Source: Terriglobia bacterium (GTDB lineage Bacteria; Acidobacteriota; Terriglobia; Bryobacterales; Bryobacteraceae). From it: a stretch of 49,682 bases of DNA. Numbering within the stretch: position 1 is the stretch's first letter; every line of letters begins with the position of its first letter. A program made the translations under genes and the position numbers. The stretch is taken from NCBI GenBank assembly GCA_020073615.1, contig JAIQEX010000036.1, positions 1 to 49,682 of the forward strand, in the 5' to 3' direction. This document shows, in pieces, positions 1-49,682 of this stretch. The notes beneath the pieces were generated by a model. That model had not been told where the DNA came from. It worked only from the letters and a program-made list of their open reading frames with translations, and ran no database searches.

Positions 1-156
1 TTGTTCTTCCACAAGCGTCTCTGCGGTCCACTTGCCAACAGTTGCTTCCACCACCAGCCCGACCCCGCTCACCGGCCCGAGAGCAAACTCGAAGCTGCCT
101 ATCACAAGGCCGACAAGGCCATCCAGCAAATCGTTGACCTGCTTGCTGCAGCGTGA
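1..156 (+). CDS. C-terminal fragment of an unrecognised protein (cut by window edge)
   Basis: An open frame runs from the first base to a TGA at 154-156 and would encode about 51 residues ending in a helical, Ala-rich tail (QQIVDLLAAA). The start lies outside the window. I do not recognise the family. The PIN-domain gene begins 57 bases downstream on the same strand, so this could be an upstream partner, but nothing in the fragment shows that. The frame is short and could be chance. Confidence 0.25.
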   Translation: MFFHKRLCGPLANSCFHHQPDPAHRPESKLEAAYHKADKAIQQIVDLLAAA

Positions 157-213
157 TGTTACACCAAAAATGTTGAAGTATTCTTGTTTACGATCTCCGA
201 TTTAAGAATCTAA

Positions 214-705
214 ATGCTGGATGCGACGGCGCTGATCGAAAAGCACCGAGCAAAGGGCGTTCTAGTCGATACGAACCTGCTCGTCCTCCTCCTGGTCGGA
301 GCGGTTAATACACAACGGATTCTGAATTTCAAACGCACCGGAGATTTCACCATTGAAGATTACGATCTGCTGGTACGCCTCATCGGGTGGTTCGGTAAAC
401 TGATCGCGACGCCCCATGTGCTCAGCCAGGTGAGCGACCTCACGGACCTGACCGGTGACGAACTAACAGCGGTCCGCGAGGTATTCAAAACGCTGGTTGA
501 GCAAATCGAGGAATCCTACGATGCGAGCCGATCGCTGGTTGGCGATCCGGCATTTGGACGCTTCGGATTGACCGATGCCGCCATTGCGACATGCTGTTCC
601 CGTGGGGTTCTCGTACTCACAACCGATGCCCGGCTACAGCTTGCACTGCAGGAACGCGGTATCGACGCGCTGAATTTCAATCACATTCGACCGCTCGCGT
701 GGTGA
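214..705 (+). CDS. PIN-domain protein, VapC-like putative ribonuclease
   Basis: A 163-residue protein with the layout of a PIN nuclease domain. It has an early VDTN motif (Asp19), acidic residues in the middle, a TDA motif (Asp121) and a late LTTDA motif (Asp138). In the family these Asp residues bind Mg2+ or Mn2+ and the proteins cut RNA. Many are toxins of type II toxin-antitoxin pairs, but no clear antitoxin gene is seen: the only upstream frame is the 51-residue tail ending at 156. The gene is visibly less GC-rich than its neighbours, which would fit transfer. The ATG at 214 was chosen because it begins just before the first beta strand. The domain call is fairly safe; the toxin role is inference. 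Confidence 0.75.
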   Translation: MLDATALIEKHRAKGVLVDTNLLVLLLVGAVNTQRILNFKRTGDFTIEDYDLLVRLIGWFGKLIATPHVLSQVSDLTDLTGDELTAVREVFKTLVEQIEESYDASRSLVGDPAFGRFGLTDAAIATCCSRGVLVLTTDARLQLALQERGIDALNFNHIRPLAW

Positions 706-737
706 ATGCCGAGAGCTTCCTGCGAGATAATGTCGGC

Positions 738-1277
738 ATGCAAGACGCGGCCAACGATGCACCAGCGGCTGAAGCCGCGGGCCAGTACCAGGCCCGGCTC
801 GAGGCCTTTGTCAAGGACATGGATCCAATCGCCATGCAGCGCGAGGCGCCACAGACCCTTGCCGTCCTGCTCGAAGGAGCGCCGGACGAAGTCTTAAGCC
901 GGCGGCCGGCGCCCGGAAAGTGGTCCGTCCGGGCGATTCTCGCGCATATGGCCGAAGACGAATTGGCCAGCAGTTGGCGTTTTCGCCAGATGCTCGGGCA
1001 CAGCGGCGCCACTCTGCCGGGGTTCGATCAGGACCTGTGGGCGAGGCTCGGCGATTACGATTCCTGGACGGCCCAAGAGGCCCTGGAAATGTTCCGGCTG
1101 CTGCGCGAGGCCAATCTGCGGATGTTCGACAGACTCTCGCCCGAAGATTGGCAACGCTGGGGGATGCACGCCGAGCGCGGCCGGATAACCGTCGAGGACC
1201 TGGTACGCCATATGGCAGGGCATGACCTGAACCATATCGGCCAGGTACGGCGTCTACTGGCGCCGCGAGGCGATTAA
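738..1277 (+). CDS. DinB-like four-helix metal-binding protein
   Basis: A 179-residue protein of the DinB/DUF664-like fold. The signature is the His triad: His70 in the ILAHMAEDE stretch, then His162 and His166 in GHDLNHIGQ near the C terminus. In the family these bind a divalent metal. Members include bacillithiol- or mycothiol-dependent S-transferases and many stress proteins of unknown substrate, so the reaction is unknown here. The ATG at 738 gives the usual length. In-frame GTG codons at 699 and 702 would overlap the end of the PIN gene and are possible alternatives. The stop TAA (1275-1277) shares bases with the stop of the convergent gene on the minus strand. Confidence 0.75.
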   Translation: MQDAANDAPAAEAAGQYQARLEAFVKDMDPIAMQREAPQTLAVLLEGAPDEVLSRRPAPGKWSVRAILAHMAEDELASSWRFRQMLGHSGATLPGFDQDLWARLGDYDSWTAQEALEMFRLLREANLRMFDRLSPEDWQRWGMHAERGRITVEDLVRHMAGHDLNHIGQVRRLLAPRGD

Positions 1278-1837
1278 CGCAAGCGGACGCCGCCCGGCAG
1301 GGGCAGGATGCGGGATCCGGGCATCGCCCGCAGGTCGGTCGTGAAGGTGCGAGTGCTGCCGGTCAAATCGTCGATGATTTCGAGCGACGGCATGACGTTG
1401 CAACCTATGCTCAGCGGAAGGACCAGCGTGGGCGTGGGCTCCGAGCCCGGACTCACAAAGGAGGTCGCCGGGGTGAAGACCACGGCGCGGATTTGTGCCC
1501 GCGCATTGACCGCCGTCGATGGCACCGGAGGTTTGAATACCAGCGAAGCCGAGGCCGCCGGCGAGATGTTGGTCACGGCAAGCTGCTTCAGCAGCGCGCC
1601 CGTGTCATCGTAGAATTCGAGCGTCGCCGGACACGATACCGAGGTCACACCGGGAATGACCGGCTGCAGGTTCAACACGTTGAGCCGGGCGGTCTCGGCG
1701 CTCGTGACTCCCACAATTCCCGTGGTCACGGTTGCGCCGGGGACGCTGGTGGAAATGGTCTGAGCCTGCGCGAGAAACAGCGAACCGAACATCACCAGTC
1801 CCCCCCACGCGCTCTGATGGAATGCGAAACGTGACAT
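1274..1837 (-). CDS. Secreted protein of unknown function
   Basis: A 187-residue protein starting at the ATG at 1837, which has an AGGAGG ribosome binding site 10 bases upstream. The first 26 residues form a signal peptide (a hydrophobic stretch ending FLAQAQ). The rest is rich in Thr, Val, Ser and Pro and has two Cys residues in the middle and C-terminal part, suggesting an all-beta exported domain. No catalytic motif is visible. I do not recognise the family; proteins with this general look are frequent in Acidobacteriota. The frame stays open further upstream to 1969, but that extension has no signal sequence. Confidence 0.6.
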   Translation of the reverse strand: MSRFAFHQSAWGGLVMFGSLFLAQAQTISTSVPGATVTTGIVGVTSAETARLNVLNLQPVIPGVTSVSCPATLEFYDDTGALLKQLAVTNISPAASASLVFKPPVPSTAVNARAQIRAVVFTPATSFVSPGSEPTPTLVLPLSIGCNVMPSLEIIDDLTGSTRTFTTDLRAMPGSRILPLPGGVRLR

Positions 1838-1985
1838 AACCTCTAACCCTCCTCGGTGTGATGTTAGACGCCCGGCGCGTCCTGTTGTGTACAAACCTCG
1901 CGTGAGCCAGAAGTAGCGCCGCCCGAGTGTACAACGTATCACAACATACGTTTTGGGGCTCCGGGGCATTTGCGGGTGCGAACCT

Positions 1986-2801
1986 TTATCCGGTTCGATT
2001 GAGCTCCAGCACTTCGTTCAGCGATCCCTGTCGGTAGCCCTCCAGATCGAGGGTCACGTACCGGAAGCCGAGTGCTTTGAAGATCTCCGTGAAACGCCGC
2101 GCCATGTCGAGCGAGAGCGCACGGGCCATCTCGTCGCGCGCGATCTCGATGCGCGCCACCTCGCCGTGGAAGCGCACGCGGAATTGGCGGAAGCCGAGTG
2201 CCTTGAGCTCCTCCTCGCCGGCCTCGACGGTCTTTACATTGCCGATGGTCACAGGCGTCCCGTAAGGGATGCGCGAGCTGAGACACGCGGCCGCCGGCCG
2301 GTCCCAGGTGGGCAGGCCGGCCAGGCGGGAGAGCTCGCGGATCTCGGCCTTGGAGAGTCCGGCATCCGCCAGCGGCGCCGCCACCCGGTGCTGCCGGGCG
2401 GCGCTCTGCCCGGGACGGTAGTCGCCCAGGTCGTCCATGTTGACTCCGTAGACGATGTGCTCGAAGCCGCGCTCACGCGCCACCTGCCCCAGCCGCAAGA
2501 AGAGCTCGTCTTTGCAATGGAAGCAGCGGTCGGGACCGTTGTGGACGTAATCCGGGTTGTCGAACTCGCGGGTCGCGATGTACTCGTGGGCGATATCGAA
2601 CTGCGCGGCGAAGGCTTCGGCATCGCGTTTGTGGGATTCGGGCATGGAGGGGGAATCCGCCGTCATGGCGAGCGCGCCAGCTCCCAGGGTCTGGCGCGCG
2701 GCCCACGCCAGGTAGGCCGAATCGGTGCCACCGGAAAACGCCACGATGACCTTGCCCATGGGCCGCAGTATGGCGAAGAGTTGTTCCTGCTTCTCGTGCA
2801 T
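1986..2801 (-). CDS. larE: ATP-dependent sulfur transferase LarE
   Basis: A 271-residue PP-loop protein of the LarE family. LarE activates pyridinium-3,5-biscarboxylic acid mononucleotide with ATP and inserts sulfur into it, making the nickel-pincer nucleotide cofactor of lactate racemase. The ATP loop is SGGTDS (residues 23-28). The family hallmark CLSSRIPYG begins at Cys173, equivalent to the sulfur-donating Cys of the Lactobacillus enzyme. An additional CxxC (Cys93, Cys96) is present; a three-Cys set like this is associated with iron-sulfur-dependent LarE in Thermotoga (family knowledge recalled, not computed). No larA, larB or larC is nearby. The gene follows gyrA on the same strand with a 43-base gap. 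Confidence 0.88.
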   Translation of the reverse strand: MHEKQEQLFAILRPMGKVIVAFSGGTDSAYLAWAARQTLGAGALAMTADSPSMPESHKRDAEAFAAQFDIAHEYIATREFDNPDYVHNGPDRCFHCKDELFLRLGQVARERGFEHIVYGVNMDDLGDYRPGQSAARQHRVAAPLADAGLSKAEIRELSRLAGLPTWDRPAAACLSSRIPYGTPVTIGNVKTVEAGEEELKALGFRQFRVRFHGEVARIEIARDEMARALSLDMARRFTEIFKALGFRYVTLDLEGYRQGSLNEVLELNRTG

Positions 2802-2844
2802 GCGGAAAACCGGCGGGCAGGGAAGCCTGCCCCACTGAACCAGT

Positions 2845-5373
2845 TTACTGGAGCGGGAGGCTCTCCTGGCCGTTGCCGTTCCCGTTGCCGCCGTCGGTGT
2901 CCGGAATCACCGAGGCGGCGGCCACCTTGTCGCCTTCCTCGAGCGAGACCAGGCGCACGCCCTGCGTGGAGCGTCCGGCTTGCCGGATGGTGGAGGATTC
3001 GATGCGGATGATCTTGCCGTTCTGGCTCACGATCGCCAGATCCGAGTCTTCCTTCACGGAGAGAATGGCCACCACCTTGCCGGTCTTGCCGGTGGTTTTC
3101 ATGTTGATGACGCCCTTGCCGCCGCGCGCCGTCAGCCGGTAATCTTCCAGCGGGGTTCGCTTGCCGTAGCCGTTTTCGCCGATCGACAGGATGAGACCTT
3201 CCTTCTCGACCACCACCATGCCCACCAGGTAATCGCCCTCGGCCAGGTCCATGGCGCGCACGCCGCGCGCCTGCCGGCCCATGTGACGCACCTGGCTTTC
3301 CGCGAAGCGGATGGCCTGTCCTTCGCGCGATCCCAGGAAGATGTACTCGTTGCCGCGGGTGATCCTGGCGCCGATCAGCTCATCGCCTTCGTCGAGCGAC
3401 ACCGCGATGATGCCGCGCGACATGGGATTGTCGAACTCCGTCAACTCGGATTTCTTGATCACCCCGTGCCGGGTCACCATCACGATGAACTGGTCGGGCA
3501 CGAAGTCCTTCACCGAGAGGAAGGCCTTTACGTCTTCGTCCGATTGCAGGCTGATCAGGTTGGAAATGTGCTTGCCTTTGCCCACCGTGCCGGCGTCGGG
3601 AATTTCGTACGCCTTCAGCCAGTACACGCGGCCGCGCGTGGTGAAGATCAGCAGGTAGCTGTGCGTGGAAGCCACAATCAGGTGGTCCACCACATCTTCG
3701 GCGCGCGTGCCCATGCCGATGCGCCCCTTGCCGCCGCGCGTTTGCCGCCGGTAGGTATCCACCGAGGTGCGCTTGAGGTAGCCGCCGCGCGTCACGGTGA
3801 TGGCCACGTCTTCTACGGCCACCAGGTCCTCGAGCAGAATCTCGCCGGTATCTTCGATGATCTGCGTGCGGCGCTCGTCGCCGAACTCCTTCTGAACTTC
3901 TCGCAGCTCTTTGACGATCAGGTCGCGCAGCACCTTATCGGAAGCGAGGATCTCCAGGAATTCCGCGATGCGCTTCTGGATCTCGGCCAGCTCATCGAGG
4001 ATCTTCTGCTGCTCCATCCCGGTGAGGCGCTGCAATTGCAGCTCGATGATGGCCTGCGCCTGCGTCTCCGAGAACTGGAAGCGCGCGATCAGCGCTTCGC
4101 GGGCCTCGCGCGGCTGCTTGGCGGCGCGGATGAGGCGGATCACTTCATCGATGTTGTCGAGCGCTTTCTGGAAGCCGAGCAGAATGTGCTCGCGGTCGCG
4201 CGCCCGCCGCAGCTCGTACTCCGTGCGCCGGCGGACCACTTCCACGCGATGCTCGATGAAGTACTTGAGCATCTCCATGAGGCCCAACTCGCGCGGCTGC
4301 CCGTTGACGATGGAGAGCATGATCACGCCGAAGCCGATCTGGAGCTGCGTGTTCTTATAAAGGTTATTCAGGACCACCTCGGCCTGTTCGCCGCGCTTCA
4401 GCTCGACCACGATGCGCATGCCGTCGCGGTCGCTATGGTCCACCACATCGGAGATGCCTTCGATGCGCTTCTCGTTCACCATGGCGGCGATCTGCTCGAG
4501 CAGCTTGGACTTGTTCACCTGGTACGGGATCTCGGTGACGATAATCTGCTCGCGATCCTTGCCGGTGCGCTCGATGGACGCCTTGGCGCGAATCTTGAGC
4601 TGGCCGCGGCCCCTGGTATAGGCGTCGAGGATACCCTGGCGGCCCAGGATCGATCCGCCGGTGGGGAAATCCGGGCCCTGCACAAACTCCAGGAGCTTAG
4701 CCAGCGGCGCGCCGGGATGCTGGACCATGTAAACGGCGGCGTCCACGATTTCGTTGAGGTTGTGCGGCGGAATATTGGTGGCCATGCCCACGGCGATTCC
4801 CGACGAGCCATTGACCAGCAGGTTGGGCACGCGCGCCGGCAGGACTTCGGGCTCCTGCTCGCTCTCGTCGTAGTTGGGCTTGAAATCGACCGTCTCCTTG
4901 TCCAGGTCCTCCAGCAGCGCGCCGGCGATGCGCGACAGGCGCGCTTCGGTATACCGCTCCGCCGCCGGCGGGTCGCCATCCACGCTTCCGAAATTCCCCT
5001 GCCCGTCCACCAGCGGATAGCGCAGCGAAAACGGCTGGGCCATGCGCACCAGGGCGTCGTAGATCGGGGCGTTGCCGTGGGGGTGATATTTGCCCATGGT
5101 GTCGCCGGTGATGCGCGCGCACTTGCGGGTCGGCCGGTTGAAGGCCAGCCCCATCTGCTGCATCGAATAGAGAATCCGCCGGTGCACCGGCTTCAAGCCG
5201 TCGCGGATGTCGGGCAGCGCGCGCCCCACGATCACGCTCATGGCGTAATCGAGGTAAGAACGCCGCATTTCATCTTCGATATTGGTGGGCGTGAGGTTGC
5301 CCCCCGGGGGCACGCCTCCGCCCGCCGGGGGCGGCGCAGGGGGACCTTGTGGTGGTAAGTCCTGATCGGCCAA
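2845..5373 (-). CDS. gyrA: DNA gyrase subunit A
   Basis: An 842-residue type IIA topoisomerase A subunit, which cuts and rejoins DNA while GyrB burns ATP to introduce negative supercoils. The catalytic Tyr is residue 141 in ERYTEARL. The quinolone-pocket region reads [13 protein letters not shown], so Asn101, Ala102 and Pro103 stand at E. coli positions 82-84, with Asp106 kept at position 87. A GyrA-box-like QTRGGKG in the C-terminal beta-pinwheel supports gyrase over topoisomerase IV. The N terminus has a Pro/Gly-rich leader of about 28 residues. The start is a TTG at 5371-5373, chosen because AGAGGA (5381-5386) lies just upstream. gyrB is not in the window. Confidence 0.96.
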
Positions 5374-5433
5374 GAATGACTCCTCTGTTTGGTTAACTTC
5401 TATTTTACCGGGAATTTATGTGGGCCTGCCCCA

Positions 5434-6456
5434 CTATTTGTCGAACGAGATGGTGGCGTCGGAAGAGAACTTCTGGTAGCCGCGGAACTCGACCTCGTTC
5501 TTGTGGGACAGGAGTCCGGTTCCGAGATGAATTTCGGCGCGCAGCGGGAGCAGGTACTGACGGCCGCCGACATCGGTGAAGTCGTAATCGAGCAGCGAGG
5601 TCGCTTTCTGCACCGGGAATTTCGGTGGGATGCTGTCCGCTTCCGCGGCGATGCGGACCACCATATGGCTGTCGCGATCGATGTACACGTACCCATGCTG
5701 ACCCACTAAGGCGGTCGCATGTGCTCCCCAAGCCGTACCGAAATCCATGCGGTAAGTCGCATCGAAGATCGAGATGCGGAAGAAGTAGACGTGGGTCTGC
5801 CGACCGCGAAGATTGGTCCAGCGATTCCATTCGAACACGGTCTTGGAGGTGGGATCGAAAACCTGACGCAGGAGACTTCCGAATTCGCCTTTGGTGACGG
5901 CGCCGCCGGCCTCCTCGTAGGTTTTCATCACGGGCCGCCCGTTGACCGAGACCAGCTTGTAATCCTCCTTCCGCTCGAAATAGGTGAGCTTGAGGAGCAG
6001 TGTGTCGGTCAACCGCCAGTTGTCCTGACCCTTGAGGTCGCGATATCGCCGCACCACCTCGGTGCAGATGAAGTCGGGCAGCGAGTCTACGTAGTTGAGC
6101 GAGTTGTCGCGGGCTGCCTCCCAAACGCGCGACTGTTCTTCGGCCGAGGGCGGCGGCATCTCGCGCGCGGCGGGCAGCGCAGCCGGCTTGGGGAGGGTTC
6201 GGGAGGCGTCGCGCAGGCGCTCGAGCTCGGCCACGGTCCGCGGACCGGCGCCCTCGATCCGCAGATCCTCGATGGTGCCGTCGTCCACCCGCTCGCTCGG
6301 CCTCATCTTGTGGAGCGCCCTGGCGACGTCCTGGTCCGGCTGACCCCGCGCGATCGCCGAGCGCACCAGTAACACGATCTCGCCCACCGGGTTGCCGGCC
6401 GATGCCGCGCCCGCGAGCGAAACCGCCAGTAGCGCGATGCCGATACGCCCGCACAT
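5434..6456 (-). CDS. Secreted protein of unknown function, lipoprotein-carrier-like fold possible
   Basis: A 340-residue exported protein. The ATG at 6456 begins a clear signal peptide (hydrophobic core IALLAVSLAGA, likely cleavage after ASA at residues 18-20). Residues 20-110 are helical and charged. Residues 115-340 alternate strands with many aromatic residues, such as LPDFICTEVVRRYRD and TYRMDFGTAWG, reminiscent of the outer-membrane-lipoprotein-sorting type of beta half-barrel seen in many acidobacterial secreted proteins. No catalytic motif is seen. It is 60 bases upstream of gyrA on the same strand. A hexamer TATAGA lies in the 20 bases upstream of the ATG and may be part of a promoter. 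Function is unknown. Confidence 0.65.
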   Translation of the reverse strand: MCGRIGIALLAVSLAGAASAGNPVGEIVLLVRSAIARGQPDQDVARALHKMRPSERVDDGTIEDLRIEGAGPRTVAELERLRDASRTLPKPAALPAAREMPPPSAEEQSRVWEAARDNSLNYVDSLPDFICTEVVRRYRDLKGQDNWRLTDTLLLKLTYFERKEDYKLVSVNGRPVMKTYEEAGGAVTKGEFGSLLRQVFDPTSKTVFEWNRWTNLRGRQTHVYFFRISIFDATYRMDFGTAWGAHATALVGQHGYVYIDRDSHMVVRIAAEADSIPPKFPVQKATSLLDYDFTDVGGRQYLLPLRAEIHLGTGLLSHKNEVEFRGYQKFSSDATISFDK

Positions 6457-6548
6457 ACATCCACTATAGAGTCTTCCACGAATCCCGGTGACCTCAGTCA
6501 CCGACTCCGCGGGCGGCGCGCCCCACAATGGAGGGCAGAGGTCATGAC

Positions 6549-7061
6549 ATGCATCCCACCGAAACTCTCAGCCAGGAACACCGGGTGATCGAAGCCCGGC
6601 TCGACGCGCTCGAGGAACAGATCCGGCTCGCCGATGCCGGCCAGCCTTTTCCGCGCCGCTTCTTCGATGAGGCGCTGGACTTTTTCCGCAACTGTGCCGA
6701 CGGCTGCCACCACGCCAAGGAAGAGAACCTGCTGTTCCCGCGCATGAAGGAGCGAGGCGTGCCGGAGCGCGGCGGCCCCATCGGCGTGATGCTGGCCGAG
6801 CACGACCAGGGCCGCGCCTGCCTGAAAGCGGTCCGTGAGAATCTGGACGCCGCCGAACGGGGCGACCCGGAAGCGCGGCGCCAGGTTTTCGGCAACGCTG
6901 CCTCCTATATCGAATTGCTGCGCCAGCACATCTACAAAGAGGACAACATCCTGTTCCGCATGGCGAACATGGTGCTGCAACCGGACGACGTGGCCGAGCT
7001 CACCAAGGAATTCGCCACGGTGGAAGTGCCGGAGCGCTTCCAGGCCGTCGCCACAGTCTGA
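6549..7061 (+). CDS. Hemerythrin-like HHE cation-binding protein
   Basis: A 170-residue four-helix bundle of the hemerythrin HHE family, which binds a non-heme di-iron centre and acts in oxygen, nitric oxide or iron sensing and storage. Candidate ligands are His11 (QEHRVIE), His55 and Glu59 (HHAKEENLLFP), His85 (AEHDQGR), and His127 and Glu131 (HIYKEDNILF). The ATG at 6549 was preferred over one at 6528 because a GAGG ribosome binding site precedes it at the right distance and the later start matches the family N terminus. It is transcribed divergently from the secreted-protein gene at 5434-6456. The partner and substrate are not apparent. Confidence 0.88.
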   Translation: MHPTETLSQEHRVIEARLDALEEQIRLADAGQPFPRRFFDEALDFFRNCADGCHHAKEENLLFPRMKERGVPERGGPIGVMLAEHDQGRACLKAVRENLDAAERGDPEARRQVFGNAASYIELLRQHIYKEDNILFRMANMVLQPDDVAELTKEFATVEVPERFQAVATV

Positions 7062-7141
7062 GGACGTTGGCCTGCACAGCCTCTTCCCGGGTACAATCGG
7101 TTGGGCTGCCACGCGCCCGCGCGGACGAAAGGAGCAAATCC

Positions 7142-7309
7142 ATGAGCGGCGGGGACCTGCCTCCGATTGCGCCGCTGGGTACAACCGAGGCGGGCAGAGG
7201 GGTTCATGTGGTCTGCAGTCCGAAAGCCGAGTACCTCGCCATCATTACCGCCTATTTGCCCGAGGCGGACGAGTGCGATGCGGAGCTCAGAATCAGGAGG
7301 CGCCCGTGA
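7142..7309 (+). pseudogene. C-terminal remnant of a DUF4258 toxin-like protein
   Basis: A 55-codon frame whose second half (GVHVVCSPKAEYLAIITAYLP, residues about 20-40, followed by an acidic turn and RIRRRP) matches the C-terminal strands of the DUF4258 family as I know it. Full members are about 90-110 residues with an N-terminal helical half that is missing here. A good ribosome binding site, AAAGGAG, lies 7 bases upstream of the ATG, so a short product could still be made. Its TGA overlaps the GTG start of the YgiT-type zinc-finger gene, the standard arrangement of such toxin-antitoxin pairs. I read it as a decayed toxin; it could instead be a shortened functional version. Confidence 0.5.
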
Positions 7310-7518
7310 AGTGCATCCACTGCCAGGGGAAGATGAAGAGGGCTCACGCGCCCTTTCACATCGACCGCAAAGGGCATCACCTGTCGCTCGAAGCGGTACC
7401 GGCATGGGTCTGCCATCAGTGTGGCGAGTCCTACTTTGTGGAACGCGAAGTTAAGACCATTCAGCGTCTTCTTCTACAACTGGACAAACAAACGGCGAGC
7501 CTGGCTTCGGTCGCCTGA
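7306..7518 (+). CDS. YgiT/MqsA-type zinc-finger protein, putative antitoxin
   Basis: A 70-residue protein starting at a GTG that overlaps the upstream stop (GTGA). It has two CxxC pairs (residues 3-6, CIHC, and CHQC near residue 39), which in the MqsA N-terminal domain bind one zinc ion. The ESYF segment and the following amphipathic helix are also typical of YgiT-type fingers. The DNA-binding helix-turn-helix of full-length MqsA is absent, as in most short members of this group. The coupled start suggests it is the antitoxin of the DUF4258 gene just upstream. Confidence 0.75.
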   Translation: MKCIHCQGKMKRAHAPFHIDRKGHHLSLEAVPAWVCHQCGESYFVEREVKTIQRLLLQLDKQTASLASVA

Positions 7519-7613
7519 CAGCGAGCCTCTGTCAGCCGCTCGCACGGATCTGTGCGGGGCGTGCCGGGCAACCCGTATCCCTGCCGAGACCCCCGTGTGG
7601 AGCGCACCGCTCG

Positions 7614-8450
7614 TCAGCGCACGCCGGGGCGCGCGTACGGGCTGCCGGGTTTCCAGCGAGGGCGTTGCGGAGCATCGGCCAGGGCTTCGACCACGCGGGC
7701 GAAGAAGTCGTTGAAGCGGGCGGCGGCGGTGGGGTCCCAGGGCTGTTTCAGGTCGTCGGCCGGGCTGTGATAGCGTTCAGCGTACCAGCGGCGGTAGACC
7801 GCTTCGTCGGGCGATCCCTTCTCATATCCGAAGACGAAGCCCACGGCGGGCACGCCGATCTGCATGAAGCTGTAGTGATCGGAGCGGCGCAGCAGGTTGC
7901 GCTCGGGCTCGGGATCGGGCTGTATGCCGATGCCCATCGCCGCGGCCACCTGCTTCACCGTGTCGCCCAGAGTGGATTCATCCAGCGCGAGCGTGGTGAG
8001 CAGCTTCAAAGGAAAGATGGGCCGAAGCTGGTCCAGGTTGATGTTGGCGACCATGCGCTCCGGGGCGATGGTGGGGTGCGCGGTGAAGTATTTCGAGCCG
8101 AGCAGGCCCTTCTCCTCCCCGGTGACTACGCAGAACAGCAGCGAGCGTTTGAGCTTGCGGCCGGCATCGTGGAGCCTTTCGGCGAAGTCGATGAGGGTGG
8201 CCACGTAGGCCGCGTCGTCGAACGCGCCCTGGTAGTAGCCGGATTCGCCCGCCGGTTTGAGACCGGCGCGCTCGAACTCCGCCACCACATAGCGCGCCGC
8301 CCGGCGATAGCCGTCGCTCGCCGTGTCGCGGCCCTCCATCTTGTCGTTGGCCAGCGCCGCGACGTGCGACCACCAGCGGCGCGTAGCGTCGTTGGGCTCG
8401 GTGGCGAACAGGGCGCAGCAGAGGAACGCGAAGACGATGCGATGCCGCAT
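7614..8450 (-). pseudogene. M28-family zinc peptidase with internal deletion, probably inactive
   Basis: A 278-residue exported protein clearly from the M28 metallopeptidase family, whose members are usually near 500 residues. The N-terminal part (DKMEGRDTASDGYRRAA) and the C-terminal catalytic part are present. The latter holds GAFDDAA with the bridging Asp, GEEKGLLGS with the catalytic Glu112 and ligand Glu113, NLD with Asp140, and YHSPADD with His229. Between residues 74 and 75 (near base 8228) the sequence jumps from the segment before the PA domain straight to the bridging Asp. The PA domain and the first zinc ligand (the His of the HxD motif) are missing. The reading frame is kept. A signal peptide begins at the ATG at 8450. 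Inactivity is inferred from the lost ligand. Confidence 0.75.
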
Positions 8451-8482
8451 CTGTCGAGCCTATCACGCCATCCCGGCGCGTA

Positions 8483-9220
8483 CTACGGCTGACGCGCGGT
8501 CAACCTTGCGGTGCCGGTCTGCGCGGGATCGGTCTGGATGGCCAGCACTTCTTTGCCGCCATTCACCAGGATGCCGCGGAGCTGGATGGGAGTCTCGGTT
8601 TCGAAATAAAGCATGACGAAGCAGTCGGGTTGCAGCTCGTAGGATCCGTCCCACTTGCTGTTTTCCTGCGTCAGGGAGAGGTTGCCGTCGCCATCCGCTT
8701 CGACCACACCTTTCTCGGAGACCGACTTGCGGGCGCCGTCAGGCGCAAACGGCGTGGACGCTCCCGCCAGGGCGAAGTCGAAGCGGCCGCGCCATGGCAC
8801 GTCTTTGCAGGTGTCGAAGGTGCGGGCCATCACGCCGCGGCCTCCGGCGCCGGGATCGGTCTGGTGGAAGGCAACCCGGCCGCTGCCGGGCGTCACCGTG
8901 CCCGCGAACTGCTGCAACCCGCCGGAATCGTCTTGCAGGCTCCAGGTAAGGGTGCAGTCGCGATGAAACTCGTAGCTGCCGGTGACCGGGTTGCCGAGAA
9001 AGAAGCCTTTGAAATTGACCGAGGAATACCCGCTGAGCTTGCCTTCGGCGGCGAATACCAGCCGGCCCACGCTAGCGATCGCCGCCGGGCTGCCGGAAAT
9101 CGTCGTCGTGCCGGAGAGCAGAAAGCCATACGGCCCGTCCAGATCCTTCGGGTCGCAGCCCCCCGCTGCGTGTGCAGCAGCACAAAGAAGAACCGGCACG
9201 ACACAACACGCCCATCGCAC
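8483..9220 (-). CDS. Secreted two-repeat beta protein of unknown function
   Basis: A 245-residue protein with a signal peptide (MRWACCVVPVLLCAAAHA). The mature part contains two related halves. The first runs from DLDGPYGFLLSG through GSYEFHRDCTLTWSL. The second runs from WRGRFDFALAG through GSYELQPDCFVMLYF. Each half has one conserved Cys after GSYE plus a Cys at its start, suggesting one disulfide per half. The fold is probably a pair of small beta barrels or sandwiches. No enzymatic motif is visible and I do not recognise a named family. The gene is followed on the same strand by the damaged M28 peptidase, with a 32-base gap. Confidence 0.6.
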   Translation of the reverse strand: MRWACCVVPVLLCAAAHAAGGCDPKDLDGPYGFLLSGTTTISGSPAAIASVGRLVFAAEGKLSGYSSVNFKGFFLGNPVTGSYEFHRDCTLTWSLQDDSGGLQQFAGTVTPGSGRVAFHQTDPGAGGRGVMARTFDTCKDVPWRGRFDFALAGASTPFAPDGARKSVSEKGVVEADGDGNLSLTQENSKWDGSYELQPDCFVMLYFETETPIQLRGILVNGGKEVLAIQTDPAQTGTARLTARQP

Positions 9221-9269
9221 GATACCATGCTACAGCACGCAGGCGTCCGCGCGCGGCACGCGGTTGGGT

Positions 9270-9524
9270 CTAATAATACCGGGGAAGGAAAGACCGTCGC
9301 AGTTCCCTGGCTTCGCGGCGCGATTCAGCGAGCGACTCGCGCATTTCCTGCCGCCGTTCGTGGCGGAACTGGCGAGCCTCGTGCCGCGCCTGCCGGGCTT
9401 CGCGGAGTGCCTCCACCCGTTCACGCCGGGCTTCCGCCCTTGCCCACCTGGCCTCCGCGCGGTAATGCCAGCAATCGGCGAACGCCGGCGCCGCCAGCAG
9501 CAGGGCGGCCAACACAAATTTCAT
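9270..9524 (-). CDS. Small secreted Arg/Glu/Ala-rich helical protein
   Basis: An 84-residue protein with a signal peptide (MKFVLAALLLAAPAFA) followed by a single Cys and about 60 residues of almost pure Arg, Glu, Ala, Gln and His, for example ARRERVEALREARQ. This should form one long charged alpha helix. A GGAG ribosome binding site precedes the ATG at 9524. The mature part resembles periplasmic Spy- or CpxP-like helical proteins only in composition, so I assign no function. The gene sits next to the secreted gene at 8483-9220 on the same strand. Confidence 0.5.
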   Translation of the reverse strand: MKFVLAALLLAAPAFADCWHYRAEARWARAEARRERVEALREARQARHEARQFRHERRQEMRESLAESRREARELRRSFLPRYY

Positions 9525-9591
9525 CGATGTGCTCCCTTCACCGTAGATACTCCGGAAAAAGGAATTGGTTACGCGTCATCGCGCGATTTTT

Positions 9592-9759
9592 TCAAGACCG
9601 CGCGAAGCGCAGCACGGTGCCCAGGGTGCCGGCGCTCACGGCCTGCAAGACGTGGATCATCTTCTGCCACAGCCGCGCGGTGAGGAACGCATCTCCGCAC
9701 GCTGTGGCGATCGCCGGGTTATCCAGCGAATGGGCGGTGCCTCCCATCCCCTGCGCAGC
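9592..9759 (-). pseudogene. Broken copy A of the DnaQ-like exonuclease 3' end
   Basis: This stretch repeats the end of the exonuclease gene at 11604-12266. Read on the minus strand it encodes GGTAHSLDNPAIATA, matching residues 129-143 of the intact protein, then jumps to GDAFLTARLWQKMIHVLQA and ends TLGTVLRFARS, matching residues 188-220. About 43 residues between these blocks are deleted in frame, including the His of the third exonuclease motif. Base similarity continues a little past the coding match, to about 9759 (CTGCGCAGCAC). There is no start and no upstream part, so this is a relic. The rest of 9525-9867 holds nothing else I can identify. Confidence 0.8.
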
Positions 9760-9867
9760 ACCGAACATAAGACCGCTGGCGCCTGGCTCGGGGTGCTGTT
9801 GTGGGGAACGAACCAGATTCACTATCTGGATCATGCACATAATTAGAAAGGGAATGGTGAGACTTTT

Positions 9868-10959
9868 ATGTCGATACCTCAACTGCCGATCGTGATTTTG
9901 TTGGGTGCCTTGCTCTTACCCGAGGGCGCGCATGCACAGAAGTCCACGACGAATCGTTTTGCCCGACAGGCTGATCTGGTGGTAGTAGCGACCGTGGTTT
10001 CGCTCGACGCGCATGTCACCGGGGCTTCCATACATCTCCAGGTGAAACGGATTTTAATGGGATCGCTGAACGGCGGCTCGACACTAGTCGCGGAAGCTGG
10101 GGACGGCTCGCAGGCGGCGGAATCCGATAGCAGCAATTGCGGGATTTGGTACCTGAAGCGTGGGAACGAGAAACTCAGTGTAATTCCGGTCGCGCAGGGA
10201 CCTCCCGCGGCATCTCTGCGCACGTGGCTGGCATCCTGCGCGACCCCCCGGCTCTATCCTTACGCGGCGCAGTCTGGTGCCGACGATAAGATTCTGAGCG
10301 AGATGGCGGAATCGGCGGAACTCTCGCAGGGAAAGTACCTTCAGGCGACCCATCTGTACAGGGCACTGGCGGGCAGCGGTTCTCCTGTGGAGGCCCAGGT
10401 AATCAAACGCCTGGCTTCTTCGGAAATTCCGGAATTGCGCGCTGTAGCTTTCGGATTGCAGATTAGGAACGGGGACGTAGCCGGGCTCAGCCACGCGGAA
10501 GCCGAGATTCCAGGTTTGGGGAGTTCGGAGGCGAAAGCGCTCTATGCCATCACGATCTCGGATTTTCCGGCGCCTGAAGGCGTCCCCATACTGGGCCGCC
10601 TTGCCACGGGTGCGACCAAGGCGGAATTGCCATTCCAGCGGGCGGCGGCCAGTGCGTTGAAGGCGATCCACAACCCGGTGGCTTTGAATTTCCTGTACGT
10701 GCTGCTCGACCATCCGGACAAGGAGGTTCGTGAAAACGCGGTTTCGGGCTTTTCGCAATTTCGGCTCGGAATGCCGGCCGGGCTGAAGGGCGTAGATTTC
10801 GATCACGCCCTGATCGCCGCCACCTACCCGGGCCGCAAGACCTCGTCCGCTGAGGATCGCGAGGCGATTCACCTGGGGCGGTTCGCGTCCGCGGAGGAAG
10901 AAGCCGCGCTTATCAACTTCTACAAGAGCTGGTGGCCCAAGAATTCCGGCCGGTTTTAG
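9868..10959 (+). CDS. Secreted HEAT-repeat-like protein of unknown function
   Basis: A 363-residue exported protein with a signal peptide ending near AHAQ (residue 24). Residues 25-120 look like a beta-rich domain (FARQADLVVVATVVSLD) with a pair of Cys residues. Residues 150-320 are helical hairpins that resemble HEAT repeats, clearest in the segment LLDHPDKEVRENAVSGF. Such repeats usually bind other proteins. It lies on the plus strand between two broken copies of the exonuclease 3' end and is less GC-rich than the surrounding genes, which suggests it arrived as an insertion. Function unknown. Confidence 0.6.
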   Translation: MSIPQLPIVILLGALLLPEGAHAQKSTTNRFARQADLVVVATVVSLDAHVTGASIHLQVKRILMGSLNGGSTLVAEAGDGSQAAESDSSNCGIWYLKRGNEKLSVIPVAQGPPAASLRTWLASCATPRLYPYAAQSGADDKILSEMAESAELSQGKYLQATHLYRALAGSGSPVEAQVIKRLASSEIPELRAVAFGLQIRNGDVAGLSHAEAEIPGLGSSEAKALYAITISDFPAPEGVPILGRLATGATKAELPFQRAAASALKAIHNPVALNFLYVLLDHPDKEVRENAVSGFSQFRLGMPAGLKGVDFDHALIAATYPGRKTSSAEDREAIHLGRFASAEEEAALINFYKSWWPKNSGRF

Positions 10960-10971
10960 TAGGCAACTCGC

Positions 10972-11055
10972 TTACGCACGCGCAAAGCGCAGCACCGCGC
11001 CCAGGGTGCCGGCGTTCATGGCCTGCAGGGCGTGGATCGTCTTCTGCCACAGGCG
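10972..11055 (-). pseudogene. Broken copy B of the DnaQ-like exonuclease 3' end
   Basis: About 84 bases repeat the last 84 bases of the exonuclease gene (11604-11687) with roughly six mismatches. Read on the minus strand they encode the tail LWQKTIHALQAMNAGTLG, then AVLRFARA and a TAA stop. Similarity breaks sharply after CAGGCG at 11055. What follows (11056-11169) matches nothing I recognise. This copy is closer to the intact gene than copy A, so it is probably a later duplication. Confidence 0.8.
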
Positions 11056-11169
11056 CGAGCTACGCGCCGCCGCGGCTTCGCGCGCGAAACCGCCACAGGC
11101 CCCAGATGCGGCTGTGCCGGCTGCCCGAGGGCGACTTCAACAATCAGCGCGAATTCTCGCGCCTCGGGA

Positions 11170-11589
11170 TTATGTGTCCATCCGTTCGACCCATTGAGCG
11201 CGCCATGCGGGAGGCACGAATGGTTCCGCAAAGTACTGTGTTTCCCGCGCAACCTTGTCGTCCCTGAACTCCATGATGCTCACGGTGTAGGACGGCTTGC
11301 CGTCATATGTCAGGATGAATTCGGTGATCCAGAGATCACCGCCGCCAATGATTCGTCGGACAGCAAACCGCTTCTTGCTCGGCTGACTAGCGCGTTGGTT
11401 CTGTATGTTGCGTCGACCGCGGGTTCGCTCGCCCGACTGCGGGTATTCCAGCACCGCGTCCTCGTGATAGATGCGGTGCTCCGTTTCAAAATCGTTGGCA
11501 TCGGACGCCGCCCAATGCCGATCCAGTGCCGCACGGATCTCTTGATCCCGCACTCCAGAATACTGCTCCTTCTTTTGTTGGTCGTTCAT
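11170..11589 (-). CDS. NTF2-like (SnoaL/DUF4440-type) protein
   Basis: A 139-residue cone-shaped alpha/beta protein of the NTF2-like superfamily. The evidence is the opening helix with AALDRHWAASDANDFE, the following YHEDAVLEYPQSGE strand-turn, a central RRIIGGGDLWITEF strand and the closing YFAEPFVPPAWR. Members bind or isomerise small polar molecules, and many have no known ligand. The acidic and His residues in the pocket region (HEDAVLE) would fit an enzyme, but no specific activity can be assigned. It sits between the intact exonuclease gene and broken copy B. Confidence 0.7.
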   Translation of the reverse strand: MNDQQKKEQYSGVRDQEIRAALDRHWAASDANDFETEHRIYHEDAVLEYPQSGERTRGRRNIQNQRASQPSKKRFAVRRIIGGGDLWITEFILTYDGKPSYTVSIMEFRDDKVARETQYFAEPFVPPAWRAQWVERMDT

Positions 11590-11603
11590 CTTGAACCTTC
11601 AGA

Positions 11604-12266
11604 TTACGCCCGCGCGAAGCGCAGCACCGCGCCCAGGGTGCCGGTGTTCATGGCCTGCAGTGTGTGGATCATCTTCTGCCACAGGCGGGCGGTGAGAAAC
11701 GCGTCGTCGAGCGCGTGGTGGGCCTGCTCGAAATCCAGATGGTAGGAGGCGGCTACGGTCGGCAGATCGAGCGTTTCCAGTTGATGGCCCAGGCTCTCGG
11801 AGTGCTCGGTGTGCCGCAGGATCCAGCGGTGCACGCGCGCCGTATCGATCGCCGGGTTATCCAGCGAATGGCCGGCGCCGCCGATCTCCTTGCGCAGCAC
11901 GTTCAGGTCGATGGCCACGAAATGCCCCACCAGAACCGCGCCCTGGAGGAAGGACCGCAACTCCTCCAGCACCTGCGCCATCGGCTCTCCGTTCTCCACG
12001 TCGCAGGGCCGCAGCCCGTGGATCAACACGCCCGCTCCGGGCACCGCCACGCCCGGATTCACCACCCGGTAGAACTGCTCGTTCAGGCGGATACTGGCGC
12101 CGTCCATGGCGATGGCGCCGATGGAGAGCAGGCGGTTGCGCCGGCGGTCGAGCGAGGTCAGCTCGGTATCGAGGACCACGTAGCGCAAGGAATCGAGCGG
12201 AGCGTTCTTCGCCGGCGCCGGTGCGGCGCTCTCTTTAGCGCGCGAAAATCCGAGCCAGCGCCGCAT
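11604..12266 (-). CDS. DnaQ-like 3'-5' exonuclease of the acetate-gene neighbourhood
   Basis: A 220-residue DEDDh exonuclease. All catalytic positions are visible: DTELT (Asp33, Glu35), GHFVAIDLNVL (Asp120), and HHALDDAF (His183, Asp188). It is a stand-alone protein, not the polymerase III epsilon subunit itself, and lacks the clamp-binding C-terminal tail. Its start is one base from the end of the DUF294 gene, so the two are likely translated together. DnaQ-like plus DUF294 pairs next to acetate genes are known in several proteobacteria, but their joint role is unclear. Its 3' end has been copied twice downstream (9592-9759 and 10972-11055). Confidence 0.85.
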   Translation of the reverse strand: MRRWLGFSRAKESAAPAPAKNAPLDSLRYVVLDTELTSLDRRRNRLLSIGAIAMDGASIRLNEQFYRVVNPGVAVPGAGVLIHGLRPCDVENGEPMAQVLEELRSFLQGAVLVGHFVAIDLNVLRKEIGGAGHSLDNPAIDTARVHRWILRHTEHSESLGHQLETLDLPTVAASYHLDFEQAHHALDDAFLTARLWQKMIHTLQAMNTGTLGAVLRFARA

Positions 12267-12267
12267 T

Positions 12268-14205
12268 TCACCGCCCCAGCTGGGACCACTCCGGAGACCG
12301 GAATCTCGCTTCGATCTGCGACTGTATTCGCGCGATGGCTTGGAACGCCTGCTTCATCGTGCCCTTTTGCAGATTGGTCAGCGTCTCGGGCCGGATGTAG
12401 TTGCCGGGCGGCTTGCCGGCGCGCGCCTGCCGCATCTGGCTCTCCAGGCGCAGCAGCGTCAGGAATTCGAAGCTGGCGCGCAAGTCTCTGAGCAGCGCCT
12501 GGTCCTGGCCGGGCAGCGATTCCAGCGCCGCCAACCGGTCCACCGTATTGGTGTGCGCCACGCCCGCGTCCAATGCCAGCAGGCGCGCCGCGTTCACGAT
12601 CGGTCCCGTACCGTGCCGCTTGATATCGAGCTGATTCTTGTGTTCGCCCGTCCGCTCCACCACCAGCGTCCGGAAAAAACCGAGCGGCGGTTTGTGTTCG
12701 ATGGAGACGTAGGCTAGCACCGATTTGAAAAAAGCCCCGGTCTGGAGCAGTTCCCGGGTGTGGGCCGCCAGCGACTCGTAGAGCGCGAGGTCGCCGGCCG
12801 CCGGGCGCATGTCGAAGAAGATCAGCGCATCCTCGGCGGTGCGGCGCGTGGCGCCGGTGATCCATGCCGCAAAGTAGCTCTGCCACACGGCGAGCGGCTG
12901 GCGCCATTGCGGGTTGCCGGCCATGTAGTTGCCGTCGCAGGGCGGGTAGCCGCAGCGCGCCAGCGCGTCCTGGGCAAACGCGGCGAGGCGGGTGAAGTAG
13001 TCTTCCACTTCCGGCCGTCCCGCGCCGGCGTCGGCATAGATTAGGGCGTTGTCCTGGTCCGTCTTGAACGTCTGCTCGGCGCGGCCTTCGCTGCCCGCCG
13101 CGACCCAGCAGTAGGGGACGGGCGCGCGTCCCAGTTCGATGCGGGCCAACTCCAGGATCTTGCCCATCACGCGGTCGTTCACCTCGGCCACAACGCGCGT
13201 GATGTGGCTGGCCGTCGCGCCCTCGCGCATCAGCAGCGGCAGCAACTCACCAATGCGCTTCTGCGCCGCCGCCAGCCCGTCGATGGTCTGCTGCTGCTCC
13301 ACGTGCCGCACCAGGTTGAGGGGCGACTTTCCCTGCAGCAGCATCAGGTCGTGATTGCTGAGTACGCCCACGGGCTGTCCGCCCTCGGTCACCAGCACGT
13401 GATGGATATCGTGGCTGAGCATGGCCACCAGCACCTGGAACACAATCTGCCCGCGCTCGACGGCGACCACCGGCGAGCTCATGATGGTATCCACGGGCCG
13501 GTCGAGCGGCGTGCCGCGCGCCACGACCTTGGCCGCGAAATCCTTGTCGGTCACAATGCCGGCGGCCACCCCGTCGGCGTCCACCACGAACAGGCACGTC
13601 GCGCCCCCCGCCGACATGATGCGCGCCGCCTCCTGGATGGGCGTGTCCCGCGTACAGACCACCGCACGGCCGGAGACCACATCGCCCACCGAAAGCGAGT
13701 ACAAGAGCCGCTCGCCATCGCCCATCAGGTGCGTCTGCTCGCGCAGCTCGTTCAAGCTCCGGTCCAGGTAGCGGGTCACCGACGTGCGGAGAAAATAGTC
13801 CGCCACTTCGGTATGGCGGGACATGAGGTCCTGCACGCGCTCGGCGGGTATGGTGTAGCAGAGCGTGTCTTCGAGCGCGCTCACGTCCAGCCGGGCCATA
13901 TCGCGGCCCATGAGCGAGAGCAGGCCGAAGATTTCGCCTTCGCTGCGCATGTCGAGGATCAGCTCCTTGCCCACCGCGGTGCGGAAGGAGAGCTTCACGC
14001 CCCCTCGCTGCACGATGTAGAGCGAGTCGGCGGCCTTGGGACCCGCGCGGAGAATCACCGTGTCCTTGGGGAAATACTCCAGGGTCATGGTGTTGGCCAG
14101 CGCGGCCAGCGCGGAGCGGGGCAGAAACTGAAAAGGCGGCACGTGCTCGAGGAAAGCAACCACCGCGCCGGTAACAATCGAACTGGAGGAAGGAGGATAG
14201 CCCAT
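12268..14205 (-). CDS. cNMP-binding/CBS/DUF294 nucleotidyltransferase-like protein
   Basis: A 645-residue cytoplasmic protein with four parts in order. Residues 20-140 are a cyclic-nucleotide-binding domain (YFPKDTVILRAG through RSEGEIFGLLSL). Residues 175-290 are a CBS pair. Residues 330-480 are a GlnD-like nucleotidyltransferase domain with GSEGRAEQTFKTDQDNALIY at 371-390. The rest is a helical DUF294 C-terminal domain. The domains imply that it senses a cyclic nucleotide and an adenosine ligand, and may transfer a nucleotide to a partner, perhaps the neighbouring transporter or ligase. A GTG at 14223 with AAGGAA upstream is an alternative start. It follows actP by about 60 bases and overlaps nearly end-to-start with the exonuclease. 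Confidence 0.85.
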   Translation of the reverse strand: MGYPPSSSSIVTGAVVAFLEHVPPFQFLPRSALAALANTMTLEYFPKDTVILRAGPKAADSLYIVQRGGVKLSFRTAVGKELILDMRSEGEIFGLLSLMGRDMARLDVSALEDTLCYTIPAERVQDLMSRHTEVADYFLRTSVTRYLDRSLNELREQTHLMGDGERLLYSLSVGDVVSGRAVVCTRDTPIQEAARIMSAGGATCLFVVDADGVAAGIVTDKDFAAKVVARGTPLDRPVDTIMSSPVVAVERGQIVFQVLVAMLSHDIHHVLVTEGGQPVGVLSNHDLMLLQGKSPLNLVRHVEQQQTIDGLAAAQKRIGELLPLLMREGATASHITRVVAEVNDRVMGKILELARIELGRAPVPYCWVAAGSEGRAEQTFKTDQDNALIYADAGAGRPEVEDYFTRLAAFAQDALARCGYPPCDGNYMAGNPQWRQPLAVWQSYFAAWITGATRRTAEDALIFFDMRPAAGDLALYESLAAHTRELLQTGAFFKSVLAYVSIEHKPPLGFFRTLVVERTGEHKNQLDIKRHGTGPIVNAARLLALDAGVAHTNTVDRLAALESLPGQDQALLRDLRASFEFLTLLRLESQMRQARAGKPPGNYIRPETLTNLQKGTMKQAFQAIARIQSQIEARFRSPEWSQLGR

Positions 14206-14267
14206 GCCGGCCGATTCCGCCACGGTGTTCGCAGCTTCCTTATGATAAGTGAACGGGCCGTGGCATC

Positions 14268-15845
14268 TTACGCATCCAGGCCCGTGGCCGCCCGGACTTG
14301 CAGTTCGGTGTACCTGGCTTCGGCTTCCGGATCCTGCCGGCTTGCCAGTGTGCCCAGGAACGCCGCGAGGAAACCCACCGGAATGCTGACAATGCCGGGA
14401 TTCTCCAGCGGGAACAGCGGCTGCATCTGGATGAGGTGGCGGGCCGTTTTGGCGGCCGTGGGCGGGTCCAACCCCATGATGCTGGGGCTGACGGCGATCA
14501 ACGCCAGAGAACTGATCAGACCGGCTGCCAGGCCCCAAACCGCGCCTTCGGTGGTGAACCGCTTCCAGAATAGCGAGAGCACGATCACCGGCAGGTTGGC
14601 CGACGCCGCCACCGCAAAGGCCAGCGCCACCAGGATGGCGACGTTGAACGCCGGACCGAGAACGATGGCCGCCGCGATGGCCACTGCGCCCACCAGGAAC
14701 GCCGTGATGCGGGCCACCTTGACCTCCGCCTGCGGATTGCGCAGGTGCCCGTGGTGCAGCACGTTGGCGTAGAAGTCGTGCGCAAACGAGGTGGAGGCGC
14801 TGATGGTCAGCCCCGCGACCACCGCCAGAATCGTGGAGAAGGCGATTGCGGAGATGAAGGCGAAGAGGACTTCGCCGCCCAGGTTCCGCGCCAGCAGCGG
14901 AGCGCTCATGTTGGTGCCGCCGTTGTTGCCGATGAAATCCTTGCCCAGAATGGTGGCCGCGCCGAAGCCCAGGAACGTGGTCATGATATAGAAGGAGCCG
15001 ATGATCGCCATGGCCCAGACCACGCTGATGCGCGCCGTTTTGGCATCCGGCACAGTGTAAAACCGCACCAGGATATGGGGCAGTCCGGCGGCGCCGAAGA
15101 TCAGCGCCAGCCCCAGCGAGATCAGGTCCAGGGCGCCATAGGGGGGCTTGTAGCGCAGACCGGGGTTCAGGAAGTTGACCACCTTGTCGCCGTCCTTCAC
15201 GTGCGCGATGGCGTCGAAGAAATTGCCGAAGCTGAAGTGGAAGTGCGCCATCACCAGAATACTCAGCAGGATGGCGCCGCTCATCAGCAGAATCGCCTTG
15301 ACGATCTGCACCCAGGTGGTGGCCAGGATCCCGCCGAACACCACGTAGGAGACCATGAGCAGGCCGGCCATCACCACCGCCCAGTTGAAGGTGATCCCCG
15401 AGCCCTTCAGCAGCAGGGCCACCAGGGTTCCGGCGCCCACCATCTGCGCAATCATGTAAAAGGCGCCGACCGTGAGCGTGCTCAGCGCCGCCATGGCCCG
15501 CACCGGGCGCGGGCGCAGCCGGTAAGCCAGCACGTCCGCCATGGTGTATTTTCCGGCGTTGCGCAGCGGCTCGGCCACGATCAGCAGTACGGTCAGGTAA
15601 GCCACCAGCCAGCCGACCGAATACAGGAAACCGTCATAGCCCTGGAAGGCGATAATGCCCGCGATACCGAGGAACGAGGCGGCGCTCAGATAATCGCCGG
15701 CTACGGCGATCCCATTCTGCCAGCCGGTGATGCGGCCTCCGGCGGCGAAGTACGCACTGGCGCCGATGGAGCGTTTCGCCGCCCAGTAATTGATCGTCAG
15801 CGTGATGGCGAGGAACGCCAGAAACAGGACCAATGGCGGATTCAC
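14268..15845 (-). CDS. actP: Cation/acetate symporter ActP
   Basis: A 525-residue sodium:solute symporter with about 13 membrane helices, matching the ActP branch. It imports acetate and related monocarboxylates with a cation across the inner membrane. Supporting features are the N-terminal ASAYFAAGGRITGWQNGIA segment, GDYLSAASFLG with the family's conserved helix break, and the paired DUF485 gene. The start is a GTG at 15843-15845, directly after the DUF485 stop (TAA then GTG with no gap), so the two are translationally coupled. The GGGGAG ribosome binding site lies within the end of the DUF485 gene. Confidence 0.92.
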   Translation of the reverse strand: MNPPLVLFLAFLAITLTINYWAAKRSIGASAYFAAGGRITGWQNGIAVAGDYLSAASFLGIAGIIAFQGYDGFLYSVGWLVAYLTVLLIVAEPLRNAGKYTMADVLAYRLRPRPVRAMAALSTLTVGAFYMIAQMVGAGTLVALLLKGSGITFNWAVVMAGLLMVSYVVFGGILATTWVQIVKAILLMSGAILLSILVMAHFHFSFGNFFDAIAHVKDGDKVVNFLNPGLRYKPPYGALDLISLGLALIFGAAGLPHILVRFYTVPDAKTARISVVWAMAIIGSFYIMTTFLGFGAATILGKDFIGNNGGTNMSAPLLARNLGGEVLFAFISAIAFSTILAVVAGLTISASTSFAHDFYANVLHHGHLRNPQAEVKVARITAFLVGAVAIAAAIVLGPAFNVAILVALAFAVAASANLPVIVLSLFWKRFTTEGAVWGLAAGLISSLALIAVSPSIMGLDPPTAAKTARHLIQMQPLFPLENPGIVSIPVGFLAAFLGTLASRQDPEAEARYTELQVRAATGLDA

Positions 15846-16193
15846 TTACGATTGCTCCCCGCCTTTCCGGGCCTCGAGTTGCGCCAGAATGTGCTTGCCC
15901 ATGGCGTCAAACCGGTCCGCTTCCCGCAGATACAGGAAGGCGATGAGCCAGGCGGCGAAGAACTGGGACAGCGCGAAAAGATAAGCCAGGTTTACCACTC
16001 CGATCACCGGTGTTTTCATGAGATCCGGCGCGTATCCGACCAGAACAGGCAAAGCGAAGTAGTACACGATGAAGGCGATGGTTGCGGGAATGATGAAGCG
16101 CCTCCTGGCTGCCTGGAGTTTTTGGAATTCTTCACTTGCAGCCACCCGGTCCCAATCGCCGGGGGGAGCCGGGGAGTCTTGGTTGACGGCCAT
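15846..16193 (-). CDS. DUF485 inner-membrane protein, YjcH-like ActP partner
   Basis: A 115-residue protein with two membrane helices (around residues 33-53 and 65-88) and the family segment FALSQFFAAWLIAFLYLR. DUF485 proteins almost always precede actP, and are thought to assist or stabilise the symporter. Its stop codon touches the actP start. It follows acs by 194 bases on the same strand, a stretch that contains two hairpins but no gene. Confidence 0.88.
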   Translation of the reverse strand: MAVNQDSPAPPGDWDRVAASEEFQKLQAARRRFIIPATIAFIVYYFALPVLVGYAPDLMKTPVIGVVNLAYLFALSQFFAAWLIAFLYLREADRFDAMGKHILAQLEARKGGEQS

Positions 16194-16318
16194 TTATGGT
16201 CCTCGTTCAGTCTACTTCACGGGCGCAGTGGCGGCGCGCTCAATTTGCGCGAGAGCGTATCCGCTGGCCCGTCCCGCTGCTGGAAGGGGAGGTAAGAGGC
16301 TGCCCGGAAAACCGGTGA

Positions 16319-16342
16319 AGGGGCCGTTCCGCGACGGCCCCT
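16319..16342 (-). terminator. Hairpin downstream of acs, possible attenuating terminator
   Basis: AGGGGCCGT and ACGGCCCCTT form a perfect nine-base stem around a six-base loop, about 45 bases after the acs stop on the minus strand. A short TTTT run follows some ten bases later, so it is a weak intrinsic terminator at best. A second hairpin, GCTGTC/GACAGC at 16368-16385, lies immediately after the acs stop. Together they may lower transcription from acs into the DUF485-actP genes or protect the acs message. Confidence 0.4.
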
Positions 16343-16387
16343 GGAGGGTATAGCTGTGCCCGGTGATGCTGTCCAAGCTGACAGCCC

Positions 16388-18496
16388 TTACTCCTGACTC
16401 CCGAACTGCTTCAGATCTTCCGGGCCTTCCTGCAAGACGACCGGCTCTTTCCCTTGGACCAGTTCCCGGACCTGCTCCACGATATCGGGATTGGCCAGGG
16501 TGGTGATGTCCCCGGTGTTCATGCGGTTGGTAATGGCCGAAAGCACACGGCGCATGAGCTTACCGGAGCGGGTCTTGGGCATATCCGGGACGATATGGAT
16601 AGCTTTCGGACGGGCGATCTTGCCGATGATGGTCTCAATGGCTTTCGTGACCTTGTCGACGATCTCCTGGCTGGGTTTCAGGCCAGGCCGCAGGCAGATG
16701 TAGACTTCCGGTACGCGACCCTTGATCTCGTCCACCGCGGGCACCACCGCAGCCTCGGCAATCTCGGGGACGGTCAGGCACGCGGATTCGATCTCCTTGG
16801 TGCCCAGCCGGTGGCCGGCCACATTGATCACATCATCCACTCTCCCCAGAATGCGGAAGTACCCGTCAGCAGCCAGCATCGCCCCGTCGGAGGCAAAATA
16901 AGGCCAGTCCCGCCAATCTTTGCTATTGCGGTTCTTGCAGTACTTGTCGTAGTACACATCGACGAAGCGCTTATGATCGTTCCAGATGGTCTGCATGATT
17001 CCCGGCCAGGGATTGCGAATGCAGATATTGCCGGCCTTCCCCGATCCGGCAGGGACTTCCTGGCGCATCTCGTCGTAAATGACCGGGAAGATTCCAGGCA
17101 CGCCAGGGCCGGCGCTCCCGGGCTTCATGGGATCCAGCGCGGGCTTGGTACTGCACAGGAATCCTCCGTTTTCCGTCTGCCACCAGGTATCCACAATCAC
17201 TGCCTGGCGCTTGCCGACGGTGTTGTAATACCACCTCCAGACCTCCGGCTCAATCGGTTCTCCGACGGTGGTCATGTGCTTGAAGTGGATGTCGTATTTG
17301 GTTGGTTCATCGACGCCGGCCTTGCGAAGCATGCGAATCGCCGTGGGTGAGGTATGGAAGATGTTGACGGCCAGGCGCTCGGCAATCCTCCAAGTCCGAC
17401 CCGCATCCGGGTAGGTGGGGACGCCTTCATAGATGACACTAGTGGCGGCGAGGGCCAAAGGTCCATAGACAATATAGGAGTGACCTGTGATCCAGCCAAT
17501 GTCGGCCATGCACCAGTACACGTCCTCGGGATGGATGTCCTGAATGTACTTGGACGTGCCCGTCACATAAGCCAGGTATCCGCCGGTGCGGTGCTGGCAT
17601 CCCTTGGGCTTCCCGGTGCTGCCGCTGGTGTACATGAGAAACAGCGGAGCTTCCGCATCCATGGAGACCGGGTCCACTCTTTTCCCGCTGAACTCCTTCA
17701 GTTTTTCGTCCACGAAGAAGTCACGGCCTTCGATCATGGGCCAGGCGGAGGCATACTGGCCGGGGTGCCGTCTCCAGACCAGGACCTTGTCCACGGTATG
17801 ACCCTCCTGGGCGGCGACGGCAACGGCGATATCCGCGCCGGCCTTGTGGTCCACCATCTTCCCGTTGCGATAGTAGCCATCGATGGTGATGAGGACCCGG
17901 CTGCCGGAATCGGCAACCCGCGTTCCACAGGCTTCTCCGCTGAATCCACCGAATACCACCGAGTGAATGACTCCCAGCCGGGCGCATGCCAGCATGGTAA
18001 TGGGCAACTCGGCGAGCATGGGCAAGTGAATGGTGACCCGGTCTCCGGCCTTCAGCCCCGCGAAATCGCGCAGAAGGGCCGCCATCTCATTCACGCGCAC
18101 GAACAATTCCTGATAAGTGATGGCTATGGGCGCTTCGCCTTCCGGCTCCGGCACGCAGATCAAGGCGGCTTTGTTCTTGTACTTGGCCAGATGCCGGTCG
18201 ACGCAGTTGTAACAGACGTTGAGCTTTCCGCCGACAAACCACTTCCAGAAGGGGGGTTCATTGGTGTCGAGCGTGGTGTGCCAGTGTTTGTCCCACGTCA
18301 GCATCTCCGCGTATTCCTGGAAGCAATCCGGGAAATTCTCCTCACTGAACCGTTTGTTGACGTCCGGATCGGTCAGATTCGCCTGGCCGATGAATTTAGC
18401 GGGAGGATGGTATAGTTCCTCCTCCCCCCAGTGGACTGCAATCTGAGCTTCGGTGGTCTCGCGCACCACGTTACGATCTTCAACAGTCTTCGCCAT
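16388..18496 (-). CDS. acs: Acetyl-CoA synthetase, AMP-forming
   Basis: A 702-residue member of the ANL adenylating family, which makes acetyl-CoA from acetate, ATP and CoA through acetyl-AMP. Visible motifs are the P-loop-like YTSGSTGKPKG, VDTWWQTENGG with the Trp that limits the pocket to acetate, YFRILGRVDDVINVAGHRLG, and the C-terminal PKTRSGKLMRR with the Lys that is regulated by acetylation in relatives. It is about 50 residues longer than the E. coli enzyme. WWQTENGG has Asn where most enzymes have Thr. ATG 18496 was preferred over TTG 18502 because AAAGGG is spaced better. It is followed by the DUF485-actP pair, which fits acetate scavenging. Confidence 0.93.
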   Translation of the reverse strand: MAKTVEDRNVVRETTEAQIAVHWGEEELYHPPAKFIGQANLTDPDVNKRFSEENFPDCFQEYAEMLTWDKHWHTTLDTNEPPFWKWFVGGKLNVCYNCVDRHLAKYKNKAALICVPEPEGEAPIAITYQELFVRVNEMAALLRDFAGLKAGDRVTIHLPMLAELPITMLACARLGVIHSVVFGGFSGEACGTRVADSGSRVLITIDGYYRNGKMVDHKAGADIAVAVAAQEGHTVDKVLVWRRHPGQYASAWPMIEGRDFFVDEKLKEFSGKRVDPVSMDAEAPLFLMYTSGSTGKPKGCQHRTGGYLAYVTGTSKYIQDIHPEDVYWCMADIGWITGHSYIVYGPLALAATSVIYEGVPTYPDAGRTWRIAERLAVNIFHTSPTAIRMLRKAGVDEPTKYDIHFKHMTTVGEPIEPEVWRWYYNTVGKRQAVIVDTWWQTENGGFLCSTKPALDPMKPGSAGPGVPGIFPVIYDEMRQEVPAGSGKAGNICIRNPWPGIMQTIWNDHKRFVDVYYDKYCKNRNSKDWRDWPYFASDGAMLAADGYFRILGRVDDVINVAGHRLGTKEIESACLTVPEIAEAAVVPAVDEIKGRVPEVYICLRPGLKPSQEIVDKVTKAIETIIGKIARPKAIHIVPDMPKTRSGKLMRRVLSAITNRMNTGDITTLANPDIVEQVRELVQGKEPVVLQEGPEDLKQFGSQE

Positions 18497-18693
18497 GTTC
18501 AATTCACCCTTTCCCGTCTCTTAAATATTTTGCCTGGGGCGATCCTCAGTGGCAGCAGGAGCGCCCAAATGGACTCGGAACAAGCCACTTCGTCCAAGCG
18601 AAACAAGTTCCCTCCCAGGGGGTTGGTCCACACTCTCCAATGGTCCATAAGATACCACCGGAACCCCCCGGGAAAGCAAACGCCGCCCCCGCT

Positions 18694-19962
18694 CTAAGCA
18701 GTGGCAGGGGCCTTCGCCGTCCCGCGAGCAGCCGCCGGTATCTGGGGGCGCCGGGCCGCCAACTCGCTCAAAAGCGCGACCGCGGCGAGAGCCGCCGCCG
18801 CGTAGAACGCCATCTCGTAGTTCTTATACTTGTCGAACAGCACGCCGCCGATCCTGGGACCGATGATGCCGGCTACTCCCCACGCCGTGAACAACATTCC
18901 GTAGTTGAGGCCGGCATTCCTGGTTCCCCAGAAATCCGCGGTGGCCGAACCATTCACCGAGAGTTGCGTGCCATAGCACCAATACACGACGAACACTACG
19001 ACATACAGCGCGCCCACGCTGCCGCCCGTCATGTAAAGCACCGGCATGGCCACCATCGAGATGCCGATCATCAGCCGCAGCACGTTCAACCGGCCCAGGG
19101 CGTCGGACATCCACCCCGATAAAATCCGGCCGCTGGCGTTGCCGACCGCCCCTACCACCAGGGTCATGGTTTGCAGCGCCGCCGACGGGATCGCCATGCT
19201 CTTGGCGAACGGCACCAACTGGCTGATCACCATCAGACCGGCCGACGTTCCCAGCGCATAGGCGACCCACATGAAGTAAAACGCCGGGGTGCGCAGCACT
19301 TCGCCCGGGCTGAAGTCATAGGTGGTAGCCGCCGCCTTCGAGGCCGGAGGCGGTGTCCACCCGGCCGGCCGGTATCCGGTGGGCGGATTCCTCAGCAGCA
19401 GCGCCCCGAACACGGTCATCACCAGGAAGATCGCGCCCAGGATCATGAACGTGGTATGCACTCCATAGGCCGGGATGAGTTTCAGGTTGGCTAACGGGCC
19501 AAAAATTGCCGACCCGCCGCCATATCCGCCCACCGCCAATCCTACTGCCAGGCCGCGCTTGTCCGGGAACCATTTGGCCATCACCGGAATGGGCGTCGCG
19601 TAGCCGAAGCCGTTGCCCAGGCCGCCAATAAACCCGAAGCAGACGAACAGGTAGGTCAGGCTGTGCGTGAACGCGCACAAGAAGAAACCCAGGCTGACGA
19701 GCACGCCTCCGGTAAGGGAAACCCAGAGCGGCCCGAACTTGTCCTGGAGCCGTCCGGCCAGGATGAAAGTAAGTGCGAACACCACCACCGCGATGGTGAA
19801 GACATTGGAGGTGTCCGCGCGCTTCCACCCGAACTCCTTCTCGAGGGGGGCCACAAATACGCTCCAGGCGTACAGGGAACCCAATGCCAGATTCATAGAG
19901 AGCCCGCCCACCACCCGCCACCAGCGGCTGATGTGGGACTGTGGAACTTCTGAAGTTGCCAT
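18694..19962 (-). CDS. OFA-family MFS transporter (oxalate/formate antiporter-like)
   Basis: A 422-residue protein with 12 predicted membrane helices, of the major facilitator superfamily. The N-terminal signature NLALGSLYAWSVFVAPLEKE and the segment GFGYATPIPVMAKWFPDKRG are those of the OFA (oxalate/formate antiporter) family, which moves small carboxylates. The exact substrate cannot be read from sequence; the setting between two acyl-CoA synthetase genes favours a short monocarboxylate or dicarboxylate. ATG 19962 has an AAGGAG site 8 bases upstream and was chosen over an upstream in-frame start at 20007. About 120 bases separate it from prpE upstream. Confidence 0.88.
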   Translation of the reverse strand: MATSEVPQSHISRWWRVVGGLSMNLALGSLYAWSVFVAPLEKEFGWKRADTSNVFTIAVVVFALTFILAGRLQDKFGPLWVSLTGGVLVSLGFFLCAFTHSLTYLFVCFGFIGGLGNGFGYATPIPVMAKWFPDKRGLAVGLAVGGYGGGSAIFGPLANLKLIPAYGVHTTFMILGAIFLVMTVFGALLLRNPPTGYRPAGWTPPPASKAAATTYDFSPGEVLRTPAFYFMWVAYALGTSAGLMVISQLVPFAKSMAIPSAALQTMTLVVGAVGNASGRILSGWMSDALGRLNVLRLMIGISMVAMPVLYMTGGSVGALYVVVFVVYWCYGTQLSVNGSATADFWGTRNAGLNYGMLFTAWGVAGIIGPRIGGVLFDKYKNYEMAFYAAAALAAVALLSELAARRPQIPAAARGTAKAPATA

Positions 19963-20082
19963 CGTTTCTATCTCCTTATTTACGGTTAAACTGCGCTTCG
20001 CCTTCACTCACCGCTGCAACCACGTCGCGAGGAACGGAAGCCGAGTCCTCGTTTTGTGGGGCGGGCCCACTCGTCAAACAAC

Positions 20083-21996
20083 TCATTTCTTTTCCGCCGG
20101 CGCCGGTTCGGCCACGGCGTTTTGGATCTGTTGCATGCCCAAAGGATCGTCCAGCGTGGTCAGGTCGCCGGGATCCTGGCCTTCCGCGATGGCCTTGATG
20201 GAGCGGCGCAGCACTTTGCCCGATCGCGTCTTGGGCAACTGGGTGACGAAGTGCACGTGGCAGGGCCGGCCGATGGCGCCCAGCAGTTCGTCCACCTTGG
20301 CCATGACTTCCTTCTCGAGCCTGGCCCGCAGCTCCGCCGTGGCAATGGCCGCGGGATCTCTCACCACCGCAAACGCCAGCGGCAGTTGGCCCTTCACCTC
20401 GTCGGCCACGCCCACCACCGCAACCTCGGCGATGGCCGCGTGCGCGCTCACCGCCTCCTCGATTTCACGCGTGCCCAGGCGGTGGCCGGCGACGTTGATC
20501 ACGTCGTCGGTGCGGCCCAGGATGAAGTAGTAGCCATCTTCGTCGCGGATTCCCCAGTCAAATGTCGTGTAGATCAGCTTGCCCGGGAAATCCGTGAAAT
20601 AAGTCTCGCGGAAGCGTTCGTCCTGCCCCCACACCGTGCTCATGCAGCCCGGCGGCAGCGGCGGGACCACGCACACCACGCCCTTTTGGTTGGGGCCGAG
20701 CTCTTCGCCCGTGCCCACCTGCAGCAGACGGACGTCGTAGCCGTAGGCCGCGAACGACGGGCTGCCGAACTTGGTCGCCGTGCGCTCCACCCCGGGCATT
20801 CCCGTGATCAGCGCCCAACCGGTTTCGGTCTGCCAGAAGTGATCGTAGACCGGCTTGCCCAGGGCATCGGAGATCCACCGCGCGGTCGGCTCATCGAGCG
20901 GCTCGCCGGCCAGGAACAGGTAGCGCAGGCTCGAGATGTCGTATTTGTGCAGCCAGGCCGGGTCCTGCTTTTTCAGCACGCGGATGGCGGTCGGGGCCGA
21001 GAACACCACGGTCACCTTATGGTCCTGCACGATCTTCCACCAGATGCCCGGGTCGGGGCGGATCGGCGTTCCTTCGTAGACCACCGTGGCCATGCCGAAG
21101 ATGAGCGGGCCATACGCGATGTACGAGTGGCCCACCACCCAGCCGATGTCCGACGTGGCGAAATACGTTTCGCCCGGCCGGGCGTCATAGATGTACTTCA
21201 TGGAGGCGGCCAGGGCCACGGTGTAGCCGCCGGTATCGCGCTGTACGCCCTTCGGTTTGCCGGTGGTGCCCGAGGTGTACAGAATGTAAGAAGGGTGGTT
21301 CGATTCCACCCAGGTGCAGGGAACCTGCGCGTCCATATGCGCGGCGCGCAGAGCCTCGTAATCCAGGTCGCGGCCCTCCGCGATGGCCAGTTGTTGGTCC
21401 AGGCCGCGGTTGACGATCACCACTTTTTGCGGCGGCTTTTCCGCCAGGCGTAGCGATTCGTCCACCAGCGCCTTGTACGGCACGACTCTGCCGGCGCGCA
21501 TGCCGGCATCGGCGATCACCATGACTTTGGGCTGCGCGTCGTCGATGCGCGTGGCGAGGGAATGCGCCGCGAAGCCGCCGAACACCACCGAATGGATGGC
21601 GCCCAGCCGCACCGTGGCCAGCATGGCGAAGATCGCCTCCGGAATCATGGGCATGTAAATCAGGACGCGGTCTCCCTTGCCGACCCCCAGGCTCTGCAGC
21701 ACCGCCGCCATGCGCTGCACCTCGGCGTGCAGCTCGCGGTAGGTGTAGATTTTTTCCGTGTTGGTTTCGGTCGAAATGTAAATCAGAGCCTGTTGATCGC
21801 CGCGCTCCGCGAGGTGGCGGTCGATGGCGTTGTGACAGAGGTTCAGCTCGCCGCCGACATACCACCTGGCGAAGGGCGGACGGGAGTAGTCGAGCACCTG
21901 GCCGAATGGCTTGTGCCAATCGACCAGGCCCGCCTGCTCGCCCCAGAACTCATCCCGCTGTTCGATCGAGCGTCGATGAAACTCCTGGTAACCCAT
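20083..21996 (-). CDS. prpE: Propionate--CoA ligase (PrpE-type)
   Basis: A 637-residue AMP-forming acyl-CoA synthetase. It differs from the acs product at 16388-18496 and matches PrpE features: LNLCHNAIDRHL near the N terminus, ADAGMRAGRVVPYKALVDE in the middle, and FWQTETGW in place of WWQTExGG at the acyl pocket. It should convert propionate, and perhaps acetate or acrylate, to the CoA ester. YTSGTTGKPKG and PKTRSGKVLRR are intact. AAGGAGAAGG lies 3-12 bases before the ATG. It starts 28 bases after the porin gene, so the two are almost certainly cotranscribed. No methylcitrate or methylmalonyl genes are in the window. Confidence 0.85.
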   Translation of the reverse strand: MGYQEFHRRSIEQRDEFWGEQAGLVDWHKPFGQVLDYSRPPFARWYVGGELNLCHNAIDRHLAERGDQQALIYISTETNTEKIYTYRELHAEVQRMAAVLQSLGVGKGDRVLIYMPMIPEAIFAMLATVRLGAIHSVVFGGFAAHSLATRIDDAQPKVMVIADAGMRAGRVVPYKALVDESLRLAEKPPQKVVIVNRGLDQQLAIAEGRDLDYEALRAAHMDAQVPCTWVESNHPSYILYTSGTTGKPKGVQRDTGGYTVALAASMKYIYDARPGETYFATSDIGWVVGHSYIAYGPLIFGMATVVYEGTPIRPDPGIWWKIVQDHKVTVVFSAPTAIRVLKKQDPAWLHKYDISSLRYLFLAGEPLDEPTARWISDALGKPVYDHFWQTETGWALITGMPGVERTATKFGSPSFAAYGYDVRLLQVGTGEELGPNQKGVVCVVPPLPPGCMSTVWGQDERFRETYFTDFPGKLIYTTFDWGIRDEDGYYFILGRTDDVINVAGHRLGTREIEEAVSAHAAIAEVAVVGVADEVKGQLPLAFAVVRDPAAIATAELRARLEKEVMAKVDELLGAIGRPCHVHFVTQLPKTRSGKVLRRSIKAIAEGQDPGDLTTLDDPLGMQQIQNAVAEPAPAEKK

Positions 21997-22024
21997 GGTC
22001 CTTCTCCTTTACAAATGGGCGCGG

Positions 22025-23884
22025 TCAGAACGTAAAGATAGGACCGATCTCGGTGCGGATGTCGTGCCACTCGCGGGCCGGCACGCCGCGCAAGGTAAAC
22101 AGGCCGCCCACGCTGTTGGCGGTGTCATTGGCGGCGCGGGTGCGGTACATGGATTCTTCGGCCGCGAAGGTGACTAGCGAGTTGAGCTTCCAGAACAGGG
22201 TGAAGACCGCCATGTCGTTCTTGGCGCGCCCTCCGCCGCCCAGGCGCCGCGCGTCGCGCGCGGGCACCGTGTCGAGACTGTAGTGCAGGTTCGCCGTCCA
22301 GCCACCGCTGCGTCCCGCCGGGTTGGCGTGGAACCAGCGCGAGAGCGGCAGACCCAGATCCGTAGAGAATCCCTGGGTGCGCACCGGACGCTCGGGCGCG
22401 ATGGTTGGCACGCCGTTCTGCAAGCCGAAAACGACGTTGGAGGCGCCGTCGATGGAAGGCACGGTCGTCGTGCTGGTCAGCCCGAAGGTGTCGTTGAAGT
22501 TGGAATACAGGCCGCCCACGAAGTAGAAGCGCAGGTCCGTGCCATGGTAATACTTACCCGTCCAGGTGATGGCTCGCGTGGGCAGTTGCAGCTCGACGGT
22601 CATGCCCCAGCGGTCCGAGGAAACCTCGGCGCCGCCGGGGAACGCCGACTTGAACGCCGCCGGCACGGCGGCGGCCGTCACCAGCGCCTTGCGGCTGGCC
22701 TGCACGCCGCTCACGATGAACTGCGCCGGCGCCACGCCGGGAGCTTTATCGAGCTGCCACTGGGCGACGATACGCCCCTGCACTTCCGGACGCCCGGAAT
22801 CGGCGCCCTGCCGTTCCCCGTACCCCAATTGATCGGCCACGTTGGCCGGCGTATTGCCGAAAGCCGGCAGCGTGATCGCGAACTCGGGCAGGATTTTGAA
22901 GTTCCGCGATCCGCCGAAGCTGTGGATCACGCCCGTCCGCACCTGCGGCAGGCGCTCGTAGAGCGTTCCGAAGCCGAGGCCCAGGCCGGTGGTCTCGATG
23001 ATGTTCGGGAGGGTGGAGGAGCCGAACGGCGTCCAGTCCTGGCCCACCAGCAGGAATACCGTATTGTTGGCGTCGACCATGTGGTCAATCCGGCCATAGG
23101 CGAGCCGGATGGAAAACTCGCTCGAACGGATGGACGAGATGTTGCGGTTCAGCGGGCGCGTGAAGTCGCCCTCGAAGTCCGCCTCAAAGCGGCCCGTGAT
23201 CACCGTTTTCGGAGAGTCGAGCCACTCGAACAGCGTCCCCATGCGCATATTGCGCGCGCGGACGTGGAACTCGGGATCCACATTCGGTCCCGTGTCGCCG
23301 TTCAGATACGGCAGCGGCATATCGGTGGCCGAGGGCGAGGAGCTGTCGTAGATCGCGCTGGCTTTGATGAACCCGTACGGCTTGAGCCGCGCTCCGTTGC
23401 TGATGCGGATGTCGGGAATCAGCCCCTCTCTCTTGGGCGGATCCACCGGCAGGACGCGGAGCGGCGCGTAGGCGGCCACTACCGCGGGCGGCTTGGGAGG
23501 AGCGGGCGCCGCCGCTTGCGCCGGAGCCTGCGCCGCGGGGGCGGGCATCGGCGAAACCACCGCCAGCGCGGCGGGTTTCTCCGCTACGGCGGGTCTCGCA
23601 CCTGCCGGCCCCAGCACGTCCTGTAGCTCGGCGTCCGTCAGGAGGCCCTTCTTGCGCAGCAACTGGGCCAGCGTCGCGCGCTCGCCAACGACCGTGCCGG
23701 AAGATGTGAGCTCCACCAGCTCGTCCGTCGTAAACAGCCCTTTCCCTGCCAGGACGCGGACTAGCGGATCTGAAATCTTGCTGAGAGGCACATTGGGAGG
23801 ACTACTCTCGGCCGCGGACGGCTGTGCGGCAAGTAGCCCGGAAAACGCCAGAATCACGATCACACCCTGAAGCGCTGATTTCAT
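22025..23884 (-). CDS. Outer-membrane beta-barrel porin
   Basis: A 619-residue outer-membrane protein. Residues 1-21 are a signal peptide. Residues 35-95 hold two similar motifs, LAGKGLFTTDELVEL and LRKKGLLTDAELQDVL, a helical domain found before porin barrels in several phyla. Residues 100-145 are a Pro/Ala-rich linker. The remainder alternates amphipathic strands (GFIKASAIYDSS, RFEADFEGDFT) and ends in Phe (GPIFTF), the usual recognition signal of the barrel assembly machinery. The substrate is not known, but tight linkage to prpE suggests it lets carboxylates through the outer membrane. Its upstream region carries two perfect palindromes. Confidence 0.85.
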   Translation of the reverse strand: MKSALQGVIVILAFSGLLAAQPSAAESSPPNVPLSKISDPLVRVLAGKGLFTTDELVELTSSGTVVGERATLAQLLRKKGLLTDAELQDVLGPAGARPAVAEKPAALAVVSPMPAPAAQAPAQAAAPAPPKPPAVVAAYAPLRVLPVDPPKREGLIPDIRISNGARLKPYGFIKASAIYDSSSPSATDMPLPYLNGDTGPNVDPEFHVRARNMRMGTLFEWLDSPKTVITGRFEADFEGDFTRPLNRNISSIRSSEFSIRLAYGRIDHMVDANNTVFLLVGQDWTPFGSSTLPNIIETTGLGLGFGTLYERLPQVRTGVIHSFGGSRNFKILPEFAITLPAFGNTPANVADQLGYGERQGADSGRPEVQGRIVAQWQLDKAPGVAPAQFIVSGVQASRKALVTAAAVPAAFKSAFPGGAEVSSDRWGMTVELQLPTRAITWTGKYYHGTDLRFYFVGGLYSNFNDTFGLTSTTTVPSIDGASNVVFGLQNGVPTIAPERPVRTQGFSTDLGLPLSRWFHANPAGRSGGWTANLHYSLDTVPARDARRLGGGGRAKNDMAVFTLFWKLNSLVTFAAEESMYRTRAANDTANSVGGLFTLRGVPAREWHDIRTEIGPIFTF

Positions 23885-23900
23885 GAATGACTTCCCTTTC

Positions 23901-23916
23901 CGGCCCCGCGGGGCCG
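23901..23916. promoter_or_regulatory. Perfect palindrome in the porin leader
   Basis: CGGCCCCGCGGGGCCG is a 16-base perfect inverted repeat immediately upstream of the porin ribosome binding site (GGGAAG). In RNA it would form a very stable stem next to the start codon. It may control translation of the porin or shield the message end; no known regulator is recognised. Confidence 0.45.
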
Positions 23917-23940
23917 TCTATTCCTTCGGTTTCAGTTCTT

Positions 23941-23960
23941 GATAACAGAACTCTGTTATC
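23941..23960. promoter_or_regulatory. Candidate operator for the carboxylate operon
   Basis: GATAACAGAACTCTGTTATC is a 20-base perfect palindrome (9-base arms around AC) about 57 bases upstream of the porin ATG. It is AT-rich in a GC-rich genome and lies where the promoter of the porin-prpE-OFA-acs genes would be, which is typical of a binding site for a dimeric regulator. No regulator gene lies beside it. The same half-site was not seen upstream of cstA, the OFA gene or acs. Confidence 0.55.
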
Positions 23961-24103
23961 TGAAAGTACTTTGGCCTTGGGGTACCCCGGCGTGCAACTG
24001 AATCGCCAATCCGGGAATCCGCGTCTGCCGGACCGGCGCCCACCCCTGGCCGCCCGAATCCGGAACCGTGCCCCCAATCCCCGTCACTGCCCCATGCCGC
24101 CCC

Positions 24104-24120
24104 CTGACGCGGAACGTCAG
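24104..24120. other. Inverted repeat between cstA and the porin gene
   Basis: CTGACGCGGAACGTCAG has 6-base arms around CGGAA, about 95 bases after the cstA stop. It could be the hairpin of a factor-dependent cstA terminator or a second regulator site; it has no T run. The remainder of the 329-base gap between the two genes (23885-24213) holds no gene that I can support. Confidence 0.3.
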
Positions 24121-24213
24121 ATAATCAGGCGGCCGTACGAAAACAAGACGTCAGAAACGCAGACCATACCACCCCATGCGCGGAGAGCCCCTCTCCTGCA
24201 TTTCTTACCAACG

Positions 24214-26067
24214 TCAGCAGCACCCCATTTTAATTTCGCCCGTGGCGGTTACCGGCTCGCCGAATGCGTCCGGAGGCGCCGGCGCGCCGTTCAGCACCGC
24301 AATCCACCGCCGCACCGCGTCGAACACCACCAGCACCACGCCCACGATGAAGATGGTCATCAGCAGCGAATCCAGGTAGCCTGTAAAGACCTGGCCCGGC
24401 CGGGCAGTGAGCGGCCAGAAAATATTCTTGATGGAAAGCACCCCGGCGGTTACCGTCGTCACCCCGACGAAACACATCGGTATCGCCGTGATGGGCGCAT
24501 ACCTGGCCTTCCCCATGTTGATGAGAAAGGTCGTCGTGATGGCCAGCGCGATAGTCGCCAGCAACTGGTTACCGGTGCCGAACAGCGGCCAGATGGTCGA
24601 TATATTCCCGGTGTAAATCAGGTATCCCCAACCGAGCACCACGAAGAACGTGGTGATCAGGTTGCCCGGCAGCCACGCCGTGTTGCTGAAATTCCGGTTC
24701 GCCTTGCCCATGAGCTCCTGCAAAACATACCGCGCCACGCGCGTTCCGGTATCGACCGTCGTCAGGATGAACAGGGCCTCGAACATGATCGCATAGTGGT
24801 ACCAATAGGCCATCAGGCGGTCCATCCCGGGCAGCCCGCGGAAGATCTGCGCCATGCCCACCGCCAGCGACACCGCTCCGCCCGTGCGCCCCGCCAGTTT
24901 TTCGCCCACCTCCTGCGAAAACGTATCGAGGTTGACGGTGTGCAGGCCGAGTTTGCCGAAGGCGTCGGCGGGGCTGTTGATGGCGAAGTAGTCGCCGGGA
25001 TGCATCGAGGTCGCGGCGATCAGCGCCAGCACCCCCACCAGAGATTCGCAGACCATGGCCCCGTAGCCGATGAACCGGGCGTCGGTCTCCTGGTCCAGCA
25101 TCTTCGGCGTCGTTCCGGAAGACACCAGCGAGTGGAAGCCGGAAATCGCGCCGCACGCGATGGTCACGAACAGGAACGGGAACAGCGGGCCTTTGATGAT
25201 CGGCCCGCCGCCGTGCGTGAACTGGGTAAACGCGGGAAACCTGATATCCGGATGGACGATGAAGACGCCCACGATCAGAATCGCGATGGTGCCCAGCTTG
25301 ACGTAGGTGGAAAGATAATCGCGCGGCTCGAGCAGCAGCCACACGGGCAGCACCGAGGCGATGAAGCCATAGGCCGCCATCAGGAAGGTAATTTGATGCG
25401 GAGTGAAGGTCAGCGCTCCGGCGGCGCCGGTCGCGGCGAACCAGTGCCCGCCGACCACCGCCGAGATCAGCAGCACCACGCCGAAGATGCTCGGGCCCGT
25501 GACCGTGATGGCGCCCGCGTGGCTCTTGAACATCCAGAGGCCCATGATGATGGCGATGGGAATCGTCGAGCCGATGGTGAACACGCCCCAGGGACTGTTG
25601 GCCAGCGCGTTGACCACCACGATCCCCAGGCCGGCCAGCGTCACCAGCAAAATGAAGAGCACCGCGATCATGGTCACCAGGCCCGCGAAAGGACTGATCT
25701 CCGTGCGCGCAATTTCCGCCAGCGACCGGCCGCGATGGCGGATGGAAGCCACCAGCACCGTGAAATCCTGGACACAGCCCGCCAGCACGGCGCCGACGAG
25801 CAGCCACAGAAAACCGGGCGCAAAGCCGAATTGGGCCGCCAGCGTCGGTCCCACCAGCGGACCGGCGCCGGCGATGGCTGCGAAATGATGGCCGAACAGC
25901 ACCCACTTGGGCGAGGCCACATAGTTATGACCGTCCGCGAAGGCATGCGCCGGCGTAGGGCGGCGGTCGTCCAGAGCCATGGCCTTGGCCGCAATGAAGG
26001 CGCTGTAATAGCGATAGGCGATAGCGTAGATACACAGAGCGGCCAGCAGAACCGGGAAAGTGTTCAT
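24214..26067 (-). CDS. cstA: Carbon starvation protein CstA, peptide/pyruvate transporter family
   Basis: A 617-residue inner-membrane protein with many helices and clear CstA features: YVASPKWVLFGHHFAAIAGAGP near residues 50-70 (first 20: YVASPKWVLFGHHFAAIAGA), then FVTIACGAISGFHSLVSSGT in the middle. CstA proteins import peptides or pyruvate under carbon limitation. The ATG at 26067 has GGAGG just upstream. It lies on the same strand as the carboxylate operon but is separated by a 329-base gap, so it may be a separate unit. Its presence adds another starvation or overflow-carbon uptake function to the block. Confidence 0.93.
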   Translation of the reverse strand: MNTFPVLLAALCIYAIAYRYYSAFIAAKAMALDDRRPTPAHAFADGHNYVASPKWVLFGHHFAAIAGAGPLVGPTLAAQFGFAPGFLWLLVGAVLAGCVQDFTVLVASIRHRGRSLAEIARTEISPFAGLVTMIAVLFILLVTLAGLGIVVVNALANSPWGVFTIGSTIPIAIIMGLWMFKSHAGAITVTGPSIFGVVLLISAVVGGHWFAATGAAGALTFTPHQITFLMAAYGFIASVLPVWLLLEPRDYLSTYVKLGTIAILIVGVFIVHPDIRFPAFTQFTHGGGPIIKGPLFPFLFVTIACGAISGFHSLVSSGTTPKMLDQETDARFIGYGAMVCESLVGVLALIAATSMHPGDYFAINSPADAFGKLGLHTVNLDTFSQEVGEKLAGRTGGAVSLAVGMAQIFRGLPGMDRLMAYWYHYAIMFEALFILTTVDTGTRVARYVLQELMGKANRNFSNTAWLPGNLITTFFVVLGWGYLIYTGNISTIWPLFGTGNQLLATIALAITTTFLINMGKARYAPITAIPMCFVGVTTVTAGVLSIKNIFWPLTARPGQVFTGYLDSLLMTIFIVGVVLVVFDAVRRWIAVLNGAPAPPDAFGEPVTATGEIKMGCC

Positions 26068-26258
26068 CGCCCCCTCCTATGCACTGCTTCCTCGATACCG
26101 CCCCAAAACGGGCGGAGTCGTACTGCAACGGCAGCACTCTATCAGGACCGGCGCGCATTTGCAAGACCGGCGGTGAGAGATGTCGGCGGAGGCCGCGCGG
26201 ATCGGAATGCCGTTGGCGGCCGAGCCGCAAAACAGCCGGTTTACGGTATTGTAGCCAC

Positions 26259-27794
26259 ATGAGCTCCATTTCCTTGCACTCCGTTCGCATCCGCGCCGGC
26301 GCGTTCCTGCTCGCCGTGCTCACCCTGGCGCTTGGCTCTTCCCGTACCGCGGCCCAGGAAACGAAGGCTGCGCCGCCGCCGGCTTCCGCCGATGCGAAGG
26401 ACAAAGCGCCCGACAAGGAGCCGCCCCTGCCCGCGGATGCGCACGTGGCGCAGAGCATCGAACTCGATGGCAAACCGCTGCACTATACGGTCGCGGTGGG
26501 CACGCTGCCGGTCTATGACAACGCCAAGAAGATCGGAGAGGTGGTGGTTACCGCGTACATCATCGAGGGCCCGAACCGGCCGGTCACCTTCGCGCTGAAC
26601 GGCGGCCCGGGCGCGGCTTCCGTCTTTCTGAATCTCGGCGCCATCGGGCCCAAGCACCTCCGCTTCGGCGAAGAGGGCGACAGTCCGTCCGACCCGGCCA
26701 AGTTGACCGACAACCCGGGAACGTGGCTGGATTTTACCGACCTGGTGTTCATCGATCCGATCGGCACCGGCTACAGCCGGTCGCTGGTTCCGGCCGACGA
26801 GTCCAAGAAGCAGTTCTACAGCACCGACGCCGACATTCACTATCTGGCGCGCATCGTCTACGACTGGCTGGTGAAGAACGGGCGGCTGGGCTCCCGAAAA
26901 TATCTGGTCGGAGAGAGCTACGGCGGCTATCGCGGCCCGCGCATCACCCATTACCTGCAAACCCAGTTGGGCGTGGCCATGAACGGTGTGGTGCTGGTCT
27001 CGCCTTATTTGAATCCGGAGCTCGATGGCAACCGCGATGTCTCTCCCGTTCCGTGGATGCTCACGCTGCCCTCGATCGCGGCGGCGCACCTGGAGCGCGA
27101 GGACAAGCTGACCTCCGAAGCCATGGCCCAGGTGATCGCGTACACCCGCGGCGAGTATGCCACCGACCTTTTGAAGGGCCGCTCGGATCCGGAGGCCACG
27201 CCGCGGATCGTGAAACGCGTTACCGGGATGACCGGCCTGGAAGAGGAGTTCGTGCGCCGGGCCGGAGGCCGTTTGGACGCCGGCGCGTATCTGCGCGAGG
27301 TCTTCCGCGAGCGCGGCAAGATCGGCAGCGTGTACGACTCGAATGTGACCGGGTACGATCCCTTTCCCTTCGCTGCCGAGCGGCGCGCCAGCGATCCCAT
27401 GCTGGAGAGCATCATCGCGCCCACCACCACCGCGATGGTGGATTTTGTGACCCGCGTCGTCGGCTGGAAAACCGATGCGCGCTACAACACCCTCAGCTAC
27501 GAAGTGAGTTCCCGCTGGGATCGCGACAGCCGCGCCCTGCGCCTGGGCGCCGTGCCCGATCTGCGGCAGGCGGTGGCGGCCGACCCGAAGTTGCGCGTCA
27601 TCATCGCCCACGGCTGGAACGATCTCTCCTGCCCTTTCATGGGCTCGCTGCTGACGGTGGATCAGATGCCGGTGATGGGCGATCCGTCGCGGATCGCCGT
27701 GCGCGAGTATCCGGGCGGCCACATGTTCTACAGCCGTCCGGGCAGCCAAGCCGCCCTGCGTAGAGACGTGCAGGCGATGCTCGCCAAACACTGA
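26259..27794 (+). CDS. Exported S10-family serine carboxypeptidase-like protein
   Basis: A 511-residue protein of the S10 family, alpha/beta-hydrolase fold. After a signal peptide (about residues 1-32) and an Ala/Pro/Lys-rich linker come FALNGGPGAASVFLNLGA (oxyanion region), GESYGG with the nucleophilic Ser, AHGWNDLSCP with the catalytic Asp, and YPGGHMFY with the catalytic His. It should remove C-terminal residues from peptides in the periplasm or outside the cell. The start at 26259 was chosen because the signal peptide begins there. It is divergent from cstA and is followed by dnaG after 55 bases. Confidence 0.9.
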   Translation: MSSISLHSVRIRAGAFLLAVLTLALGSSRTAAQETKAAPPPASADAKDKAPDKEPPLPADAHVAQSIELDGKPLHYTVAVGTLPVYDNAKKIGEVVVTAYIIEGPNRPVTFALNGGPGAASVFLNLGAIGPKHLRFGEEGDSPSDPAKLTDNPGTWLDFTDLVFIDPIGTGYSRSLVPADESKKQFYSTDADIHYLARIVYDWLVKNGRLGSRKYLVGESYGGYRGPRITHYLQTQLGVAMNGVVLVSPYLNPELDGNRDVSPVPWMLTLPSIAAAHLEREDKLTSEAMAQVIAYTRGEYATDLLKGRSDPEATPRIVKRVTGMTGLEEEFVRRAGGRLDAGAYLREVFRERGKIGSVYDSNVTGYDPFPFAAERRASDPMLESIIAPTTTAMVDFVTRVVGWKTDARYNTLSYEVSSRWDRDSRALRLGAVPDLRQAVAADPKLRVIIAHGWNDLSCPFMGSLLTVDQMPVMGDPSRIAVREYPGGHMFYSRPGSQAALRRDVQAMLAKH

Positions 27795-27849
27795 GCCGCT
27801 GCCGGGGTGTCTCGCCTCGCGCCGCGCGATAATAGCCGGAAGGGCACTC

Positions 27850-29598
27850 ATGGAGTTTGTCGAGCAACTGAAATCCTCGGTCAATATCCTCAACGTGATC
27901 GGGGAGTGGGTGCGGCTGCGCAAGTCGGGCGTCAACCGCTACACCGGGTTGTGCCCCTTCCATAGCGAAAAAACACCGTCGTTCTCCGTGAACCTGGACA
28001 AGCAGTTCTACTACTGCTTTGGCTGCCATGCCAAGGGCGACGTGGTGAACTTCGTGATGGAGATCGAGCACGTCAGTTTCTACGAAGCCCTCAAAACGCT
28101 GGCCGAGCGCCACGGCATTCCCATGCCCAAGCGCTCGCAATACTCCGATGAGGACTCGCGGCTGCGCGGCGTCATCTTCCAGATGCACGAGCTGGCGCAG
28201 GAGACGTTTCGCGCCAGCCTGGCCGCCGGGGTGGGCGAGGCGGCGCGCGGCTATCTGGCGGCGCGCGGCGTGGCGGCCGCGGCGGCCGAACAGTTCGGGC
28301 TGGGATATGCCGACGGCTCGGGGCGCACGCTGGTGCGCCTGTTCCAGCAGCGCAGCTTCCCCGCCACCGAGATCGAACAGTCGGGCCTGGTGCGCAAGCG
28401 CGACGACGGCACCTTCTACGACTATTTCCGCAACCGCCTCATGTTTCCGATCCATAACGAATCCGGGAAAATCATCGGCTTCGGAGGCCGCGCGCTCACC
28501 GCCGAAGACAATCCCAAGTATTTAAATTCGCCGGAGACCCCCATCTATAAAAAGAGCCACGTGCTGTACAACCTGCATCGGGCCAAGGAGGCGATTCGCA
28601 AAGAAGATCGCGTCATCCTGGTGGAAGGCTACATGGATGCCATCGGGGTCGCGGCGGCGGGTTTTGGCGCCGTGGTGGCCAGTTGCGGCACGTCGCTCAC
28701 GTCGCCGCAGGTGCTGGCGCTCAAGCGGCATTCGCAGCGCATTGTCGTGAATTTCGATCCCGATGCGCCGGGCGCCAACGCCGCGGAGCGCTCCATCAAC
28801 ATGCTGCTGGACGAGAGCATGCAGGTGCGCATCATGGAGCTGGACGGCGGTCTGGACCCGGACGAGTACTGCAAACAGCGCGGCGCCGCGGCGTACCAGG
28901 GGCGGCTCGAGGGCGCCAAGGGCTACTTCTACTGGCTGGCCGACCGGGCGCGCGCCAGGTACGACGTCCACACGACTGAGGGCGTGGTGTCGGTGCTCAA
29001 GTTTCTTCTCCCGGCGGTGCAGCGGATCTCGGACCGCCTGGAGCGCATGACCGTCGCCAACGACGTTGCCGGCTATATCGGCGTGGACCGCGGCATGGTG
29101 CTGGACAGCTTCCGCAAAGCAGTCGCCGACCGGCGGGAAAGCGCGCTCGTACAGCCTAAAGAGATCGTCCGCGCCGATGAGAAAGGGCTGCTCAATGTGC
29201 TGCTCTCCAGCCTGGAGGGGCGCGAGCGGCTTATCGAAGATCTGGCCGGGATCGAGATCCTCAACCGCATCCCGACGCGGCGCATCTACCAGGCCGTGGC
29301 GGCGGTGCATGCCAGCGGCGCGCTGCCCACCTTCGATGCCGTACGATCGCGCCTGGAGGAGCCCGACCAGAACCTGCTGGCCGAAGTGGTGCTTTCCGCC
29401 GAAGCGGAGGGCATTGCGATTTCGCTCGATTACGGACGCCAGTGTCTGGAACGTCTTCGCCGCTCCGAGGGCGAGCTGCGCCGCGGCGAGCTCAAGGCGC
29501 GCGTGAAGGAAGCGGAGCGCTCGGGAGACCAGGTGGAGGCGTTGCGCCTCTACCGCGAGCTGGTGCAAATGGAACGGTCCGGGGAGTTGCCGGGATGA
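27850..29598 (+). CDS. dnaG: DNA primase
   Basis: A 582-residue primase that makes the RNA primers for replication. The CHC2 zinc ribbon is complete (Cys35, His38, Cys56, Cys59, in [11 protein letters not shown] and YYCFGCH). The catalytic core follows with [23 protein letters not shown], and the TOPRIM motif [12 protein letters not shown] precedes the metal-binding DPDA and DPDE-type acidic motifs ([17 protein letters not shown]). The C-terminal helicase-binding part is present. The GATAAT-like sequence about 20 bases before the ATG may be a -10 element, and GGAAGG lies before the start. It is directly followed by rpoD, an order conserved in many bacteria, but rpsU is absent. Confidence 0.96.
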
Positions 29599-29633
29599 TC
29601 GTGCGGCGGCCCATTTCGCGGCGTGCCGTGGTG

Positions 29634-29639
29634 TACAAT
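29634..29639 (+). promoter_or_regulatory. Possible -10 element before rpoD
   Basis: TACAAT, within GTGGTGTACAATG, sits about 40 bases before the chosen rpoD start and just after dnaG. It matches the -10 consensus at five of six positions and has a spaced upstream G-T-G context, but no good -35 hexamer. It could give rpoD its own promoter. A similar GGTACAATC precedes the DUF4258 remnant near 7090. Confidence 0.3.
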
Positions 29640-29676
29640 GATCTCGATTCTTCCCCGCGGGGGATACGGGGCTTCA

Positions 29677-31362
29677 GTGGCGATCGACGACAAATACGAG
29701 GGCCTGCAGCGGCTCGTACAGATGGGCAAGGAAAAAGGCTACGTCCTGTACGACGAGGTCAACGAAGTACTGCCCGGAGACCTGGCGGGAGGCGCGGAGC
29801 TGGAGGACGTGCTCGCCGGGCTCGACGGCGCCGGCATCGAAATCCTGGAAGAGGCCAAGGATTTCGAGAAGAAGCTGGAGGAAAGCGAAGAGCTGCTCGA
29901 TCTCGAGCTGGCCGTCGGCCTGGGCGAAAAGGTCAACGACCCGGTGCGCATGTACCTCCGCGAAATGGGCACCGTCCCGCTGCTCACGCGCGAGGGCGAA
30001 GTGGAAATCGCGCGCCGCATCGAGCGCGGCCAGAACACGGTTTTGAAATCTCTGACGCGCGCTCCGCTGGTGATCCAGGGGATCATCGTCATGGGCGACG
30101 AGATGGCGCAGGACGCTCTTTCCGCGCGCGACATCATCCAGATTTCGGACCCCATCCTCACCGACGAGCTGGTCGAGGAGAAGCGGCTCGAGTTCGCCCG
30201 CTGCATCGAAGATATCGGCCGCCAGTACCGCAGGACCATGCAGTGCCGGCAGAAACTCCAGGCGATTCCCCGCAGCATGAAGCCCAAGCAGTACCGGCGG
30301 CAATTGTGGGAGCTCGGCCGGCAGATCGTGCGGACTTCGCGCCTGGTGCGGACGGTGCGCTTCCAGTCGCCGGTCATCCGCCACCTCATCGATCGCATAC
30401 GCACCGCGGTCGACGAGCTGCGGCCCATCGAGGGCGAGATCGGCCGCGTGCAGAAGAAGCTGGAAACGTGGGCCAGCGCCCGCGCCGAAGGCATCAAGGA
30501 GCTGCGCAAGGAACAGCGCAGCCTCGTCCAGCGCTTACAGCAGCTCGAAGAGCAGTTCGGAGCCTCGGCAGCCGAGCTGCGCCGCACGCTGGAAATCATC
30601 ACCCAGGCCCACCAGGAGGCGGAAGCCGCCAAGAAGGAGCTGATCGAGGCCAACTTGCGCCTGGTGGTGAGCATCGCCAAGCGCTATACCAACCGCGGCC
30701 TGCAATTCCTCGACCTGATCCAGGAAGGCAACATCGGGCTGATGAAGGCCGTGGACAAGTTCGAATACCGCCGCGGCTACAAGTTCTCGACCTACGCCAC
30801 GTGGTGGGTGCGCCAGGCCATCACGCGCGCCATCGCCGACCAGGCGCGGACCATTCGCATTCCGGTCCACATGATCGAGACCATCAACAAGCTGATCCGC
30901 ACCTCGCGCCAGATGGTGCAGGAGCTCGGCCGCGAGCCCACCAACGAAGAGCTTTCCAAGCGCCTGCAACTGCCCGTCTCCAAAGTGCGCAAGGTGCTGC
31001 GCGTGGCGCAGGAGCCGATTTCTCTCGAGACCCCGATCGGCGAAGAGGAAGAGTCCCATCTGGGCGATTTCATCGTCGACCACAACGGGATCTCGCCCTC
31101 CGACGCGGTGATCAACTTAAATCTGCGCGAGCAGACGGCGCAGGTGCTGAAGACGCTGACCCCGCGCGAAGAGAAGATCATCAAGATGCGCTTCGGCCTG
31201 GAAGACGGCAGCGAGCACACCCTCGAAGAGGTCGGCCAGAACTTCGCAGTGACCCGCGAGCGCATCCGCCAGATCGAGGCGAAGGCGCTGCGCAAGCTAC
31301 GCCACCCCAGCCGCAGCCACCGCCTGCGCGCCTTCCTCGAGAACGGAACGCGCGGCGCGTAG
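29677..31362 (+). CDS. rpoD: Primary RNA polymerase sigma factor RpoD
   Basis: A 561-residue housekeeping sigma-70 factor. Region 1.1 opens with [20 protein letters not shown]. Region 1.2 has [21 protein letters not shown] non-conserved helical insert follows. Region 2 has [20 protein letters not shown] and [20 protein letters not shown] for -10 recognition and melting. Region 4 ends with [20 protein letters not shown] for -35 recognition. The start was set at the GTG at 29677 because VAIDDKYEG is how the family begins; ATGs at 29623 and 29638 are in frame but would add residues unlike the family. dnaG lies immediately upstream. Confidence 0.95.
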
Positions 31363-31518
31363 TAATGCGGCTCTCAGCAGTCAGCTTGCTCGCGCTGGGC
31401 CCGGAGCACCTTGCCCGGCGGAACCCCGAGCGTCAGAAGCCGTGAAGGAAAGCCCGTCAACGGGCCCGGCAGGCGGCGCCCCCTGCCCCACCACTGCGAT
31501 CCGGAGCAGTCCTGGTGG

Positions 31519-31538
31519 CGCAGGCGGTGCCGCCTGCG
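31519..31538. repeat. Perfect hairpin in the rpoD-RRM intergenic gap
   Basis: CGCAGGCGGTGCCGCCTGCG is a perfect 20-base palindrome between two convergent genes. A weaker related stem (GGCAGG...CCTGCC) lies 50 bases earlier. There is no T run, so it may be a REP-like element or a bidirectional factor-dependent terminator. The rest of 31363-31606 shows no gene. Confidence 0.4.
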
Positions 31539-31606
31539 ATTCGCGGCTTCACCACTCCCTCAGCGAGCGGTGTGTTCTAACTGAAAACTGACCGCTGACA
31601 GCTCTT

Positions 31607-31984
31607 TCACCACCTGGGCTCGCGGCGGCCACCGCCTCCGCCGCCGGGACGCCTCCCGCCACCCCCGCCGCCGCCCGGGCCGCGGCCGCCACCACCGCCG
31701 CCGAAGCGGTTGCCGCCTCCGCCGCCGAAACCGCGGTCCGGCTTGGGCCGGGCTTCGTTCACGTTCAGGGCGCGGCCGTCCATGTTATAACCGTTGAGCG
31801 CGGCTATCGCCTGATCCGCCTCCGTTTCATTTTCCATTTCGACGAAGGCGAACCCGCGCGAGCGGCCAGTATCGCGATCGGTCATGATTCGGGCGCTGTT
31901 CACCTGGCCATGTCTTTCGAACAGGCTGCGTACCGCCTCTTCGGTTACGTTGAAATCCAGGTTGCCTACGAATATGTTCTTCAC
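31607..31984 (-). CDS. Glycine-rich RRM RNA-binding protein
   Basis: A 125-residue protein with one RNA recognition motif in residues 2-80: RNP2 is IFVGNL (residues 4-9) and RNP1 is RGFAFVEM (residues 43-50), carrying the aromatic residues that stack on RNA bases. Residues 85-125 are a low-complexity tail of Gly and Arg with a few Phe and Pro. Bacterial relatives are often cold-induced RNA chaperones. The start is a GTG at 31982-31984 with AGGAG 6 bases upstream. It is convergent with rpoD. Confidence 0.92.
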
Positions 31985-32162
31985 TCAATTCTCCTGTCAA
32001 TTTGAAAGCGGGCTCATCGGGGAGGAGACACTCACGGGAATATACTCGGCCGGATTCGCGGAAGCTATCAAACGCGCTTCGAATATAACATGCCCCGGAA
32101 GGCTCCGGCAATTCTTTTCCGCGCTCCAAAGGTAGTGGAATGGACAAAAATGCCGGCGGCGC

Positions 32163-33236
32163 CTAGACCTCGGGTTTTGGCCCATCCAGGTGCACGGTTC
32201 GCGTGGGGAACGGGATGGCAATCCCTTCCTCCCGGAAGCGGCGGAGGATCCGCTTGCGCAATTCGTGGCGCACACCAAACTGATTGGCAAACTCGGCTAC
32301 CTGGTAATTCAGAGTAAAATTGAGCGCCGAATCGCCGAAGCCGGGGTCGAACGCGGCCGAGGGCACCGGGTCGGCCAGCATCCCCGGAATCTCCCCCGCC
32401 CCTTGCTTCCCGATCTCCACCAGGATCCTTTCAATCCGGTCGGGATCGCATTCGTAGCTTACCCCCACCTGCACCGACGCCGACATGCGCTTCTCCGGCA
32501 GATAATAATTGGTCACGATCGCCTGCGCCAGCTTGGCATTGGGAACGATAATGGTGTTGTTGGCCAGGGCGCGGATGGTAGTGCTGCGCCAGCCGATGTC
32601 GGCCACATACCCTTCTTCGCCCGTGTTCAGCCGGATATAGTCGCCCAGGCGGACCTGTCCCGCCATCGCCACATAAAACCCGCCGAACAGGTTGGACAGC
32701 GTATCCTGCAGCGCCAGCGCCACGGCCAGGCCGCCCACTCCCAAGGCGGTCAGAATGGGCGTGATCGAAACATGGAAGTGCGCCAGCGCCACCAGCGCCC
32801 ACAGGATCACCACCGCGATCTGCGCCAGGTTCTGGGTGAGCGTGGTGACCGGCAGCGCACCCGGTATCTGGACGCCGTAAATGCGCACCAGGTTGCCCAC
32901 CGCGCGCATGGAGACGATGGTCAGCGAAAAGATCCAGAGCACGAACAGGGTATTGGCGCCCCAGGTGGTCACCGCCGCCGGCAGGTCTGAAAACTGGATG
33001 GCCAGGTGCATTGCCAGGATCACGGTCCAGATCGCCAGCGGGCCGCGCAGAGTCTGAACCAGGATCTGGCCGGCGCGGCCGTCGGTCCGCGAGGCCCAGG
33101 CTCGCAGAGCCCGCATGATCATTGCCCGGACCACCCACCCGGCGATCAAAGTGATCGCGAAGACCACCGCGGGCCCCGCCAACTGCATGGGATCGCTGAG
33201 CAATATGTGGCGGATCGCCGCCATGCCGCTTCTCAT
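32163..33236 (-). CDS. MscS-family mechanosensitive channel
   Basis: A 357-residue inner-membrane channel. Four or five helices occupy residues 15-185. The pore-lining helix and its hinge are recognisable as [20 protein letters not shown] followed by NLFGGFYV. The beta domain ([20 protein letters not shown]) and the [19 protein letters not shown] segment follow, then the C-terminal alpha/beta vestibule. Members open under membrane tension and release solutes at osmotic downshock. The start could be ATG 33236 or 33224. It is divergent from the secretin gene, whose start is about 60 bases away. Confidence 0.92.
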
Positions 33237-33297
33237 AGCATCAGCGTCGCACAACGAATCGTCTGCACGCTGCCCGTGGCCCGTTCGTCAATCCATT

Positions 33298-34905
33298 GTG
33301 CGGACACGTACGTCCCTTCTCTGTCTGGTGATTGCCGGCGGGCTGATGGCCGATGGTCCATCCGCCTGGGAGTTGTATGAGAAGGGGCGCGACGCGGAGA
33401 AGGCCGGGCGAATGGCCGAGGCCTACCTGATGTACTCCGAGGCGGCCGCCATGGAGCCCACGAATCAGAACTATTGGCTGCGCAGCCAGGCGGTGCGGTC
33501 GCGGGCCGCACTCCAAGCCAAGCCCATGCCCCAGGTGGCCGCCGGCCTCCCGCTGGCGGACCTCGCCGATATACCATCCCCCCATCTCGCCGTTCCCACG
33601 TACCAGGACTTGGCCGACGCCCGCAAGCCTTTGCCCCCCACGGAACTGGCCGCCCAGCCCGGCATCAAGGATTTCGACCTGCGCGGCGACTTCAAGAAAC
33701 TGTTCCAGGACGTGGCGCAGGCCTGGGGATTGGACTGCGTTTTCGACGGCGATTATCAGCCCGGCAAGGAAATCCGCCTCCGCTTGAACGACGTGGATTA
33801 CCGCGATTCCCTGCACGGCCTGGAGGCGGCCACCGGCTCCTTTATCGTGCCGCTCTCCAGCAAGCTGTTTCTGGTGGTCAAGGATACGCCGCAAAAACGC
33901 ACCGATATGGAGCCCCGAGTGGCCGTTGCCATACCGCTGCCCGAAACTATCTCCCAACAGGACTTCAACGCCGCAATCACCGCCGTGCAGCAGGCCATGG
34001 CTCTCGAAAAGGTGTCCTGGGACACCTCCAGCAACACCGTGATCCTGCGCGACCGCATTTCCAAGGTGCTGCCGGCGCAGGCCCTGTTCGAAGACCTGTT
34101 GTACCCCCGCGCGCAGGTGATGGTGGAGTTGAAATTCCTCCAGATCAGCCGCAACGACCTGGTCACTTATGGAATCGATTTCCCCACGCTGTTTTCCGTG
34201 GTCCCCCTCGCCAAATCGATTGGCCTGAACAATTCGGTCTCCATCCCGCAGGGCATCGCCGGGCTGCTGACCTTCGGCGGGGGCAAAACTCTCATGGGGA
34301 TCGGCATCGTGAATCCCGCGCTAGTGGCGAGAATGAGCCAGTCCATGGGCAAACTGCTGCTCCACGCGGCGCTCCGGTCGGTGGACGGCCAGCCGGCCAC
34401 GCTCCACGTGGGCGACCGCTTCCCCATTCTGACCTCCGGTTATTTCGGACCGGCCAGCTTCTCCGGCCCCGACGCGATTAGCCCCCCGCCATCCTTCACT
34501 TTCGAAGACCTCGGCTTTTCCCTGAAGATGACGCCCAAGGTGCACGACCGCGCCAGCGTGTCGCTCGACATCGACGCCGAGTTCAAAGTGCTCACCGGCG
34601 AATCGCTCAACGGCATACCGGTGATTGCCAACCGCACCATCAAGGAGCAGGCGCGGGTCCCGCTCGGCGAGTGGAGCGCCCTCGCCGGCCTGATGGATGC
34701 CTCCGACGCCCGCATCATCGCCGGGCTGGCGGGGATTTCGCGCATTCCCTATCTGGGAGCGCTGACCAGCACGCACGAGCACGACAAGAGCACCGACCAG
34801 GTCCTGCTCCTGATCCGCCCGCAGCTCGTGACGCTGCCCCCCGGCGAAGCGCTGACCCACGCCATCCGCACCGGCTCCGACACCCGCCCCCTGACTCCCC
34901 TGTAA
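33298..34905 (+). CDS. Secretin-family outer-membrane protein with TPR-like N terminus
   Basis: A 535-residue exported protein. A GTG at 33298 begins a signal peptide ([15 protein letters not shown]). Residues 22-60 resemble a TPR ([28 protein letters not shown]). Residues 115-240 form N-type domains. Residues 260-520 are the secretin core, recognisable from [20 protein letters not shown], the VGDRFPI strand, and the closing [20 protein letters not shown] with the typical IRPQLV ending. Secretins form outer-membrane pores for type II secretion or type IV pili, but no other such genes are near. The last 13 codons have a degenerate copy at 35291-35328. No strong ribosome binding site precedes the GTG. 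Confidence 0.85.
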
Positions 34906-34941
34906 GCAGAACGTATCCGGCATTCATGTCACAATAAACAT

Positions 34942-35277
34942 GTGGACGTCGAGAGAACGATGGAGTTTATCCTGGAGCAACAGGCCAGACTGAGCGTGCA
35001 ACAGGAGAAGTCGGCGGAGCGACACGACAGGGAGATGGCGGGCATCCGGAACCAACTGCGGCGCGCCGTCGAATTGAGTGTGCGCGAAGCGCGCAGCGAG
35101 CGCCGGCGGCGTCAGGAGGCCGATGCGCGCCTGGAGGAAGCCGATGCGCGCCAGCAGGAGGCCGATGTGCGCCAGCAGGAGGCCGATGTGCGTCTGGAGG
35201 CCATGATCGACCGGATCGGACGGAAACTGGAGGGACTGATCGACGCCCTGCGCCACGGCGGCAACGGGGCTCATTAG
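34942..35277 (+). CDS. Coiled-coil protein, tandem paralogue 1
   Basis: A 111-residue charged helical protein without signal or membrane segment. It starts at a GTG (34942) with the conserved opening MDVERT. Near its centre, four seven-residue repeats run in sequence (EADARLE, EADARQQ, EADVRQQ, EADVRLE), giving a predicted coiled coil of residues 8-90. The ending LEGLIDALRHGGNGAH is almost identical in the second copy. A CACAATAA sequence upstream may be the -10 region. Proteins of this type are multi-copy in some Acidobacteriota to my knowledge; function is unknown. It follows the secretin gene by 36 bases and may share its transcript. Confidence 0.65.
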   Translation: MDVERTMEFILEQQARLSVQQEKSAERHDREMAGIRNQLRRAVELSVREARSERRRRQEADARLEEADARQQEADVRQQEADVRLEAMIDRIGRKLEGLIDALRHGGNGAH

Positions 35278-35361
35278 TGGGATCGGGCACCGCACTGGCT
35301 CCGGCATCCTCCTCCGACTCTCCTGTAGAGCACACCTCGCCATTCATGACACAATAGACAG

Positions 35362-35655
35362 GTGGACGTCGAGCGAACGATCGCGTTCATCCTGGAGCAC
35401 CAGGCAAAACTGAGTGTGCACCAGGAAAAGGCGGCGGAGTTGCACGACCGGGAGATGGCCGGCATCCGGGACCAACTGCGCCGCGCCGTCGAACTCAGTG
35501 TTCGCGAAGCGCGCAATGAGCGCAAGCGGCGCCAGGAGGCCGATGCACGCTTGCAGGAATCCGATTCGCGCCTGGAGGCAATGATCGACCGGATCGGACA
35601 AAAGCTGGAGGGCCTGATCGACGCCCTGCGCCACGGCGGCAACGGGGCTCATTAG
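35362..35655 (+). CDS. Coiled-coil protein, tandem paralogue 2
   Basis: A 97-residue copy of the protein at 34942-35277, beginning at a GTG (35362) with MDVERTIAF and ending LEGLIDALRHGGNGAH. It has only two central heptads (EADARLQ, ESDSRLE) where the first copy has four, which accounts exactly for the 14-residue difference. The upstream flank is also duplicated, shifted by 420 bases, and includes a degenerate relic of the secretin 3' end. Both copies keep open frames, so both are probably made. Confidence 0.65.
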   Translation: MDVERTIAFILEHQAKLSVHQEKAAELHDREMAGIRDQLRRAVELSVREARNERKRRQEADARLQESDSRLEAMIDRIGQKLEGLIDALRHGGNGAH

Positions 35656-35745
35656 CGGGACAGGCTTTCTGGCCGATGCGCAAAACGGTTCCGCAGCCCC
35701 GGCATAACGCCCCATTTCCGGCAGCGCATGCTATCATCCCCATCT

Positions 35746-36675
35746 ATGCCCGACTACGCCATCGGACTCGATCTCGGTGGAACCAACCTGCGCGCCGCGG
35801 CCATCGACCGCTCGGGGGTCATGCTCGATCACATCTCGGGGGCGACCAACTTCTCCGAAGGGCGTGAAGCCGTGCTGGCCGACATCGCCGCGGCCATTGT
35901 CAGACTGCGCGAAAAGCACGGCACCCCCGGCCTGGCCGGCATCGGCGTCGGAGTGCCCGGCTTCATCCGCATGAAGGAAGGGTTCATCACCGGCTCCAAC
36001 AACCTGCCGTACCTGGAAAATTTCCCGGTGCGCGACGAGATCTCGCGCCGCTTGGGCGCGCCCGTGATTCTCGAGAACGACGCCAACGCCGCCGCGCTCG
36101 GCGAAAAATGGATGGGCGCCGGCCGCGGCGTGGACGATCTGGTGCTGCTGACGCTCGGCACCGGCATCGGCGGCGGCATCGTCTCCGGCGGCAGGGTGCT
36201 GCGCGGTTTCGTGGGCATGGCGGGCGAGGTGGGCCATACCACCGTGGTGACCAACGGCAACCCCTGCGGCTGCGGCAACCAGGGCTGCCTGGAAAAGCAT
36301 GCCTCCGCCACCGCCGTCACCGCCATGGCGCAGCTCATGCAACTGGGCCACAACCTCACCTCGAAGGACGTGTACGAGATCGCCCGCCAGAGCGGCGAAG
36401 CGGGCGAAAAGGCGCGCACCATCTGGCGCGTCATGGGCGAAGCGCTGGGCATGTCGCTGGCGACGCTGGTGAACATTTTCAACTTCCCGCTGTATCTGCT
36501 GTCCGGAGGCGTGCTGCCGGCGTGGGAATTCTTCGCCCCGCACATGATGGCGACCCTCGAGCGCCGTTCCTTCACCTACCGCGCCACCAGGTCGGAAACG
36601 CGCATCGCCCAAGCCACGCTCGGCAACGAGGCCGGGCTGTACGGCGCGGCGTATTTGCCCTGGGTGGAGAAATAA
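35746..36675 (+). CDS. ROK-family sugar kinase, probable glucokinase
   Basis: A 309-residue kinase of the ROK family. The phosphate loop is DLGGTNLRAA (from residue 9). The substrate loop is ILENDANAAALGE with the catalytic Asp, followed by TLGTGIGGGIV. The zinc-binding signature is GEVGHTTVV plus CGCGNQGCLE. This set is that of glucokinase-type or N-acetylhexosamine-type ROK kinases; without structural comparison the sugar is not certain. The start was placed at the ATG at 35746, which gives the normal N terminus. An extended -10-like TGCTATCAT (35729-35737) precedes it closely. Confidence 0.88.
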   Translation: MPDYAIGLDLGGTNLRAAAIDRSGVMLDHISGATNFSEGREAVLADIAAAIVRLREKHGTPGLAGIGVGVPGFIRMKEGFITGSNNLPYLENFPVRDEISRRLGAPVILENDANAAALGEKWMGAGRGVDDLVLLTLGTGIGGGIVSGGRVLRGFVGMAGEVGHTTVVTNGNPCGCGNQGCLEKHASATAVTAMAQLMQLGHNLTSKDVYEIARQSGEAGEKARTIWRVMGEALGMSLATLVNIFNFPLYLLSGGVLPAWEFFAPHMMATLERRSFTYRATRSETRIAQATLGNEAGLYGAAYLPWVEK

Positions 36676-36701
36676 GGACCCTCGGCAGCCCGCCGTGATC
36701 G

Positions 36702-38267
36702 TTACCGCGGCCGCCGGAACTCCCACGCTTCATACATGTAGCGCGGCGAGCCGCGCCACTCTTCGTGATGCAGCATGGCCAGCGCGCGCAGGATCGCCAG
36801 ATGGGTTGGCGAGAACGGAACATAAGGATGCAGGGTGCGGTTGTACCAGTTCGTCCTCATGTCTTGTTCCAGCTTCGTAAGCGCCTGGCCGGCGGAAAGA
36901 TCGTGCGGATTGCGCAAAAACCAGACATGCTGAATGTTGGTTTTCCGCAGCTCTGCAAGGGCAGCGGCCACGGACTCCGGCGTGGTGAGCACGTGGACCT
37001 CGAATGTCCTCGGGAGGTAATACTGAAGCACGCTGCCATCCAGGTTCAGGCCGTCGATCCAGACCACCGTGTTCTCGGGGGCGGAGCGATGCACGATTTC
37101 GCTGGCGATCTCTCGATGCGGCGCCAGGTAACCGATATTGAGAATGTCCCGGGCGCCGAAATAGCCCGACACGCCCGCGAGATTCGCTAAGAAAAGCAGC
37201 ACGCCCAAAACCATTCCGGACCGCGGTTTGGATGAGATACCCGCCGCGGCCGCGAGCACAAACACCGGCAATAGAAACAGCAGGCGCGCGCCCATGAACG
37301 GATAGGTTACCCAGCGCGTTGCGCCCAGATACGCAACCCCGGCCGCCGCGGCGGCAGGCGCCACCCAGGACCAGCGCAACCGCGCGCCGGAATAGACCAG
37401 CCACGCGTAGGGCAACGCCAGAAGGACGGTCAGCGGCAGCAGCCAGATGGGAATGGCTTCGCCGAACGCGAACGAGTACCACCAGTAGCCCAGCTTGAGA
37501 GCCTGCTCCGTCCAGACATTGCCGGTGAGCGCGTACACGCTCATTCGCCCCCAGTTATGCAGTGCGCCACCGAGGGTAATCAGCCAGGGTAGGTACGCGA
37601 CCGCCACCAGGGCGTTGGGCAGAAGCCATGTTTTCCAGAAACTCCGCCCGCTCTGCCGCATGCGCCAGACCAGAAGGACATTGGCGCCCGCCAGGACCGC
37701 GATGCCGGGAAGATAGTGCGTGTAGAGCAGTGCGGTCAACGATACGGTGAAGGCCCATAGCCGCTTCGGCCGCGGATCTTCGGCGAACTCGACTGCGAAC
37801 CAGATCGCGGCCGCGGACAGGAAGACCTGCATGCTGTAAGACCGGGCCATCCGGCTGTAAAGCAGCAGGCACGGAGAGAACACCCACAGCATCAGAAACC
37901 AGGCGCGGACCTCTTCCGAGGCGCTCCGCAGCCACCGCCGCTCGATGAACATCGTAGTCAGTACCGCGAAGACCACCGACAGCAGCCGCAAGCGCACCAG
38001 AGGATCGGAACCGAGCGGCAGCTTACTCCACCAGTGCGCCAGCAGGAAGTAGAGCGGCGGATGAATGTCATTCCGAACGGCTGCAATAATCTGCGCCGGG
38101 CTCCCGGTCACGATGGAGACCGTGAACCTTTCGTCGCCCCACATCGGCAGCAGGCTCAGATGGATCGCGGAAAGGACGGATTGCACTACGACAGCCGCCC
38201 ACAACGTGCGCACACGCTGGCGCCGGACATCGTGGGCGCCCGCCGGCTGGGCCACAGTCTCAGGCAC
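36702..38267 (-). CDS. Family-39-like membrane glycosyltransferase
   Basis: A 521-residue integral membrane protein with about 11 helices. Between the first helix and the second lies a periplasmic loop with the conserved acidic motif GDERFTVSIV. Next comes DIHPPLYFLLAHWW, a hallmark of the GT39/ArnT/PMT group that uses lipid-linked sugars. A C-terminal soluble domain of about 150 residues follows. The acceptor is unknown. The start is a GTG at 38267, 10 bases after the pepD stop with a GAGCGG element before it; the longer frame would overlap pepD. Tight spacing suggests cotranscription with pepD. Confidence 0.82.
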   Translation of the reverse strand: MPETVAQPAGAHDVRRQRVRTLWAAVVVQSVLSAIHLSLLPMWGDERFTVSIVTGSPAQIIAAVRNDIHPPLYFLLAHWWSKLPLGSDPLVRLRLLSVVFAVLTTMFIERRWLRSASEEVRAWFLMLWVFSPCLLLYSRMARSYSMQVFLSAAAIWFAVEFAEDPRPKRLWAFTVSLTALLYTHYLPGIAVLAGANVLLVWRMRQSGRSFWKTWLLPNALVAVAYLPWLITLGGALHNWGRMSVYALTGNVWTEQALKLGYWWYSFAFGEAIPIWLLPLTVLLALPYAWLVYSGARLRWSWVAPAAAAAGVAYLGATRWVTYPFMGARLLFLLPVFVLAAAAGISSKPRSGMVLGVLLFLANLAGVSGYFGARDILNIGYLAPHREIASEIVHRSAPENTVVWIDGLNLDGSVLQYYLPRTFEVHVLTTPESVAAALAELRKTNIQHVWFLRNPHDLSAGQALTKLEQDMRTNWYNRTLHPYVPFSPTHLAILRALAMLHHEEWRGSPRYMYEAWEFRRPR

Positions 38268-38277
38268 GGGCGCCCGC

Positions 38278-39726
38278 TCAGAGCCGCTCGAGGAAGCCCG
38301 TGAGGAACCGGTAGAACGGCTCCACGGAAGAGATTTTGAGCCGCTCGCTGGGACTGTGAACGTCCACGATGTGCGGTCCAAACGAAATCATTTGCATGCC
38401 CGGATGTTTTTCGCCGATCACGCCGCACTCGAGGCCGGCGTGCATGGCGACGAGCCCGGGGTCGGTGCCCAGGATTTCCTGGTGCGCCGCCTTGGCCATG
38501 CGCACGATATCGCTCGAGGGCTCGGGCTTCCAGCCGGGGTAGCCGCCGGTCTGCTCCACCGCGAAACCGGCCAATTGCAGGACCGTGGCGACCATGCGGG
38601 CGGCGGCCAGCTTGCTGCTGGCGATGGCGCTGCGTTGGTTGGTCTCGATTTCGGCCTCGTCCTCTTTAGTGGAAACTATGGCCAGGTTGGTGGACGTCTG
38701 GACCAGCCCGGGGATGTCGGGGCTCATGGCCAGCATGCCATGGTGCAGGCTGGCCAGCAAACCGGCGAGCATGGCGGCATCGGCATCGGCCAGGACCTGC
38801 CGCGGGCGCGCGGCGCTTTCGACCGTAATGCGCAGCCCGGAATCGAATCCCCCCAGCTCCGGCCGGATCTCCGCTTCGAGCGCGGCCACGAGCGATCGCA
38901 GCTCCGGCTCGCGGGCGCCCTCGAGCACTACGGTGGCGGAGGCTTCGCGCGGGATGGCGTTGCGCTTGCTGCCGCCCTTCATTTCGGCGACGGCCAGCGG
39001 CAGGCGCTCCATCAGGGTCCGGAGCACGCGGCCGAGAATGCGCAGGGCGTTGCCGCGGCCCTTGTTGATATCGAGACCGGAGTGCCCGCCTTGCAGTCCG
39101 GAGACTTTCACGCGCCACCCTTCGCCCGCGGGCGCGGGCCGCCGCGCGATCTTACGCCGCGCCACCGTATTGAGACCGCCCGCGCAGCCGATGCAAAGGG
39201 TGCCTTCCTCCTCGCCATCCAGGTTCAGGAAGTAGCGGGAATGGAGCAGCCCGTTGGGAAACTCCGAGGCGCCGGTCAGGCCGCTCTCCTCGTCGATGGT
39301 GAAGACGAACTCCAGCGGCCCGTGGGCCACATCCTCGCTCTCCATCACCGCCAGCGCCGCGGCTGCGCCGACGCCATTGTCGGCGCCCAGCGTGGTGCCG
39401 TCCGCCTTCAACCAGTCGCCATCGCGGACCAGGCGGATGGGATCGGTGTCGAAATTGTGGGCCGTGCCTTCGTTCTTTTCGCAGACCATGTCCAGGTGGC
39501 CCTGCAAGGCGGCCGTGATGGCCCCCTCGCGGCCGGGCCGGGCGGGCTTGCGGACGACGACGTTGCCCACCCGATCCTGGACGGCTTCCAGGCCCAGGCG
39601 GCCCGCCAGATCGAGCACATACTGGCGCGCCGCGGCTTCCTTCTCGGAAGCGCGGGGTATGGCTGCGAGAGCCGCGAAGTGCCGGAACACGTTCTTGGGC
39701 TCCAGGTTTTGCAGTGCAGTTTCCAT
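38278..39726 (-). CDS. pepD: Cytosolic aminoacyl-histidine dipeptidase PepD, M20C
   Basis: A 482-residue di-zinc aminopeptidase that splits dipeptides, in E. coli preferring Xaa-His such as carnosine. The ligands are in QGHLDMVCEK (His77, Asp79), LGADNGVG (Asp116), and DEESGLTG (catalytic Glu146 and ligand Glu147), with later Asp and His (DVHSPSERL) near the end. There is no signal peptide. A repeat unit (39729-39758) lies directly upstream of the ATG and contains a TAGAAT-like -10 on the minus strand. The GT39 gene follows 10 bases after its stop. Confidence 0.93.
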   Translation of the reverse strand: METALQNLEPKNVFRHFAALAAIPRASEKEAAARQYVLDLAGRLGLEAVQDRVGNVVVRKPARPGREGAITAALQGHLDMVCEKNEGTAHNFDTDPIRLVRDGDWLKADGTTLGADNGVGAAAALAVMESEDVAHGPLEFVFTIDEESGLTGASEFPNGLLHSRYFLNLDGEEEGTLCIGCAGGLNTVARRKIARRPAPAGEGWRVKVSGLQGGHSGLDINKGRGNALRILGRVLRTLMERLPLAVAEMKGGSKRNAIPREASATVVLEGAREPELRSLVAALEAEIRPELGGFDSGLRITVESAARPRQVLADADAAMLAGLLASLHHGMLAMSPDIPGLVQTSTNLAIVSTKEDEAEIETNQRSAIASSKLAAARMVATVLQLAGFAVEQTGGYPGWKPEPSSDIVRMAKAAHQEILGTDPGLVAMHAGLECGVIGEKHPGMQMISFGPHIVDVHSPSERLKISSVEPFYRFLTGFLERL

Positions 39727-39728
39727 AA

Positions 39729-39758
39729 GCGTCTCAATGACGGATCAATTCTACATCG
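39729..39758. repeat. Copy 1 of a 30-base direct repeat
   Basis: GCGTCTCAATGACGGATCAA and the ten bases after it recur at 40119-40148 with 28 of 30 identities. This copy lies right before the pepD start and may contain its promoter (minus-strand TAGAAT). Confidence 0.75.
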
Positions 39759-40118
39759 TAACAGCGGACCACGCGCCGCAGCATTTAGAATTTCGGAATG
39801 CCCCGGCCCCGGCCCCGGTTACCGGACGCGTGCCGATAGTGAACGCAAGCCGCCGCAGATGTGCCGTTCCGGTTGAGCTGGCGGCGACAAGCAAACTGGC
39901 CGTGCGTCCGGCTATCGGAGACGTGAACGTTGTTCTGGGTTGCCATGGCGCCCGCCAGCTCCAGCGCACCGTATCCGGAGCGGGTGTCAATACCGAAGTC
40001 GATGTCCCCGAAATCGTCAGGAACCGGCGCAGGATAAACGCGGCCCAACGTGATTCTGGATGAACTCGCGACCGTGCTGCGCGACGGCTTCGCGTAGGAG
40101 GCCTGCCGGCTGCACTTT
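39759..40118. other. 360-base gene-free segment between two direct repeats
   Basis: No gene is supported here. A minus-strand frame of about 87 codons (39785-40048) is open but has no recognisable domain and no good start. The segment lies exactly between two near-identical 30-base repeats, so it may be an inserted or duplicated stretch that has decayed. Confidence 0.35.
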
Positions 40119-40148
40119 GCGTCTCAATGACCGATCAATTCCACATCG
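40119..40148. repeat. Copy 2 of the 30-base direct repeat
   Basis: Begins GCGTCTCAATGACCGATCAA and matches 39729-39758 except at two positions. It lies about 10 bases after the purH stop on the minus strand. Confidence 0.75.
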
Positions 40149-40157
40149 GAATGCAAC

Positions 40158-41684
40158 CTAATGCCGGAAGTGCCGCACGCCGGTGAAGACCATGGCCGCT
40201 CCCAGGCGGTCGGCCGCGGCGATCGCTTCCTCGTCGCGCACCGATCCGCCGGGCTGGATGAACGCTGTCACGCCGTGCTTCGCGGCCTCCTCCACGCCAT
40301 CGGCGAAGGGAAAGAACGCGTCCGATGCCACCGCGGTCCCCGCCAGCGGAAGCACCGCCTTCATGGCGCCCAAACGTACCGAGTCCACGCGGCTCATCTG
40401 GCCGGCGCCGATACCCACGGTCTGGCCGGCGCGCGCGTAGACGATGGCGTTCGATTTTACATGCTTGGCCACGCGCCACGCGAAGGCGAGCGCTTCCCAT
40501 TCCTCCTCCGTCGGCGCCCGGCGGGTCTTCACCACCGCCGCGGCGCGCTCGAACGCCGCCTCGTCCACGGTCTGCGCCAGAAAGCCGCCGGAGATCGATT
40601 TCACGGCCAGCGCGTCGCGGCCCGGCGCCACGCGCATCAGCCGCAGATTCTTCTTCGCCGCCAGCGCCGCCCGCGCCTCCACGGTATAGTCCGGCGCCGC
40701 AATGGCCTCGAGGAAGGTCTTGGCCATCTCGCGCGCGGTCTCCCCATCCACCGCCCGGTTTACGCCGATCACGCCGCCGAACGCCGACACCGGATCGCAC
40801 TCCAGCGCTTTGCGGTACGCCTCGGCGAGCGTGGCCTGCTCGGCGCAGCCGCAGGGATTGGTGTGCTTGACGATGGCCGCCGCGGGCGCCGCGAATTCCG
40901 CGGCCAGTTGCCACGCCGCATCCATGTCCACCAGGTTGTTGTAGGAAAGTTCCTTGCCCTGCAACTGCTCCGCGCCCGCGATGCCCACGCCGCGCGTGCC
41001 ATAGAGCGCCGCCCTCTGGTGCGGGTTTTCGCCGTACCGCAAATCGGCCAGCTTGGGAACCCGCAGGCTCAATTCGTGCGGCAGCGGGGTATCCGCCTCT
41101 TCCCGCTCCAGCCGCGAGCTGATGGCCAGATCGTACTCCGCCGTGGTGCGAAACGCCTTCTTAGCCAGGCGCCATCGCGTCTCGCGCGAAAGGCCGCCGG
41201 CGGCTCGCAACTCCTCGACGACGCCGCCATAGTCGGCCGGTGACACCACCACCGCGACATCCTCGAAGTTCTTCGCCGCGGCGCGGATCATGGTGGGACC
41301 GCCGATATCGATGTTCTCGATCAGCTCCTCCAGGGTGGCCCCCTGCTTCGCCGCCACGTCCGCGAAGCGGTAGAGGTTCACCACCACCAGGTCGATGGGC
41401 GCAATCTCCTGTTCGGCGAGCGCCTGCATGTGCTCCGCGCGGGCGCGCATGGCCAGAATGCCGCCCGCGATTTTCGGGTGCAGGGTCTTGACCCGGCCGT
41501 CCAGCATTTCGGGAAACCCGGTCACCGCGGAGACGTCGCGCACCGGAATGCCCGCTTCGCGGATGAGCCGCGCCGTGCCCCCGGTGGAGATCAGCTCCAC
41601 TTGCAGGGCCGTCAATTCGCGGGCGAATACTACGATGCCGGTTTTATCGGTGACGCTGAGGATGGCACGGCGAATATTGTGCAT
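40158..41684 (-). CDS. purH: Bifunctional AICAR transformylase/IMP cyclohydrolase PurH
   Basis: A 508-residue enzyme doing the last two steps of purine nucleotide synthesis. The N-terminal cyclohydrolase domain shows SVTDKTG and STGGTARLIREAG. The transformylase domain shows RYGENPHQRAALY and KHTNPCGCAEQ with the catalytic Lys-His. The C-terminal core carries SDAFFPFADG and ends FTGVRHFRH. Length and motifs are normal. The sulfite/nitrite reductase gene upstream ends 34 bases before its start on the same strand. Confidence 0.96.
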   Translation of the reverse strand: MHNIRRAILSVTDKTGIVVFARELTALQVELISTGGTARLIREAGIPVRDVSAVTGFPEMLDGRVKTLHPKIAGGILAMRARAEHMQALAEQEIAPIDLVVVNLYRFADVAAKQGATLEELIENIDIGGPTMIRAAAKNFEDVAVVVSPADYGGVVEELRAAGGLSRETRWRLAKKAFRTTAEYDLAISSRLEREEADTPLPHELSLRVPKLADLRYGENPHQRAALYGTRGVGIAGAEQLQGKELSYNNLVDMDAAWQLAAEFAAPAAAIVKHTNPCGCAEQATLAEAYRKALECDPVSAFGGVIGVNRAVDGETAREMAKTFLEAIAAPDYTVEARAALAAKKNLRLMRVAPGRDALAVKSISGGFLAQTVDEAAFERAAAVVKTRRAPTEEEWEALAFAWRVAKHVKSNAIVYARAGQTVGIGAGQMSRVDSVRLGAMKAVLPLAGTAVASDAFFPFADGVEEAAKHGVTAFIQPGGSVRDEEAIAAADRLGAAMVFTGVRHFRH

Positions 41685-41718
41685 CTATGGCACGATAACA
41701 TGGGCCGCCGGCCAAGCC

Positions 41719-43500
41719 TCACGCCGCGCACTCTCCGCGGCCCAGGGCGAGCGAGTAGGCTTCGTCGTCGCCCCAGTCCTGGTAGATCTCCGGGAATAGC
41801 TCCGCCGGTTTGGCCAGGTCGTTGGTCATCTCGCGGAAGGTCTCTACCTTGTGGCGCATGACGTACTGCCTAAAGGATTCGCCGTCCCTCCGCTGGGCGA
41901 TGAAGTGGTCCAGCACGCGTGTTACCGCTAGCGGCGCCAGGCGGGCCGGAATGGATTGCACCGCGAGTCCGAAGCGCATGATCCCCTGCTCATCGTAGCC
42001 TCCGCCCAGCAGCATCTGGTAGTAAGGTACTTCCTTGCCGTCGATCTTGCGCGCGTTGCCGTAGAAGCCGAGATCGGCCACCCAGTGATGCCCGCAGGAA
42101 TTCGGGCATCCGCTCACTTTGATCGATAGCCGCTTCACGAGCGGGTCGTCGTACTGCCGCGCCGCCTCTTCCAGCGCCGCTCCCAGGTTCATCGACTTGG
42201 TCAGCGCCAGGTTGCACGAGTATGCGCCGGGGCACGTGGTGACGTCGGTAATTTCGCGTGCGCCCGCCTCCGCCAGCCCCAGTTCCTTCAGCGCGGCGTA
42301 CACCTGCGGCAGCCGGCCCAGCGGCAGGAACGCCAGCAGCAGGTTCTGTTGAATGGTCAGCCGCGCCAGGCCGTCGCCGACCGCGCCCGCAATGCGCGCC
42401 ACGCCGCGCAACTGGCGGCTGAGAATATTGCCCTGGGCGATTTTCACGGTCACCGCGGCGTAGCCGGGCTGCTTCTGTTCCGCCACGTTGCTCCGGCGCC
42501 ACGCATCGTATGCGGCATCGCCCGAGCGCCGCGCGTTCACCACCGGCAGCAGCGCGCCCGTGCCCAGCGGCGGCGGTTGCGACTGGTATCCGCCGAACTC
42601 CTCCGGGACCCTCTCCGGCCAGGCAATCCCGCCGTTGACGAGAATATCGGCGTATTCCATCTCCACCCGCTCCTTCAGCCAGGCGAACCCGCGCTCGCGC
42701 ATCACGAACTTCAATCGTGCCAGATTCTTGTTGCGCCGGTTTCCATATTGGTTGAATACGCGGATCACGGCCTCGCACTTGTTCAGCAGGCGCTCCTCGG
42801 GAACGAATTCGTCGAGGAGTTGCGCCTCGGTGGGCAGCGGTCCCAGGCCCCCCGCGATGGCCATGCGGAAGCCGCGCCGGCCGTGGCGCTCCACCGCCCG
42901 CAGGCCGATATCGTGAATCGCGCCCGCCGCGCAGTCGCTGCCGCGGCAGCCATCGAAAGCGATCTTGAATTTGCGCGGCAGGTTGGCGGTGAGGTCCTTG
43001 CGCAAGAAAGCATAGGCGAGACGCTGCGCGTAGGGCCGCACGTCGAAGACTTCGTCGCGCGCGATCCCCGTCCACGGGCACGCGGTCACGTTGCGCACCG
43101 TGTTGTAGCAGGCTTCGCGCGTGGTCAGCCCTACGTCCGCCAGCAGATGCATGAGCCCGGGCACGCGGCCGAGCGGCACGAAATGGTACTGCATGTCCTG
43201 CCGCGTGGTCAGGTGTCCGCGCCCTCCGCCGAACTCGTCGGCGATGCGCCCCAGTTGTTCCAGTTGCCGCGCCGTCAGCAGGCCGCCCGGAATCTTCGAG
43301 CGCACCATCTGCACGCCGGGCTGCCGCTGCCCGTAGATGCCGTGCTTCAGACGGAACGGGCGGAACTCGTCCTCCGTGATCTCGCCCGCTACGAACCGTT
43401 GCGCCTGCCGCCGGAAATTCTCGATCTCTTCCCGCACGGTGCGGTCGTGGGTGATCTCCAGCTCTTCGCTTTCCCCTGGGGCCATGCTGCCGGCGGCCAT
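41719..43500 (-). CDS. Siroheme nitrite/sulfite reductase
   Basis: A 593-residue enzyme that reduces nitrite or sulfite by six electrons using siroheme and a 4Fe-4S cluster. The cluster ligands are CPGAYSC (C-x5-C) in the segment DVTTCPGAYSCNLALTKS and CPNSC (C-x3-C) in KVSGCPNSCGHHW. Two ferredoxin-like half domains are present, the first with RGGGHLTTRQD-like residues (GRGHLTTRQDMQYHF). Motifs do not separate sulfite from nitrite specificity; with no nitrate genes nearby, assimilatory sulfite reduction is as likely. ATG 43500 has AAGGGG 6 bases upstream. A palindrome at 43514-43530 overlaps the leader. Confidence 0.9.
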   Translation of the reverse strand: MAAGSMAPGESEELEITHDRTVREEIENFRRQAQRFVAGEITEDEFRPFRLKHGIYGQRQPGVQMVRSKIPGGLLTARQLEQLGRIADEFGGGRGHLTTRQDMQYHFVPLGRVPGLMHLLADVGLTTREACYNTVRNVTACPWTGIARDEVFDVRPYAQRLAYAFLRKDLTANLPRKFKIAFDGCRGSDCAAGAIHDIGLRAVERHGRRGFRMAIAGGLGPLPTEAQLLDEFVPEERLLNKCEAVIRVFNQYGNRRNKNLARLKFVMRERGFAWLKERVEMEYADILVNGGIAWPERVPEEFGGYQSQPPPLGTGALLPVVNARRSGDAAYDAWRRSNVAEQKQPGYAAVTVKIAQGNILSRQLRGVARIAGAVGDGLARLTIQQNLLLAFLPLGRLPQVYAALKELGLAEAGAREITDVTTCPGAYSCNLALTKSMNLGAALEEAARQYDDPLVKRLSIKVSGCPNSCGHHWVADLGFYGNARKIDGKEVPYYQMLLGGGYDEQGIMRFGLAVQSIPARLAPLAVTRVLDHFIAQRRDGESFRQYVMRHKVETFREMTNDLAKPAELFPEIYQDWGDDEAYSLALGRGECAA

Positions 43501-43513
43501 AATTACCCCTTTC

Positions 43514-43530
43514 ACGATAGAGATTATCGT
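43514..43530. promoter_or_regulatory. Candidate operator upstream of the siroheme reductase
   Basis: ACGATAGAGATTATCGT has perfect six-base arms (ACGATA/TATCGT) around GAGAT. It lies 14 bases from the reductase ATG, so a bound protein would block transcription or ribosome entry. Its size resembles sites of small dimeric repressors such as Rrf2-type proteins, but the regulator cannot be named. Confidence 0.45.
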
Positions 43531-43642
43531 AATTGCCGGCACGTCGCAATTCAGGGGCCGGGAATGTAAATATTTTCACAAACGCAAGGGCCCATTCGGC
43601 GTATGATTATCCTGGAAGCGTGTGCTGCTAAGGAGGCCGCAA

Positions 43643-43852
43643 ATGTTACGGGCAGACAGCGCCCAAGTCGATTGGGACCAACACAAGAAACAGTGGCTCG
43701 TCCACGTGAAGATAGGGGAGGAGGTGATCCGCCGGCCGCTCTCCAAAACCCCGCAAACCGCCGGTGAAGACGTGCTGCGATCACTGGCGGTCGAGACCGC
43801 GAAGGCCGACGGCTACGACGTGGACCCGGCAAAGGTCTCCGTGGCGCGCTAA
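43643..43852 (+). CDS. Small protein of unknown function
   Basis: A 69-residue acidic, soluble protein beginning at ATG 43643 with a strong AAGGAGG site six bases upstream. It contains SAQVDWDQHKKQWLVHVKIG, then EEVIRRPLSK, and a helical end. No cofactor or nucleic-acid motif is seen. It is divergent from the siroheme reductase (142 bases between starts) and is followed by the large permease gene after 30 bases. The strong ribosome binding site and codon-like composition make it a probable real gene. Confidence 0.6.
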   Translation: MLRADSAQVDWDQHKKQWLVHVKIGEEVIRRPLSKTPQTAGEDVLRSLAVETAKADGYDVDPAKVSVAR

Positions 43853-43882
43853 CTCTTATCCGCGCGTCGCGTCCCTGTGTCA

Positions 43883-46393
43883 ATGTCCTCCATCCGTTTC
43901 GACATGAAGTTTGCGTTGCGCAATCTGCGCCGCAGCCCCCTGTTCACCGCGGTGGCAGTGGCGTCACTGGCGCTGGGCATAGGCGCCAACACGGCCATAT
44001 TCACGCTCATCGACCAGTTGATGCTGCGGCTTCTGCCGGTGCGGAGTCCCGAGCAACTGGCGATGATCTGGTCCACCGGCCCGCACATGGGCAACAATCG
44101 CGGCTCGCGGGCGTCGTCCTACCCCATGTATCAGGATTACCAGCGCAAGGCGCCAGCGTTCTCCTATGTTTTCTGCCGCTACTATACCCCGGTCTCGCTC
44201 AGCTTCGACGGGCGCACCGAGCGCGTGAATTCCGAGCTGGTGTCGGGAAACTATTTTCAGGCTCTGGGAGTCAGGCCCGCTGTGGGACGCGTCTTCTCGC
44301 CCCAGGAGGACGACCGGGTCTATAAGGGCCATCCGGTGGTGGTGCTCAGCCACCAGTACTGGTTGACGCGCTTCGCCGGCAATCCGGACGTGGTGGGAAA
44401 GAAAATCATCGTCAACGACTATCCCATGACCATCGTGGGCGTTTCGGCGGCCGGATTCCTCGGGCTCGATCCCTCCAGCTCGCCGCAAATCCGCATCCCC
44501 ATCCAGATGAAGCCGCTCATGACACCGGGCTGGGACGCCATCGGCGACCGCCGCAGCCAGTGGATCCAGATGTTCGCGCGTATGAAGCCCGGCTTCACCG
44601 TGGCATCGGCGCAGGCGTCGCTCCAGCCGCTGCTCACGCAGATCCTGAATGACGAGATCAACCAGCCGGAGATGCGCGACGTGACGAAGTATTACCGCGA
44701 TCGCTTCCTGGCGCGCAAGGTGCGTATGGAGCCGGCGGCCACCGGCTACTCGCATATGCGCGAGGATTACTCCACCGCCCTGACCGTGCTGATGTGCATG
44801 GTCGGCCTGGTGCTGCTGATCGCGTGCTTCAACGTGGCCAATCTGCTGATCGCCCGCGCGGTGTCCCGCCAGAAGGAAGTCGCCGTGCGCCTGGCGGTGG
44901 GCGCTTCGCGCGCGCGCCTCCTGGGTCAACTGCTCATCGAGAGCCTCATGCTGTCGCTGGCCGGCGGCATACTCGGACTCTTCCTGGCGATCGCCATGAT
45001 CCGCGCCCTGCTCAGTTTCCTTCCGGCCGGCGAAATGCCGCTCATGTTGCGCGCCACGCCCGACCTGCGCATCCTCGCGTTCAACGGCGCCCTGGCCCTG
45101 CTCACCGGCCTGCTGTTCGGCATGGCGCCCGCCCTGCAAACCATGCGCGTGGACCTGTGGAGCGCCCTCAAGGACGTGGTGGGCGCCATTGCCGGCTCGG
45201 GCGGCTCCGTGAAACTGCGCAAGGCGCTGGTGACCGCGCAGGTGGCCTTCTCGTTCCTCCTGCTGGCCGGCGCCGGACTGTTCGTCAAGACCCTGGCCAA
45301 CCTGAAGGAGACTAACGCCGGGTTCCGCGACATGGACAACCTGATCACCTTTCAGGTGGACCCGGCGTTGAGCGGTTACTCCGTGCCGCGTCTGATGGCC
45401 TTCTACAAGCAGGCGCTGGAGGGAATCCGGTCGGTGCCCGGAGTCAAGTCCGCCGGCTTCGCGGCGGTCCCGGTGCTGAGCGGCGGCGAATGGGACTCCA
45501 CCATGTCCGTGGAAGGCCACCAGGCAAAGGACGGCGAAGACCTGCAAGCCTTCATGAACGCCATCTCGCCGGACTACTGGAAGACCATGGGCATTCCGCT
45601 GCTGGAGGGCCGTGATCTCGATGGCCGCGACGATGGCGGCGACACTTTCAAAGTGGCCATCGTCAACCAGGAATTCGCCACCCATTTCTTTGGCGATAAA
45701 AGCGCCATCGGCCGGCACATCGGTTTCGGCAGCGGCCCCAAAACCAAGCTCGACATCGAAATCGTCGGCGTGGCCGCCAACACGCTCTACGAAGGGCCGC
45801 GCGAGGGCGTGCACCGCCAGGCCTTCGTGCCTCTCTTCGAAGGCGGATTCCCCTCCAGCGTTTCCTTCTACGTGCGCGCCTCGCGGGATTCGGCATCCCT
45901 ATACAACGCCGTGCGCCGGAAAATCGCGGAGCTGGACCCCGCCCTGCCCGTCTACGATATGAAGACGCTGGGAAAGCAGCTCGACGAAACGCTCTCCACC
46001 GAGCGCCTGATTGCCGTGCTCTCGGCCGCCTTCGGCGCGCTCGCCACCGTGCTCGCCGCCATCGGTCTGTATGGCGTGATGGCCTTTGTGGTGGCGCGCC
46101 GGACCAAGGAGATCGGCCTGCGCATGGCGCTGGGCGCGCAACGCGGCGCGGTGGTCTGGATGGTGATGCGGGAAACGCTCCTCCTGCTGGGGATCGGCTT
46201 GGCAGTGGGCGTTCCCGCGGCTTACTGGCTGAGTCACTACGTCTCCTCGCAACTGTTCGGAGTGAAGCCCACCGACCTCTGGACGGTAGTCTCCGCGCTC
46301 GCCATCCTGGCCGCCGTAGCCGCCGGCGCCGGCTTCCTGCCCGCCCGCCGCGCCAGCTCCATCGACCCCATTCAGGCGCTGCGTTACGAGTAG
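43883..46393 (+). CDS. MacB/FtsX-type ABC transporter permease (acidobacterial orphan type)
   Basis: An 836-residue membrane protein with two FtsX-type modules. Each has an extracytoplasmic MacB-like domain and helices. The opening FALRNLRRSPLFTAVAVASL followed by ALGIGANTAIF is the mark of the duplicated orphan permease family (ADOP) expanded in Acidobacteria. The first FtsX helices lie near residues 300-460 and the second set near 715-830, ending with RRASSIDPIQALRYE. No ATPase gene is beside it, as usual in this family. Its role, perhaps export of a peptide or antibiotic, is unknown. GTG 43877 is an alternative start; no clear ribosome binding site is present. Confidence 0.9.
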   Translation: MSSIRFDMKFALRNLRRSPLFTAVAVASLALGIGANTAIFTLIDQLMLRLLPVRSPEQLAMIWSTGPHMGNNRGSRASSYPMYQDYQRKAPAFSYVFCRYYTPVSLSFDGRTERVNSELVSGNYFQALGVRPAVGRVFSPQEDDRVYKGHPVVVLSHQYWLTRFAGNPDVVGKKIIVNDYPMTIVGVSAAGFLGLDPSSSPQIRIPIQMKPLMTPGWDAIGDRRSQWIQMFARMKPGFTVASAQASLQPLLTQILNDEINQPEMRDVTKYYRDRFLARKVRMEPAATGYSHMREDYSTALTVLMCMVGLVLLIACFNVANLLIARAVSRQKEVAVRLAVGASRARLLGQLLIESLMLSLAGGILGLFLAIAMIRALLSFLPAGEMPLMLRATPDLRILAFNGALALLTGLLFGMAPALQTMRVDLWSALKDVVGAIAGSGGSVKLRKALVTAQVAFSFLLLAGAGLFVKTLANLKETNAGFRDMDNLITFQVDPALSGYSVPRLMAFYKQALEGIRSVPGVKSAGFAAVPVLSGGEWDSTMSVEGHQAKDGEDLQAFMNAISPDYWKTMGIPLLEGRDLDGRDDGGDTFKVAIVNQEFATHFFGDKSAIGRHIGFGSGPKTKLDIEIVGVAANTLYEGPREGVHRQAFVPLFEGGFPSSVSFYVRASRDSASLYNAVRRKIAELDPALPVYDMKTLGKQLDETLSTERLIAVLSAAFGALATVLAAIGLYGVMAFVVARRTKEIGLRMALGAQRGAVVWMVMRETLLLLGIGLAVGVPAAYWLSHYVSSQLFGVKPTDLWTVVSALAILAAVAAGAGFLPARRASSIDPIQALRYE

Positions 46394-46640
46394 GCGGGGC
46401 GGCGCCGCGCAGAAAGCTCCCACAACGCCACCGGCGCTGACCCGAGCGCCGATTGCGGTGCCTAACCCTGCGGATGCGGGCCTTCGATGAACACCAGGAA
46501 GGGTTTACAACGGCGCTCGGGCCTCGGCCGGGCGTAGCGGGGCGCCGGGGTCGGGAGACACATGGTTGGCCGGTTCGGGCGTCCCCCAAGGGTTGGGAAC
46601 CTGTGGCCTTTGGGGTTGCCCGCTTTTAGGCTTCGGCTAA
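46394..46640. other. Gene-free stretch with a possible decayed frame
   Basis: A minus-strand frame reads from inside the adjacent CPBP gene to 46462 and ends in CKPFLVFIEGPHPQG, but has no start of its own and no domain I know. Short G- and C-rich inverted segments (CCCCAAGG/CCTTTGGGG) occur around 46590-46620. I can support no gene here. Confidence 0.3.
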
Positions 46641-47378
46641 TTAGATGTTTCTTGAGGCGTCCGCAGTTGCCGGAGTGTGCTTGTTCCAGGACCAAATGGC
46701 GCAGTCAGCGAAACTAATCAGGCAGTATAGGGCTGCAATCAATATCCCGCCCAGATATCCCGCGTTTGCGATGCCGTGAATCCACGCAGGCAGGAGAATG
46801 GATCTCGATTTATAGTAAACATATCCCAGGATCAAGGAAGCGAGGAAGATACCCTGAAGTTGGGAGGGAGATTTGGATGTTATATGAGGGAACAAAAAAA
46901 GCGCGGAACTCGCCAGTATTGCCCAGAAAGCCTTGGCTTTTATCCCATCCACTAGCAGGATAAACTTGTCAATCGCGATCACCCGGAAGGCGAGTTCTTC
47001 CATGAAAGCGCCCAAGGCGCTCCACAGGTAGCTTTCGGTTGCGGATAGGACGAATTTGCCGCTGATCACGAGATAAACGTGAATGAGCGCGAGTATGGCC
47101 AGCGAGGCCACACCTCCGCTCTTGAATGAAAAACCGTAGTCTGCAGGCCTTCGCTGCTGCCGGAGCAGCGAATAGGCAATCACCCCAGCGATGGCTGCCC
47201 ACAGGATCATCGCCAGTAGGGTCCAGAATTGCCCGGTTCCATCCCCAAGGCCGTGCCCACGAAAATAGTTGGCTGGGAAGCCGACGATGCTCCAGCCGCC
47301 TGTGAGGAGGAGCAGCAGCCTGTCACAACATGCCAGTCCTCGAATGCGATTACGGATGCCGGGACTCATGCTTTCCAT
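46641..47378 (-). CDS. CPBP-family intramembrane protease 1
   Basis: A 245-residue membrane protein with about seven helices. It carries the motifs of the CPBP (Rce1/ABI) family: EELAFR (Glu127, Glu128, Arg132), FLFPHITSK with the second-motif His, and PAWIHGIANAGY with the third. Members cleave prenylated or small peptides inside the membrane, or act in bacteriocin immunity. AAGGAT lies 7 bases before the ATG at 47378. The base composition is lower in GC than the rest of the window, suggesting a separate history. It is the most downstream of three CPBP genes on this strand. Confidence 0.85.
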   Translation of the reverse strand: MESMSPGIRNRIRGLACCDRLLLLLTGGWSIVGFPANYFRGHGLGDGTGQFWTLLAMILWAAIAGVIAYSLLRQQRRPADYGFSFKSGGVASLAILALIHVYLVISGKFVLSATESYLWSALGAFMEELAFRVIAIDKFILLVDGIKAKAFWAILASSALFLFPHITSKSPSQLQGIFLASLILGYVYYKSRSILLPAWIHGIANAGYLGGILIAALYCLISFADCAIWSWNKHTPATADASRNI

Positions 47379-47565
47379 TCCAGATCCTTTTTAGCCGACG
47401 GCAGATACTGATGCAACAGATTTCTGCTGCCGCGTTGCAGGAGTTGGCGTAGCCTGATCGGAACCGGACGGAGGATCGGGCCGCGCAGGGATGTAGGTGC
47501 GCCTCACCTCGTCGCCGGATTTCAGCACTGGGCGGACGCCGAACGGCTTCTGAGAGATTTTCTGG

Positions 47566-48309
47566 TCACTTCTCGCGAACACCGAGGCGGAAACGCCGGT
47601 TCGGAGGCCATGACCCCGAGGGTGCCCCGTAACGAGCTGCTGCATAGTGCGGTCCCGCATATCGCCTGGCGATGCGCGCTTCCCGGACTTCGAGGCCGGG
47701 CCCGACCATCAGGTGATGGCTGACCGAATCCGGCACTACCAGGAACAGCAGGAACCCCACCGTGGCGTGGGCCAGGCCCAGAAAGTAGAGATTCCTGTAT
47801 CGGCGGTAGATGCGCGCGCAGCAGTAGCCCGCGGCGAACGCCACCGCCATCAGGAACCAGTTCGGCGTGTGCGCGCCCGAGAATAACGCCGCCGCCACTA
47901 CGGGCGCCGCTCGGCGCGGCAACACGGCGGCAAAGCGGTTCATGAAATAACCGTTGAGAATGTACTGTTGGAAGAGGCCCCAGGGGAGGTATGCCGCCCA
48001 GGCCATCAGCGCCTGGTCGGCGCCGATCGGCCGCGTGGAGTCGAGGAGCATGCCGCACGCCAGCATCGCGAGCGCCAGAAAGGTGAGCGCCGGCGCGAGT
48101 TCCCGCAGACACGCCCGCAGGTTGTTGGTGTCGAAGCCCAACATCCCGGCCCGCTCGCGGCGAAGACGGTGGGAAAGCAGCATGACCGCGAGAATCGCCA
48201 GCCAGAGGCCGGGAACGCGGAAACGCAGGACCCAGATGTAGGCCATGATCAGGACGAACAGCGACACCGGCTCCACAATGGCCAGCTTGCGAACCGTGGC
48301 AGCACTCAT
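47566..48309 (-). CDS. CPBP-like membrane protein lacking the catalytic glutamates
   Basis: A 247-residue protein with about six helices in the same fold as its neighbours. Motif 1 is QQYILN (residues 114-119) instead of EExxxR, so both Glu residues and the Arg are replaced. Motif 2, FSGAHTPNW (His147), and motif 3, LGLAHATVG (His181), are kept except for the Asn of the third. It may be an inactive partner or a divergent subfamily. After PDSVSHHLMVGPG the last 40 residues are a charged tail of low similarity to anything I know. The 187 bases between its end and the next gene downstream hold nothing I can support. Confidence 0.75.
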   Translation of the reverse strand: MSAATVRKLAIVEPVSLFVLIMAYIWVLRFRVPGLWLAILAVMLLSHRLRRERAGMLGFDTNNLRACLRELAPALTFLALAMLACGMLLDSTRPIGADQALMAWAAYLPWGLFQQYILNGYFMNRFAAVLPRRAAPVVAAALFSGAHTPNWFLMAVAFAAGYCCARIYRRYRNLYFLGLAHATVGFLLFLVVPDSVSHHLMVGPGLEVREARIARRYAGPHYAAARYGAPSGSWPPNRRFRLGVREK

Positions 48310-48322
48310 CCCGACCCTGCCC

Positions 48323-49213
48323 TTAGAAAAAGAAGTGCTTCGTCCAGTCTACCAGCGTATGCAATGCCGCCGAAGAGAGCACCGTGGACGACTCCTGGAA
48401 CACTTTGCCGTATGCCCAGCCGGCCACCGTGGCCACGATCAGGTAACGCCAGTTGGGCAGCGGCTGCGGGCCGTTATCGAGATGCGCGCAGCCAAACAGG
48501 AAACTCGCCGCCAGCAGCGTGCGGGCGCCCGATCCGAACCGCTGCATCATGAGATTCTGGATCAGCGCGCGGAACAGGATCTCCTCGGGCAGGGCGGTCG
48601 CGGCGAAAACAATACCCACGGCCGCGGCCATGCTGCCACCCGATGCCGTGGGCCAGTGCGGAGGCGGGATGAAGCCGATGGCCATTCCCACCACAATGAG
48701 CACGGGCGCCAGCAGGGCGAAGGCAGCCAGCGGCAGCCAGAAATCGCGTTTCCCCAGCGGCAAGTTGTACTTCAATCCGGCAAATGGGCGATAGCCCAGA
48801 AACAGCACCAGCCCCAGCAAAATGGCGATGCCGTAGGCGACGCTGTGCAGGTAGCCCTGTGCCGTCCGCGGGACCAGTTGCCGCACGCCGGCGGCGAATT
48901 CGAGCGGCAGCCACAGCAGCAGGATGGACAGGAAATCGAGCGCCGTGGGCCGCGGGGGAGTGCCGGCGCCCTGGACGAACGCGCAGAGGACCGGCGCACC
49001 GGTGTAGCCTAGCACCAGGAGCGCCAGCGGCATGCTGAATGCGCCGGCCAGCACCGACGCGCTGGCGAAGATGGCGGTCAGCAGGAACGGAATCGCCCAC
49101 ACGGCTCGCGGGCGGTTTTGGAGAGCGCCCCGCACGCGGCATTGGACCGCCGGCGCGAAGAAACCGAAGATGGCGGCCAGCAGCAGCGCCAGAAAAACAG
49201 ATTGCATCAGCAT
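48323..49213 (-). CDS. CPBP-family intramembrane protease 2
   Basis: A 296-residue membrane protein with eight or nine helices and an intact active site: PEEILFRALIQ (motif 1), FGCAHLDNG (motif 2) and ALHTLVDW (motif 3). It belongs to the bacterial CPBP proteases of unknown substrate. Its stop is 13 bases before the start of the QQ-type protein, so the two are likely made from one message, with the catalytic protein first. Confidence 0.85.
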   Translation of the reverse strand: MLMQSVFLALLLAAIFGFFAPAVQCRVRGALQNRPRAVWAIPFLLTAIFASASVLAGAFSMPLALLVLGYTGAPVLCAFVQGAGTPPRPTALDFLSILLLWLPLEFAAGVRQLVPRTAQGYLHSVAYGIAILLGLVLFLGYRPFAGLKYNLPLGKRDFWLPLAAFALLAPVLIVVGMAIGFIPPPHWPTASGGSMAAAVGIVFAATALPEEILFRALIQNLMMQRFGSGARTLLAASFLFGCAHLDNGPQPLPNWRYLIVATVAGWAYGKVFQESSTVLSSAALHTLVDWTKHFFF

Positions 49214-49682
49214 GGAGCAGCGCCGCGCTCGGCAGGCCTTTCCAGTTAAGAGCCGTCAGCCTTGCGCCGTCGCCCGGCCGCAGACCGCGCTTCCGCCTGG
49301 TATTACACCGTCCACGTCGACGGTCTTGTGGCGGGCGCGCCGTTGGGCCAGGCTGGGGGGCTGAATCGGCCGCGCGCCCGGAGGGACGTCGAGATTTCCG
49401 GCAACGCGGGTCATTGGTGGCTCATAGCAGCATGGCATATTCGGCCGGGGATCTTTGGAGATTCCGTGGCGGCTTCGGCACCCCGGTGTGCTGCCGGATA
49501 CGACTGGCGGCCCGGATGGAGACGCGGTCGCGATCAACGACCCCGGCCAGGTTGCAGGCGGATCGGGCGCTTGCACAGCGGCGGCCTGCATCTGCGCGTC
49601 ACAGGCGTTCTGGGAATTACACGCGGGACCGGCTCCAGCTTTGAGCCGACCGCTGGCCGCGGACCGCTTCCTCGACCACCGC
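49214..49682. other. Terminal stretch without a supported gene
   Basis: Both strands have short open frames here (for instance 49256-49591 minus), none with a recognisable domain, a signal peptide or a ribosome binding site. It is probably intergenic, or the end of a gene running past the window edge. Confidence 0.3.

Follow-up and report, generated by a model that had tools for sequence, protein, structure and literature searches.

Accessory genes that appear to be stacked behind the 3' end of an exonuclease gene in a Terriglobia bacterium

On one contig of a Terriglobia bacterium (49,682 nucleotides, analysed whole and called the window below), the 3' end of a DnaQ-like exonuclease gene is found three times in the same orientation, with other genes in between. 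How can the end of a single gene come to alternate with cargo in this way? A sequence-only reading of the stretch had proposed that DNA inserted repeatedly at the 3' end of the gene, or that this end was duplicated stepwise, as happens at attachment sites. Our analysis indicates that accessory genes were apparently stacked in succession behind the end of the existing gene, each leaving a dead gene-end scar; one of these genes is clearly foreign.

Three copies of one gene end

The features of the region are given in Table 1. Self-BLAST of the window confirmed that the near copy (copy 2) differs from the gene end by six mismatches in 84 bases (E 3.5e-29). The far copy (copy 3) was recovered as two matches, one between 9598-9693 and 11610-11705 (86.5%, E 6e-26) and one between 9696-9761 and gene bases 11834-11900 (85%, E 2e-13), indicating that it represents the last ~297 bases of the gene minus an in-frame 126. 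The longer degenerate copy that had been placed at 9592-9759 is thus real, and its extent was corrected to 9592-9761 with an internal in-frame deletion. The segments in register across the three copies are 9598-9702, 10978-11082 and 11610-11714. As had been noticed from the letters, each copy keeps the orientation, the reading frame and a stop codon (TAA in the gene and copy 2, TGA in copy 3). The homology of the copies to the gene ends at the stop codon, and their 5' starts are unequal, lying 84 bases (copy 2) and ~297 bases (copy 3) from the gene end. Past the stop codon nothing repeats in the window, and what follows each of the three ends is unrelated to what follows the others.

Table 1. 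Coordinates of the exonuclease gene, its displaced ends and the DNA between them
Feature	Position in window	Strand	Evidence or remark
DnaQ-like (RNase_T/DEDDh) exonuclease gene, the anchor	11604..12266	-	PF00929, E 4.9e-18; repeated segment is the last 84 bases, 11604-11687
Acquired block with NTF2/SnoaL-like gene	11149..11603	-	begins directly after the exonuclease stop codon
NTF2/SnoaL-like gene (nearer cargo)	11170-11589	-	PF12680
93 bases between NTF2 block and near copy	11056..11148	-	no match beyond the window among the loci compared
Near copy (copy 2), last 84 bases of the gene, stop kept	10972..11055	-	92.9% identical
HEAT-repeat protein gene, 363 aa (farther cargo)	9868..10959	+	PF13646, E 9.3e-7
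Far copy (copy 3), ~297-base gene end with in-frame 126-base deletion, stop TGA	9592..9761	-	
Further DNA without G001 match, between M28 peptidase and copy 3	8466..9591	-	ORFs 8483-9220 and 9270-9524

When the whole 6.96-Mb assembly was searched, the gene end matched these three places and nowhere else, which answers the question of whether it recurs outside the window. As a chance control, 500 random 84-base stretches of the window were examined for a second match, 60 bases or longer and no less than 80% identical. One was found for 13 of the 500, and among the 12 listed, four were these copies and eight belonged to a separate repeat; the three copies are therefore not due to chance. The separate repeat lies at 34.9-35.6 kb of the window. 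In an integron gene-cassette array, each cassette is followed by an attC site with RYYYAAC and GTTRRRY core sites. Both motifs were absent from the sense strand of the three copies, and integron cassettes were ruled out on this basis.

The cargo between the copies is as first described, an NTF2-like gene and a lower-GC gene of secreted type. The latter encodes the HEAT-repeat protein, whose N-terminus resembles that of a secreted protein by eye, and it is convergent with the exonuclease gene. Third-position GC was 0.67 for the NTF2-like gene and 0.70 for the HEAT gene, compared with 0.79-0.88 for the larger neighbours (5434-9220 and 11604-14538) and 0.74 for the small ORF 9270-9524. The exonuclease gene adjoins a CBS/DUF294 gene (12268-14538), and the same pair is present in two relatives, G001 and G248.

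Relatives, cargo origin and decay of the displaced ends

The window was compared with G001, the sole same-genus relative used, and with a set of 237 genomes of the family. The conclusions are bounded by the single same-genus relative, by the fragmentation of two assemblies and by the simple way in which genes were called. G001 carries one copy of the exonuclease (85% amino-acid identity) with its gene end present once, and the NTF2-like gene, the HEAT gene and the protein encoded at 8483-9220 were not found in it. The DNA match to G001 breaks off at 8465. The G001 contig (C133) ends in low-complexity DNA ~255 bases past the exonuclease gene, so that the downstream DNA and an empty-site junction are unreadable there; as far as the contig runs, G001 does not show the same three copies without variable cargo. 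Close relatives of the exonuclease among the 237 genomes were two, G001 and G248 (52% identical), the latter from one other genus, in which the exonuclease, the CBS/DUF294 protein and an acetyl-CoA synthetase are 52-75% identical to those here.

We found that the NTF2-like gene was matched in 22 of the 237 family genomes, this one included (E ≤ 1e-15), and that it was absent from G001. Seven of these genomes, in five other genera, encode proteins 91-96% identical to it. Such identity in five other genera, yet absence from G001, shows that the gene was acquired horizontally. Of 11 DNA loci of other genera, seven had the gene-side edge of homology at 11601-11605 and one had it at 11609, while in three it lay within the block; the far edge lay at 11148-11175. 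Outside the NTF2 block the window shares nothing with these loci, several of which share a following DoxX-like gene with one another. The NTF2 gene thus moves between genera, and here it sits directly behind the exonuclease stop codon. When 12 other NTF2 loci were examined, some of them truncated at contig ends, a flanking gene-end repeat was seen at none, and a unit that carries the repeat along with the NTF2 gene was ruled out accordingly. The order exonuclease then NTF2 was not found in any candidate donor, G001 and G248 being the genomes of the 237 with a close relative of the exonuclease. For the HEAT gene, relatives at 27-32% identity were found in eight other family genomes of the 237 (E ≤ 1e-20), and since they are only this similar, its foreign origin is something that we infer.

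The order of events was approached through the last 84 bases of the gene, copy 2, copy 3 and the G001 gene. All three informative sites pair copy 2 with the gene and G001 with copy 3, and copy 3 is more diverged than copy 2. The greater divergence of copy 3 suggests that the distal event is the older one; the far copy with the HEAT cargo thus looks older than the near copy with the NTF2 cargo, three sites being little evidence.

Changes were then polarised with G001 as the third party. At codon positions 1, 2 and 3 they numbered 12, 15 and 11 in the displaced copies, 9, 2 and 15 in the genes, and 15, 5 and 34 in G001, sums in which the branches of the window gene and of G001 are counted twice. 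With the double counting removed, third positions held 11 of 38 changes in the copies versus 45 of 69 elsewhere (p 0.0005). This even spread over codon positions indicates that the displaced copies, when pooled, drift without coding constraint, as dead scars would; copy 2 by itself has just three changes of its own. For the same reason, long-diverged functional xenologues were ruled out as an account of the displaced ends. When changes were counted without polarisation, the synonymous rate exceeded twice the non-synonymous rate in four of six pairs, which the constrained gene side can explain.

Gene ends behind other genes of the same genome

The window prompted a scan of 67 stretches of its assembly, 1.66 Mb in all (1392 ORFs in the first pass and 1124 genes in the second), in which genes were called by a simple GC-based script rather than a gene finder and the final rows were sorted by hand, following the rule that a script applied in the control scans. 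The event class was a copy of the 3' end downstream of the gene on the same strand, covering less than 40% of the gene and with an edge no more than 12 bases from the stop codon. Downstream copies of a 3' end filled 58 rows; 15 spanned less than 40% of their gene, and in six of the 15 the copy ended no more than 12 bases from the stop. The nine dropped rows comprised one at the window and one at C190, which repeated the same copies from a neighbouring gene, a short tandem repeat (L162), an identical stretch at a contig end (L170), and five copies that were not at a gene end (L177, window 33115-34905, C8, C13 and C170). A similar copy at L126, where the repeat runs ~37 bases past the stop and the gene reaches the end of the stretch examined, was left out of the count.

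A gene followed by other DNA and then by its own truncated end on the same strand was found at 5 of 1124 genes, with six events, four of them independent of the window and two its own. In all six the 3' edge lay no more than 6 bases from the end of the stop codon, the class itself having required 12 or fewer. The copies were 54-178 bases long at the four other genes, to which the window adds 84 and ~297. At C5, a gene resembling a lipase maturation factor is followed by a 178-base copy (88%), with a VapC-like PIN gene in between that scores below the NCBIfam VapC cut-offs. At C1, a MacB/FtsX gene has a 149-base copy (96%) beyond a 1221-aa protein, of which residues 394-712 match PD-Lambda-4_A (E 1.7e-31) and which has no Pfam or NCBIfam match. 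The amino-acid permease gene at C134 has a 111-base copy (91%) beyond a partial PIN_3 match and a 74-aa ORF, and folC at C190 has a 54-base copy (96%) beyond a TonB-type receptor, a di-haem oxidoreductase and others. At the window, C5 and C1, the homology between the gene of this genome and that of G001 runs out at the stop codon or no more than 6 bases from it.

Terminal partial copies of the 3' end lay downstream in six events and upstream in no independent one, a side bias with p 0.03. Copies of the 5' end were seen upstream once clearly (C17) and once weakly (C8), and never downstream; the difference between 3' and 5' ends was not significant (p 0.13-0.29, with six versus two giving 0.29). 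One clear and one weak case were too few for the 5'-end copies to be judged the same phenomenon.

The DNA directly after the gene is common with G001 at C134 and C190 (315 and 103 bases), and after the shared 103 bases at C190 there is a 4.16-kb stretch that G001 lacks there. The event at these two loci is thus older than the split of the two species, or it took another course. G001 too has a gene and a fragment at C5; DNA found behind the gene here lies behind the fragment there, and in G001 a shared ~245-base segment lies downstream of both gene and fragment. This arrangement fits an exchange of cargo by recombination between gene ends, and it also fits tandem duplication. As the pattern is partly shared with G001 at three loci, the loci are not all recent, simple insertions. 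Control scans found no case among 283 genes of G220 (400 kb) and none among 169 genes from other genomes of the family, including contigs of G001 (256 kb); compared with 5 of 1124 in this genome, the difference was not significant (p 0.33), and the controls are too small to mark this genome as exceptional.

Routes to the layout

That insertions recurred at the 3' end of the gene gains support from the single gene end and missing cargo in G001, the horizontal NTF2 gene and the apparently greater age of the far copy. We tentatively favour a pile of two insertions behind the exonuclease gene, made by single crossovers in its 3' end. The incoming DNA would have consisted of part of the gene's 3' end with other DNA behind it, and one crossover with the resident gene end would have taken it in, the incoming molecule being either a circle or a linear fragment re-circularised by end joining. 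The product would be the intact gene, then the newcomer's downstream DNA from where homology stops, at the stop codon, and then the 5'-truncated native end with its native downstream DNA. A first event would have brought the HEAT cargo and displaced copy 3, and a later one the NTF2 cargo and copy 2; the leftover ends, no longer maintained, would decay. A donor would already have had its cargo behind this gene. What we infer are the route by crossover, as no donor was found, the order in which the events took place, the HEAT gene's foreign origin and the arrangement in the donor.

Under single crossovers one expects the gene to stay intact, foreign DNA to begin where homology runs out, the native end to be left truncated on its 5' side, and such units to stack. 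In favour of this route are the similar layout at four other genes, always downstream, copies of varied length with 3' edges close to the stop codon, homology with the G001 genes that also ends there at three loci, the even spread of changes in the displaced copies, and Ku, which is present in this genome and in four relatives. A laboratory counterpart is given in the accessible text of PMC3240628: when a plasmid with a lacZ end was conjugated in E. coli, a product diagnostic of partial duplication of that end was obtained from 56 of 60 Lac- clones, and 14 sequenced duplications measured 109-950 bp. The authors attribute them to a single crossover of a molecule missing part of the lacZ end, probably through degradation and re-circularisation. 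Against single crossovers, they do not predict the preference for 3' ends, and the mirror case, a 5'-end copy upstream, was seen once clearly and once weakly; the lack of a donor, the 12 other NTF2 loci free of a flanking repeat, the sharing with G001 at C134, C190 and C5, and the L126 copy that overruns the stop count on the same side.

The main rival is break repair with a long target duplication, in which a break in the end of the gene leaves a long staggered overhang, foreign DNA is taken up there, and fill-in places the overhang sequence on either side of the insert. It yields the same final layout and accounts for copies that look like dead duplicates, Ku is present in this genome (and in four relatives), and the pattern is known for restriction-modification genes of H. 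pylori (PMC1643837 and PMC3031569, citing Nobusato 2000). We consider it somewhat unlikely: overhangs of 84-300 bases are, in our judgement, long, and the edges of six events within 6 bases of the stop end are left unexplained unless selection favours insertion there.

Tandem duplication of the gene end with its downstream DNA, followed by loss and replacement of the intervening material, is an unlikely route here. The ~245-base segment behind both gene and fragment at C5 in G001 speaks for it, and the post-stop DNA common with G001 at C134 and C190 also fits an old duplication. It sits poorly with window repeats that end at the stop codon although copy 2 is 93% identical, and with an NTF2 block that is foreign.

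The attachment-site interpretation offered with the sequence-only reading was not supported. Accretion of small site-specific elements at gene 3' ends, as att-flanked islands that have lost their integrase, would resemble the locus in the restored gene, the displaced truncated end and the tandem arrangement, and an example from the literature is PAISt, located at the bacA 3' end with an 8-bp site (PMC4057263, in its accessible text). Unlike such islands, the locus has no integrase, transposase or tyrosine or serine recombinase domain among the 37 window ORFs scanned against Pfam, the missing integrase having been noted in the reading itself, and its crossover point is not constant, copies 2 and 3 starting at different gene positions. 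Moreover, the pattern recurs at four other genes, so that five unrelated genes would demand five specificities, and the smallest gene-to-copy interval is 548 bases. With no recombinase found among those ORFs and boundaries differing, the attachment-site reading was rejected, and accretion of site-specific elements seems quite unlikely. An assembly artefact is very improbable, for the copies differ by 7-14%, so that reads were neither duplicated nor collapsed, and the pattern recurs on several contigs, although the draft is in 252 contigs and the G001 contig also breaks near the site.

Single foreign genes, including toxin-type and defence-type ones, occur in bacterial genomes without a visible vehicle. 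Were dead gene ends to mark their insertion points, they would be readable capture scars; one could count them across a genome, with their ages and order, and test directly what part homologous anchoring plays when genes are gained. One might imagine that these bacteria collect foreign genes without an integrase, the stop codons of ordinary genes being recurrent docking points; cargo arrays split by dead ends would build up, and homologous recombination between those ends would delete or swap cargo in an integron-like manner. This we regard as improbable.

Among known systems, the closest kind is insertion with long target duplication, described in Helicobacter pylori (Nobusato et al. 2000, as cited in PMC1643837 and PMC3031569). 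What defines it, inserted accessory DNA between long direct repeats of host sequence, was found here; a single gene end without cargo in G001 is true at the window and not at C5, where G001 has the fragment too. In the accessible text of these sources, the accessory gene lies, as here, between long, variable direct repeats of one host segment and a recombinase is not needed. Cargo of selfish or defence type is common to both, restriction-modification genes there and, at three other loci here, PIN-domain genes and the PD-Lambda-4-like protein. Unlike the H. pylori case as so described, the repeats here are the 3' ends of genes and go no further than the stop codon, they lie two deep at one gene, and the empty site at the window locus is unreadable where the G001 contig ends. 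The single-crossover integration of PMC3240628, found beside homology-facilitated illegitimate recombination, likewise flanks its insert with a partial gene-end duplication, in a laboratory selection whereas ours is deduced from genomes. In Arabidopsis, transposed genes lie between host-derived, often genic direct repeats, as here, and both target duplication and recombination-based insertion are considered by the authors (PMC2869330); that case is from a plant, and the accessible text does not describe the repeats as gene ends stopping at the stop codon.

A literature search for earlier descriptions of such gene-end scars, mostly outside subscription papers, gave only the kinds compared here. 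In the minimal mobile elements of Neisseria, cargo is swapped between conserved genes without mobility genes of its own. They resemble the present case in the swapped cargo; in the present case a truncated gene end remains as a scar.

A 5′-end copy and the protein behind the MacB/FtsX gene

On C17, a contig of the bacterium's own genome, we found a 184-base copy (96%) of the 5′ end and leader of a gene, lying upstream of that gene, which is the mirror image of the downstream 3′-end copies. Behind the MacB/FtsX gene, L115 (one of the DNA stretches compared) encodes a 1221-aa protein at 3362-7027, residues 394-712 of which matched PD-Lambda-4_A, a candidate defence model (E 1.7e-31).

The M28 peptidase gene

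Comparison with the same-genus relative G001 revealed a 645-base segment, its length divisible by three, that is present in G001 but missing from the M28 peptidase gene at 7614-8450 of the window, where a 6-base overlap marks the junction (8229-8234).

Coordinates of the repeats and of the segment absent from the window
Feature	Location
5′-end/leader repeat pair	C17 68114-68297 and 68465-68647
Segment absent from the M28 peptidase gene, present in G001	C411 (G001 contig) 5306-5950
Dispersed repeat, about 48 bases	L195 195-245; L198 587-636; L194 6435-6485
Dispersed repeat, about 43 bases	L191 1757-1799; L194 2355-2396

Other repeats

The two short dispersed repeats were common to both genomes of the genus. 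A tandem direct repeat (window 34866-35282 and 35290-35660; 76.6% identity across 418 aligned bases) adjoins a secretin-like gene. Short-repeat arrays occurred in the own genome at C13 ~27536-29741, C130 ~23296-25946 and C130 54067-54251 (coordinates partly on the script's strand); by appearance these look like candidate CRISPR arrays, and the first two have a repeat spacing of ~73-75 bases.
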